The notes below the pieces were generated by a model. That model did no database searches. It was not told the origin of the DNA and saw nothing but the letters and a program-made list of their open reading frames with translations. A DNA stretch of 64,000 nucleotides from Bathymodiolus brooksi (Eukaryota; Mollusca; Bivalvia; Mytilida; Modiolidae): assembly GCA_963680875.1 (NCBI GenBank), contig OY804579.1, forward strand, positions 51,846,036 through 51,910,035, in the 5' to 3' direction. The translations under genes and the position numbers were made by a program. Within the stretch, counting starts at the first letter, position 1. Each line of letters opens with the position of its first letter. Shown here piece by piece: positions 1-64,000 of this stretch.

Positions 1-96
1 TTACAAAAATTTATGCGACCTGCCATTACACGAATTTACGCGACCTGACATTACACAAATTTACGCAACCTGACTTTACGCGAATTTATGGGACCT

Positions 97-3000
97 GACT
101 TTATGCGAATTTACGCGACCTGACATTACACGAATTTACGCGATCTGACATTACACGAATTTATGTGACCTGACATTACACGAATTTACGCGACCTGATT
201 TACACGAATTTACTTGAGCTGACATTACACGAATTTACGCGACCTGACTTTACATGAATTTATGCGACCTGACTTTACGCGAATTTACGGTACCTGACAT
301 TACATGAATTTACGCGACCTAACATTACACAAATTTACGGGACCTGACATTACATGAATTTACGCGACCTGACATTACATGAAATTACGTTACCTGACAT
401 TACACAAATTTAAGCGACCTGACATTACACGAATTTACGCGACCTGCCATTACACGAATTTATGCGACCTGACTTTACACAAATTACGCAACCTGACTTT
501 ACACGAATTTATGGGACCTGACATTACACGAATTTACATGACCTGACATTACACGAATTCACGTGACCTGACATTACACGAATTTACGTGACCCGACATT
601 ACACGAATTTATGCGACCTGACATTACACGAATTTACTTGACCTGACATTACACGAATTTACGCTACCTGACTTTACACAAATTTACGCGACCTGACATT
701 ACACGAATTTACGTGACCTAACATTACACGAATTTACATGACCTGACATTACACGAATTCACGTGACCTGACATTACACGAATTTACGTGACCTGACATT
801 ACACGAATTTACTTGACCTGACATTACACAAATTTACGCGACCTGACTTTACACAAATTTACGCGACCTGACATTACACGAATTTACGTGACCTAACATT
901 ACACGAATTTACGGGACCTGACAATACATGAATTTACGCGACCTGACATTACACGAATTTATGCAACCTGACATTACGCGAATTTATGGGACCTGACATT
1001 ACACGAATTTACATCACCTGACATTACACGAATTCACGTGACCTGACATTACACGAATTTACGTGACCTGACATTACACGAATTTATGCGACCTGACATT
1101 ACACGAATTTACTCTGCCTGACTTTACACAAATTTACGCGACCTGATATTACACGAATTTACGCGACCTGACATTACACGAATTTATGCGACCTGCCATT
1201 ACACAAATTTACGCGACCTGACATTACACAAATTTACGCAACCTGACTTTACACGAATTTATGGGACCTGACTTTACGTGAATTTAAGCGACCTGACATT
1301 ACACGAATTTATGCGACCTGACATTACATGAATTTACTTGACCTGACATTACACGAATTTACGCGACCTGACATTACACGAATTTACGTGACCTGACATT
1401 TCACAAATTTATGCGACCTGACATTACACGAATTTACATGACCTGACTTTATACAAATTTACATGACCTGACATTACAAAAATTTATGCGACCTGCCATT
1501 ACACGAATTTACGCGACCTGACATTACACAAATTTACGCAACCTGACTTTACGCGAATTTATGGGACCTGACTTTACGTGAATTTAAGCGACCTGAGATT
1601 ACACGAATTTATGCGACCTGACTTTACACGAATTCACGTGACCTGACATTACACGAATTTACGCGACCTGACTTTACACAAATTTACGCGACCTGACATT
1701 ACACGAATTTACGTGACCTAACATTACACGAATTTACGGGACCTGACAATACACGAATTTACGCGACCTGACATTACACGAATTTACGTGACCTGATATT
1801 ACACAAATTTATGTGACCTAACTTTACGTGAATTTACGGGACCTGACATTACACGAATTTACGCGACCTGACATTACACGAATTTACGTGACCTGCCATT
1901 ACACAAATTTACGCGACCTGACATTACAAAAATTTACGCTACCTGACCTTACACGAATTTATGTGACCTGACTTTACGTGATTTTAAGCGACCTGACATT
2001 ACACGAATTTATGCGATCTGACATTACATGAATTTACTTGACCTGACATTACACGAATTTACGCGACCTGACTTTACACAAATTTACGCAACCTGACTTT
2101 ACACGAATTTATGGGACCTGACTTTACGTGAATTTAAGCGACCTGACATTACACGAATTTATGCGACCTGACATTACACGAATTTACTTGACCTGACATT
2201 ACACAAATTTATGCGACCTAACTTTACGTGAATTTACGGGACCTGACATTACACGAATTAACGCGACCTGACATTACACGAATTTAAGTGACCTGACATT
2301 ACACGAATTTACGCGACCTGACATTACACGAATTTATGCGACCTGGCATTACACGAATTTATGGGACCTGACTTTACGTGAATTTAAGCGACCTGACATT
2401 ACACGAATTTATCCGACCTGACATTACACGAATTTACTTGACCTGACATTACACAAATTTATGCGACCTAACTTTACGTGAATTTACGGGACCTGACATT
2501 ACACGAATTTACGCGACCTGACATTACACGAATTTATGCGACCTGGCATTACACGAATTTATGGGACCTGACTTTACGTGAATTTAAGCGACCTGACATT
2601 ACACGAATTTACTTGACCTGACATTACACAAATTTATGCGACCTAACTTTACGTGAATTTACGGGACCTGACATTACACGAATTTACGCGACCTGACATT
2701 ACACGAATTTATGCGACCTGGCATTACACGAATTTATGGGACCTGACTTTACGTGAATTTAAGCGACCTGACATTACACGAATTTATCCGACCTGACATT
2801 ACACGAATTTACTTGACCTGACATTACACGAATTTACGCGACCTGACTTTACACGAATTTACGCGACCTGACATTACACGAATTTACGTGACCTAACATT
2901 ACACGAATTTACGGGACCTGACAATACACGAATTTACGCGACCTGACATTACACGAATTTATGCGACCTGACATTACACGAATTTATGCGACCTAACTTT

Positions 3001-6000
3001 ACGTGAATTTACGCGACCTGACTTTACACGAATTTACGCGACCTGACATTACACGAATTTACGTGACCTAACATTACACGAATTTACGGGACCTGACAAT
3101 ACACGAATTTACGCGACCTGACATTACACGAATTTACGTGACCTGACATTACACAAATTTATGCAACCTAACTTTACGTGAATTTACAAGACCTGACATT
3201 ACACGAATTTACGCGACCTGACATTACACGAATTTACGTGACCTGACATTACACGAATTTACGCGACCTGACATTACACAAATTTATGCGACCTGCCATT
3301 ACACGAATTTACGCGACCTGACATTACACAAATTTACGCAACCTGACTTTACACGAATTTATGGGACCTGACTTTACGCGAATTTAAGCGACCCGACATT
3401 ACACGAATTTATGCGACCTGACATTACACAAATTTATGCGACCTGACATTACACGAATTTACGCGACCTGACTTTACACAAATTTACGCGACCTGACATT
3501 ACACGAATTTACGTGACCTAACATTACACGAATTTACGTGACCTGACATTACACGAATTTACGCACCCTGACATTACACGAATTTATGCGACCTGACATT
3601 ACACGAATTTACACGACCTGACATTACACAAATTTACGCAACCTGACTTTACACGAATTTATCGGACCTGACTTTACGTGAATTTAAGCGACCTGACATT
3701 ACACGAATTTATGCGACCTGACATTAAACGAATTTACTTGACCTGACATTACACGAATTTACGCGACCTGACTTTACACAAATTTACGCGACCTGACATT
3801 ACACGAATTTACGTGACCTAACATTACACGAATTTACGGGACCTGACAATACATGAATTTACGCGACCTGACATTACACGAATTTATGCAACCTGACTTT
3901 ACGCGAATTTATGGGACCTGACATTACACGAATTTACATGACCTGACATTACACGAATTCACGTGACCTGACATTACACGAATTTACTTGACCTGACATT
4001 ACACGAATTTATGCGACCTGACATTACACGAATTTACTCTGCCTGACTTTACACAAATTTACGCGACCTGACATTACACGAATTTACGTGACCTAACATT
4101 ACACGAATTTACGGGACCTGACAATACACGAATTTACGCGACCTGACATTACACGAATTTACGTGACCTGACATTACACAAATTTATGCGACCTAACTTT
4201 ACGTGAATTTACGGGACCCGACATTACACGAATTTACGCGACCTGACTTTACGCGAATTTATGGGACCTGACATTACACGAATTTACATGACCTGACATT
4301 ACACGAATTCACGTGACCTGACATTACACGAATTTACGTGACCTGACATTACACGAATTTATGCGACCTGACATTACACGAATTTACTCTGCCTGACTTT
4401 ACACAAATTTACGTGACCTGACATTACACGAATTTACGTGACCTAACATTACACGAATTTACGGGACCTGACAATACACGAATTTACGCGACCTGACATT
4501 ACACGAATTTACGTGACCTGACATTACACAAATTTATGCGACCTAACTTTACGTGAATTTACGGGACCTGACATTACACGAATTTACGCTACCTGACATT
4601 ACACGAATTTACGTGACCTGACATTACACGAATTTACGCGACCTGACATTACACGAATTTATGCGACCTGCCATTACACGAATTTACGCGACCTGACATT
4701 ACACAAATTTACGCAACCTGACTTTACGCGAATTTATGGGACCTGACTTTACGTGAATTTAAGCGACCTGAGATTACACGAATTTATGCGACCTGACTTT
4801 ACACGAATTCACGTGACCTGACATTACACGAATTTACGCGACCTGACTTTACACAAATTTACGCGACCTGACATTACACGAATTTACGTGACCTAACATT
4901 ACACGAATTTACGGGACCTGACAATACACGAATTTATGCGACCTGACATTACACGAATTTACGTGACCTGATATTACACAAATTTATGCGACCTAACTTT
5001 ACGTGAATTTACGGGACCTGACATTACACGAATTTACGCGACCTGACATTACACGAATTTACGTGACCTGCCATTACACAAATTTACGCGACCTGACATT
5101 ACAAAAATTTACGCAACCTGACTTTACACGAATTTATGTGACCTGACTTTACGTGAATTTAAGCGACCTGACATTACACGAATTTATGCGACCTGACATT
5201 ACACGAATTTACTTGACCTGACATTACACGAATTTACGCGACCTGACTTTACACGAATTTATGGGACCTGACTTTACGTGAATTTAAGCGACCTGACAAT
5301 ACACGAATTTATGCGACCTGACATTACACGAATTTACTTGACCTGACATTACACGAATTTACGCGACCTGACATTACACGAATTTACGCGACCTGACTTT
5401 ACACAAATTTACGCGACCTGACATTACACGAATTTACGTGACATAACATTACACGAATTTACGGGACCTGACAATACACGAATTTATGCGACCTGACATT
5501 ACACGAATTTACGTGACCTGACATTACACAAATTTATGCGACCTAACTTTACGTGAATTTACGGGACCTGACATTACACGAATTTACGCGACCTGACATT
5601 ACACGAATTTACGCGACCTGACCACGAATTTAAGCGACCTGAGATTACACGAATTTACGCGGCCTGACCACGAATTTAAGCGACCTGAGATTACACGAAT
5701 TTATGCGACCTGACTTTACACGAATTTACGCGACCTGACTTTACATGAATTTACATGACCTGACTTTACCCGAATTTACGGTACCTGACATTGCACGAAT
5801 TTATGCGACCTGACATTACATGAATTTACGCGACCTGACTTAACACAAATTTACTCGACCTGACTTTACGCAAATTTATGGGACCTGACTTTATGCGAAT
5901 TTACACGACCTGACATTACACGAATTTACGCGATCTGACATTACACGAATTTATGTGACCTGACATTACACGAATTTACGCGACCTGACTTTACACGAAT

Positions 6001-9000
6001 TTACTTGAGCTGACATTACACGAATTTACGCGACCTGACTTTACATGAATTTATGCGACCTGACTTTACGCGAATTTACGGTACCTGACATTACATGAAT
6101 TTACGCGACCTAACATTACACAAATTTACGGGACCTGACATTACATGAATTTACGCGACCTGACATTACATGAAATTACGTTACCTGACATTACACAAAT
6201 TTACGCGACCTGACATTACACGAATTTACGCGACCTGCCATTACACGAATATATGCGACCTGCCATTACACGAATATATGCGACCTGACTTTACACAAAT
6301 TTACACAACCTGACTTTACGCGAATTTATGGGACCTGACATTACACGAATTTACATGACCTGACATTACACGAATTCACGTGACCTGACATTACACGAAT
6401 TTACGTGACCTGACATTACACGAATTTATGCGACCTGACATTACACGAATTTACTTGACCTGACATTACACGAATTTACGCGACCTGACTTTACACAAAT
6501 TTACGCGACCTGACATTACACGAATTTACGTGACCTAACATTACACGAATTTACGGGACCTGACAATACATGAATTTATGCGACCTGACATTACACGAAT
6601 TTATGCAACCTGACTTTACGCGAATTTATGGGACCTGACATTACACGAATTTACATGAACTGACATTACACGAATTCACGTGACCTGACATTACACGAAT
6701 TTACGTGACCTGACATTACACGAATTTATGCGACCTGACATTACACGAATTTACTCTGCATGACTTTACACAAATTTACGCGACCTGACATTACACGAAT
6801 TTACGTGACCTAACATTACACGAATTTACGGGACCTGACAATACACGAATTTACGCGACCTGACATTACACGAATTTACGTGACCTGACATTACACAAAT
6901 TTATGCGACCTAACTTTACGTGAATTTACGGGACCCGACATTACACGAATTTACGCGACCTGACTTTACGCGAATTTATGGGACCTGACATTACACGAAT
7001 TTACATGACCTGACATTACACGAATTCACGTGACCTGACATTACACGAATTTACGTGACCTGACATTACACGAATTTATGCGACCTGACATTACACGAAT
7101 TTACTCTGCCTGACTTTACACAAATTTACGCGACCTGACATTACACGAATTTACGTGACCTAACATTACACAAATTTATGGGACCTGACAATACACGAAT
7201 TTACGCGACCTGACATTACACGAATTTACGTGACCTGACATTACACAAATTTATGCGACCTAACTTTACGTGAATTTACGTGACCTGACATTACACGAAT
7301 TTACGCGACCTGACATTACACGAATTTACGTGACCTGACATTACACGAATTTACGCGACCTGACATTACACGAATTTATGCGACCTGCCATTACACGAAT
7401 TTACGCGACCTGACATTACATGAATTTACGCAACCTGACTTTACGCGAATTTATGGGACCTGACTTTACATGAATTTAAGCGACCTGACATTACACGAAT
7501 TTACGCGGCCTGACCACGAATTTAAGCGACCTGAGATTACACGAATTTATGCAACCTGACTTTACACGAATTCACGTGACCTGACATTACACGAATTTAC
7601 GCGACCTGACTTTACACAAATTTACGCGACCTGACATTACACGAATTTACGTGACATAACATTACACGAATTTACGGGACCTGACAATACACGAATTTAT
7701 GCGACCTGACATTACACGAAGTTACGTGACCTGACATTACACAAATTTATGCGACCTAACTTTACGTGAATTTACGGGACCTGACATTACACGAATTTAC
7801 GCGACCTGACATCACACGAATTTACGCGACCTGACCACGAATTTAAGCGACCTGAGATTACACGAATTTACGCGGCCTGACCACGAATTTAAGCGACCTG
7901 AGTTTACACGAATTTATGCGACCTGACTTTACACGAATTTACGCGACCTGACATTGCACGAATTTATGCGACCTGACATTACATGAATTTACGCGACCTG
8001 ACTTAACACAAATTTACTCGACCTGACTTTACGCAAATTTATGGGACCTGACTTTATGCGAATTTACGCGACCTGACATTACACGAATTTACGCGATCTG
8101 ACATTACACGAATTTATGTGCCCTGACATTACACGAATTTACGCGACCTGATTTACACGAATTTACTTGAGCTGACATTACACGAATTTACGCGACCTGA
8201 CTTTACATGAATTTATGCGACCTGACTTTACGCGAATTTACGGTACCTGACATTACATGAATTTACGCGACCTAACATTACACAAATTTACGGGACCTGA
8301 CATTACATGAATTTACGTGACCTGACATTACATGAAATTACGTTACCTGACATTACACAAATTTAAGCGACCTGACATTACACGAATTTACGCGACCTGC
8401 CATTACACGAATTTATGCGACCTGACTTTACACAAATTACGCAACCTGACTTTACACGAATTTATGGGACCTGACATTACACGAATTTACATGACCTGAC
8501 ATTACACGAATTCACGTGACCTGACATTACACGAATTTACGTGACTCGACATTACACGAATTTATGCGACCTGACATTACACGAATTTACTTGACCTGAC
8601 ATTACACGAATTTACGCTACCTGACTTTACACAAATTTACGCGACCTGACATTACACGAATTTACGTGACCTAACATTACACGAATTTACATGACCTGAC
8701 ATTACACGAATTCACGTGACCTGACATTACACGAATTTACGTGACCTGACATTACACGAATTTATGCGACCTGACATTACACGAATTTACTTGACCTGAC
8801 ATTACACAAATTTACGCGACCTGACTTTACACAAATTTACGCGACCTGACATTACACGAATTTACGTGACCTAACATTACACGAATTTACGGGACCTGAC
8901 AATACATGAATTTACGCGACCTGACATTACACGAATTTATGCAACCTGACATTACGCGAATTTATGGGACCTGACATTACACGAATTTACATCACCTGAC

Positions 9001-9572
9001 ATTACACGAATTCACGTGACCTGACATTACACGAATTTACGTGACCTGACATTACACGAATTTATGCGACCTGACATTACACGAATTTACTCTGCCTGAC
9101 TTTACACAAATTTACGCGACCTGATATTACACGAATTTACGCGACCTGACATTACACGAATTTATGCGACCTGCCATTACACGAATTTACGCGACCTGAC
9201 ATTACACAAATTTACGCAACCTGACTTTACACGAATTTATGGGACCTGACTTTACGTGAATTTAAGCGACCTGACATTACACGAATTTATGCGACCTGAC
9301 ATTACATGAATTTACTTGACCTGACATTACACGAATTTACGCGACCTGACATTACACGAATTTACGTGACCTGACATTACACAAATTTACGCGACCTGAC
9401 ATTTCACAAATTTATGCGACCTGACATTACACGAATTTACATGACCTGACTTTATACAAATTTACATGACCTGACATTACAAAAATTTATGCGACCTGCC
9501 ATTACACGAATTTACGCGACCTGACATTACACAAATTTACGCAACCTGACTTTACGCGAATTTATGGGACCT
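97..9572. repeat. Satellite super-repeat, copy 1 (about 9.5 kb)
   Basis: Higher-order unit made of variant 25-mers. The variant series GACTTTATGCG ... GCGATCTGAC ... CTTGAGCTGAC marks a module start at 97, 5,887 and 8,050, and again at 9,573 and 17,680. Landmark pairs give a constant offset of 9,476 bp to the second copy from position 197 to at least 5,295 (for example GACTTTATAC at 1,445 and 10,921). The offset becomes 9,580 at 6,751 and 9,630 from 8,150. A local module copy (8,050-9,572) repeats 97-1,570 with two extra or missing units. Confidence 0.85.
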
Positions 9573-12500
9573 GACTTTATGCGAATTTACGCGACCTGAC
9601 ATTACACGAATTTACGCGATCTGACATTACACGAATTTATGTGACCTGACATTACACGAATTTACGCGACCTGATTTACACGAATTTACTTGAGCTGACA
9701 TTACACGAATTTACGCGACCTGACTTTACATGAATTTATGCGACCTGACTTTACGCGAATTTACGGTACCTGACATTACATGAATTTACGCGACCTAACA
9801 TTACACAAATTTACGGGACCTGACATTACATGAATTTACGCGACCTGACATTACATGAAATTACGTTACCTGACATTACACAAATTTAAGCGACCTGACA
9901 TTACACGAATTTACGCGACCTGCCATTACACGAATTTATGCGACCTGACTTTACACAAATTACGCAACCTGACTTTACACGAATTTATGGGACCTGACAT
10001 TACACGAATTTACATGACCTGACATTACACGAATTCACGTGACCTGACATTACACGAATTTACGTGACCCGACATTACACGAATTTATGCGACCTGACAT
10101 TACACGAATTTACTTGACCTGACATTACACGAATTTACGCTACCTGACTTTACACAAATTTACGCGACCTGACATTACACGAATTTACGTGACCTAACAT
10201 TACACGAATTTACATGACCTGACATTACACGAATTCACGTGACCTGACATTACACGAATTTACGTGACCTGACATTACACGAATTTACTTGACCTGACAT
10301 TACACAAATTTACGCGACCTGACTTTACACAAATTTACGCGACCTGACATTACACGAATTTACGTGACCTAACATTACACGAATTTACGGGACCTGACAA
10401 TACATGAATTTACGCGACCTGACATTACACGAATTTATGCAACCTGACATTACGCGAATTTATGGGACCTGACATTACACGAATTTACATCACCTGACAT
10501 TACACGAATTCACGTGACCTGACATTACACGAATTTACGTGACCTGACATTACACGAATTTATGCGACCTGACATTACACGAATTTACTCTGCCTGACTT
10601 TACACAAATTTACGCGACCTGATATTACACGAATTTACGCGACCTGACATTACACGAATTTATGCGACCTGCCATTACACGAATTTACGCGACCTGACAT
10701 TACACAAATTTACGCAACCTGACTTTACACGAATTTATGGGACCTGACTTTACGTGAATTTAAGCGACCTGACATTACACGAATTTATGCGACCTGACAT
10801 TACATGAATTTACTTGACCTGACATTACACGAATTTACGCGACCTGACATTACACGAATTTACGTGACCTGACATTTCACAAATTTATGCGACCTGACAT
10901 TACACGAATTTACATGACCTGACTTTATACAAATTTACATGACCTGACATTACAAAAATTTATGCGACCTGCCATTACACGAATTTACGCGACCTGACAT
11001 TACACAAATTTACGCAACCTGACTTTACGCGAATTTATGGGACCTGACTTTACGTGAATTTAAGCGACCTGAGATTACACGAATTTATGCGACCTGACTT
11101 TACACGAATTCACGTGACCTGACATTACACGAATTTACGCGACCTGACTTTACACAAATTTACGCGACCTGACATTACACGAATTTACGTGACCTAACAT
11201 TACACGAATTTACGGGACCTGACAATACACGAATTTACGCGACCTGACATTACACGAATTTACGTGACCTGATATTACACAAATTTATGTGACCTAACTT
11301 TACGTGAATTTACGGGACCTGACATTACACGAATTTACGCGACCTGACATTACACGAATTTACGTGACCTGCCATTACACAAATTTACGCGACCTGACAT
11401 TACAAAAATTTACGCTACCTGACCTTACACGAATTTATGTGACCTGACTTTACGTGAATTTAAGCGACCTGACATTACACGAATTTATGCGATCTGACAT
11501 TACATGAATTTACTTGACCTGACATTACACGAATTTACGCGACCTGACTTTACACAAATTTACGCAACCTGACTTTACACGAATTTATGGGACCTGACTT
11601 TACGTGAATTTAAGCGACCTGACATTACACGAATTTATGCGACCTGACATTACACGAATTTACTTGACCTGACATTACACAAATTTATGCGACCTAACTT
11701 TACGTGAATTTACGGGACCTGACATTACACGAATTAACGCGACCTGACATTACACGAATTTAAGTGACCTGACATTACACGAATTTACGCGACCTGACAT
11801 TACACGAATTTATGCGACCTGGCATTACACGAATTTATGGGACCTGACTTTACGTGAATTTAAGCGACCTGACATTACACGAATTTATCCGACCTGACAT
11901 TACACGAATTTACTTGACCTGACATTACACAAATTTATGCGACCTAACTTTACGTGAATTTACGGGACCTGACATTACACGAATTTACGCGACCTGACAT
12001 TACACGAATTTATGCGACCTGGCATTACACGAATTTATGGGACCTGACTTTACGTGAATTTAAGCGACCTGACATTACACGAATTTACTTGACCTGACAT
12101 TACACAAATTTATGCGACCTAACTTTACGTGAATTTACGGGACCTGACATTACACGAATTTACGTGACCTGACATTACACGAATTTATGCGACCTGGCAT
12201 TACACGAATTTATGGGACCTGACTTTACGTGAATTTAAGCGACCTGACATTACACGAATTTATCCGACCTGACATTACACGAATTTACTTGACCTGACAT
12301 TACACGAATTTACGCGACCTGACTTTACACGAATTTACGCGACCTGACATTACACGAATTTACGTGACCTAACATTACACGAATTTACGGGACCTGACAA
12401 TACACGAATTTACGCGACCTGACATTACACGAATTTACGCGACCTGACATTACACGAATTTATGCGACCTAACTTTACGTGAATTTACGCGACCTGACTT

Positions 12501-15500
12501 TACACGAATTTACGCGACCTGACATTACACGAATTTACGTGACCTAACATTACACGAATTTACGGGACCTGACAATACACGAATTTACGCGACCTGACAT
12601 TACACGAATTTACGTGACCTGACATTACACAAATTTATGCAACCTAACTTTACGTGAATTTACGAGACCTGACATTACACGAATTTACGCGACCTGACAT
12701 TACACGAATTTACGTGACCTGACATTACACGAATTTACGCGACCTGACATTACACAAATTTATGCGACCTGCCATTACACGAATTTACGCGACCTGACAT
12801 TACACAAATTTACGCAACCTGACTTTACACGAATTTATGGGACCTGACTTTACGCGAATTTAAGCGACCCGACATTACACGAATTTATGCGACCTGACAT
12901 TACACGAATTTATGCGACCTGACATTACACGAATTTACGCGACCTGACTTTACACAAATTTACGCGACCTGACATTACACGAATTTACGTGACCTAACAT
13001 TACACGAATTTACGTGACCTGACATTACACGAATTTACGCACCCTGACATTACACGAATTTATGCGACCTGACATTACACGAATTTACACGACCTGACAT
13101 TACACAAATTTACGCAACCTGACTTTACACGAATTTATCGGACCTGACTTTACGTGAATTTAAGCGACCTGACATTACACGAATTTATGCGACCTGACAT
13201 TAAACGAATTTACTTGACCTGACATTACACGAATTTACGCGACCTGACTTTACACAAATTTACGCGACCTGACATTACACGAATTTACGTGACCTAACAT
13301 TACACGAATTTACGGGACCTGACAATACATGAATTTACGCGACCTGACATTACACGAATTTATGCAACCTGACTTTACGCGAATTTATGGGACCTGACAT
13401 TACACGAATTTACATGACCTGACATTACACGAATTCACGTGACCTGACATTACACGAATTTACTTGACCTGACATTACACGAATTTATGCGACCTGACAT
13501 TACACGAATTTACTCTGCCTGACTTTACACAAATTTACGCGACCTGACATTACACGAATTTACGTGACCTAACATTACACGAATTTACGGGACCTGACAA
13601 TACACGAATTTACGCGACCTGACATTACACGAATTTACGTGACCTGACATTACACAAATTTATGCGACCTAACTTTACGTGAATTTACGGGACCCGACAT
13701 TACACGAATTTACGCGACCTGACTTTACGCGAATTTATGGGACCTGACATTACACGAATTTACATGACCTGACATTACACGAATTCACGTGACCTGACAT
13801 TACACGAATTTACGTGACCTGACATTACACGAATTTATGCGACCTGACATTACACGAATTTACTCTGCCTGACTTTACACAAATTTACGTGACCTGACAT
13901 TACACGAATTTACGTGACCTAACATTACACGAATTTACGGGACCTGACAATACACGAATTTACGCGACCTGACATTACACGAATTTACGTGACCTGACAT
14001 TACACAAATTTATGCGACCTAACTTTACGTGAATTTACGGGACCTGACATTACACGAATTTACGCTACCTGACATTACACGAATTTACGTGACCTGACAT
14101 TACACGAATTTACGCGACCTGACATTACACGAATTTATGCGACCTGCCATTACACGAATTTACGCGACCTGACATTACACAAATTTACGCAACCTGACTT
14201 TACGCGAATTTATGGGACCTGACTTTACGTGAATTTAAGCGACCTGAGATTACACGAATTTATGCGACCTGACTTTACACGAATTCACGTGACCTGACAT
14301 TACACGAATTTACGCGACCTGACTTTACACAAATTTACGCGACCTGACATTACACGAATTTACGTGACCTAACATTACACGAATTTACGGGACCTGACAA
14401 TACACGAATTTATGCGACCTGACATTACACGAATTTACGTGACCTGATATTACACAAATTTATGCGACCTAACTTTACGTGAATTTACGGGACCTGACAT
14501 TACACGAATTTACGCGACCTGACATTACACGAATTTACGTGACCTGCCATTACACAAATTTACGCGACCTGACATTACAAAAATTTACGCAACCTGACTT
14601 TACACGAATTTATGTGACCTGACTTTACGTGAATTTAAGCGACCTGACATTACACGAATTTATGCGACCTGACATTACACGAATTTACTTGACCTGACAT
14701 TACACGAATTTACGCGACCTGACTTTACACGAATTTATGGGACCTGACTTTACGTGAATTTAAGCGACCTGACAATACACGAATTTATGCGACCTGACAT
14801 TACACGAATTTACTTGACCTGACATTACACGAATTTACGCGACCTGACATTACACGAATTTATGCGACCTGGCATTACACGAATTTACGTGACCTGACAT
14901 TACACAAATTTACGCAACCTGACTTTACACGAATTTATGGGACCTGACTTTACGTGAATTTAAGTGACCTGACATTACACGAATTTATCCGACCTGACAT
15001 TACACGAATTTACTTGACCTGACATTACACGAATTTATGCGACCTGACTTTACACGAATTTACGCGACCTGACATTACACGAATTTACGTGACCTAACAT
15101 TACACGAATTTACGGGACCTGACAATACACGAATTTACGCGACCTGACATTACACGAATTTACGCGACCTGACATTACACGAATTTATGCGACCTGACTT
15201 TACGTGAATTTACGCGACCTGACTTTACACGAATTTACGCGACCTGACATTACACGAATTTACGTGACCTAACATTACACGAATTTACGGGACCTGACAA
15301 TACACGAATTTACGCGACCTGACATTACACGAATTTACGTGACCTGACATTACACAAATTTATTCGACCTAACTTTACGTGAATTTACGAGACCTGACAT
15401 TACACGAATTTACGCGACCTGACATTACACGAATTTACGTGACCTGACATTACACGAATTTACGCGACCTGACATTACACGAATTTATGCGACCTGCCAT

Positions 15501-18500
15501 TACACGAATTTACGCGACCTGACATTACACAAATTTACGCAACCTGACTTTACACGAATTTATGGGACCTGACTTTACGTGAATTTAAGCGACCTGACAT
15601 TACACGAATTTATGCGACCTGACATAACACGAATTTATGCGACCTGACATTACACGAATTTACGCGACCTGACTTTACACAAATTTACGCGACCTGACAT
15701 TACACGAATTTACGTGACCTAACATTACACGAATTTACGGGACCTGACAATACACGAATTTACGCGACCTGACATTACACAAATATACGCGACCTGACAT
15801 TACACAAATTTATGCGACCTAACTTTACGTGAATTTACGGGACCTGACATTACACGAATTTACGTGACCTGACATTACACGAATTTACGTGACCTGACAT
15901 TACACGAATTTACGCGACCTGACCACGAATTTAAGCGACCTGAGATTACACGAATTTATCCGACCTGACTTTACACGAATTTACGCGACCTGACATTACA
16001 TGAATTTACGCGACCTAACATTACACAAATTTACGGGACCTGACATTACATGAATTTACGCGACCTGACATTACATGAAATTACGTTACCTGACATTACA
16101 CAAATTTACGCGACCTGACATTACACGAATTTACGCGACCTGCCATTACACGAATTTATGCGACCTGACTTTACACAAATTTACACAACCTGACTTTACG
16201 CGAATTTATGGGACCTGACATTACACGAATTTACATGACCTGACATTACACGAATTCACGTGACCTGACATTACACGAATTTACGTGACCTGACATTACA
16301 CGAATTTATGCGACCTGACATTACACGAATTTACTCTGCATGACTTTACACAAATTTACGCGACCTGACATTACACGAATTTACGTGACCTAACATTACA
16401 CGAATTTACGGGACCTGACAATACACGAATTTACGCGACCTGACATTACACGAATTTACGTGACCTGACATTACACAAATTTATGCGACCTAACTTTACG
16501 TGAATTTACGGGACCCGACATTACACGAATTTACGCGACCTGACTTTACGCGAATTTATGGGACCTGACATTACACGAATTTACATGACCTGACATTACA
16601 CGAATTCACGTGACCTGACATTACACGAATTTACGTGACCTGACATTACACGAATTTATGCGACCTGACATTACACGAATTTACTCTGCCTGACTTTACA
16701 CAAATTTACGCGACCTGACATTACACGAATTTACGTGACCTAACATTACACAAATTTATGGGACCTGACAATACACGAATTTACGCGACCTGACATTACA
16801 CGAATTTACGTGACCTGACATTACACAAATTTATGCGACCTAACTTTACGTGAATTTACGTGACCTGACATTACACGAATTTACGCGACCTGACATTACA
16901 CGAATTTACGTGACCTGACATTACACGAATTTACGCGACCTGACATTACACGAATTTATGCGACCTGCCATTACACGAATTTACGCGACCTGACATTACA
17001 TGAATTTACGCAACCTGACTTTACGCGAATTTATGGGACCTGACTTTACATGAATTTAAGCGACCTGACATTACACGAATTTACGCGGCCTGACCACGAA
17101 TTTAAGCGACCTGAGATTACACGAATTTATGCAACCTGACTTTACACGAATTCACGTGACCTGACATTACACGAATTTACGCGACCTGACTTTACACAAA
17201 TTTACGCGACCTGACATTACACGAATTTACGTGACATAACATTACACGAATTTACGGGACCTGACAATACACGAATTTATGCGACCTGACATTACACGAA
17301 TTTACGTGACCTGACATTACACAAATTTATGCGACCTAACTTTACGTGAATTTACGGGACCTGACATTACACGAATTTACGCGACCTGACATTACACGAA
17401 TTTACGCGACCTGACCACGAATTTAAGCGACCTGAGATTACACGAATTTACGCGGCCTGACCACGAATTTAAGCGACCTGAGATTACACGAATTTATGCG
17501 ACCTGACTTTACACGAATTTACGCGACCTGACTTTACATGAATTTACATGACCTGACTTTACATGAATTTACGGTACCTGACATTGCACGAATTTATGCG
17601 ACCTGACATTACATGAATTTACGCGACCTGACTTAACACAAATTTACTCGACCTGACTTTACGCAAATTTATGGGACCTGACTTTATGCGAATTTACGCG
17701 ACCTGACATTACACGAATTTACGCGATCTGACATTACACGAATTTATGTGACCTGACATTACACGAATTTACGCGACCTGATTTACACGAATTTACTTGA
17801 GCTGACATTACACGAATTTACGCGACCTGACTTTACATGAATTTATGCGACCTGACTTTACGCGAATTTACGGTACCTGACATTACATGAATTTACGCGA
17901 CCTAACATTACACAAATTTACGGGACCTGACATTACATGAATTTACGCGACCTGACATTACATGAAATTACGTTACCTGACATTACACAAATTTAAGCGA
18001 CCTGACATTACACGAATTTACGCGACCTGCCATTACACGAATTTATGCGACCTGACTTTACACAAATTACGCAACCTGACTTTACACGAATTTATGGGAC
18101 CTGACATTACACGAATTTACATGACCTGACATTACACGAATTCACGTGACCTGACATTACACGAATTTACGTGACCTGACATTACACGAATTTATGCGAC
18201 CTGACATTACACGAATTTACTTGACCTGACATTACACGAATTTACGCTACCTGACTTTACACAAATTTACGCGACCTGACATTACACGAATTTACGTGAC
18301 CTAACATTACACGAATTTACATGACCTGACATTACACGAATTCACGTGACCTGACATTACACGAATTTACGTGACCTGACATTACACGAATTTATGCGAC
18401 CTGACATTACACGAATTTACTTGACCTGACATTACACAAATTTACGCGACCTGACTTTACACAAATTTACGCGACCTGACATTACACGAATTTACGTGAC

Positions 18501-19130
18501 CTAACATTACACGAATTTACGGGACCTGACAATACATGAATTTACGCGACCTGTCATTACACGAATTTATGCAACCTGACATTACGCGAATTTATGGGAC
18601 CTGACATTACACGAATTTACATCACCTGACATTACACGAATTCACGTGACCTGACATTACACGAATTTACGTGACCTGACATTACACGAATTTATGCGAC
18701 CTGACATTACACGAATTTACTCTGCCTGACTTTACACAAATTTACGCGACCTGATATTACACGAATTTACGCGACCTGACATTACACGAATTTATGCGAC
18801 CTGCCATTACACGAATTTACGCGACCTGACATTACACAAATTTACGCAACCTGACTTTACACGAATTTATGGGACCTGACTTTACGTGAATTTAAGCGAC
18901 CTGACATTACACGAATTTATGCGACCTGACATTACATGAATTTACTTGACCTGACATTACACGAATTTACGCGACCTGACATTACACGAATTTACGTGAC
19001 CTGACATTACACAAATTTACGCGACCTGACATTTCACAAATTTATGCGACCTGACATTACACGAATTTACATGACCTGACTTTATACAAATTTACATGAC
19101 CTGACATTACAAAAATTTATGCGACCTGAC
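9573..19130. repeat. Satellite super-repeat, copy 2 (about 9.5 kb)
   Basis: Second copy of the higher-order unit. It begins at the recurrence of the module-start variants and ends where the array first meets non-satellite sequence. It follows copy 1 variant by variant, including rare variants and short units. It differs by scattered substitutions and by replacement of one block (about 14,870-15,960 against 5,390-6,100). The near-identity implies a recent segmental duplication within the array, or possibly an assembly duplication. Confidence 0.8.
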
Positions 19131-19133
19131 TTT

Positions 19134-19263
19134 AGCCAATGGAACAGGTCTCTTATGGACCACTCATCATGAGCATAAACCTCATAATGAGCTGTTACAT
19201 TAGGTTCTTTAACGTGCAGACCTCTCAACACGGGACCTCGGTTTAACGTCTCATCCGAAGGAC
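19134..19263. repeat. Conserved dispersed element, copy 1, inside the satellite
   Basis: A 130-bp non-satellite segment with the landmarks TATGGACCACTCATCATGAG, GTTCTTTAACGTGC, ACGGGACCTCGG and TCATCCGAAGGAC. Satellite units flank it on both sides. The same segment recurs at 19,433 and 21,491. The GGGACCTCGG...CATCCGAAGGAC core resembles a motif I associate with dispersed repeats of many invertebrate genomes; that recollection is not checked here. Confidence 0.75.
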
Positions 19264-19432
19264 GAATTTACGCGACCTGACATTACACGAATGTATGTGA
19301 CCTGCCTTTATGTGAATTTATGCGACCTGACATTACACGAATTTACGTGACCTGACATTACATGAATTTTCAGGACCTGACTTTACGCGAATTTACGCGA
19401 CCTGACTTTATGCGAATTTACGCAACCTGACT
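19264..19432. repeat. Satellite units between dispersed-element copies
   Basis: About seven further 25-bp units in the same register and orientation as the main array (CGAATTTACGCGACCTGAC and variants). The spacer plus the dispersed element therefore looks like a compound repeat of about 300 bp. Confidence 0.9.
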
Positions 19433-19564
19433 TTAGCCAATGGAACAGTTCTCCTATGGACCACTCATCATGAGCATAAAGCTCAAAATGAGCTGTTACA
19501 TTGGGTTCTTTAACATGCAAATCTCTCAACACAGGACCTCGGTTTTACGTATCATCCGAAGGAC
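19433..19564. repeat. Conserved dispersed element, copy 2
   Basis: Second copy of the 130-bp element, differing at a few positions from copy 1. It is again entered from CCTGACTTTAGCCAATGGAAC and exits into CGAATTTATGCG. Both copies join the satellite at identical bases, so the element was amplified together with satellite units rather than inserted twice. Confidence 0.75.
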
Positions 19565-19608
19565 GAATTTATGCGACCTGACTTTGCGCAAATTTATGCG
19601 ACCTGACA
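19565..19608. repeat. Last intact satellite units
   Basis: Two 25-bp-type units (AATTTATGCGACCTGAC, then AAATTTATGCGACCTGACA) close the array before a cluster of TATCCAGTGGATA palindromes. Confidence 0.8.
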
Positions 19609-21486
19609 TCCACTGGACAATTATGATTTATCCTGGATAACTTTGTCCAGTCTCATTTGGTACGGATAAAGATTTATCCAGTGGATAAATATGATCGCCA
19701 ATTGAAATTACATTAGATTTGTTGTTTGTTTGTCATGAAGTTTTCCTCTATTCAATTTCAAAAATAACATTTCCCCTTTTTGGAAATAGAGTACACATAA
19801 CAGGAACTAAGATAAATAGACATATGTAAATAAATAAATTTTATACAAAAAATTGAGGAGAAAAAAACATGCATTCCATCAGAACTGATTTCGGATTTAA
19901 TTTGTTGCACAGTGCAAGTAAATTAAAGAGAGGTGTAATTGAAAAATAATGGTGGGTGCTTTTGGTTTTCCGTATTTTCCTTCACCCAATATTTTTGTTG
20001 TTGTTTTTTTTGCTCTGCATCTTGATGGGGACATTGTCTGTGAATCATTTTCAGTCAAATTTATTTAACATTCTTTATGATATATGCCTCTCGTCTACGT
20101 TTTTATGAACTTTTTTTTCCAATGAAATCTTGTGTTTGATCTTTGTTGTTTTTTTTCCTCAAACCGATGTCAATATTACATGAATTACTGGACACATCCA
20201 CCATTCAATTGTTGACAAAATAGACCTGACTAGTGAGTATGTAGAAATGGCAAAAAAAAAATACCATTACATTAGGTTACATATTTTTGTGAAATGTGAT
20301 CAGAAGAATTTATTTACCGTGCCTTCAATTGATCAGTAAAAAAAATTTTGATGAAGCGTGACGAGGACCCCCCCCCCCCCCCCCCCCCACCCCCTTTTTA
20401 ACCTCAAAAATGGAAGAATGGCTAATGATGACATTTGTTCTGGAAAATTGTTTACTAAATCTGTTTGTTGTTTTGGATTTAGACTTGGGATCGATTTTAA
20501 TTGATAATTCTTTTTTTTTTGTCTCTCAAAAGTTGGAAATAAATATTATTTATTTTATTTGTTTTTGACAACAGTATGAAAAATGTCATTCAGTGTACAT
20601 GTGTAGATTTCAGTGAAATTATCCGATCCTAAGACATGTACGTTAAATGTCCCAAGATCCAATCAACATATTTTGTAAACAGTGACATTTATAGGGAGTA
20701 GCGCGTAGCCCCAAAAATGTCACTTAATTCAGGCAAGCTTTACTTCAATAGATTCCATGTCTTCCAGAACACAATTAGGATTTTATTGTTGTAAGATTCT
20801 ATTTCACTACATCATTAAGTACAATAATGGAACTGGATCATAATAAAATATTTCTAAAGTTTTGTAAAATTGTGTTTTTCGTAAAATAAATATATTATTC
20901 TACAAGACATGAATGACAAAATGACACACCATTTAATTACTCTTGCCCTTGCCTCAATACCGATAAATCTTTTAGAAAAGAAATGAAGTAACTAGCTTCA
21001 ATTTATTTAAACAAATATTTACTTTTGATTATTATTTCATGATCTGAAAAAAAAGGTTTCGCTTAAAAAAAATTGTCTAATACATTGTGTAAGTAAAACT
21101 AATTAGAAAACAAATCTGTGATTAATCACAATTTGGCTAGCAAAAATGTTATTACCATACATGAATTGAAAAACTATTCTATGGAGACATAAATTCCCAG
21201 CTCCAACACAAAGATAACAAAATGATTGGTCATAAATAATTTGCAGATCGCAACAAATAAATTGAACTGCCTGAAAAATAACTTGAAATATCGCTGAACT
21301 TAGCAGAACCTTTTTTATTTTTTAAAATTTGTGGTCTGCATTGCCGGCTTTTACACAGGAAGTGCAAAGAGTTATGGGAGTTGTCCACTGGACAAAATTT
21401 TATCCATTGGATATCTAGCCAACCATTGTCTTTGCTTTTGAACAACCAATTTTATCCACTGGCTAGCTGTCCACTGGATAAGCCCT
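19609..21486. mobile_element. Possible 1.9-kb insertion bounded by TCCACTGGA/TATCCAGTGGATA clusters
   Basis: Both ends hold clusters of related short palindromes: TCCACTGGACA, TATCCTGGATAA and TATCCAGTGGATAA at 19,609-19,691, and GTCCACTGGACA, TATCCATTGGATA and GTCCACTGGATAA at 21,379-21,483. Array-type sequence (dispersed element copy 3 and a satellite remnant) resumes immediately to the right. This fits an element inserted at the array edge. No transposase ORF is visible inside, and a target duplication could not be defined. Confidence 0.35.
19692..21378. other. AT-rich interior, no gene seen
   Basis: Interior of the putative insertion: AT-rich sequence with short homopolymers and a run of about 21 C at 20,368-20,388. 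No ORF with coding character, splice pattern or RNA gene was recognised. Confidence 0.6.
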
Positions 21487-21490
21487 GGTC

Positions 21491-21589
21491 TTCTATGGAC
21501 CACTCATCACATAATGAGCTGTTACATTGGGTTCTTTAACGTGCGAATCTCTCAACACGGGACCTCGGTTTTCGTCTCATCCGAAGGAC
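21491..21589. repeat. Conserved dispersed element, copy 3 (shortened)
   Basis: Same landmarks as copies 1 and 2 (TATGGACCACTCATCA, GTTCTTTAACGTGC, ACGGGACCTCGG, CATCCGAAGGAC) but with an internal deletion of about 12 bp after CTCATCA. It is followed at 21,598-21,625 by a decayed satellite unit (GAATTTATATGCGACTTGAC), which marks the outermost trace of the array. Confidence 0.7.
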
Positions 21590-21629
21590 AGGTTGGTTGT
21601 GAATTTATATGCGACTTGACTTTACTGGA

Positions 21630-23100
21630 CACATTATCTGAAAACATTTCGGGTGGCAAAAATGATGGACGAGCAGACTAATTTGGCGACGACAGGATAG
21701 GGATCGTTTTCTAGTACAGGCAGAAATCAAAGTTAACTTTTCAGAATTTATTTTCATATTCGATCTCGTTTTTGCTTTTTATTATTCTGAACAAAAATCG
21801 AGACAAAATATGGAAATAAAATCTTACTGACATTTGATTTTTAAGACGGCAGTATTGGGACAGTTCTCCCACGTAAGTAGCAGTCAAATTGAACTATTGA
21901 AAATTCATTATTTGAAAACATTTCATGACAACAGGATAGGGGTTGTTTTCTAGTGCAAGCAGGAACAATGAAAACAAGTTAACAATTAACTTATAAAAGA
22001 AATAGTTTTGTTAGTGAAAACAGTTATTAATAAAAGTAATACAGCAATAATAATAAAGTTTAATTAAAAAATAAATGATAAAAACTTAGCAGAAAATAAT
22101 AAAAGTAACTTGTGGAAAGTAAAAAAAATAAATAACACAAAACAAACGATTTTATATACCTTTTCTTGAAAGTCTGTAAAATAAAAAAAAATACAGCTAA
22201 GCTATGTACAATAATTTACATGTGTGCTACCATGTTTTGTACTTGTCATGCAGTACACAAACATGATAAAAACATGGCAAAATAACACCGAAGAAATTTT
22301 TAATACAACATTCATCTCATCATTTAATTCATGAAAACCGGCAAATACACAACGATTGATGGATAATTGTGTATTGAATACACTAAAGTTATTATCATCC
22401 AGAATGGTACAAATAAATAAACAATAATATAATACTATTATAGATTGTTCTTATATTTACCAGGGAATTATATAAACATTTAAAAAAAAAATCCTGTATT
22501 TATTGATCAATCTAATTAATTGACAAAATAGTGTTTACATGTAAATTACATATTTCTGTTGCATCGGACAAGGGCGCGCTACAGCGTTTACATAGGGATA
22601 TGATTATTTGTTTTATATCATAAACAAAAAATATTTATTGTTCATTAAGGTGCCTCATTACAATAATCAGAACTTTTAAAGCACAATAACTTTGATGCTG
22701 TACATACGCAATCCTGTGCTATAAAACAAGACATAAATAGCTTAATAGAGACCGATAGTTTAATATATACTTAATTCATTTTTTAGTAAATAGTCTCAGC
22801 ATAGGTAATACAAGGTTAATGTATTTCTCGCATGATAATCAAAAACAAGTAATAGTGAAATGACAACAGTATTCTGTACATTCTTAATAAACATCGCATT
22901 AAGTTAAAATACGACATGAAAATCAAATAGCAACAATTTATTAAGGGCCAGACTAGTCTAACATAAATAATAATAATAATAAATAAATAAATAAATACAT
23001 ATAGATACACGATAATATAATACTATAGATCATATATTCAATGAGCTAATGACGACTACAGCATTACGTAATCTCTCTACTCAGCAGGTGGTTTAGATGA
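21630..23100. other. AT-rich intergenic sequence, no gene seen
   Basis: About 1.5 kb of AT-rich DNA with poly-A/T stretches and an (AATA)n run near 22,970-22,996. No supported gene; the short ORFs here are low-complexity. Confidence 0.6.
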
Positions 23101-23116
23101 CCATGCGATTTAACTG

Positions 23117-23500
23117 GTAAAATGCAAAAATGCCACGACAATGCAAATTTAACAGGAGAATGCAAATTTAAAAGGAAAAATGCAAATTTAAAAGAAAAAA
23201 CGCAAATATAAAAAAAATGTGCAAATTTAATAGGACAAATGCAAATTTAACAGGAGAATGCAAATTTAAAAGGAAAAACGCAAATATAAAAAAATGTGCA
23301 AATGTAATAGGACAAATGCAAATTTTACAGGAGAATGCCAATTTAACTCGATAATGCAAATATAACATGACCAAGACGAATTTTTAAAAAAGGAAAAACA
23401 CAAATATAAAAAAATGTGCAAATTTAATAGGACAATGACAAATACAACAAGACAATGACAAATATAAACAGGAATTAGCTAATTTAACTGGTAAATGCTA
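23117..23500. repeat. Degenerate 17-18-bp tandem repeat carrying octamer motifs
   Basis: Irregular tandem array built on ATGCAAATTTAACAGGA and close variants, with spacers AGGAAAAA, AGAAAAAA and TAGGACAA. Many units contain ATGCAAAT, the octamer recognised by POU-domain factors (established knowledge). Function here is unproven; the motif may simply be part of the repeat unit. Confidence 0.75.
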
Positions 23501-23526
23501 ATATAACTGGTAATCTTTAATTATTT

Positions 23527-23587
23527 GCATTTTACCGGTTATATTTGCAAAAAAAAACAAGCATATTTGCATTTTCTATTTCCTAGT
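23527..23587. repeat. 60-bp direct repeat, left copy
   Basis: The segment from CATTTTACCGGTTATATTTG to ATTTTCTATTTCCTAGTG recurs at 26,475-26,534 with only a few differences. The pair brackets the ORF at 23,648 and the 165-bp array, suggesting terminal repeats of a 3-kb unit or ends of an array later invaded by it. Confidence 0.7.
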
Positions 23588-23647
23588 GACATAAAAGCAA
23601 ATAAAACTAAATAGCTTAAAACCCTAACAAACTTTATAGAATACACT

Positions 23648-24271
23648 ATGGCTGAAAATATGGACTTTACAATTTCCACAGAAAATCTCGATTCAGATGA
23701 AAACCTTGATCTAAATGATGACTTTGAAATCGTGTGCGGCCAACAGCCCAGGGATGAAGTGAAAATGGCAGAGGATGGAATTAAAAGGATGACTGAACTT
23801 AATAAAAGACGGTATCCACTTTTAACCATGAAAACTCTACTAGAATTCCAGAAAAAACACAACATCAAATCTGGATTACTAGTGATACAATTTAATGGAC
23901 CCAAAACAAACAATGAGGTCAGCACAGATATTAACAAAATGGTGAAACCTGCAGTAGACAGTCTTCAGGACTCAATCATTTCAGTTCTCAAAGAACACAT
24001 TGATAAACTTAACAACAAGATAAACTCAACATATGCTGAAACCTTGGAAACTATTGGCATATACACAGAAAGAAGAGGTGAAGCTAGAAATCTTATGAGT
24101 AGAAAATCCAGGGAAATAAACATGGATTACGAAAAAAGGTTAAAAAACTAATGTAAAAACCTAAAACCAGACACGCAAACAAATGCTCCTACTAAGAAAA
24201 AACCTAGTGCCAAGAAGAATGAAAATTCCGTTCTGACTGAACTGGCAAAGCTAATTGCAAAACACAAGTGA
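23648..24271 (+). pseudogene. Unrecognised ORF with one in-frame stop (167 + 39 codons)
   Basis: Not recognised. ATG at 23,648 opens 167 codons to TAA at 24,149. The same frame then stays open for 39 codons to TGA at 24,269. The extension is lysine-rich (TKKKPSAKK) and ends in a hydrophobic helix-like LTELAKLIAKHK, which looks like a natural C-terminus, so the TAA is probably a nonsense mutation in a protein of about 207 residues. Residues 1-30 are acidic. Residues 45-75 are basic (RMTELNKRRYPLLT). Residues 100-160 are highly charged and predicted helical. No zinc finger, protease or polymerase motif is visible. It lies between 60-bp direct repeats, so it could be an ORF of an uncharacterised mobile element; a single-exon host gene is the alternative. 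Confidence 0.5.
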
Positions 24272-24567
24272 ACTCATGTGCACGTTATGAAAACTTTAAC
24301 AAAGTGAGGATGAAACTTATATATTTTCTATATTACTGGATATAAAACAAATTGGACATTAAATGTGGAAAACACTGGAAAATTGTAAGATTATAACTAG
24401 AACTGTGAGGGACCTCACTGAGTGATACCCCCCGCTTGCAATACTATGATGTTCAAACTTTTGAATACAGGTATATTAGCAAGTTACCTATGAAAAATGA
24501 ACAGATATGGAGTTATGTCAAGGAGACAACATCCCATCTCCAAAATAAACTAACCAAGAACATACAT

Positions 24568-26473
24568 CTAGGGGTCGCCACAAGTACACGGCCCCCCTTT
24601 TCGTGAAAGTATAAGTTGAATTATCTCCCCTTCTAAATTTTAGACAGCAATGGTATTCCTTCATGCACATCTGCAGGTTGTGTACTACAACTGTGTAAAG
24701 TTTCATAAAAATTCAATAAGCAGCTTAGTAGGAGTTGTGCTTACAAGGTACATGCCCCCCCCCTTTTCATGAAAGTATAATTTGAATTATCTCCCCTTTT
24801 AAATTTTGGACAGCAACCATATTCCTTCATGCACATCTGCAGGTAGTGTACTACAACTGTGTTAAGTTTCACAAAACTCCAATAAGCCATTTAGGAGGAG
24901 TTGCACTTACAAGGCACACGACCCTCCTTTTCGTGAAAGTATAAGTTGAATTATCTCCCCTTTTAAATTTTAGACAGCAACGGTATTCCTTCATGCACAT
25001 CTGCAGGTTGTGTACTACAACTGTGTAAAGATTCATAAAAATTCAATAAGCAGTTTAGTAGGAGTTACGCTTACAAGGTACATGCCCCCCTTTTTCGTGA
25101 AAGTATAAGTTGAATTATCTCCCCTTTTAAATTTTGGACAGCAATGGTATTCCTTCATGCACATCTGCAGGTTGTGTACTACAACTGTGTAAAGTTTCAT
25201 AAAAATTCAATAAGCAGCTTAGTAGGAGTTGTGCTTACAAGGTACATGCCCCTCCCCCCTTTTCATGAAAGTATACTTTGAATTATCTCCCCTTTTAAAT
25301 TTTGGACAGCAACCATATTCCTTCATGCACATCTGCAGGTAGTGTACTACAACTGTGTTAAGTTTCACAAAACTCCAATAAGCCATTTAGGAGGAGTTGC
25401 ACTTACAAGGCACACGACCCTCCTTTTCGTGAAAGTATAAGTTGAATTATCTCCCCTTCTAAATTTTAGACAGCAACGGTATTCCTTCATGCACATCTGC
25501 AGGTTGTGTACTACAACTGTGTAAAGATTCATAAAAATTCAATAAGCAGTTTAGTAGGAGTTACGCTTACAAGGTACATGCCCCCCTTTTCGTGAAAGTA
25601 TAAGTTGAATTATCTCCCCTTTTAAATTTTGGACAGCAATGGTATTCCTTCATGCACATCTGCAGGTTGTGTACTACAACTGTGTAAAGTTTCATAAAAA
25701 TTCAATAAGCAGCTTAGTAGGAGTTGTGCTTACAAGGTACATGCCCCTCCCCCCTTTTCATGAAAGTATAATTTGAATTATCTCCCCTTTTAAATTTTGG
25801 ACAGCAACCATATTCCTTCATGCACATCTGCAGGTAGTGTACTACAACTGTGTTAAGTTTCACAAAACTCCAATAAGCCATTTAGGAGGAGTTGCACTTA
25901 CAAGGCACACGACCCTCCTTTTCGTGAAAGTATAAGTTGAATTATCTCCCCTTCTAAATTTTAGACAGCAACGGTATTCCTTCATGCACATCTGCAGGCT
26001 GTGTACTACAACTGTGTAAAGATTCATAAAAATTCAATAAGCAGCTTAGTAGGAGTTACGCTTACAAGGTACATGCCCCCCTTTTTCGTAAAAGTATAAG
26101 TTGAATTATCTCCCCTTTTAAATTTTGGACAGCAACCATATTCCTTCATGCACATCTGCAGGTAGTGTACTACAAATGTGTAAAGCTTCATAAAAATCCA
26201 ATAAGCCGTTTAGGAGGAGTTGCGCTTACAAGGTACACGACCCCCCTTTTCATGAAAGTATAAGTTGTATTAACTCCCCTTCTAAATTTTAGACAGCAAC
26301 GGTATTCCTTCATGCACATCTGCAGGTTGTGTACTACAACTGTGTAAAGTTTCATAAAAATTCAATATGCAGTTTAGTAGGAGTTGCACTTACAAGGTAC
26401 ATGCCCCCCCCCCCTTTTCGCAAAAGTATAAGTTGAATTATCTCCCCTTTTAAATTTTGGATAGCAACCATAT
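24568..26473. repeat. 165-bp tandem array with three-unit higher-order period
   Basis: About 11-12 tandem units. Landmarks are CTTACAAGGTACATGCCCCC, TTTTCGTGAAAGTATAAG, CTGCAGGTTGTGTACTACAA and TTAGTAGGAGTTGTGCTTAC. Three unit types alternate: one with TGCCCCTCCCC, one with CACACGACCCTCC, one with CATGCCCCCC. The CACACGACCCTCC type recurs at 24,915, 25,411 and 25,906, a period of about 495 bp. The last units are more diverged and the array stops at the right 60-bp repeat. Confidence 0.92.
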
Positions 26474-26474
26474 T

Positions 26475-26534
26475 CCATTTTACCTGTTATATTTGCAAAA
26501 AAACGAGTATATTTGCATTTTCTATTTCCCAGTG
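26475..26534. repeat. 60-bp direct repeat, right copy
   Basis: Matches 23,527-23,587 (TACCTGTTATATTTGC, GTATATTTGCATTTTCTATT, CCCAGTG). Same orientation as the left copy. Confidence 0.7.
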
Positions 26535-26585
26535 TATAATTACTAATTCTTCCTGCTATATTTAAAATGTTTGCACTGACCTGAT

Positions 26586-26758
26586 CTACATGTTCTTTTG
26601 GTGACTGTTGTGAGTCAAGTTCTTTGGATGAGGGTGATGACCTCGCCCCTGGCCTCTTCCTAAAAAATGGTGCCTGCCACTACGGCCTCTTAATGGTCCA
26701 CCACATACACGTGGATATCTATGACCAAAACTATCTCCTCTGAATGAACCACCTGAGC
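26586..26758 (-). CDS. Candidate terminal exon, Gly/Arg/His-rich (minus strand)
   Basis: On the minus strand a good 3' splice site (GCGTTGCTTTCAG) at 26,759 opens a frame that runs to TAG at 26,586-26,588. It encodes about 57 residues rich in RG/GR and His (RGRSGRHHFLGRGQGRGHH), ending SHQKNM. Such RG-rich tails occur in RNA-binding proteins, but the family is not recognised. The upstream sequence is a SINE, as expected of an intron. No partner exon could be identified, so this may be a chance frame or an isolated exon fragment. Confidence 0.35.
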
Positions 26759-26817
26759 CTGAAAGCAACGCAAAGACATTGTGCAATAAAAATGAACTAG
26801 GTTGCTCAGGAAGATGG

Positions 26818-26966
26818 TTTATGGTGTTTATCGCCCCTTTCAACAATATTTCAGTTATATCGTGGCAGTCAGTTTTATTGGTGGAGAAAACTGGAGTACC
26901 GGAGAAAACCATCGAACTGTCGCAAGTCATTGACAAACTTTATCATATAATGTTGCATCGAGTACA
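26818..26966 (-). mobile_element. SINE copy (body only)
   Basis: Reverse-orientation copy of the window's commonest SINE: TTCAACAATATTTCAG, GGCAGTCAGTTTTATTGGTG, GAGAAAACCATCG, TATCATATAATGTTG. The tRNA-like head is missing. The same body recurs at 26,985, 36,348, 44,305, 61,325, 61,692 and 62,440. Confidence 0.8.
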
Positions 26967-26979
26967 CCTAAGGAAGATT

Positions 26980-27256
26980 GATTGATTGATTTTTGGTGTT
27001 TAACACCTCTTTCAGCAATATTTCAGCTACATCATGGCGATCAGTTTTAGTGGTGGAAGAAGCTGGAGTACCCGGAGAGAACCACCGATCATGGGCAAGC
27101 AACTTGTAAACTTTATCACTTGCGGCTGCGAGTCGAATGCACCTTTTTTGTAATTTACAAAGCCGTGCACGAACCCACACCGTATTGGTAATAGGCTTGT
27201 CGTATGAGTTGCTAGGTAATCCAACTACCTAACTCATTGAGCTACCCGGGGCCTTC
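26980..27256 (-). mobile_element. SINE, full-length with tRNA-like head
   Basis: Minus-strand SINE. Reading from its own 5' end: GGGTAGCTCAATGAGTTAGG (pol III A box), GTGTGGGTTCGTGCACGG (B box), a body with GGTTCTCTCCGGGTACTCC and CTGAAATATTGCTGAAAG, and an (ATCA)n-type simple tail. The A and B boxes show tRNA derivation. The conserved body resembles a SINE domain widespread in molluscs; the family name is not asserted. Confidence 0.85.
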
Positions 27257-27259
27257 CTA

Positions 27260-27830
27260 AGGAAGAATTTTTATCGTAAGTGTAATTTTAGTCGTAAGAT
27301 TAAAATTTGTCTTAAGATAATCTTTGTGAAAATGATTTAGGAATTGTCGTACGATAATCTTTAACGCTGATGTGTTAAGGCTGTTTCACGTCAGTTTTTT
27401 TCATACGAGTTGCTCCCCTTTGTAATAGTTATCGTCATGACGTTGCATCCATGGAAACGTACTCTTCATGGGTGAACTGCCCGAAGGAAAAATATGTTTA
27501 TGAAAGCACATGGAGAATCAAAATAAAATTGTTAAGCCTAGAACTCTCTCATGTTAATACCAAGATTTTCATGATCTTTTTTGTAAAGATCGAGATATTT
27601 GATTTGCATGCAGTATCTATTTTTGCCACAGGCACAGGTGAATCAGACACCACCACACACCTCCCTTTTTGCAAGTTGTGGAACACAATTCAGAGAAATA
27701 ATCAATATAATGACTATAATGATGAAAACCATTAAAAAACATTTGAATCTTTACACAAAATATATCTAGATGGGTTGGGGTCCTGTTTATTTTTAGAATT
27801 TACAATTGCTTTCTTTACAAGTGACATACA
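27260..27830. other. Non-coding, no supported gene
   Basis: A short TCGTAAGATTA/TCTTAAGATAAT-rich stretch (27,270-27,360), then AT-rich sequence. A 94-codon ORF at 27,451 has no recognisable domain and low coding character, so it is not called. Confidence 0.5.
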
Positions 27831-27831
27831 A

Positions 27832-27898
27832 CACAGGCACTAGATGTTCAATGAATAAAATGTAGGGTCAATTATTCATTGAACGTCTAGTGCCTGTG
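27832..27898. mobile_element. 67-bp palindromic hAT-like MITE
   Basis: Arms 27,832-27,857 and 27,873-27,898 are inverted copies (CACAGGCACTAGATGTTC... and its complement) with one mismatch and a 15-nt loop. A 7-bp direct repeat CATACAA flanks it on both sides. The CACAGGC terminus is shared with the MITE at 45,258, which has an 8-bp duplication as in hAT elements. Confidence 0.7.
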
Positions 27899-27899
27899 C

Positions 27900-29050
27900 A
27901 TACAATCTCCATAACACCTTGGCTTGGAAAGGCAAATTGTCCATTCTTACTACTTGTGTAGGACCAATTCTCAATACATACTAATAATCGACAACCAAAA
28001 AGTATGCATGTATTATCAGAGAATAACATCCCTTTTCAGAGGGTTTTTTTCCTCAAAAAAATCTTCTGTCAAGGGACTGGGGAGGATGACTTCAATTTCA
28101 TAAACATTTAAACTTCTGAAAATTGTTTTGGTCAAAATTAATTTGCACATAACAGATTTGATCAAATAAACAAGGGGAGAAAACTGATCTGACACCAGTT
28201 AGTTATTCTCTAAATCCAGTTTGTCTTTTTACTAACTAACAAAATTCATGGTCCATACAGTTAATAAATAAAACCAAAACCTGAAATGAAACTGTTATGT
28301 ACATTGTAATTTAAATCCAATTTTTAATTAAAGGTAGGTGATCTGGTTGTGCTACAATATCACATTTTGATCAAAGAAATTTTTATTGACACTTATCAAG
28401 ACAGATGCTTAATTCCTTTTAATATATTGTAATTTAATTTAGTTATGCCAAAACATGTTCAGTAAAATTAAACTTTTACATAATTAAAAATTGCACTGAT
28501 AAAATTGATAAGCATTGATATTGGTATTAAGTTATTTTCTTAGAAGACATACCTGGTTATGTATACATTGTACAGTGTACTGTTAATACTAAAAAAAAAT
28601 TTATATAACCCAATTGTACAATGATGAATTTATCCTGCAATTGTGTGATTTTGAGTACTAATAGACAGGTCAAATAAACGTAAGTGTTATTTAGTCATTG
28701 TATGTTTTGACAATATATTTTGTAGGCATATACAGCATATTACATCAATAATAATTTTAGAAAATGGGCAATATTCAGCATTTTCATTGGATTTAGTTCA
28801 GTAGCTGAGTATCATATTAACTGTCTTTGCACTGAGCTAAGTTCATTGTTATGCATTCAATCATTTTGGTGATATACTGAGGGTATGATAAATGGGCATC
28901 AAGATAAGATGCTATTTAACATGTTATACATGTACATATTGATCTATTGATGAAACAGATTGATCTTCATGACCCATCTTCTTCTTACAATAATGTAAAA
29001 CAAATGTGTTTGAAATATTTGATTACTTTGATGATGTTTGAAAAATTTGA
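27900..29050. other. AT-rich sequence, no gene seen
   Basis: No coding frame, splice pair or recognised repeat supported in this stretch. Confidence 0.5.
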
Positions 29051-29074
29051 AATTAAGAAAGTTTACCGATGTTT

Positions 29075-29232
29075 ATCTCAACTGGCCCAAAAAGACTAAA
29101 TGATGTATTATCATGACTGTGTCTGTCATCTGTTATCCATATTTTTTTTTTAACTTATTCTCAGAAATTGTCAAACCAAATGGAAAAAATTATAGCAGAT
29201 ATGCTACAGTACTTGGATAGTTTGTAATATAT
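29075..29232 (+). repeat. Diverged dispersed repeat fragment
   Basis: Contains TCAACTGGCCCAAAAAGACT, CATGACTGTGTCTGTCATC and TTCTCAGAAATTGTCAAACC. This order resembles a (GTCC)n-containing dispersed repeat common in molluscs, so the apparent splice acceptor TTATTCTCAG here is probably repeat sequence rather than an exon. Confidence 0.4.
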
Positions 29233-29239
29233 CTGATTG

Positions 29240-29990
29240 TTACAAAACTATATCTAATTTTTTCACATTATTATGTTTCTTTCGGTAGCTTGACAGTCCA
29301 AATTTAGTATTTCATGAAATATTGCTAATTTCGCAATGTTCCTTGAGGTTACCTGGTTTGCTATGAAATGTTGAGCATATCAGAGATAGGCAGTTTGTTT
29401 AAAATATATAATTGATCACTGTAGTTATATTAATTGGTTGTACATATATGTGGGTTGCATTAACTGCATTTGACCTGTAATTTAGTTCTTTATGAAAATA
29501 ACACTAATCTTTATCTTTCTGTCATGATGACTACTTGAGCTTGTTGACATTGGGACCTGATATTAGAATATTGTAAAAAAAAATGTCCAGGGACCATTTG
29601 TTTTTTGCATTTAAAAACATATTACAATTTTTTGTTTTAATATATTTTTTTCTCTTTTGCTGTAGAATTAATACATATTTTTTCATCTCTAATTGCTGTG
29701 TCTAAAAGCTTTTAACTATTTACTTTGTTGGTTCAAAAGCCCGTGGAGATTGATACAGCTTTTATGTTATTTTGTTTATATGTTTGCAGAACGAAAATAA
29801 AAATGCTCTTGTTACTATTGATCACTATTCAATGGGGAAAAAAACTTGGTGTAAAGCTACATGTACCGCTGTATTTCATTGCCCCTTTCTTCAAGTTTAT
29901 TTATCCTAGCATACACACATAACAAAAACAAAATTAAATACATAACATTGAACCATATATATGTAGATATACAGATATACTAAAATTGTA
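29240..29990. other. AT-rich sequence, no supported gene
   Basis: A plausible acceptor (TTTATATGTTTGCAG at about 29,789) precedes a 20-codon open frame and a possible GTGTAA donor. Without a partner exon this is only noted. Confidence 0.4.
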
Positions 29991-30000
29991 TCAGTAGACT

Positions 30001-30259
30001 CTGTGCCATCTTAACGCATGGGCACGCTGAGCAGTTGCCCGGGGACCCCACGAGCATAGGGCCCTATGCTAATCTTTGTATGCTGTGTGCGGCATGTTTT
30101 TAAATGTTTAAACACTGATTTTTTGGGAAGTACCTATACAATAACTATATATTTAATTTAATCAACATTTACATTTTTATTCCTGCGAGTGGTTGTATAG
30201 GTAGCCATCTCAGTGTACCGCTTTGCCCGGGGTCCTATAATGCTGTTAAGATGGCCCTG
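30001..30259. mobile_element. hAT-type MITE, 259 bp, with 8-bp target duplication
   Basis: Terminal inverted repeats CTGTGCCATCTTAAC and GTTAAGATGGCCCTG. Subterminal GCCCGGGGACCCC and GCCCGGGGTCC are also inverted. Direct 8-bp repeats AGTAGACT lie at 29,993-30,000 and 30,260-30,267. Short size, absence of an ORF and 8-bp duplication indicate a non-autonomous hAT element. Confidence 0.88.
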
Positions 30260-30792
30260 AGTAGACTTTCCCCAGATTCACAAAACATATACATAACAAT
30301 GTAACTCAAGATTCATTTTTATTTAATTAAGATTTAATCAATTTAAATATTCCATCAGTTTCATCCGGTTCAATTTCTAGATATGAAAATTTACAGGAAT
30401 AAAAAATAGATTTGAGGGTTACAAGCGTTATCTTGTTTTTTTTTCACTTCATCTGTAGGCCATAGGCTTTATAAAAAAGTAAAATTTTATTTTGTAAAAA
30501 AGAGATGTGAGGGGAACAAAAGAAACAAATCTATCATTACACCATGCACTCAGATATTCACTATGTTTGCAAATATATCAATGTTTGCCTTTTTATTTCA
30601 AAAGTATTTCAACTCAAAATATAATTTAACAACTTTTTTTTAACAGAGAGTTGTCGAATATTAACATCTACTGATATACCTAATGCATGCAGAGACATAA
30701 TTGTGTTATATGTCTTTGATACATGAATAAGTAATACATAGATAATCAATATTTTGTTTTGTACATGACCCCCAGGTACAAGATTGTGTGAT

Positions 30793-30879
30793 ACTGATAG
30801 TGATAGAAGTTGACATGGATAACTGATAGTGATAGAAGTTGACATGGATAACTGATAGTGATAGAAGTTGACATGGATA
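30793..30879. repeat. 29-bp tandem repeat, three perfect units
   Basis: Three identical head-to-tail units, each beginning ACTGATAGTGATAGAAG and ending ACATGGATA. Perfect identity points to recent expansion (VNTR-like). Confidence 0.95.
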
Positions 30880-31096
30880 ATTATACCATTTTACAATTTA
30901 TTAACAATCACTTCACAGAAACCTTCTTTTATATATGAAATAACCAATTGATTAATTATCGAATCGACGACAAATTTAGTTTACTTTAATTAAATAAAGC
31001 AAAAAATTACATTGTTTTCATATTTGCCGCCGATAGAGTTAACAAATATTGTTACCTCCCTTTATTGGTGCGCCTGATCACTTGAGTGTTTTATTA

Positions 31097-31790
31097 GGGC
31101 CCCGCCACATTAGTGGCAAACGCCCTATAGTGATCAGTCTGTCCGTCCATCTGTGCGTCCGTAACAAATCGTGTCCGGGCTGTAACTTATTTGTCGTTCA
31201 AGACAGGCTTTGCATATTTGGCATGTAGGTAGACCACCTCCAGATAATATGTCGCGTATCATTGTTGGTGACCTTTGACCTTGAACTTTGACCTCAAGGT
31301 CAAACTGGTCCATGCATCCATAACAAATCATGTCCGGGCTGTAACTTTGTTGTCGTTCAAGACAGGCTTTTCATATTTGGCATGTAGGTAGACCACCTCC
31401 AGACGATGTCACATACCATTATTGGTGACCTTTGACCTTGAATTTTGACCTCAAGGTCAAATCGGTCCCTGCATCCGTAACAAATCGTGTGCTGGCTCTA
31501 ACTTTTTTGTCATTCAAGACAGGCTTTTCATATTTGGCATGTAGGTAGACCACCTCCAGATGATGTGTCATGTACCATTGCTGGTGACCTTTGACCTTGA
31601 ACTTTGACCTCAACAAACTGGTCCTTGCGTCCGTAACAAATCACGTCCGGGCTGTAACTTTTTTGTCGTTCAAGATAGGCTTTTCATATTTGGCATGTAG
31701 GTAGACCACCTCCAGACGATGTGTCGCGTACCATTGTTGGTGACCTCTGACCTCAAGGTCAAATTAGTGATTTTACCGTAACAAACGTGT
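31097..31790. repeat. 157-bp tandem array with AGGTCA half-sites and hairpin leader
   Basis: Starts with GGGCCCCGCCACATTAGTGG, GCCCTATAGTGATCAGTC and GTCCGTCC, then about four units of ~157 bp (TAACAAATCGTGTCCGGGC, TTTGGCATGTAGGTAGACC, TTGGTGACCTTTGACC). Each unit ends in several TGACCT/AGGTCA half-sites, including TGACCTTTGACCT, a DR1. Unit starts are near 31,160, 31,320, 31,477 and 31,633; the last is truncated. Confidence 0.9.
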
Positions 31791-31794
31791 CATC

Positions 31795-32104
31795 TTGTTC
31801 GTGGCATTTTGATACTTCATCATTGACACCTAAAGTGATTATTAATTGTCACTAGGGTATATGTTAGGTAAGAAATCTTATGTTTTTATGCTTTTGTTGT
31901 ATTATAGCGAGCAATGATTTGAAAGGGGGTTATAGAACAGTGTTAGCTATCATCATCACTTAACATCCGTTTTCTGCCAGTCTGTTAACTTTTCACATTT
32001 TCATCTTCTTCTCTGAAACCACTTGATGGATTGGTAATACTTGATTCATAAATACAACACTAAATCCAGCAGGGAAAAGCTAGGCGATACAGGGAAAAAA
32101 TCAA
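31795..32104. other. Non-coding, nothing recognised
   Basis: AT-rich sequence between the 157-bp array and the exon candidate at 32,105. No supported feature. Confidence 0.5.
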
Positions 32105-32242
32105 CTATTGATCTTGAGCTTTATACTTTTCAAATGAATCCATTATCTCCAAAAGTGTTTTATTACTGAGGTTAACATCAGTCTGTCCTTCACAGTTAAA
32201 AACATATTCACAAAGAGCAGATAATAAAGATATTTGATTTTG
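32105..32242 (-). CDS. Candidate terminal exon (minus strand), unrecognised
   Basis: Minus-strand frame of 45 codons from a pyrimidine-rich acceptor (CATTGATCTCGTAG, ending at 32,243) to TAG at 32,105-32,107. It encodes LLSALCEYVFNCEGQTDVNL, then KTLLEIMDSFEKYKAQDQ, which has a coding-like composition. No family is recognised and no upstream exon was found. The same frame is also open before the acceptor (RFLTNPVDQW...), so it may instead be a decayed ORF of a repeat. Confidence 0.25.
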   Translation of the reverse strand, partial: QNQISLLSALCEYVFNCEGQTDVNLSNKTLLEIMDSFEKYKAQDQ

Positions 32243-32545
32243 CTACGAGATCAATGAAAAACTTGACAGAAGACGACGATTTACAATTTTACACCATTGA
32301 TCAACAGGATTTGTCAGGAATCGTCAATTTTTTGCATTTTATCTTGCCTTAATCTCCATTGTTGGCTGTACAGCAGCTCTCGTAGCACAAAAACAAAAAA
32401 TCTTTCAGAAAATATCCAGTTTTTAATTCAACTTTCACTCTAAATTCTAGAACTTTTTGAAATTAGTTAAGGCACTGATTGTAGTCACGTGACCATCATT
32501 TTATCAACAGAAATCCACGTTGACTTGTCATGTGCTATTTGTTCC

Positions 32546-32730
32546 TTCATAATATTTGTTCCTCAGAACTTTTGTTATGTAATAATTGTTCCTAAAGGAC
32601 TTTGTATTATGTAATATTTTTTCCTTTGTCATAATAAAAGTAACCATGACAGGAATAAAATATTATATTAAATTCCTTTAGGAACAATTATTACATAACA
32701 AAAGTTCCGAGGAACAAATATTATGATGAA
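32546..32730. mobile_element. Inverted-repeat MITE, 185 bp with 55-bp arms
   Basis: Left arm 32,546-32,600 (TTCATAATATTTGTTCCTCA ...) and right arm 32,674-32,730 are inverted copies with few mismatches around a ~73-bp loop. No ORF. The element would fold into a long hairpin if transcribed. Confidence 0.85.
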
Positions 32731-32792
32731 TTAACTAAAACAAACACAAATATGATACACTGGATGTAAAAGTATATGGCATTTGATTTATG

Positions 32793-32946
32793 GTGATTCC
32801 CAAATATTATGACATGGTGACTCCCATAATATTATGACATGGTGACTCCCCAAATATTATGACATGGTGATTCCCAAATATTATGACATGGTGACTCCCA
32901 TAATATTATGACAAGAAGATTTCTATAATATTATGATATGATACCC
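32793..32946. repeat. 24-25-bp tandem array (about six units)
   Basis: Units of the form GTGACTCCCATAATATTATG + ACATG, alternating CCCAAATATTATGA and CCCATAATATTATGA. Related units recur at 33,186-33,338 after 240 bp of unrelated AT-rich sequence. Confidence 0.9.
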
Positions 32947-33185
32947 ATTATATTTATTTTTTCATGTTTTATGCGAAAATATTTCACAAGGTAGGAAGGC
33001 ATAATGAATATATCACTCGAATCTTTTAAAATGTTATCGCATATGTCATGAATTTCATGATGAAACAACAAGACTGCATTTTTGTTTTATTACTTTGAAT
33101 GAAGATTTGTCTATGCAAAATATCTCTAGATTATATACTCTAGATTCTAATGAACATTTCATGCATAGTGGATATGAAATAATAA

Positions 33186-33338
33186 TCCCCATAACATTAT
33201 GCATGCTATGATAATTTCAATAATATTATGCTACGATATTCTCCATAATATCATGATACGATAGTCTCCATAATATTATGACATGATAATTCCCATAATA
33301 TTATGTTATGCTTATTCCCATAATATTATAGTATGATT
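33186..33338. repeat. Second block of the AATATTATG tandem array
   Basis: About six more diverged 24-28-bp units (CCCCATAACATTATGCATG, CTCCATAATATTATGACATG, TTCCCATAATATTATG). Lies 70 bp left of the Tc1 element and is probably the same original array. Confidence 0.85.
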
Positions 33339-33698
33339 TTTTTTTTAAATTAAAGTTTTGATATGTATATAATTTCAATAAATTAGAATGCAAAATTAGA
33401 GAAAATATATACTGAAGGGAAAAAGAAACGCAGGGTAACATAATATGCTCCTATATTTTGACTGCGTGGCGTAAAATTACAAAAACTGAGCAGACCAGTC
33501 AGTGTGAACTAAAATCGGTGTCTAATGTTACTCAACTGTGAAAGGTATCATGTGACATAGAGAAAGTGATAAAAAGCAAATAACACGTGCAGAATAATGA
33601 TAACAAGTTCGTCAACACATCGTGTCATACCACTTTATACTCTTGAGGTATACACATCGCTTTCCACTACTTAAAGTTAATTTGAATCTCTTGTAATC

Positions 33699-34055
33699 AT
33701 GCCACGGCTGACGGAAGTTCAGAGGGGTCAGGCTATTGCATTGCTAATGCAAGGTCAAAGGCAACAAGTTGCTTTGCAATTTGGTGTGAATGTTTCCTCC
33801 ATAGAGCGTCTTGTCCGTCGTCTGAGAGATACTGGAAGGATCGTCCGCGACGGGGACGTCAGCGCATAACGACGCCACGTCAAGACAGGGCTATTTATCT
33901 TGCCCACCTGTGTAATCGCCACGTTACTGCCACTGAAACCGCTTTAACTACGGTAGGCAATCATAATCACCACATTCACCCAAAAACTGTGAGAAAACGA
34001 TTGCGCGAGTTTGGTCTGCGAGCTCGTCGTCCTTACATTGATTTTCCTCTCACTC
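33699..34055 (+). pseudogene. Tc1-like transposase, N-terminal half (HTH region)
   Basis: ATG at 33,699 begins MPRLTEVQRGQAIALLMQG, a helix-turn-helix paired-like DNA-binding start. About 50 codons later (near 33,845) a frameshift leads to a local TAA. The other frame continues with RPRRGRQRITTPRQDRA (GRPR-type linker), then HPKTVRKRLREFGLRA and RRPYIDFPLT. It ends at 34,055 where the 8.5-kb insertion begins. In family terms this is the DNA-binding domain and linker; the catalytic half is at 42,576. Confidence 0.88.
34049..34055 (+). repeat. Target-site duplication CTCACTC, left copy
   Basis: CTCACTC lies at the end of the left Tc1 half and again at 42,569-42,575 at the start of the right half. 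Removing one copy plus the intervening DNA restores an uninterrupted transposase reading frame (PLT|RARHA). Extending one base gives TCTCACTC and GCTCACTC, an 8-bp duplication with one mismatch. Confidence 0.85.
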
Positions 34056-34460
34056 ATACATGTGAACCTTCCGGCGGGAGCATTTTTCTCCCGATTTTGA
34101 GGGTCCCTTCCGTCCCTCCTGTCAACTTTCAAAATCTTCCGCCCGTGAAAAAAATCAAGTACAAAAAAATCTTGACCTACATTTTGCGATCAATATTTCT
34201 GGAATTCCCCATTTGGAACTTCCGTGCTGAAGAAAAACGCCGAGAGATACGAATGGTAAAGGTGAATATCATATTTAATGATATCCGGTTATTGATCTGT
34301 TTGACACCTTTACAGGTAAATTGGGTCATGGTGATTAATTAAGGTGTTGATGATTATACAACAATTATCCACTGATTGACAGTTAATTGGGGATAAGGAA
34401 GTGTGTTTGTGGCACACGCTTAGATGATTAGAAGTGTGATAGCGGCAATTCAAAATAGTT

Positions 34461-34583
34461 ATAGAGGGAGGTAAAAAATTCTTTACATGTTTTGTCGACT
34501 TACAAAAGGCATTTGATACTGTTAATCATGAGGGATTATTGTATAAACTGAGAAAAATAGGAATCAGTGATTCATTTTATAAT
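34461..34583 (+). pseudogene. LINE reverse transcriptase fragment, 5' part (motif A)
   Basis: Open frame of 41 codons with FFTCFVDLQKAFDTVNHEGL, reverse transcriptase motif A, ending KLRKIGISDSFYN. The frame resumes, with no missing or repeated codon that I can see, at 37,971-37,974 (NLIKNMYNNTELCVK). It is therefore the 5'-truncated start of one LINE copy split by insertion Y. Confidence 0.85.
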
Positions 34584-34671
34584 AATACAAGTTTGACTAC
34601 TTGTGTACAGCTTGTACACTATTTTGTACATATGTACTCCTGTATAACTTGGATACCATTTTTGTACATAC

Positions 34672-34756
34672 TTGCATATAACCTGTACTGCATGTTTTCT
34701 TTTTTCTCTGACTTTTTTGGCTGTATACTGCCTCCAATAACTCTGAATGGTGATAG
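34672..34756 (-). pseudogene. Class I myosin neck exon C (IQ motif), captured fragment
   Basis: Minus-strand exon of 85 bp between acceptor TTTTTATTACAG and donor GTATGT. Joined to exon B it reads TITIQSYWRQYTAKK, then VREKRKHAVQVIC. This is an IQ calmodulin-binding motif that aligns without gaps, as I recall the family, to the second IQ of MYO1C. Exon phase is 2 nt in, 2 nt out, consistent with exon B. The next exon (third IQ and TH1 tail) is not in the window: only 88 bp of intron remain before the insertion boundary. Frame and splice sites are intact, so degradation is slight. Confidence 0.85.
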
Positions 34757-35080
34757 CTGTAATAAAAACATAGATATCAAATTTAGTGTACATGTGCACA
34801 ACACGTTTCTGGAATAATTTAAAAGTCTTTGGGTGGAATAGAACCAAAGTGGCTACTGTAGAGTAGCAAGATGAAGAAGTTTGACACTTAAATCTTGAAA
34901 GATCTCGGACATACGGCCAAAAAACTTTTGAACATGAGTTTGTTCTCGTACTCGAAAAGCAACCAATTAGAAAACAGTATCAAATGAATACTTTGTACTT
35001 ATTGAAAAATTTTGAAGTACGAAAACCTAAATCATACTCAAAAGTTTTATGAATGCAAGCACTGATACATGTATATCAAG

Positions 35081-35180
35081 GTCCTATGGTACCGTGATAG
35101 TTAAATTAAAAAAATGGCAGTGAAATTGGTCAAAATAGCATGTGAATATGCAGTATATATAGGATTCACGGTACCATAGT
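35081..35180. repeat. Short inverted repeat (GGTACCGTGA ... TTCACGGTACC)
   Basis: CCTATGGTACCGTGA near 35,083 and TTCACGGTACCATAG near 35,164 form inverted arms around ~65 bp of intron between exons B and C. Possible small MITE; no ORF. Confidence 0.55.
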
Positions 35181-35366
35181 GTCAGACTATTTATAATATA
35201 GTCAATTCATCAAAAATTGACAACAGACAAAAAAATCCACTTTTAAAAATTGATTTATATACAGCATTTTCCAAACAAACAGTTAAAATTTATATAAAAT
35301 AAACAAAAATTTTACATAGTCTTTGGTCAGGTAAGCCATCAATATGATAGGTCTTTCTTTACTTAC

Positions 35367-35435
35367 TTGAAATCTTAAGAGTCTTAAATTTCTTCTTTTG
35401 TGCAAATCCTCTGTACTGAGCCTGTATTTGTGTGG
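35367..35435 (-). pseudogene. Class I myosin neck exon B (first IQ motif), captured fragment
   Basis: Minus-strand exon of 69 bp: acceptor TTTTACTTTCACAG, donor GTAAGT (perfect). Its first two bases complete a Ser codon begun by exon A; it then encodes TQIQAQYRGFAQKKKFKTLK, a canonical IQ motif (IQxxxRGxxxxK). Its last base plus CT of exon C makes Thr, keeping the frame. It binds calmodulin or light chains in intact class I myosins (established knowledge). A 62-bp duplication lies just upstream in the intron. Confidence 0.88.
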
Positions 35436-35455
35436 CTGTGAAAGTAAAACACTTA

Positions 35456-35582
35456 TGATTAATAAAGAAGTAAAAGGAATCATTATGTTAGGCCATCAAT
35501 ACAAATGTTTGGTTTGATTATGATTAATAAAGAAGTAAAAGGAATCATTATGTTAGGCCATCAATACAAATGTTTGGTTTGC
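35456..35582. repeat. 62-64-bp tandem duplication
   Basis: The segment GATTAATAAAGAAGTAAAAG ... ATACAAATGTTTGGTTTG is present twice in a row with no visible difference, immediately upstream (minus-strand sense) of exon B. Recent local duplication. Confidence 0.9.
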
Positions 35583-35947
35583 AACCCACCAACACTGCCA
35601 TTACCTACTGCAAACAAATTGTATCAGTAATTCAAAAGAATTTAGTTTTTAGCATTAAATCAAGTTTTTTCTCAGTTATTTGAAAGAAAATAATAATCAG
35701 CCTATCTACCTACCAACTTGGAAAAAATGTATGTTGGATTACAACACATATGTATTTGATATTGATGGCCTCATACAATTAAATTTTTTCTATTTCAGTT
35801 CAGGCTTTCTGGAATTTTTTTATTTCTAAGATTATGTTTTTTTTTCTAATATTTGATATGTTCATGTTCAATCTGATCAAAATCACTTCTCTCACCTGCT
35901 CTCCTTACGGATATGTCATGGCATGTGAGATCTGAGGAAACTCCATC

Positions 35948-36136
35948 ACAGATCACATGTGAGTGACCCTATGTTACCATCCAATGAAAATGGTGATTAG
36001 GAGACTATGAAAGTGCTACAAATTAAAATTAAACTGCTTTGGTTACTACGAGCAATCAGATTGGTAAAAAATGTCATATCACATGTTTATCATATCATTT
36101 AATATTCATCACATGGGGTCACTTGCATGTGACCTG
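35948..36136. repeat. Palindromic element (CACATGTGAGTGACC / GGTCACTTGCATGTGA)
   Basis: CAGATCACATGTGAGTGACC at 35,948 and GGGTCACTTGCATGTGACC ending near 36,135 are inverted. The interior has no ORF. Probable MITE in the intron between exons A and B. Confidence 0.55.
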
Positions 36137-36347
36137 TAATAAGAGTTTCTTCACATTTCCCACAATGCAACATATCAGTAAAGGGGAACAAATGAGAGAT
36201 ATGATTTTAATTAGATTTTTTCATGTCTACTTCCAATTAGACAATAAGTTGACTAATTAAAGTTAATTCATTACCAAAGAAATATTGAAATTCATGATTA
36301 GTTTGACCTACATTCTGTTTATGTTACATTGTTTATTCATTTGGGAG

Positions 36348-36605
36348 CCATCATGGTCGTGATCGTATGGTAGTTGGATTTATAACTAACTATGCAATCA
36401 GTACCTATCACCACTAACATTGTGAGTTCGAATCCCACTCAGATGAGGTGTACTCCATACAACATTATGTGATAAAGTTTGTCAGTGACTTGTGACAGGT
36501 CAGTGGTTTTCTCTAGGTACTCCGGTTTCGTCCACCAATAAAACTGACCGCCACGATACAACTGAAATATTGTTGAAAGTTGCATTAAATACCATAAACC
36601 TAAAT
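36348..36605 (+). mobile_element. SINE, full-length, plus orientation
   Basis: Head GGTCGTGATCGTATGGTAG, B box GTGAGTTCGAATCCCAC, body GTGATAAAGTTTGTCAGTG, GTGGTTTTCTCTAGGTACTC, CCAATAAAACTGACCGCCAC and CTGAAATATTGTTGAAAG, tail near TACCATAAACC. Same family as 61,692-61,932; lies within the intron between exons A and B. Confidence 0.88.
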
Positions 36606-36813
36606 CAAACCAAATTCATATATTCACTAGAAATGAGAAGCTGATTGTCAAAAATTTGAAATTTTGACTAAAATTTCATATCCCATGTTAAATAAACACT
36701 CAATTTTATGTGTTGGTTATTATACATGAAAGCCAAGAACTTCTTACGTAAAAAGTAATAGTGAATTTCAAAACTATGAAATAAGTTTTACTGGCTCTAC
36801 ATTAAAATCTTAC

Positions 36814-36890
36814 ATAATTCATTTTTCCTCCGTTGGAAGGCATCTTCTGTTGCAAATAACACTCTGGGAAATCTTATGAATAGCTTTGTC
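36814..36890 (-). pseudogene. Class I myosin exon A (end of motor domain), captured fragment
   Basis: Minus-strand exon of 77 bp: acceptor TTTTTGTTTTACAG, donor GTAAGA. It encodes TKLFIRFPRVLFATEDA, then FQRRKNEL. This is the converter-to-neck junction of class I myosins; FIRFP.xLFATED is, to my memory, diagnostic of MYO1C/MYO1H-type proteins. The first G completes an Arg codon (GR-TK in the family) and the last T is completed by exon B. Preceding motor exons (P-loop, switch regions) were looked for on the minus strand to the right and not found. The frame is intact, so this is either a recent capture or, less likely, part of a living gene. Confidence 0.88.
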
Positions 36891-36899
36891 CTGTAAAAC

Positions 36900-37970
36900 A
36901 AAAATAAGTCTAAATATGTTTATAATTTACATCAGAGTGTGGCATTGGCTATGGTAAACAGTAATCTAGAAAATCTATCAGAGAAATCTTGTGGAGCTAT
37001 AAATACAGCATGCTCACAGGTTTTTCATCTAGGGGTACATGTACCCTTTTATCTTCATTTTTGAGGGTACATCCAAATTTTTGGGGGGTACAATGTACCC
37101 TCTAACTCTTCATTTAGGGGTACAAAGAAAATGAACTGCATTTTTCTCATTTCACATGTCCAGTTTTTGCATATGTTGTTTTTTTTAAGCATATGAAATA
37201 AAATTTCAATTTGTTGTTGTTTTGAAAGTTTTTTGGCCGTTTAGACTTTAGGTTTTTTTTGCCGGAGTTGGCACTGGTTCACTGACATTAGTTACATTAT
37301 TGTTAGGATCGGCACTGTCATCGTCGCTGTTACTGTCATGTTTTTTTTAACAATTTCGTTTCTATTTTTGGCGAAGAAATCATTCAAGGATCGCTGCATA
37401 GTATAATACCAAGTAGGTCAGTAGGCTGATAGATAGAACGTCAAGGTCGTGCACCATGCTGTTTTTTGTAAATATTACGGGTTTTAACAGTAACAGTTCT
37501 TCTGATTGGACAATTAAAAAATAAGGAGCCAATAGAATTGGGCGATCTATAAATCATATCATCTCACTTAAAATATGCAAGGAATGCTCTGATTAGATAA
37601 TATTGCCGAAATTAACTAATCAGAACAACTCTATTATACGTACTTTGAAGTGAATTGTAAACAAAAGGCAATTTTTATACAGTGCTCGCAACGGGTTCTT
37701 TACGTGCACGCACGTAGGGTTCTTTCAATTATACGTGCATGATTTTTATTCTACGTGAAACACGTACTGCAGTACGTGAATGGGCATGCTGAAATAAACA
37801 AAAGCTGTTTGTTTTAATTGAAAATACAATACTTGCTATGCCATTTGACTGATACTGATACATACTGAAGTTACACATCCCCAGTATACATCTCATGTAC
37901 GTCTCCTAAAATGTTTGACAATATAGAAATTGAAGTGGAGATGATAGTTATTGAATTATTTTCTTAATTA
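36900..37970. other. Non-coding right part of insertion Y
   Basis: AT-rich sequence with the GGGTAC and ACGTGCACG palindromic patches noted under Y. No exon or ORF supported. Confidence 0.5.
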
Positions 37971-39461
37971 AATTTAATAAAGAATATGTATAATAATACA
38001 GAACTCTGTGTAAAGACAGACAACGATACTATGACAGAAAACTTCACCTCAAACATAGGTGTCCGGCAAGTAGATAATCTGAACCCTACTTTATTTAAGA
38101 TTTTTATAAATGATCTTATTGACTCCTGAACCCTACTTTAATTAAGATTTTTATAAATGATCTTATTGACTCCTTTGACGAGTCGTGCAAACCCGCTATT
38201 TTAAATACTTTAAAATTGAACTGCTTATTATATGCAGATGATCTAGTAATAATGTCAGAAACAGCTGACGGTTTGCAGATGTGTATTGATAAATTGTATA
38301 ATTACTGCACAAAATGGGGTCTCCAAATAAATATGAAAAAGACCAAATCAGTTGTATTTAAAATATTACAGGAAAATTCCACGATAAAATATTTAATGTA
38401 AATAATGTACCTATTGAAAGAGCAAAAGGGTATAAATATTTGGGAGTATATCTAAGATCAAGTGGAAGCTCTGCAGAAGCTAAAGAAGATTTGTATAAGA
38501 GGGGATTGAAAGCATTGTTTAAATCTAAAAAGAGTTTTAATTTATATAAACCGAAAATAAAAACACTTTTACACATAATTGACCACACTGTAAAACCAGT
38601 GCTATTATATGGGAGTGAAGTATGGGGAACATCAATGGTCAATAAAATAATAAAGAAGAGTGTTTTCTGTTTAATTTGAGTAAAAACATGAAACAAGAAA
38701 ATGTACATATTAAATTTTGCAAATTTTCTCTAGGTGTAGGCAAGAGAACAACAAATATAGCTGTTTTAAGGGAGCTGGGACGATATCCATTATTACTTGA
38801 AGTAATTTAAAATATATTCAGGTATTTTAAATATTTATTAAAATCTGAAGATGTTCTTTTATCCGAGGCCCTAAAGGTCTCTAAATCATTAAAATCATTG
38901 AACATAAATAGCTGGTATGGTAGTATAGAAAGCTTGATGCAGTACATTAATATAGATGTTAAAAAAGTTAAAAAATCTTTAATTTACAGCAAATTAAAAC
39001 CAAAATATAATTTTGTATGGAGATCTGAAATTTATGATGACAGAAATAATAAACAGGGGGGTAATAAATTAAGAACTTACAGACTATTTAAAGATAATAT
39101 TTCCTTAGAAAAATATTTACTAATACTAAATGAGGATGAAAGGAGGGTACTTACTAAGTTCAGAGTAAGTGCTCATAATCTAGAAATCGAAAAAGGAAGA
39201 TATATAGGAGTAAAAACAGAAGATAGAATTTGTAAATTATGTAACACTGGGGTTGAAGATGAAACCCATTTTCTTCTTCAGTGTCCTGTTTTAGAAAACA
39301 AGAGAACCCAAATTATTAATAATATTAAAAATATGAATACAAATTTCAATAATCTGCCAAATAAATCAAAATTAATATGGTTCATGTCATCAGAAGATAA
39401 TTTTATAATTAAGAACACTAGTTCACTACTATGTTCTTTATTTAAAAAAAAAGAGATTTAG
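37971..39461 (+). pseudogene. LINE reverse transcriptase, 3' part with C-terminal zinc knuckle
   Basis: Continues the frame cut at 34,583: NLIKNMYNNTELCVK, then GVRQVDNLNPTLFKIFINDL (motif B region, with V where G is usual). A 47-bp tandem duplication (38,079-38,173) disrupts the frame. Then come LLYADDLVIMSE (motif C, YADD), KGYKYLGVYLRSSGS, KPVLLYGSEVWG and, in the final 187-codon ORF (38,898-39,461), CKLCNTGVEDETHFLLQCP, a CCHC-type knuckle usual at the C-terminus of this LINE group. Several stops and frameshifts make it inactive. It belongs to the APE-type LINEs and is distinct from the copy at 50,391. Confidence 0.9.
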
Positions 39462-39469
39462 TTCTCAAA

Positions 39470-40000
39470 GGAAATTAAGATAGATTAAAAAATACAAAAT
39501 AAAAATAATAATATTTAATAATAAATAAAATATTAATAATATTAATGAAATATTGTTCATAAAAATGCTATATGTATACTATAACTATACTGAATATGAG
39601 TCACTGGTGGTTCTCCCATACTAATATTAATAAAATATTACAGTTATACATGGTGTGCAAGTAAATATCTGGAAATTATGCAAGATCACCATGCAGGGTC
39701 AGATTTTATTATTGTATTTATTCATTTGTTATGTTGTCCTTCTTTCTTTCTTTGTTGTAAAACCAATCAAACCAATCAATATGAAATCAAATGTATGTAA
39801 TTCACTTAATTGTTCTGCTCAATATATTGACAATAAAAGATTTGTATCGTATAAACCGTTGTGCAAACACGAGTCGGACAACCTTTGATGCCGAGGAAAA
39901 CTTCTTATTTCGATCAAACGTGCAATGAATTCATCTCGGATTGAGTTGTTATGGCTTGTTTGGGACCAAAGCCGATCAAAGTATTATTTAAGGACCAAGT
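39470..40000. other. LINE 3' region and flank, no gene
   Basis: AT-rich 3' tail with AATATTAATAAAATATTA patches and AATAAAAG near 39,833. The end of the LINE copy is not sharply defined. Confidence 0.5.
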
Positions 40001-40496
40001 TCCAGGACATCTTCGCTAGCCAAGGGTTACGATCCGATCTACTCATCTTCACCCTTGGCATTGTTAAGACGGATTTTCGTAATTCCCGCACACTGCCACC
40101 TGCTGGATTCTGACAGTTACGCCCCTTGTAATGATGTCATTTTCAGCCAATTGACGCAAGGCTTTCATTTCCTTTCGTTTGAATGCCCTGAAAATTGACT
40201 CGAGATTATAATATGGCTGATTTTCAAGCGAAGATTTGTGAAAAATTTAATATAAAATCATTGACAGACAATCAGAGCAAATCTATAACGGCTATTATAG
40301 ATGGAAAAGATGTCTTTGTTGGCACGAAGACGGGAAGTGTAAAGCACGTTCTGATTGGTTGCAGCTACCACTAGCTGCCTTACATATAAACCGTCACCGT
40401 GTGACCTCGAAAATCCGTCTAACGATGCCAAGGGTGAAGATGAGTAGAGTGGATCGTAACCCTTGGCTAGCGAAGATGGTTCCAGGATGGAATTGA
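40001..40496. mobile_element. Fold-back module with ~80-bp inverted arms
   Basis: Left arm 40,001-40,079 (GCTAGCCAAGGGTTACGATC, CATCTTCACCCTTGGCATTG, AAGACGGATTTTCG) and right arm 40,408-40,496 are inverted copies at roughly 90%. The ~330-bp interior contains the truncated helicase start. Could be a foldback transposon or an inverted duplication. Confidence 0.8.
40213..40374 (+). pseudogene. Truncated 5' end of a RecQ-like helicase gene
   Basis: ATG at 40,213 opens 53 codons. Residues 1-42 read as a DExH/RecQ-type helicase start: EKFNIKSLTDNQSKSITAII (Q-motif-like region), then DGKDVFVGTKTGS, the beginning of Walker A (usually GTGKS or GSGKS). Straight after TGS the sequence diverges (VKHVLIGC) to a stop, so the gene is cut inside motif I. 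The cut lies in the interior of the fold-back module. RecQ-like copies of this kind are, from memory, multiplied in molluscs and cnidarians. No activity possible. Confidence 0.7.
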
Positions 40497-40508
40497 TAAA
40501 CCACAAAA

Positions 40509-40752
40509 ATGCCGAAACGTATGCTATCACCCAACGCACCAGCAGCAAAGAAGACCAAGTACTTTGCCAAGTTCCAGAATGCCTGGAAGTCCGAATTCAA
40601 GTGATGCCAGGCTAGCAGTAAAGGTCCAGTCTTCTCAGTGTTAAGATAAACAATACAACAGAGTGTCATCAGTACAAACCTGATACAGATGTGGTGAAAG
40701 CAGCAAAGAAGGCTTGTACCTCCTACTTGAACCAGTGTGCCAGTGCCAAGTA
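40509..40752 (+). pseudogene. Broken N-terminus of a zinc-finger/hAT-type protein
   Basis: ATG at 40,509 gives MPKRMLSPNAPAAKKTKYFA, then KFQNAWKSEFK and TGA at 40,602. In frame after the stop comes CQASSKGPVFSV, so TGA probably replaced the TGG of the usual KFxxxWxxEFxW pattern that precedes a TTF/BED-like zinc finger. A second frame ends at TAG 40,750 with DVVKAAKKACTSYLNQCASA. Looks like the 5' piece of a transposase-related gene; decayed. Confidence 0.5.
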
Positions 40753-41063
40753 GACTGATGCTTAATGACTTTTATATATGTTCAATTTTGTGACTTCTCT
40801 AAGTTTACTTTCTTTCACTTACTGTGATTATATCTGTGACTTTTTAAGGGTAAATTCTGTGACTACATGTGATGAATAGTGACTTTTTAATTTTAGTGCT
40901 CTATGACTTTATTGTTCAGAACATTCTGTCTTCATTGTTATTGCTTTGTTATAACCTTATGATTATGAATGATCATGAATAAATTCTAAATACAGTTTTT
41001 ATCCTTCATTCATCATATGAAACACTACTTAAGACAGAAATGTAAACAAATACGGGGCCGTAG

Positions 41064-42369
41064 CTATAATCCGACAGTCGGATAGTCCGACGGTCCGATA
41101 GTCCGACGGTCCGATAGTCCGACAGTCCGATAGTCCGACAAATGCTTTAAACTGATGAATGTTTTGAAAAATAATTTGGCCAAAAATGATATATTCGTAA
41201 TTTCAGGATATGGGTCATTCATTTTTATATACGCCCGTCAACATACGGGCTTATTATGGCATACCGTTGTACGTCCGTCCGTCCACGCCTCGTACGATAA
41301 CATCTCTCACTTGTTCCCCCTTTTACTGATAGGTCACGTCTTGACATACATTGTATTGATAAAAGAGGGCGGAAGTGAGAGGTGTGATTTTATGGTATAT
41401 ACAATTAATTGGCTTAAAAAATGCAGCATATTAATTACTGTTCTCACACTGAGCAACTGACCTTCAATTGTCACAAAAGAGGGGGGGGGGGGCGTATCAT
41501 GGAACAGTTGTTTATTTTGTCATATTCCGATGCTGTTTCTTTCCGTGGTATAAGGGGTCACTTAGGGACAATTCCTTCAATCGTAACTTTTTATATATGC
41601 GCTTGTCGTAGAAGGGTCACCCGTCGGAATCCCAGGGAATAAAAATAGGACCAACTTGTCGTCGGAAGAGACAGAAAAACATGTTCCAGTGTTAAATCGT
41701 TGCCGATGTTGACCCATCCCAGAGTCCCCTCTTTCTGATTTTTTGCTTACAAACTTTTCTCATCCTGAATATGACTGAAATATTGCTTGCTGGACCATAA
41801 GCAATCAATCAATCAATCAATTTCGCACACATTATTGTATCCAGCTATATTGATGTGTCGACATTGCTTTTTAACATGATAAATATTCCATGATAAAGGG
41901 TGGGGGACACTGGTACGCTCTCCTTTTGGCTTTTCCTTTTTTTTTGTATTCATTTATTTCATCTTTCTTTTTAATCGTGACTTTTCTTGGCTGGAATCGG
42001 CTACACGCTACTTGAATAAAGCCTGAAGTAGTCGCTACTAAAAAATATACGGGATACTTACACTACCGGTTCATCACGACTGGATCCAGGTTTTTATGGA
42101 GTCTGCGTTGTTCATATATGTGTTTTTTTAGCTTTTTGTGTGGCCCTGCCAATTGTTTGTCCGTCTATGATATCGTGTTTCCGATGTTCTGGATCTTTCT
42201 TTGGTGAGTAAACGGTTCTGTTTCTGGCCCCATATTACACATGTTATAGTGTTAACTTTCAAAGAAATATAGCATTTGTCGGACTATCGGACTGTCAGAC
42301 TATCGGACTGTCAGACTATCGGACCGTCAGACTATCGGACTGTCGGACTATCGGACTGTCGGATTATAG
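41064..42369. mobile_element. 1.3-kb element with GTCCGAC-repeat inverted termini
   Basis: Left end 41,064-41,145 is CTATAATCCGACAGTCGG followed by 16-bp subrepeats (AGTCCGACGGTCCGAT) ending GACAAATGC. Right end 42,272-42,369 is the inverse (GCATTTGTCGGACTATCGG ... GTCGGATTATAG). The ends therefore carry tandem subrepeats inside inverted repeats. The interior has no transposase, so it is non-autonomous. The target duplication is unclear. Confidence 0.85.
41228..41330 (+). repeat. Hairpin + GTCCGTCC leader repeat
   Basis: ACGCCCGTCAACATACGGGC forms a small hairpin followed by TTATTATGGCATACCGTTG and TACGTCCGTCCGTCC. The same architecture is at 31,097 and 59,888. Dispersed-repeat leader; no gene. 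Confidence 0.55.
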
Positions 42370-42568
42370 GTCGGACCTCAAACAATACATATTGAAATGA
42401 AATGGGATGCAGTTGGCTCAATACTGAAACAAGCAAAAGGAAAACATCAATAAACAATAAAAACATGCATCAAATACGTTGATAAAAAATCTCCAGTTAT
42501 GAGACCAAATCTCCAGCCAAAAATTTGCAAATCTCCAGTTATAGCATAGCAACTCTATCACATGTATG

Positions 42569-42575
42569 CTCACTC
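42569..42575 (+). repeat. Target-site duplication CTCACTC, right copy
   Basis: Pairs with 34,049-34,055 and marks the right edge of insertion X. The Tc1 transposase frame restarts directly from it. Confidence 0.85.
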
Positions 42576-43080
42576 GTGCACGTCACGCACGTCGTATGGC
42601 TTGGTTGGCGGCACATGGTCCCAGACAATTTCCAATGAGGCAATGGAGACGGGTCTTTTTCACAGATGAGTCGCGGTTCACTCTTTTTCGTCCGGACGGT
42701 CAACGTCGTGGGGAACGCTTTGCCGACGCTTGCGTTCTTGAGAGGGATAGGTTTGGGGGTGGCTCGGTTATGGTCTGGGGAGGGATATCTCACTGGTTAA
42801 AGTCGCTGTTGATTGTGATAACCGGTAATTTAACAGGTGTAAGATATAGGGATGAAATCCTCCGGCCGGTTGCAGTTCCATTTGTGCAACAGCATCACCT
42901 AATTTTCCAGCAGGATAATGCCCGGCCCCATGTAGCCAGAGTGTCAAGATTTTCTCGCCAATCATAACATTAACCCACTCGATTGGCCTCCATACAGTCC
43001 AGATTTGTCCCCAATGGAACATCTGTGGGACAAAATGGACAGGAGAGTAAGGGGGCGTCGGAATCTAATGAAATTTTAAA
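42576..43080 (+). pseudogene. Tc1-like transposase, catalytic half (DD34E)
   Basis: Frame begins RARHARRMAWLAAHGPRQF. The catalytic residues are present: D in FFTDESRF (42,665), D in FQQDNARPH (42,914) and E in SPMEHLWDKM (43,017), with 34-codon spacing between the second D and E, the Tc1 signature. A one-base frameshift near 42,945 (after HVAR) separates the last part (DFLANHNINPLDWPPYSPDL). The C-terminus stops early at about 43,080. Inactive by insertion X and two frameshifts. Confidence 0.92.
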
Positions 43081-43199
43081 AACTTGTTGATTAAATTTGT
43101 GTTTTAATCCTTATATATTAATATTGAAAAAAAAACATTCGAATAAATAATATCAAATCACCTAATATATTGACCCTGCGTTTCTTTTTCCTACAGTAT

Positions 43200-44300
43200 A
43201 TAATATTGATAAGATGTCAGAAAATATGATGCATTTTTAGATAAATTATTAAGAATACATATATATTCAATGTTTACATTTAGGGGCGTAAACATGTATC
43301 ACAATGGCACTTTGTTATGATTCCTTTTCAAAATTGATCTGCCTCCATGTTTAATCACTCAAACACACCTTCAACTAATTCAATTTCAAGGTCAACAAAC
43401 AATCATGTGATTATGAATATCACAGTCAAGAAAATGTTTAAACCTATTCTTTGGTGTGATTATAGATGTGTTACAAATGTATAATACAAATTCCTACAAT
43501 AGAATTTCTTTTTTTATATGAGAATAAATATTATAGACAGGTATAATCTATTATGTATTATTTATTCCCAAATACTAACATAACTATAATATTATTTCCT
43601 AAATGAACAAATATTATAGGGAACAAATATATGTTGACAGACTCATATAAAGTTGAAGCATTTTCACTTTTTGTTTTACTCATTAATTTGTATTACATAC
43701 ATGACCCCCTTTTTTTTGCATGCAATCTTAGAAACAGCATTAACACACATGCGAAGTGAAAAAGTTAGGACAATACTTACAATTTTTTGTGAAAAGGGCA
43801 ACAGGTCCTCAATAAAATGAAATATATATAAAATATATATTCAAATCAATTAGAAAACTTAAGTAAAATAAGAATCAAGTAAATTATTCTTATTGTAAAT
43901 ATTCACACAAAAATATACTACAATTAGAAAATTAACCTTATGACCAATGGACAAAAGTGAGTAGAAATCAGAGTACTCACATTGGAAAGTTCAAGTCAAT
44001 CAAGTCAGCCATGTAATAAAATTAGAACATCGTTAATCTACATAAAACAAAATGTAAATTATTATTATCATTATTAATTTGTTAAAAATATTAATAATGA
44101 ACTTGTCCACATTCGTAAACAACTAATTATTAGACAAAAACACATTTATTAAAATTAATATATATAAATATCTTTTATTTACTGCCATCTAAATTTTCAC
44201 GATAACTTGTTAAGACTATGGCGTTTTCTTTTAAACATTCAAAATGAAAAGACAGTTTGTTACACTCTCATTCATTATTTAAAACTTTATTGATCACAGA
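43200..44300. other. AT-rich sequence, no gene seen
   Basis: Low-complexity AT-rich DNA right of the Tc1 element, with traces of AATATTAT repeats (43,540-43,625). No ORF or RNA gene supported. Confidence 0.55.
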
Positions 44301-44304
44301 TTTG

Positions 44305-44578
44305 ATTTGATTGATTTATTTTGTTTAACGCCACTTTCAGCAATATGTCAGCTATATCATGGCGACCAGTTTTAGTGGTGGAAGAAGCCGGAGTACCCGG
44401 AGAGAACCACCGAACATGGGCAAGTAACTGGTAAACTTTATCACTTGCGGCTGGGAGCGGAGTGCAGCCTTTTTTGTAATTTACAAAGCCGAGCGCGAAC
44501 CCACGCCGTATTGGTGATAGGCTTATATGAGTTGTTAGGTAATCCTACTACCTAACTCGTTGAGCCACCCGGACCCTA
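44305..44578 (-). mobile_element. SINE, full-length, minus orientation
   Basis: Reading its own strand: GGGTGGCTCAACGAGTTAGG (A box), GCGTGGGTTCGCGCTCGG (B box), body with GGTTCTCTCCGGGTACTCCG and CTGACATATTGCTGAAAG, and an (ATCA)-type tail. Same subfamily as 26,980-27,256: both share a ~50-bp insert containing TTGTAAATTACAAAAAAGG that other copies lack. Confidence 0.88.
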
Positions 44579-44689
44579 TAGATCACAGCTATCCCAGTAC
44601 CCTTGAGATACTACAAGCTTCATATCTTATGTTTCGCTTGTCGTAATCACAACCCAGTTGCTATAAACGTACCAGACCAACACATGTTT

Positions 44690-44850
44690 ATGTGTAGCTC
44701 ACTGAAACAACAGTCCGAGTCAACCAGTCTTTGCACTTTCTCCTTAATGCTGCGTCCTTAGCAGAGACGCAAAACAAAACACCAATCTTATAGTCTTTGG
44801 TGTGAACCGATATTGGTTTAAACCCACGATCTACCGCACTCTTTTGTTTC
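44690..44850 (-). mobile_element. Second SINE-like family, copy 1
   Basis: Shares GTAGCTCACTGAAACAACAG, CAGTCTTT...CTCCT, ATGCTGC...CTTAG and AAACCCACGATCTACCGCAC with 60,218-60,405. The reverse complement GTGCGGTAGATCGTGGGTTT resembles a pol III B box. A minus-strand 74-codon ORF here is a by-product. Confidence 0.65.
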
Positions 44851-45257
44851 AATGTTTCATTCATAAGACTAAAATTAAATGTTAGCATCTGATTATTTAT
44901 ATCCAAGACCATTCTTGTGAAACGAAATTACATATTAACCTATATATGTATTTGTAACACTAAGCTTTAATTAATAAGAAATGATATGGATATAATAAAA
45001 ATAAACACGTAGATACACAAAAATGTAAAACATCTAGTGCGCAGGATGCGGTTTTTTTTTGGAATAAACTTCATCAGGTATGCTCAAAACCAAAATATTT
45101 GAAAACCAAATAACAAATAACTGCCATCTCTTAGCCTTGCTATATCTTAGCAACTCTCCATAATTTGTCAGTCAATCGTTGACCCATCCCTTCCCTCATT
45201 CCCATGTCATTCAACAAAGTGTTTAATTCTTTATCATTTTGTTTTGTGTACTTGGTG

Positions 45258-45489
45258 CACAGGCGCTCGTGGCACGGACCACCCCCCTATATAGATGTAT
45301 TATTAGTATCTATATAGGGTTGACACATGCAATTTGATGTTAACATAAGATTGTATGAATATTGACACGAACAAGTTAAAATAAGGAAAAAGAGAAGAAA
45401 TAATAAAGAAATAAAGAAATTTTATTGAAAATAAATTTGTAAACAGAAAGTTAGAAAAAGGGGGGTGGTCCGTGCCACGAGCGCCTGTG
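45258..45489. mobile_element. hAT-type MITE, 232 bp, perfect 30-bp TIRs
   Basis: Termini CACAGGCGCTCGTGGCACGG ... and exact inverse, 30 bp, at 45,258-45,287 and 45,460-45,489. The 8-bp direct repeat ACTTGGTG flanks both ends. The interior is AT-rich with no ORF. Perfect TIRs and duplication indicate recent movement. A diverged, left-truncated relative is at 55,984-56,187. Confidence 0.95.
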
Positions 45490-45756
45490 ACTTGGTGTTG
45501 CTTTACAAACCATTTCAGACGTTTTTATATATATATATAAATTGGGTTAATTACGGGGTCCTTGTATATGAAACCTTGTTCCGGGGTTTCACTTTTACCC
45601 CTTAATTATATATATATATCCATTATATATAGCACCTGCAAGTTAAAAATATTATATATAGGTCCCATAAATGTTATGTTTAGTTACTATTTTTATAAAA
45701 ATTGTTGTACTTTTTTTCCAACATTTTACAACCACAGCTGGTACTTTGTACTTGGG

Positions 45757-45890
45757 TCACGGGCTGCGTTACGTAAATAAATAATAAATATCCGGGAAAA
45801 AAAATCCAAATACATGTATCACTCCCTGAGTGATATTAGATTTTTCTAATATATATAAATTATTTACGTAACGCAGTGCCTGTGCTTGGA
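45757..45890. repeat. Inverted repeat GCTGCGTTACGTAAATAA
   Basis: Arms near 45,757-45,783 (GTCACGGGCTGCGTTACGTA) and 45,862-45,889 (TTTACGTAACGCAGTGCCTG) are inverted around ~80 bp. Palindromic MITE remnant; no ORF. Confidence 0.65.
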
Positions 45891-46084
45891 TATAAAGCAA
45901 CTGTATCAAAGAAAAATAGTAAACAAAACAAGGATTCATACGATCATAATATTTAGAAAAAACTGATGTCAACAAAAACAGAAATACAAACACACACTTT
46001 GAGGAATAATAATACTTGTTAGGAGTTCTCTTGTTCTAAAACGATGAACTGGTGAAAATGTCCAACTAAAATCATTTTTGAATA

Positions 46085-48646
46085 CAGTGCTCCCGTGGCG
46101 TAGCTGCATTAAAGCAGTGTAAGCAGCTTACAAATACTTTCAAAAAAAATTAGTTTGGGGTTATTTTGTCCAAATCCAGACTGAACTCCCTCATTTGGTT
46201 GTGTTTTAGTTTATATCCACCCCGCTAATTTCCCCCGGAAGTATATCTGGTCAATTCCGACAATTACTTAATTCATAATGATTGCATATTAGTCCAGCGT
46301 TCATTTGCACTGTATTTAATACTAATCTTGAACTTTATATTTACATCTAAATTAATTCAAATCTCAGTAACGCACGTGCTACTTGAAGATCATACAGTCT
46401 TTATACACATCACTTTCCTGAAAGTTCATAGAACTTGATTAATTAGTAAACTACGATTTATAATATGAAGAGAAGTAGTTCATCGGAGGAACAAAGTAGG
46501 GGTCCCGGACAAAGTAAATTGTCACAGTTTTTCTCTGAACGGTAAACAGAGTCAATAAAAAACCTAAGTGTGGAGCTTTCACATGGTTCTGGTACATGTT
46601 TGCCACAAGAAAGCAAAGGTAGTGGTACACTCAGCGGCTCCAAAGCAGAGACAAATGATGATGCAGTCAGTACTTCTAGATCTAAATCAATTCAGCCAAA
46701 TAATTCAGATCTGGCCTTTGACAAGTCAAACGTTGACGACCAACAAAAGTTGTTTTTGCTGAAAAATAAATGGGATATTCCATCGTCGTTTGTTTTTCCT
46801 CTGACAGATATTCGTGGGACCAAAAGGCGCTTTAATCGGTCCTGGCTTGAAAAGTATCAGTGCCTGAGATATTCAGTCAGAAAATGGAGTTTTTTGTTTA
46901 TGTTGTGTTTTGTTCAATAGTTCTGAGCATGCATTTGTCACGTAAGAATTCTGTAAATGACTGGGCAAATTTGGGTACCCTAATAAAGCGCCACTTGGGT
47001 CAACCTGGACACAGCAGGTCTTGAAATGAGTGAAAACTTTATGTCTATCGCGGAGGGCCAAAAGGACGATGTAATGTCAATGTTAAGCAGTGCTTTTCAG
47101 GATAAAATCACAAGAAACAGGTCAATTCTTCACAGTATCCTTAAGACCATTTATCTACTGGTATGTGGAAAACAAAATATTACCTTACGCGGTCACACCG
47201 AAGAGAAAAGCAATTTCATAGCTCTTATTAACTACAGGGCTGAAACTGATCAAATTTTGGCTACTCATTTGCAAAACAGTCCCCCAAATGCAAGGTATCT
47301 ATCACCCACCATACAAAATGAACTGCTTGATATTTGTGGTAGACAGTTACAACAAGTTATTGTTTCAGAGTGTAAGGTTATGATGGGGCTGCAAATATGG
47401 CCGGTAAATTTTCTGGCGTTCGCACACGTATTCAAACCGAAATTCCTGAAGCCTATTATGTCCACCGCTATGCACATTGCCTGAATTTGGGTGTTGTCAA
47501 ATCTTGTCAGCTCCCAATTGTCCGCAATACAATTGATACTGTAAAAGATGTTTTCATATGCCTTTCATTATTCTTCGAAAAGAACAGGTAGGTTTAAAAC
47601 CATGTTACAACAGGCAGATGAAGAGCAATTAGATGCTCTTGATGGACGAAGAAAAATAAAAGATTGGTGCGAGACCCGATGGTCAAGTAGGGCAGACGCA
47701 CTTAACATATTCAAATCTGCGCGTGCATTAATAATTGATGACCTAGGGACTGGTGGTGATCGAAATGCTAAGCAATTAAAACTTGCCCTTCAGGATTTCG
47801 GCTTCATGGTTGCTCTTGTTGCTACTGAATGTGTGCTTCAATACAGTTTGGCATTATCCAACCTTTTACAAAGACCTTCAATTGACTTGGTAGAGGCTGC
47901 ATCTGAGGCTGAAACTGTTAATTCAAGCCTTCGAAAAATTAGACAGGATGACAATGTCTGGCAAGAGTTGTACCAGGACATAACAAATCTTGCCGAAAAG
48001 CAGAATGTATTACCGAGCAAACCGAGGACAGCTGGTAGGCAACAGCACAGAGACAATGTGCCTGCTGATACACCAGAAGAATACTGGCGACGATCAGTAT
48101 ACTATCCGTTGCTCGACCACATTGCCAATGAACTTGAGACAAGACTTGTAGTTCCCAAAGATCGGTTTCTGGTTCAATACCTCATCCCTTCAAAACTTGC
48201 CTCCCTTACACCCGAAAGAGAACTTCAGGTTTTTATGTCATTTGCAGGCGACCTGCCCAATAACAATTTTGCAGTCTATGAAGCAGAAATGGTAATGTGG
48301 AAATGTAAATGGCAAAATGTTACTGAGAAGCCGAGCACACTTATTGACACACTCGAGCATGCTAAACCCGAGTTGTATCCTAACATCCACAGAGCTGTAA
48401 AGGTTCTTTTGACTATGCCTGTAACCTCAGCTCCCGCAGAAAGGTCTTTTAGCGCTCTCAAAAGAATCAAAACGTATCTGCGATCTACGATGGTTGAGGA
48501 TAGACTAATGGTTTGTCCTTAATGCATGTCCATCCAGAGATTCCCCTGAACTTTGACCAGGCTATAAACACTTTTGCAGCAGATGGAAACAGGAGAATCC
48601 AGCTGATGTTTCCGTACTAAACACATATTAACATGCAATGGCCTGG
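46085..48646 (+). mobile_element. hAT transposon remnant (left end and coding part)
   Basis: CAGTGCTCCCGTGGCGTAGC at about 46,085 resembles a hAT terminal repeat (CAGTG...GGCGTAGC). The coding remnant follows, and the sequence is interrupted at 48,647 by the left copy of a 13-bp repeat marking LINE insertion. Its 3' flank should resume after 54,360. A matching right terminus was not found. Confidence 0.55.
46465..48620 (+). pseudogene. hAT transposase (ZMYM/DUF4371-like) with frameshifts
   Basis: ATG at 46,465. The N-terminus is Ser-rich; the run GGTAAACAG near 46,541 holds the first break. Next, NKWDIPSSFVFPLTDIRGTK and RSWLEKYQCLRYSV lead into a TTF-type zinc finger (NGVFCLCCVLFNSSEHAF, reached by frameshift near 46,880). 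The middle (47,026-47,400) holds a DUF4371-like region with ARYLSPTIQNELLDICG, then another shift. A 324-codon frame (47,548-48,522) carries DWCETRWSSRADAL and the hATC dimerisation segment PVTSAPAERSFSALKRIKTY. A last shift at about 48,505 leads to NGLSLMHVHPEIPLN and TAA at 48,618. At least four breaks: inactive. Confidence 0.9.
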
Positions 48647-48659
48647 ATATACCTCGTTT
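48647..48659 (+). repeat. 13-bp direct repeat ATATACCTCGTTT, left copy
   Basis: Identical to 54,348-54,360. The two copies bracket LINE-derived sequence, and the right copy directly follows a LINE-like 3' tail (AATAAAATATGTTTAAAATG), as expected of a target-site duplication. Confidence 0.8.
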
Positions 48660-48975
48660 ACACTGTCAGATGAGGAATGATGCTAGCAATCTAAATCTAC
48701 ATTTGCAGCAACATCACTTATCTGACAGACCATCTTGCCCACATTGCAATGATCCCTGTGAAAGCCCCTCCCATTATTTTATGCACTGCCCTTTATACAA
48801 TATTCATAGGCAACAACTTGTTGATTCCTTTAATAAACTTAACATAGAATTTACTATTCAAACCATTCTTTATGGAAGTGAAACCTCTGATTATAATCAG
48901 AATGTAAAACTTTTTCGTGCAGTACATTCCTTTATTAAGCGGAGCAAACGATTTGATAATAATATAGTAATATAA
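48660..48975 (+). pseudogene. 5'-truncated LINE, C-terminal fragment
   Basis: About 100 codons ending TAA at 48,973-48,975. Contains CPHCNDPCESPSHYFMHCP (C-x2-C-x9-H-x4-C knuckle) and FRAVHSFIKRSKRF, which align with the C-terminus of the larger LINE at 50,391 (CICGHGFEDCIHFFLECP, FSVVYSFIRSTQRF). A related but different copy; 5' truncation is normal for LINE insertion. Confidence 0.85.
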
Positions 48976-50390
48976 ATTAAATTTTTTAAACATTTTAAAC
49001 TATAACAGTATTCTCACATATGATGGACCATGATTGCAATTATCGGTACTATTCCTCTCACATGACTAAATTAAATTAACTTATTGATATTCTATTTATA
49101 ATTTATTTTGTTTTATAAATATATACATGTATATATAATGTCATAAATCTCATATTTACACTATGATAATTACCTACTGCATGCTAATAAAAAACTTCTA
49201 AAATGAATTAAGTATTTAAATTAAATTGAGAGGTAATAAATCTAGCAACATCGTACACTGGTAACACTTTTAGATAGCAACTAATTGTATTTAAAAAAAA
49301 TTAGTAGATCTCATATCAGCCAAATTGTCGATAAAATCTAATCAATGTTAACTACTCGAAAACAGCTCATCAAGTGTGTTCAGGATATCGACTATCTGAT
49401 CAATTCCGATTAAAACACCGACTTTTGTGTTTTTCAAATACGGAACATTCGGACTTTTGATTTTTACAACAATTTTTTTTCAGTATTATCCAAATCTTGC
49501 TTTATCAATTTACCTGAATATCAGTATATCTACTTGAATTACTCCTTGAAATAGTTTACTTGATAAATTAGATATATGTATATTCTTACTTACCTACTTC
49601 ATGTATTATATCCAAGTAATTAAATATATGTTCACTGTTATAATCATTTTGTCAACAACACTGTATAGTCGACACGTGGTTTTTATTTATTTACCTTTGT
49701 ACACGTGTTTGCATGTGACCGATTGAAAAGGAGCACTCGATTCCAAACACTAACTTCTAAAATCAATATTACTAGGTTTGTTATTGTTTTGTTTTTGTTG
49801 TTGTTGTTGCTTTTTGTTTTTTTTTAAATAACTTGCTAAAAAACTAAAGACGGTTGTCTTAAATATAAATTATTGCTCCTACATAAAAATGATAATAATA
49901 ATAAATGAACAAAAAAAAAAACAAAAAAAAAATGTGTAATTCCAAACACATAACTAATTGCGTACCACGTTTCCATGTTACCAAATCATCAATCACTATT
50001 GATAAACAAATCACCATAACCATATTTGTTCTGCTTTTAATGGAAATTGTTATGAATAATGTTGATCATGTTTTTTGTTTGTTTGTTTTTTTTTTTTCAT
50101 TTCTTTTTTTCTTTCAATTTTTCAATACCCCCCAATTTTTTTTTTTTTTTTTTATATGTTAGCTATATTGTACAAAACCCTTACCATATCAATGATACAG
50201 CTTGAATTAGCTGGTGTTTTTCTATTGTCACAATCCATGTATTTCTGTTTCATGTATGTACCTTACTTACTTTTTAATTATGCATTGTATATATTTGTTC
50301 ATATTTTCACTGGAGTTGAGATGCTATGTTTATTTGTTTATCAGTTGTTTATTGACCTATCTTGTGTTTTCATATGTAATTTAGATATAT
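48976..50390. other. AT-rich, probable LINE 3' UTR plus 5' region of the next LINE
   Basis: No ORF1-like protein is seen here. Contains (TATA)n near 49,120, T-rich runs at 50,090-50,157 and low-complexity ORFs that are not called. The 5' end of the downstream LINE is not recognisable. Confidence 0.5.
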
Positions 50391-50396
50391 TTGACA

Positions 50397-53300
50397 ATGG
50401 ATAATGACTTACAGTCATACCGCTCTTCGATAGGTCATTTTAACTTCAATACGCATTCTGGGTTTTTCAAAAGACATTTTTTTAGATCAAATAATCATTT
50501 AGTGTTATATATATTATTAATGTTAATAATTAGAATATGTTTTCAAAGATTTGTTAATTTTTGTCATTCAATTTATCTGGAACTTCTATTACAGAATCCA
50601 GTTTCAACATTTATAATTTTATTGCTGATACTGCTTAGTAATGATGTTGAGCTAAACCCAGGCCCTACAAAGGAAGGTGAACTCTCAATTTTTCATTTAA
50701 ACACTAGAAGTATGCGTCATAAATTAGATTACATAGAAAGCATTTGTAATGAAGCAGATATTATATGTTTAACAGAAACACATCTTGATCAAAATATAAC
50801 AAATGATGGCATTTTTATAGAGGGATACTGCAAAGATCCGTATAGGAAAGATCGAAATAATTCAGGGGGAGGTGTAATAGTATATTTTAGTAATCATCTA
50901 ATTGTCCAACCCAGAACAGATTTAAATTTTGATAGTGAAGCTATTTGGCTGGAAATTGTTTTTCCTGCATACAAAATGCTCCTTTGTGTTGTATATCGCC
51001 AACCTAATGCGAACTATCCATTCTGGGACAAGTTTCAACAGTCCGTGGAAAACGCCACGAATTACTCGTCAAACGTTGTGATAACGGGAGATTTAAATGT
51101 AGATTTTCTTAGTGAACATTCTCACAAATTATTTGATATTATTAGGTTGAATGATCTGAAAAACATGATTACTGAACCTACCAGAACATGTAACACGCGC
51201 CAATCTTTACTTGACCCTGTTTTAGTATCTGATAATTGTAATGTCCTTGAGTCGTATGTAATTCAAGTAGATAGAAAATATAGTGACCATGAAGCAACAA
51301 TTGTCTACCTAAAAGTCCCTCTTAAATCAATCAATACTTATAAACGATTAGTCTGGGATTATCGAAATGCTGATTTTGAGACCTGTAACGATTGTATATC
51401 CTCCTTAAATTGGAACTCAATTATATCTCCAGAAAATAGTATGGACGAAAACTGTCAAACATTTACAAAAACATTTATTGAAATAATTAAAAATTGTGTG
51501 CCCCAAAAAGAAGTTACAATAAGACTAAAAGATAAAGTTTGGTTCAATTCCGAATTAAGAAGGGAAATAAGAAAACGAGACAGACTTCGAAAACTGGCTC
51601 GTAGATCTAATAGTGATTCCAATATTAATAAATACAAGAAGCAACGAAATCATGTAAATAATTTAAAAAAGCATGCTAAAGAACAATTTTATTTTAATGT
51701 TAATACTATACTAGATGATTTTTCAAGTTCAAATTCAAAATCTTACTGGTCATTGATTAAAAAATTGGTTAAATCGTCTGGTGACATGTCACCAATTAGT
51801 CAATTAAAAAAAGAAAATAATGACCTCATCTCAGATGATTACGAAAAAGCATGTCTTCTAAATAATTATTTCTGTTCTATATCTACATTAAATGACAGTA
51901 ATACATCAAAACCAGACTTTCCTCTCAAAACAAATGCAACACTAGATTTCTTTCAAATTACTCCGAGTAAAGTTCTTGATATTTTACAAATTTTAAAACT
52001 TGGAAAAGCGTCAGGTCTGGATTCCATTAGTCATCAAATGCTTAAGAAAACGTGCAATACTGTTTGTGTTCCCCTCTCTCTCTTGTTTAATTTATCGCTT
52101 TCTAAATCGGAATTTCCAACGCAATGGAAAACCGCATCTGTTATGCCACTCTTCAAAAAGGGAGACAAATCATTAATATCTAACTATAGACCAATATCAT
52201 TACTATCAGCAGTTGGCAAAGTATTCGAAAGAATTGTTTTTAAGGAAGTATTTAATCATTTAATATCAAATAATTTATTGTATAAATTTCAATCAGGTTT
52301 CATCCCAGGTCACTCTACCGTTCACCAGTTAATAGAAATCTATTACAGAATATGTATGTCTCTGGATGATCATTGTATTACTACCCTTATTTTATGTGAT
52401 ATTTCTAAAGCATTTGATCGGGTCTGGCATACAGGGCTTTTACTGAAACTTAAAGCTTACGGGGTAGATGGTAAATTATTTAAATGGTTTGAAAGTTATA
52501 TTTCCTGTAGGAAACAATGTGTATTTATAAACAATTCCAAATCCCCCTTAGTAAATACAAATGCAGGAGTCCCCCAGGCTCAGTGCTTGGTCCGCTACTT
52601 TTCTTATTATATGTTAATGATATTGCAGATAACCTTTTAAGTCTTACTAGACTGTTTGCAGATGATACTTCTCTTTCATATTCTAGTCAAAGTCCATATA
52701 CTATAGAAGATGTAATAAATAGTGATTTGGAATCTATATCTATATGGTCTAAGCAATGGTTAGTAAATTTTAATCCTCAAAAAACTAAAGCAATGGTATT
52801 TTCCAACATTAATCTTCCCAACGATATAGAAATAACATTCCAAGACAAATTAGTAGAATTTGTTACCTGTCACAAACATTTGGGTATTACTTTTGACAGC
52901 AATGGAAAATTTCATACCCATATAGTTAATATTATTAAATCAGCAAGTCAGAGGTTGTGTGCCCTAAGAAAACTTAAATATGCATTAAATAGACATTATC
53001 TTTCTCGTATTTATTTGATCTTTATAAGGCCTATGTTGGAATACGCATGTGAACTTTGGGATGGTTGTAGTCAACAAGACTCTGATAATTTAGAAAAGCT
53101 TCAAATAGAGGCAGGACGAATAGTAACCGGACTGCCTCTATTTGCAAGTCGTCAATCTATCTATTCTGAAACGGGTTGGGAATTACTATCTGATAGGCGA
53201 AGGGTAAGAAGGCTCAGCTTATTTTATTCTATTCACAACAAATCTGCCCCAGACTATCTTTGTGATTTGATGCCCCTTCCGGTTGGTAGTGTTTCCCAGT

Positions 53301-53806
53301 ATAATTTACGAAATAGTAATAATTATGTTTTACCTAATTGTCGATTAGAAATTACCAAAAAGTCCTTTTTCCCCTCTACTACCCGGGACTGGAACAATTT
53401 AAGTCCGGAAATTAGAAATTCTGGTAATATTAACATATTTAAAAGAAAAATTAAAATATTGCTTGAAAAAGTGCCTTTTTATTTCGGTTGGGGTGATAGA
53501 AAACTAAATATTATTCATAGCAGACTTAGAAATATGTGCAGTTCGCTAAATGCAGATTTGCACCTTGTCCATTTAAAACCTAGTCCTGCATGTATCTGTG
53601 GTCATGGTTTTGAAGACTGTATACACTTTTTCCTTGAATGTCCCTTTTACAATGAAAATAGGGCAATCTTGTTTAATAAATTAAAGAATTACGTAGTTAC
53701 AATTGAATTGATATTAGCTGGTGATGAAAATTTGACTCCTAACCAAAACATTGAAATCTTCTCTGTTGTTTATTCTTTTATTAGAAGCACCCAGCGCTTT
53801 AACTAA
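50397..53806 (+). pseudogene. APE-type LINE ORF2 (2A motif, endonuclease, reverse transcriptase), one frameshift
   Basis: First in-frame ATG at 50,397, after a TTG at 50,391 (residues below count from 50,391). A hydrophobic stretch (VSTFIILLLILLSN) runs straight into DVELNPGP at residues 85-92, a 2A/StopGo motif. The AP endonuclease follows: HLNTRS (102-107), LTETH with E129, GDLN (233-236), SDH (298-300). Reverse transcriptase: SNYRPISLLSAVGKVFE, DISKAFDRVW (motif A, D670 at 52,398), AGVPQ then a one-base loss near 52,577 in the PQGS motif. The next frame runs 52,517-53,806 with VLGPLLFLLYVNDI and FADDTSL (52,655). The C-terminus has CICGHGFEDCIHFFLECP. Joined length is about 1,130 residues, CR1/Jockey-like. 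Only one break, so the copy is young. An alternative is a sequencing error at the shift. Confidence 0.93.
50643..50666 (+). other. 2A (StopGo) motif DVELNPGP
   Basis: Encodes DVELNPGP, matching the D(V/I)ExNPGP consensus of 2A peptides, where the ribosome skips the final Gly-Pro bond (established knowledge). Preceded by a hydrophobic run. It lies just before the endonuclease, so skipping would release a ~90-residue leader from the enzyme part. Confidence 0.85.
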
Positions 53807-54122
53807 TATACTAGCTTACTCACTCCAGTCCATGTTGTTTTTTGTTGTTTTTGTTTGTTTGAAACCTTTCCTCTTCTTCCTATCCTTCTTTCTATCCCTA
53901 TGTTTTGAATATTTTATTTCACCTTATTTTTCTTTATATTTACTTTATTATTAACGTCTAAATATATCATGTTGTAAAATTTATTTGTATAATTATCGCC
54001 ATTATGTACAATTATTTTTTGTTTATATCTTTGTAAAAGGGAAAGGACTTCACTAATGTTGTCATAACTTGTGTCCAATCCCATTTGCAACTTTTATGCA
54101 AATAAAATATGTTTAAACTAAA
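53807..54122 (+). other. LINE 3' UTR and tail
   Basis: T-rich 3' UTR ending ATGCAAATAAAATATGTTTA at about 54,095-54,115. The same ending recurs at 54,322, so both copies share a tail recognised by this LINE family. Confidence 0.65.
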
Positions 54123-54169
54123 CTACTTACATGTATCAATAACTGAATATATGAGATTTCTGACTGTTA

Positions 54170-54347
54170 TTGTATACTCGAGTTATTTCCCTTTGAGTAT
54201 GAAATTCTATATTGTGTATTGTAAATATTAACTGCATGCATTATTGATTGTTGCTGTTGCCTTGTGTATGGAGAGGATTTATATAGGCTATTGCCTGCTA
54301 TCCAATCCATTTCATTTATTTATGAATAAAATATGTTTAAAATGAAA
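54170..54347 (+). mobile_element. LINE 3' end of a second, related copy
   Basis: Parallels the 3' UTR of the LINE above (TATCCAATCC, AATAAAATATGTTTAAAATG) but diverged. It probably belongs to the truncated copy begun at 48,660, whose 3' UTR was split by the longer LINE. Confidence 0.6.
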
Positions 54348-54360
54348 ATATACCTCGTTT
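54348..54360 (+). repeat. 13-bp direct repeat ATATACCTCGTTT, right copy
   Basis: Perfect match to 48,647-48,659, directly after the LINE tail. Marks return to the older hAT sequence. Confidence 0.8.
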
Positions 54361-55410
54361 TTTGTTGGAGCCGTGCTACCCATATTTGTTTCAATCCCTT
54401 GTTTGTTTCATTATTTTTGTTGTTTATCCGAATCTTGTCTAGGTTGTTTGCTTTACATTTCCTGTTTATTCCTCGCGTTTTATAGTCTTTTTTCGTGTTC
54501 CATGCAATCTCAACTCAACTGGATCGTTATATCAATGTATATAGGAATTGCGAATATGTTGTACATTTTTCAAATCAAAAGTATTAAAACAAAAAAACAA
54601 AAAAAAAACAAAAAAAAAACAAATGATACTTTTAATCGTTTTCATTCACCAGTTATTGTGCATCGAAAACACGAAGGAGCAGTTACCAGACATGCATTTT
54701 TGCCATCCTCTGCAAGAAAACATCTCCAGCTTCAGGGGGGGCTGCCGCCCCCCACACCCCCTGCTTACAGGTTCTTTTTTTCTGGCCAGTGAATGCTTGT
54801 CTTTATATGATATATTTGAAATGTCTACGGTAGTACTACTAATCTTTGAAGCCTGTATCACTCACCTGATACATGTGAAGCTGATAAAAGTACATGTATT
54901 GCCTATGGAAATGTTAAACACAAGAAGCTTTTCCATAGAATAACAAATAACAAATAGAAGATATCGAATCAACTATGTTGAATGGAAAGTCAGAAATCAC
55001 AATCCTGAGGGAAGTACAGGACCAGGACAACATAAAAACCACAAACACAGATAAAAGGACAACACGGGTGGATGTTTCACATACGAACAATGCCTAAAGC
55101 GAAAGCTTGGCCAATACAAACTAACAAGAAAAACTGGGAATGGTGCTCCAAAAGTTTTATTTCATTAACGGGCACCATTTGGGGGAAAACATGTTACCAG
55201 GATGCTAAAGTTATCACATCTCAACCACAGGCACCTGATGTATGGATACTAACCCCCCCCCCCCCCCCCCTTTTTCTGATTTTTTTTTTAGCAGGGATAA
55301 TTTCTTGAAAATATGTGAAATCCCTGTCTATCCCATCCATATTTCGCTTTTGGCCAGTGTTAGAGATTGGCCTTCTACCCATATGTTATATTTACAGAAC
55401 AAGTGATAAT
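54361..55410. other. No supported gene; hAT flank, A-rich and C-rich tracts
   Basis: Contains an A-rich run (54,585-54,622), an inverted GGGGGGGCTGCC/GCCGCCCCCC stem (54,737-54,757) and a run of about 20 C (55,251-55,271). The 130-139-codon ORFs at 54,373 and 54,548 overlap each other, are low-complexity and have no motif. Confidence 0.5.
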
Positions 55411-55510
55411 TTGTATCTGCTTTACAGTGAAGGGGCGGGTCAATATTCAAACGAGTCTGCAAGGACGAGCTTGAATATTGACACACCCCTTCACTGTAAA
55501 TCAGATATAA
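55411..55510. mobile_element. 100-bp perfect-type palindrome (MITE)
   Basis: Arms 55,411-55,452 and 55,469-55,510 are inverted (TTTACAGTGAAGGGGCGGGT ... with CACCCCTTCACTGTAAAT) around a 16-bp loop. Because of this, both strands translate to near-identical peptides. No gene. Confidence 0.85.
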
Positions 55511-55983
55511 AATGCCACGTGTTGTGTAAATGATTTGTAGAATGATCCAATGGAATGTCTCCACATGTTAGAAGCCTTGTACATGGCACTGAAAGTTTGA
55601 GGTGACACAAAATACAAACGAGTGTTAGGATTTCAAGATCGTGGATACACTTTATCATATAGATTTTCTAGTTATCTCAGGGAGATGAAATGGATCCATT
55701 ACAGTGGTACAAAAAATCGAATCTAAAAATACGGACAGTAATTTGAGGTTGGACAGGACAAAAATGGAAAATATGCACGCTTTACAGGGATGGCAACAAA
55801 GACATAAAGACAATATGAAGGTGCCATTGGCATTGAACTACTAAAAGTCAGTAACAAAGACAGGTATGTTTTTTCCTTTTTCTCATTTGATCATATTTTT
55901 TTTTATATTTTGTGCCGGTGTAAAAAGGGAATTTCTGGTCTCTTTTTTAAATTATATTTCTTATTCCTTTTACAATTTTACTT

Positions 55984-56187
55984 CTACGGGGGGTGGCTAT
56001 ATAAATAAAATTAAGAGTAGATGGCCGACACATGTAAGTTACCATTACCCTAAGATAGTATGGATATGGAAACAAACTGCGTCAAATAAAGGAAAAGGAG
56101 ATGACATAATAAAGAAATTCTATTGAAAATAAATATGTAAACGGAAAGTTAAAAAGGGAACAATTCCATGCTACAAGCGCCTGTGAT
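55984..56187. mobile_element. Diverged, truncated relative of the 45,258 MITE
   Basis: Shares GGGGGGTGGCTATAT, GCCGACACATG, TAATAAAGAAATTCTATTG, GTAAACGGAAAGTTAAAAAG and the right terminus AAGCGCCTGTG. The left terminal repeat is absent. Confidence 0.75.
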
Positions 56188-56189
56188 CT

Positions 56190-56855
56190 GGTCTAAGTGT
56201 ATTACAAGGAGTTTTTATTATTTATTTTTCAGGAGATTGATGTATAGATGATTTACTTAGATGTATGTCTTGACGAGGAGTGGTTCGTTTTAGAGAATAC
56301 AAATTCCTCTGTCTAATCAGAATGTCGACAGTAATAAACTCAAGTAGTTTATGAAATTCATAAACTATGTGGACAAAACGGGAACTTTACAAACCATAGC
56401 GGTAAAAGAACGTTTGCAACACTCCACTATGCAGCCGATGTTGATAAACAGGAGATCATGAAAAGAACAGTCTTTAGATTTGAACAGTTGATTCATTTTT
56501 CCTTCTTTTTTGAAATTACAGGAATTTGTTAATTGTTCATTTTGTTTATTTCATTAAAATAATACATTTTTTGTGCATTTATTCCAGTTTGATGTTTCTG
56601 TCCAGGGGCTTGTGTACAATAACTGTAGATACAGTCAGTTATTGTACAGTAGTGACATCATATAAGCTCCACCCTATGTATGTTACACACTGTATCTACT
56701 TTACAGTATACCTGACTTCAAAGGAAAACACACAAATCATTCTACAAAATGAAATACATGTACATAAAGAAAGATACAAAATCCTGTAAGCAAACAGGGG
56801 GTCCCGGCTTTGAGGTCAATTTTCTCAAACCCCATCTCATGCACTTTATTTGTCT
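56190..56855. other. AT-rich; one hairpin, no gene
   Basis: Includes a perfect 13-bp hairpin at 56,613-56,648 (TGTACAATAACTG / CAGTTATTGTACA, 10-nt loop). ORFs at 56,526 and 56,749 lack coding features. Confidence 0.55.
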
Positions 56856-56859
56856 CAAT

Positions 56860-57590
56860 CTAGCGTTTATTGAGCGGATATGGCTCTTTTTCTTCCACTG
56901 GCAGGAAAGGGGATCTCCAAAGGATCATTTCACCAGTTTGGTGTCAATTAGCCAAGTCATTTTGGATGAGAATTTTTTTTTTCAGTGTTTATTGATTAAT
57001 TTTCTATTTTTAGTGATGATGGCCATCTCGGTGGGCAGTCGGGATTGTTCTGATAAAATTCTGATAGGCCGGTGACCCTCCCATTCCACCTAAGTAGGGT
57101 CCCAGTAGTGTCAGAGGAGATTTATGATTTTTTGCCGAATTTTCTACTCTTAAAAATGACAGCCTTCTTGGTTGGCAAGCGGGGACATCAGAAACACTTC
57201 TGAAAGGGACCATCCAAGAACCAATCCCCCAGATTTTGGTCACAATTGGTCCAGTAGTTTCAGAGATGGTTTTTAAATTGATTTTTTGCTGAATTTTCTA
57301 TACTTCGTCATGGCAGCCATCTTGGTTGGTCTGCAAAATTGTCGGATAAAATTCTGAAAGTGGACCATCCAAGGACTGCTTCCCCAAAGTTTGAACCCAA
57401 TTGGTCCAGTAGTTTCAGAGGAAATATTTTGTCAATATTTTCTATTTTTTGTCATGGCAGCCATCTTGGATGGTTGTGTGTGGTCATTGGATATAATTCT
57501 AAAAGGGGACCATCCAAGGACCATCTCTGCCAAGTCTGGTCAAAATTGGCCAATGGTTTCAGAGGAGGATTAAAAGAAGGGGATATAAGA
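56860..57590. repeat. Degenerate ~145-bp tandem array (about five units)
   Basis: Repeating landmarks: GCCATCTTGGTTGG, GGGACCATCCAAGGACC, AATTGGTCCAGTAGTTTCAG and TTTTCTATTTTT. Unit starts are near 57,020, 57,160, 57,311 and 57,461, plus a more diverged first unit. Units are 70-80% alike by eye. Confidence 0.85.
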
Positions 57591-57849
57591 ACCATTTAAT
57601 CCTCTAGAAAACACCTTTCAATTCAAAAACTTTATTTAGTCATTAAGTTCAAAAGATAAATAACTAAAAAACCTTCTTTTATAATTGATCAAACATGAAT
57701 ATTCATATAAACAGATAATCGTAATATTCAAGTCAATTCCAAAACTTTTCGAGTTCTATGTACATTATTTCCATTTTACAAAAACTTCCTTGCAATGTAA
57801 ACGAAACACTGTTGTTATTAAATAAAATTTCAGAGGCACCGTTGGTGCA

Positions 57850-58440
57850 TTAGACGTCCATTAGAGCATTTTGAAACTAGAAAAACTGTGAGCAACCCTC
57901 ACCAAAAAATACCCCTGCTTACACTATCAAGTATGCAATACCACTGGCAAAGTCCATGAACTACTGGGGGAAGCCCCAAAATGTTAACATCTAGAAATTA
58001 TATTAGTGTTGCACAATGACAATGTGTAGTAAAAAATTCCCTTCAAGTTTCACTGAAATTGGATAACTGGTTTAGGAGAAGTTGCGGATAAGTGATGCAC
58101 ATCCTCTAGTGAGTAATACAACAAAAAAGGATTTGTTTAAAAACTGCTAAGGAAAACCCCCAAAATTTGGAAATCTGAAAATGATATAGCTGTTGCATGA
58201 TGGCAATGTGTAGGAAATATTTTCAGTGAAATTAGGTAGATAGTTACAGAGTAGTTGCAGATAAAAGATGCATATCCCCTAGAGAGTAATGCAACTAAAT
58301 GGCCATTAACTGCTTACGGAAACTCCAAAAATTTGCAAATTTAAAAATTAAACAGATGTTGCACAATGGTAATGTAAACTAAAGATTTCCTGAAAGTTTC
58401 ACTGAAATTGGATTACTAGTTTTAGTTCTCTTTCTTACTT
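57850..58440. repeat. Degenerate ~175-bp tandem array (three to four units)
   Basis: Landmarks CCCCAAAATGTT, GTTGCACAATGACAATGTG, CAAGTTTCACTGAAATTGG and GAGAAGTTGCGGATAA. Units start near 57,970, 58,152 and 58,319. Similar in layout to the 24,568 array but a different sequence. Confidence 0.85.
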
Positions 58441-58449
58441 ATTGTATTA

Positions 58450-59560
58450 CAGATAAGACTACAATCCATTTTGTACAAAAGTATTCTGACAAGAATTGAG
58501 GAATTTTCTATAAATGTATTTGTGAAAATACAAACTCAACCTTTCCATGAGAAAAACATGCACAGATAGATATTCTATTTTTCTTGGCTCCCTCTTTTTC
58601 TCAATCAAAACTTTATTTAAAGTTCGGTTTATACAGGATCCATTTTATTGAGGGTTCTGTTTAGACAGGTTTCACTGTAAATAGTCTACTTTACCACGTT
58701 TTTCAATAAGGGCCAGTACCAGGTCCTTTCAGCCACTTAAAATGATAATTGATACCTCCTAATCTCAAAGAGTGTTGCATAAGCATGAAAAATGTTCAAA
58801 TTTTATAGAAAAGTTACTGCCTGTAAATAGTGAAGTACTGGTACACTTGAAAAATACTGGAAGCTCTGATTTACTATGCAAAACTTACAATAATACATGG
58901 TCATGATCTGCGCAAAAAAGGTTATAGTTAATAAGATGTGAATATGAAGGGATTTGAACTGCAGTCAAAGTCGAAGAGACTAATGATTTGACTTGGAGAT
59001 AGCAGAGTAGTAGAGTTATCTGTGATAATAAAAACGTAGATATCAAATTTAGTGCACACGACGCGATTCTGGAATAACTTTCATCATAATTTAACATGTT
59101 TTGTCAAGGAGACAACCTACTCCAATTGAGATAATGAGGATCAACGTTAACTGTTCTTCCTAAGGTTTTACAAATTAAAAATAAATTCTCCCATTAAAAT
59201 TTTAAATATGCGCACTGTTTTGTTTGTTTTTTTCCCCAAATATCTATCAGATATCAGATCTATTTTCATATGATACTTGCCAAGAGTAACATATCATTTT
59301 CTTTTACATCGAGAGTGCTGATAAAGAATCTTTGAACAGGACCAATCATTTCTATAGATGTGTATGACAAAATTGAAATAATATTTGTTAGAAGTATCAG
59401 TTATGATTTTTGTTTGTCTTACAGAAGAATGGTTTTAACCAATTTATTCTACCTTTTCAGTTATCGGTAGTAGTCAGTTGTTAACTACAATTTAGCTACC
59501 GGTAGTAGTTAGTTAACTACGAGAATTCACTGACCCTGCTATTGTACTGGGTTTTTTTTT
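58450..59560. other. No gene; fragments of dispersed repeats
   Basis: 59,028-59,085 (ATATCAAATTTAGTGCACAC, TTCTGGAATAACTTTCATCA) matches 34,757-34,815 and part of 45,034-45,078, so it is a dispersed repeat. A duplicated TAGTAGTCAGTTGTTAACTA / TAGTAGTTAGTTAACTACGA pair lies at 59,467-59,521. Nothing coding. Confidence 0.55.
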
Positions 59561-59569
59561 ATTCATTTT

Positions 59570-59634
59570 TGTGATACACCACAATATAACTGAAATATTG
59601 CTTAAGTTGGCATTAAACTCCAATCAATCAATCA
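59570..59634 (+). mobile_element. SINE 3' fragment
   Basis: ACCACAATATAACTGAAATA, TTGGCATTAAACTCCAATC and the CAATCAATCAATC tail: the 3' end of the main SINE family. Confidence 0.75.
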
Positions 59635-59724
59635 TTTTTTGTGATAATGTGTGGGCTTTTTGGGTGAAAGGTTTCTTATTGTTTGCTGACATTTATATTG
59701 CTGCTAGAGATCCAATTTTAATTA

Positions 59725-59745
59725 GGGGGGGGGGGGGGGGGGGGG
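59725..59745 (+). repeat. Poly-G tract (about 21 G)
   Basis: Uninterrupted G run. Similar C runs occur at 20,368 and 55,251. Confidence 0.9.
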
Positions 59746-59887
59746 TCATATTAACAAGTATAACCCTGCCACATATTTGTGCCTGTCCCATGTTAGCGAG
59801 TGGTCTGCTTTGCATTCAATGATATGAGGGGAGTGGTAGTTGTTCGAGTGAGTGATTGTTGTTTAATGTCAAACAAGTATTAATATA

Positions 59888-60190
59888 CCCCCGCTCCACC
59901 GGAAGGGGGAGGGTATACTGTTTTACCTCTGTCCGTCTGTCCGTCTGTCTGTCTGTCTGTCGGTCGGTCCGTCCGTCCGTCCGTCCGTCTGTCCCAAGAC
60001 ATTTTTTTCAGCAACTATTGATGGCAGAAATCTGATATTTGGTCACAAGCTTCATATACGGTAGGTATGCCATATTGTAGGAAGCGTTTTTGGACCCGTC
60101 AGATTCCTACTTCCTGTTTGTCGACTTTAGTTGGTGTTTATACACATTGAACATATATGCGGGGTATCATAAGTGAGCATTAGCTCACAG
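59888..60190 (+). repeat. Hairpin + (GTCC/GTCT)n leader repeat
   Basis: CCCCCGCTCCACCGGAAGGG hairpin, GGGTATACTG, then a (GTCT)/(GTCC) microsatellite at 59,931-59,994, followed by GCAACTATTGATGG and TTTTTGGACCCGTCAG. Same layout as 31,097 and 41,228. Confidence 0.75.
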
Positions 60191-60217
60191 TTCATCTTGT
60201 TACAGCTATATTATAGT

Positions 60218-60405
60218 GATAGCTCACTGAAACAACAGTTCGCAGGTAGAGACATGTTCGACACATTAGCCTGATTCCGAGCCAAGCAGTCTTTCCTTTT
60301 ACTCCTAAATGCTGCACGCTTAGTAGAGAAGCAATAAATACCAGTTTCATATTCTATGGGTTGACTCGACTAGGGCTTAAACCCACGATCTACCGCACTT
60401 GAAGA
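60218..60405 (-). mobile_element. Second SINE-like family, copy 2
   Basis: TAGCTCACTGAAACAACAGT, CAAGCAGTCTTTCC, TAAATGCTGCACGCTTAG and AAACCCACGATCTACCGCAC match 44,690-44,850, with about 30 extra bases near the start. Confidence 0.65.
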
Positions 60406-60656
60406 AAGCACACTATCACAATAACCATAAATGTTAATAGGCATTTTTTTTAACAAAATGACTACAACATGTCAATAGATTTTAATGTACATTTTGTATT
60501 TATTTATTTGATATATTTTTAGGTTTGTTTTGAATTAGCAAAATATATTGAAAGACTTATTCTGGGCAAGACAGATGATGACCATTCTTAATACAAGACA
60601 TTATATGATGGAGATGATAGACCAATATAAAAAAAACCAGATTGTAATAGTCAAGG

Positions 60657-60815
60657 GTCCGTTGTTGAACTTGTGATTAAGCTAATCATATGATTAGCCC
60701 TAATTACATTTTTTATTCCTAATCACACAATTAGCTAATTCAATTATTACATATGATTAGTTAATTACATTAATTATAAAAGAGTTCAGCAACAAAATTT
60801 AATCATTACCTTAGC
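60657..60815. mobile_element. Small inverted-repeat element rich in TAATCA/TGATTA
   Basis: Ends CGTTGTTGAACTTGTGATTA and ATAAAAGAGTTCAGCAACAA are inverted over about 11 bp; the interior repeats ATCATATGATTAG. Probable MITE. Confidence 0.5.
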
Positions 60816-60861
60816 TAAGTATGTGATTAGGCATTAAACAAAATATTTTACAATGATATTA

Positions 60862-61107
60862 CAGTGGTTCCTCCCCTCTTTTAAAGGCCACCTTATCAGG
60901 TCAGAATATAGATTCATTGAGAGACTAAATAAATTATTATTCCTCTCAAGAGAGGCCACTTTTACCAAAGGCCACCTTACCAGGTCAGAAATCAGATGCT
61001 TTGAGATAGTAAAATACTACTAAATTGTTCCTCTCAAGAGAAGTCACCTCTCTTACACGACCATTTTCCTTTGCAGGAGGGGTGGCCTTAAAAGAGGGGG
61101 ACCACTG
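60862..61107. mobile_element. Tc1/mariner-type MITE, 246 bp, TA target site
   Basis: Termini CAGTGGTTCCTCCCCTCTTT... and the inverse (AAAGAGGGGGACCACTG), flanked by TA on each side. The interior has two related subunits with GAGGCCACTTTTACC and GGCCACCTTACCAGGTCAG. No ORF. Confidence 0.85.
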
Positions 61108-61324
61108 TATAACTTGTTGATATGATACTGGTGCTAAAATAGATAAGTATAATGTACAGTCTAATGTTTAGTATCTTTGTTCAAGCCTGAAGAATTCACA
61201 AAATTGTTTGTGCATGTAAATGGAACCATTTTTTGTGCTGCTGTATGGCAGTCTTGTTTATTTGTTAGGCAACAATTTGTTTCCATTCTGCAAAATTAGG
61301 TTCAAAATCTCAGCTTTTATTATG

Positions 61325-61476
61325 GTTTGGTTTGGTTTATGGTGTTTAACACCACTTTCAACAATATTTCAGTTATATCATGGCTGTCAGTTTTATTGGT
61401 GGAGGAAACCGGAGTATCCAGAGAAAACCACTGACCTGTCGCAAGTCACTGACGAACTTTACCACATATCATGGGG
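61325..61476 (-). mobile_element. SINE copy (body, minus)
   Basis: GGTGTTTAACACCACTTTCA, GGCTGTCAGTTTTATTGGTG, GGAAACCGGAGTATCC and GTCGCAAGTCACTGACGAAC. The head is missing. Confidence 0.85.
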
Positions 61477-61691
61477 ATGGTTATATTGAAGTTTGGTTAC
61501 AATGAAAAGGTTTCTCGTTTTCCTTAAATTTCATTATAAGTCGACTAGATTATACAAGGTCACTCACTAGAGGATGATGTCATATTTCAGGATTGTACCT
61601 TTGCCCATCAAAGCTTTCAGAAATAACCTTTAGTTGGAAGTCAAACATGTAGAACAGCATATATATAACTTATTATTCATTACAATTAACA

Positions 61692-61932
61692 GGGGGTGTC
61701 ATGGTCGTGATCATATTATACATTTGTAGTTGAATTTACAACTACATGTGCATCAGTGTCTATCACCACTTAAGTTGTGAATTTGAACCCCGCTCATGGT
61801 GGGATGTACTCAATACAACATTATGTGATAAAGCTTGTCAGTAACTTGCGACAGGTTGGTGGTTTTCTATGGGTACTCCGGTCCACAATATAACTGAAAT
61901 ATTGTTGAAAGTGGTGTTAAACACCATATCCC
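61692..61932 (+). mobile_element. SINE, nearly full-length, plus orientation
   Basis: Head GTGTCATGGTCGTGATCATA, B-box-like TTGTGAATTTGAACCCCGC, body TTATGTGATAAAGCTTGTCA and GGTGGTTTTCTATGGGTACT, tail GTGGTGTTAAACACC. A ~15-bp deletion removes the GACCGCCACG part. Confidence 0.85.
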
Positions 61933-62439
61933 TAACAATAAACACAAATTTGGCTACAATGCAATTTGAACGTGTAAATTACTTTTAAAAAATACCTTCA
62001 TTTTAGGTGTCAACAATAACCCATCATGGGAACATGTCGTTTTTACGAGTAGTGCCAACAATAATGTAAAACTTTACAGGAAAAAAACAACTGGACAGAT
62101 GGGAAATGGAGGATTATTATAGAAGAAATAAGGAATAGACATTTTAATAAGTCGCAGTAGGCTTATTGTGTATGGTGGACAATTGTTTAGTAGTGATAGT
62201 TTTACTAGCTAAATGATTTGTTACACAAGTATTATAAATACAACAAAGTTATCACTTTGAAGTTTCTTTGTCTTTTTATTTTTACTTATGTGTATTGGTT
62301 TTTTACAAAGAGCATTTATATATTTTTTTAGTCTTTTGAAATCTTTCATTTTTTATGTAAAAATGTGTCTACTTGTGATGATCCACATATGTTTTCAAAA
62401 GATAACTTTCTTTTTATTTAGTGATGATATTGTATCTTT

Positions 62440-62580
62440 CGAATCCCAATCATGGGGAGGTGTACTCGGTACAACATTATGTGATAAAATTAATCAGTGA
62501 CTTGCAGCAGGTCTGTGATTTTCTCTAGTTTCCTCTATATTGAAATATTGTTGAAAGTGGCATTAAACACTATATAACCC
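62440..62580 (+). mobile_element. SINE copy, 5'-truncated, plus orientation
   Basis: Starts inside the B box (TCGAATCCCAATC), then GTACAACATTATGTGATAAA, TTGAAATATTGTTGAAAG and CATTAAACACTATATAACCC. Confidence 0.8.
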
Positions 62581-62584
62581 AAAC

Positions 62585-63185
62585 CCTATTATTTTTTAAA
62601 TATAATTTAACTGTACTTCCAGAATACTGATTACTTGTATGGCTTCTTTTACTAACCTTAAATCTTAAAGATAAAAAGTAGGTCAGATGTTGTTCCTACA
62701 ATTGTATCCAAGTGACAGATTTTGTATACTTTTCTTCATATTTTTTCCTTTTCCTGCTTAGATTGGTTTTCTTGCTGTCAAAGGTTTTTAAATTACATGG
62801 TTTTCTAATCTTTTGACTTTGAGTATAACAGATGAAGTTATAAAAGAAATGTGTCATGTACACCATATTAGATATCCATGTTATTGTTCCAAATGATGGA
62901 ATATATATAAGAAAAGATATATAAAATGTCATTGCAAATCCTTTCAGTCAAATAATAAGATATGCTGTTTAACAAGACATTTGTGGATACAAATACATTG
63001 AAACTTATGCATGCCATGATATAGCTGATATCCAACAAAAATTTATGGTCCCAAATATTTCTGTTAACTAAAATAAAACTTGAGTATTCCGACATCCTGT
63101 ACATTCCGATACATTTCCCTGGTCCCTTGGTGTGTCGGATTAGACAGGTTCCACTGTAATGTGGATACTCGAATAATCATGTTCA
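62585..63185. other. AT-rich, no gene; short element trace
   Basis: ATTAGACAGGTTCCACTGTA near 63,138 resembles TTTAGACAGGTTTCACTGTA near 58,658, a trace of a dispersed element. Nothing coding. Confidence 0.5.
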
Positions 63186-63189
63186 TTGA

Positions 63190-63245
63190 ACGGCATGATA
63201 CAGCTGAAATACTGTTAAAGTTGGTGTTAAGCACCAATCAATCAT
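63190..63245 (+). mobile_element. SINE 3' fragment
   Basis: GGCATGATACAGCTGAAATA, GTTAAAGTTGGTGTTAAGC and CACCAATCAATCATG: the 3' end of the main SINE. Confidence 0.75.
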
Positions 63246-63469
63246 GTTCATTGATACATAACCATTATAAAGAATTAAAAATATTCTCAATTTTTGTTTT
63301 TATTTTCATATAAAAAACAAATTACAATAGTGTATAAAATCTATTAGTAAATATTGGGAACTGTAACGCAGAGCGCTACAAATGTCCTCCAAACGAACAA
63401 TACAAATACTAGTGGTATGAATGAAGAATAGTGTGAGAACATAGCAAGAAATAATTAGAGCCTCATGTC

Positions 63470-64000
63470 TATAGTAGTACCAAATTTCGCCCAAATTGGA
63501 GGATTTTTGTATTTTGGCAGTCATTTTGGATTCAAAATGGGTGCCATATGGTGCAGCATGTCTTACTCCCTGTAAATATCCATTTCCATTGAAATCTTTT
63601 CATTTTTGAATTTTTAACAATTTTTTTAATTTTTATATTGGCGACCATTTTGAAAATTTTAAAAACAAAGAGCACATCTTTGAGTGATGATCTATTTTGT
63701 GTCAAGTTTCAAAAGGATCCGCTGTTTGGAGTGAATTTAACATTTTTTACACCTTGGTTACCATGGCAACAGCCACCATTTTGAATTTTTTCAACCCCTC
63801 AAAAGCTGCCACATACTACGGTGGATATTCCTACAAAGTTTCATGAAGTTTGATGAAAGGAATCAAATTTGTTTAAATCCCCCCTTTTTTTGTTTCCATG
63901 GCAACTGTGGCAAAGTTTGTCCAACCGATTCCGATTTTTTTGGCTTATCTCATTCCACTAGATGTGGATGTTTTTCCTATCAAGTTTCATCAATTTCTGT
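63470..64000. repeat. Degenerate ~125-bp tandem array running off the window
   Basis: ACCATTTTGAA-type landmarks recur near 63,520, 63,645 and 63,768 with CATGGCAAC and AAGTTTCA phrases between. Spacing is about 125 bp with high divergence. Extends past 64,000. Confidence 0.6.

Follow-up and report, generated by a model that had tools for sequence, protein, structure and literature searches.

How three exons of a class I myosin came to lie within a nest of transposons in the bivalve Bathymodiolus brooksi was the question raised by a window of 64,000 nucleotides (the whole stretch of DNA analysed; positions 51,846,036 to 51,910,035 of contig OY804579.1, assembly GCA_963680875.1). The sequence-only reading had described minus-strand exons for the end of the motor and for two IQ motifs, with AG and GT sites and matching phases. 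These exons, assigned here to unconventional myosin-Ic (Myo1c), are as follows.

36814 to 36890, minus strand, 77 bp: Myo1c exon for the end of the motor, encoding TKLFIRFPRVLFATEDAFQRRKNEL and the first base of the next codon
35367 to 35435, minus strand, 69 bp: Myo1c exon for the first IQ motif
34672 to 34756, minus strand, 85 bp: Myo1c exon for the second IQ motif

Read on the minus strand, the exons gave (G)TKLFIRFPRVLFATEDAFQRRKNEL(T) from 36890 to 36814, (CC)TQIQAQYRGFAQKKKFKTLKIS(A) from 35435 to 35367 and (CT)ITIQSYWRQYTAKKVREKRKHAVQVIC(AA) from 34756 to 34672. The acceptor ends were ttttacag, tttcacag and tattacag, and the donor starts were gtaaga, gtaagt and gtatgt, respectively. The joined neck contained two IQ stretches (Pfam, whole-protein E=1.1e-7). 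When the neck was used as a query with A for T at position 49, the nearest solved structure was Myo1c (PDB, E=1.2e-16), and 21 of 31 candidate proteins matched at E<=0.1 (best 6e-35). The closest protein found was P0001, an ENA record of 1027 aa that was 93% identical (5 of 76 residues differed), followed by Mytilus edulis Myo1c at 78%; limpets, oysters and clams ranged from 56 to 67%. Relative to P0012, the Mya arenaria proteins P0020 and P0021 were missing 23 residues equivalent to the 69-bp middle exon, providing an independent sign that its borders were placed correctly. With both the sequence match and exon borders at codon-consistent places, the claimed exons, their coordinates, splice sites and phases were borne out by the sequence and by homology to Myo1c. 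Relatives of the neck were found neither in the viral contigs nor in the genome contigs searched with Myo1c.

The exons had also been said to lie inside a LINE whose frame resumes beyond them, the LINE itself being inside an insertion within a Tc1 element. The elements around the exons are given below.

33406 to 43202, plus strand: Tc1/mariner-type element enclosing the whole nest, defined by terminal inverted repeats and transposase halves
34055 to 42568, no strand assigned: element X, an insertion in the Tc1 open reading frame, defined by its terminal inverted repeat (TIR) and target duplication
34452 to 34583, plus strand: LINE reverse-transcriptase fragment left of the exon-bearing insert, identified from protein relatives
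37974 to 39461, plus strand: resumed LINE reverse transcriptase and C-terminal region (RVT_1, E=1.9e-14)

The Tc1 terminal inverted repeats (33406-33445 and 43163-43202) shared 88% identity, including a perfect core of 19 bp, and the transposase was split into halves at 33701 to 34054 and from 42569 onward. The left half, which carries a frameshift of its own, matched the Pfam family HTH_Tnp_Tc3_2 at E=2.8e-7 with 31.2 bits, slightly under the cut-off of 31.5; the right half matched no Pfam transposase family. Both halves matched the Tc1 part of P0125 (left, E=1e-6; right, E=3e-24), and the joined halves matched the Sleeping Beauty transposase in the part to the right of the insertion (E=1.4e-7). 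Element X, about 8.5 kb in total, has an 11-bp perfect TIR (CATACATGTGA and TCACATGTATG) and a 6-bp target duplication, CTCACT, at 34049-34054 and 42569-42574. Its removal restored the Tc1 reading frame (...YIDFPLT-RARHARRMAWL...), confirming the outer level of nesting. Close by, this nest also contains a terminal-repeat-bearing element with a gene-like open reading frame (40008-40478). The LINE, spanning about 34452 to 39461, was without its 5′ part, and its right part contained a 47-bp tandem duplication, two frameshifts and one stop. No target duplication was found for the LINE, the two stretches searched sharing only two 7-mers; from its position, it probably inserted into element X. The nesting thus places the events in the order Tc1, element X, probably the LINE, and lastly the exons. 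One distant relative of the LINE was present in viral contigs and was left out. A search of Rfam at gathering thresholds gave no match between 20000 and 64000.

The inner level of nesting held as well, with the LINE breaking off at 34583 and resuming at 37971-37974. The insert and its boundaries are as follows.

34584 to 37970, minus strand: exon-bearing insert, 3387 bp, with ends set by LINE relatives
34581 to 34583, plus strand: AAT, left junction copy, read from the sequence
37971 to 37973, plus strand: AAT, right junction copy, read from the sequence
36351 to 36616, no strand assigned: SINE-like repeat, labelled by likeness, in the intron that separates the 77-bp and 69-bp exons

The junction alignment drew on 120 of the 125 LINE-related proteins found. 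Among the matches listed, 110 of the 119 aligned relatives were gap-free over about 17 columns around the break; of the other nine, eight showed a gap on the side of the query and one on its own side. In four of the six relatives mapped onto the window, 34583 and 37971 fell on the same residue, where AAT is doubled. P0022 placed its residue 220 at 34580 and its residue 222 at 37974, and the alignment of P0023 continued to 34640, within the insert. By this mapping, the LINE seems to have lost none of its sequence at the insertion site. The ends at 34584 and 37970 fit exactly when AAT is taken as doubled, with an uncertainty of up to 3 bases.

The insert contained two introns and no poly(A). The SINE-like repeat in its intron had at least four related copies in the window (26816-26969, 44300-44552, 61323-61468 and 61699-61950), and its core had no relative in viral contigs. 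Because the same repeat family occurs in the intron and elsewhere in the window, the donor DNA most likely came from the host's own genome. The 12-mer TATAATAATACA at 34578 recurs in the LINE at 37989, with no other plus-strand copy in the window, and this repeat may hint at template switching. When a coding-looking stretch at about 37399-37136 on the minus strand (MQRSLNDFF...) was compared as a possible transposase with 13 candidates, none matched at E<=1.

To search for other Myo1c exons, 21 full-length Myo1c-type proteins were compared with the whole window by tblastn, and the best 70 of 199 rows by E were taken. In these, the first exon was matched by all 21 queries (E 5e-10 to 2e-7). For the remaining exons, E varied among queries from 3e-11 to 0.7, the middle exon being detected weakly by distant queries (E up to 0.7). 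No further myosin exon was found in the same 70 of 199 rows, where the best match elsewhere had E=0.07 and lay in the LINE itself. A Myo1 HMM built from the same 21 proteins and applied to 3251 open segments in six frames detected the exons at E=7e-13, 2e-8 and 3e-5, the next match over these segments having only E=3.6. With the 78% Mytilus query, each of the three exons reached an E of about 2e-6 or lower, indicating that other exons of similar conservation should have been visible with the P0001 or Mytilus queries. Window bases 1 to about 19600 consist of a 25-bp satellite, so that only about 15 kb was informative on that side; no other Myo1c exon was found in this 15 kb of non-satellite DNA or in the 26 kb on the other side. 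The absence of motor and tail exons reported from the sequence alone was thus reproduced in the window with the 21 tblastn queries and the HMM. No remaining motor or TH1 exons were collinear with the three exons on the minus strand of the 64-kb window, and the collinear, same-strand motor and TH1 exons of a functional Myo1c gene were not present there.

Because the LINE and the Tc1 element are each interrupted and then resumed, the exons arrived as inserted DNA. This part of the earlier interpretation, that the exons and their introns came in on a piece of inserted DNA, stood. Its stricter form, transduplication in which a transposon captured and moved the exons, was not shown, since no transposon ends were found on the insert and only AAT is repeated. 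We consider it probable that a 3387-bp piece of host Myo1c was patched into a resident LINE by break repair and is now a decaying, unprocessed gene fragment. The source would have comprised the last motor exon, the two IQ exons, two introns and flanking intron, and the target would have been a LINE already resident, without its 5′ part, inside a TIR element inside Tc1. A break in this LINE would have been repaired with filler from the Myo1c locus, either joined in or used as a template, and this would have left AAT at either junction without taking away any of the LINE. The result would be a fragment with neither the start nor the end of the gene, unprocessed and probably decaying. Break repair that captured the exons into a transposon already in place is preferred because no transposon ends were found, introns are kept, poly(A) is absent and no LINE sequence appears lost. 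The AAT at both ends is compatible either with microhomology or with a 3-bp staggered-cut duplication. Reverse transcription of mRNA, which would make the insert a processed pseudogene, was excluded by the retained introns and the absence of poly(A).

In transduplication proper, a Pack-type element or a Helitron with ends at 34584 and 37970 would have carried the exons in. A 3-bp duplication such as AAT fits some transposase families, and the terminal-repeat-bearing element with the gene-like frame at 40008-40478 belongs to the same nest. However, the target duplications of hAT, Tc1 and MULE elements have a length other than 3 bp, and the insert ends showed no terminal inverted repeat: over 30, 60 and 120 bp they scored about as high as the average of 300 shuffles. 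Helitrons are marked by a 5′ TC, a 3′ hairpin and CTRR, and insertion between A and T; no TC...CTRR Helitron-like ends were seen at the insert by eye. We therefore regard carriage by a transposon as unlikely. In an assembly chimera, reads from the Myo1c locus would have been wrongly placed within a LINE. Misjoins arise naturally at LINE copies, and the genome of the Mediterranean mussel has been characterized as strongly heterozygous and full of mobile elements, features that made it hard to assemble (PMC7653742). Yet both ends of such a misjoin would have to break the same LINE codon, with no loss and with a 3-bp repeat, and we judge a chimera very unlikely.

That the exons belong to a native, working Myo1c gene, with the surrounding transposon pieces misread, would agree with their open frame, canonical splice sites, and correct order and phase. 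It is nevertheless highly improbable, given that the LINE and the Tc1 element are both interrupted and both resume in frame, that no other Myo1c exon was found in the flanking stretches of about 15 and 26 kb, and that an invariant Arg and the base closing the first exon show signs of decay (see below). Retained introns and an A/T-rich site would likewise suit an unspliced Myo1c pre-mRNA that was reverse transcribed by LINE machinery as a class 1 templated sequence insertion, a class that may derive from intronic RNA (PMC5110952). The rule given for this class requires poly(A) together with a target duplication no shorter than 5 bp (PMC5110952), whereas the insert has neither poly(A) nor poly(T) at the transcript-3′ end and a repeat of 3 bp, leaving this origin just as improbable as a native gene.

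We counted by eye 4 disruptions in 1617 bp of LINE coding sequence; at this rate of decay, the chance that 231 bp remains unbroken is 0.57 (Poisson) or 0.39 (sliding window). Exon intactness as a sign of selection was accordingly rejected, given a chance of about 40-60% of no disruption at the LINE rate. As the insert is also younger than the LINE, the open frame is weak evidence of function. Three of the five changes relative to P0001 (I52, V64 and C76) were at positions where P0001 has the same residue as M. edulis, and at none of the five did the window side with M. edulis against P0001. Among the 19 relatives that keep all three exons, Arg was present in all 19 at the position of C76, and A or V in all 19 at that of S26. 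The latter change results from the T with which the first exon ends, the A or V codons of the 19 relatives beginning with G. In a leave-one-out control, 4 of the 19 relatives (P0005, P0010, P0018 and P0019, all of them distant) broke columns that were conserved in the other 18, the numbers being 1, 1, 2 and 4. The deviations at C76 and S26 thus point to relaxed constraint as judged from few changes, a small sample and a weak control. The word intact suits the exons in their frame and splice sites but not at these two residues. The insert is most likely a dead piece of a gene, not a working one. It is extremely unlikely that element X, with the LINE and spliceable neck exons, is still mobile and spreads an IQ-motif exon cassette for splicing into other genes.

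The three exons resemble Myo1c in encoding the motor end and two IQ motifs, and differ from full Myo1c in that neither a motor core nor a TH1 tail is present in the window, making this a fragment and not a gene. The titles and abstract openings listed for literature on gene capture, transduplication, Pack-type elements and Pack-TIRs, partial duplication and pseudogene fragments included no case of gene-fragment capture in molluscs. A close parallel is with animal Pack-TIRs, for which gap filling without transposition is reported as the origin of most captured host DNA that is present in single copy (Tan et al. 2021, PMC8277862). Microhomology at one or more breakpoints was reported there for 190 cases (67.6%; median 2 bp), and the filled gaps were small (median 4.6% of the element). 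Our reading of the insert as a repair patch draws on this documented microhomology-guided gap filling with little transposon loss (PMC8277862). As in those cases, the two halves of a TIR transposon enclose DNA of a host gene, with little or no transposon loss and with short repeats at the breakpoints. Coding sequence is accompanied by neighbouring intron, as in the ERP44 case, which comprises a coding exon and parts of the introns next to it (PMC8277862). TIR halves and a target duplication do flank the captured DNA here (those of element X, with the Tc1 repeats outside). However, the captured DNA is not joined directly to the TIR element: its immediate neighbour is a LINE, inside the TIR element and in turn inside Tc1, unlike the Pack-TIRs described (PMC8277862). 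The insert also differs from them in holding three exons and two whole introns.

Class 2 templated insertions (PMC5110952) resemble the proposed patch in drawing on a distant genomic site, without poly(A) and with short microhomology, which the AAT may represent here; they are described in humans, lack a target duplication and have been proposed to arise from an RNA or cDNA patch. Turmoil-1 transduplication in C. elegans (PMC2572040) likewise places host coding sequence in an animal transposon, but its gene pieces lie within terminal repeats, whereas no transposon ends of the insert's own were found here. The locus indicates that a resident transposon can be patched with several exons, introns included, at no cost to its own sequence, a process thought to feed exon shuffling. 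The mechanism has already been described for animals, to which this locus adds one more, unusually well-bounded example, in a mollusc.

A short repeat is common to three sites of the window (34758-34820, 59026-59080 and 62835-62891), the first of which lies in the insert, the 3387-bp exon-bearing DNA within the interrupted LINE copy. Because this copy ends adjoining the splice acceptor of the myosin exon at 34756-34672 (minus strand), the acceptor tract of that exon may be repeat-derived. Tandem duplications were found both in the myosin intron (65 bp at 35453-35581, copies identical over 64 bp) and in the LINE itself (47 bp at 38079-38172, 98%). Further repeats and mobile-element sequences are given below.

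Repeats and mobile-element sequences in the window
1-19134: 25-bp tandem satellite TTACACGAATTTACGCGACCTGACA, 767 copies
34055-42568: element X, the insertion that carries the LINE, with 11-bp TIR CATACATGTGA and 6-bp target duplication
40008-40478: TIR-bearing element, 471 bp, with terminal repeats and target duplication
41064-42369: MITE-like stretch, about 1.3 kb, with inverted arrays at its bounds
47545-48522: part of a hAT transposase (Dimer_Tnp_hAT, E=9e-10)
50385-53806: LINE-like sequence containing long open frames

Strand skew was strong in the satellite. The inverted arrays that bound the MITE-like stretch are built from a unit of 8/16 bp (TCCGATAGTCCGACAG). The stretch at 50385-53806, which we take to be LINE-like from the appearance of its sequence, has overlapping open frames of 751 and 431 aa in different frames.

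The 471-bp element inside element X has terminal inverted repeats of ~71 bp, alike in 68 of 72 alignment columns, and is flanked by a perfect 9-bp target duplication, GTTCCAGGA (39999-40007 and 40479-40487), a MULE-like length. Its interior contains an ATG frame of 42 residues that bears a weak resemblance to the beginning of a helicase (Pfam DEAD, E=0.02; PDB PRP5, E=0.006). The element is a candidate animal Pack-MULE. According to section 7 of Tan et al. 2021 (PMC8277862), Pack-MULEs were not identified among the animal reference genomes of that study; the fly Ssk-FB4 family is nevertheless termed Pack-MULEs in the same paper.
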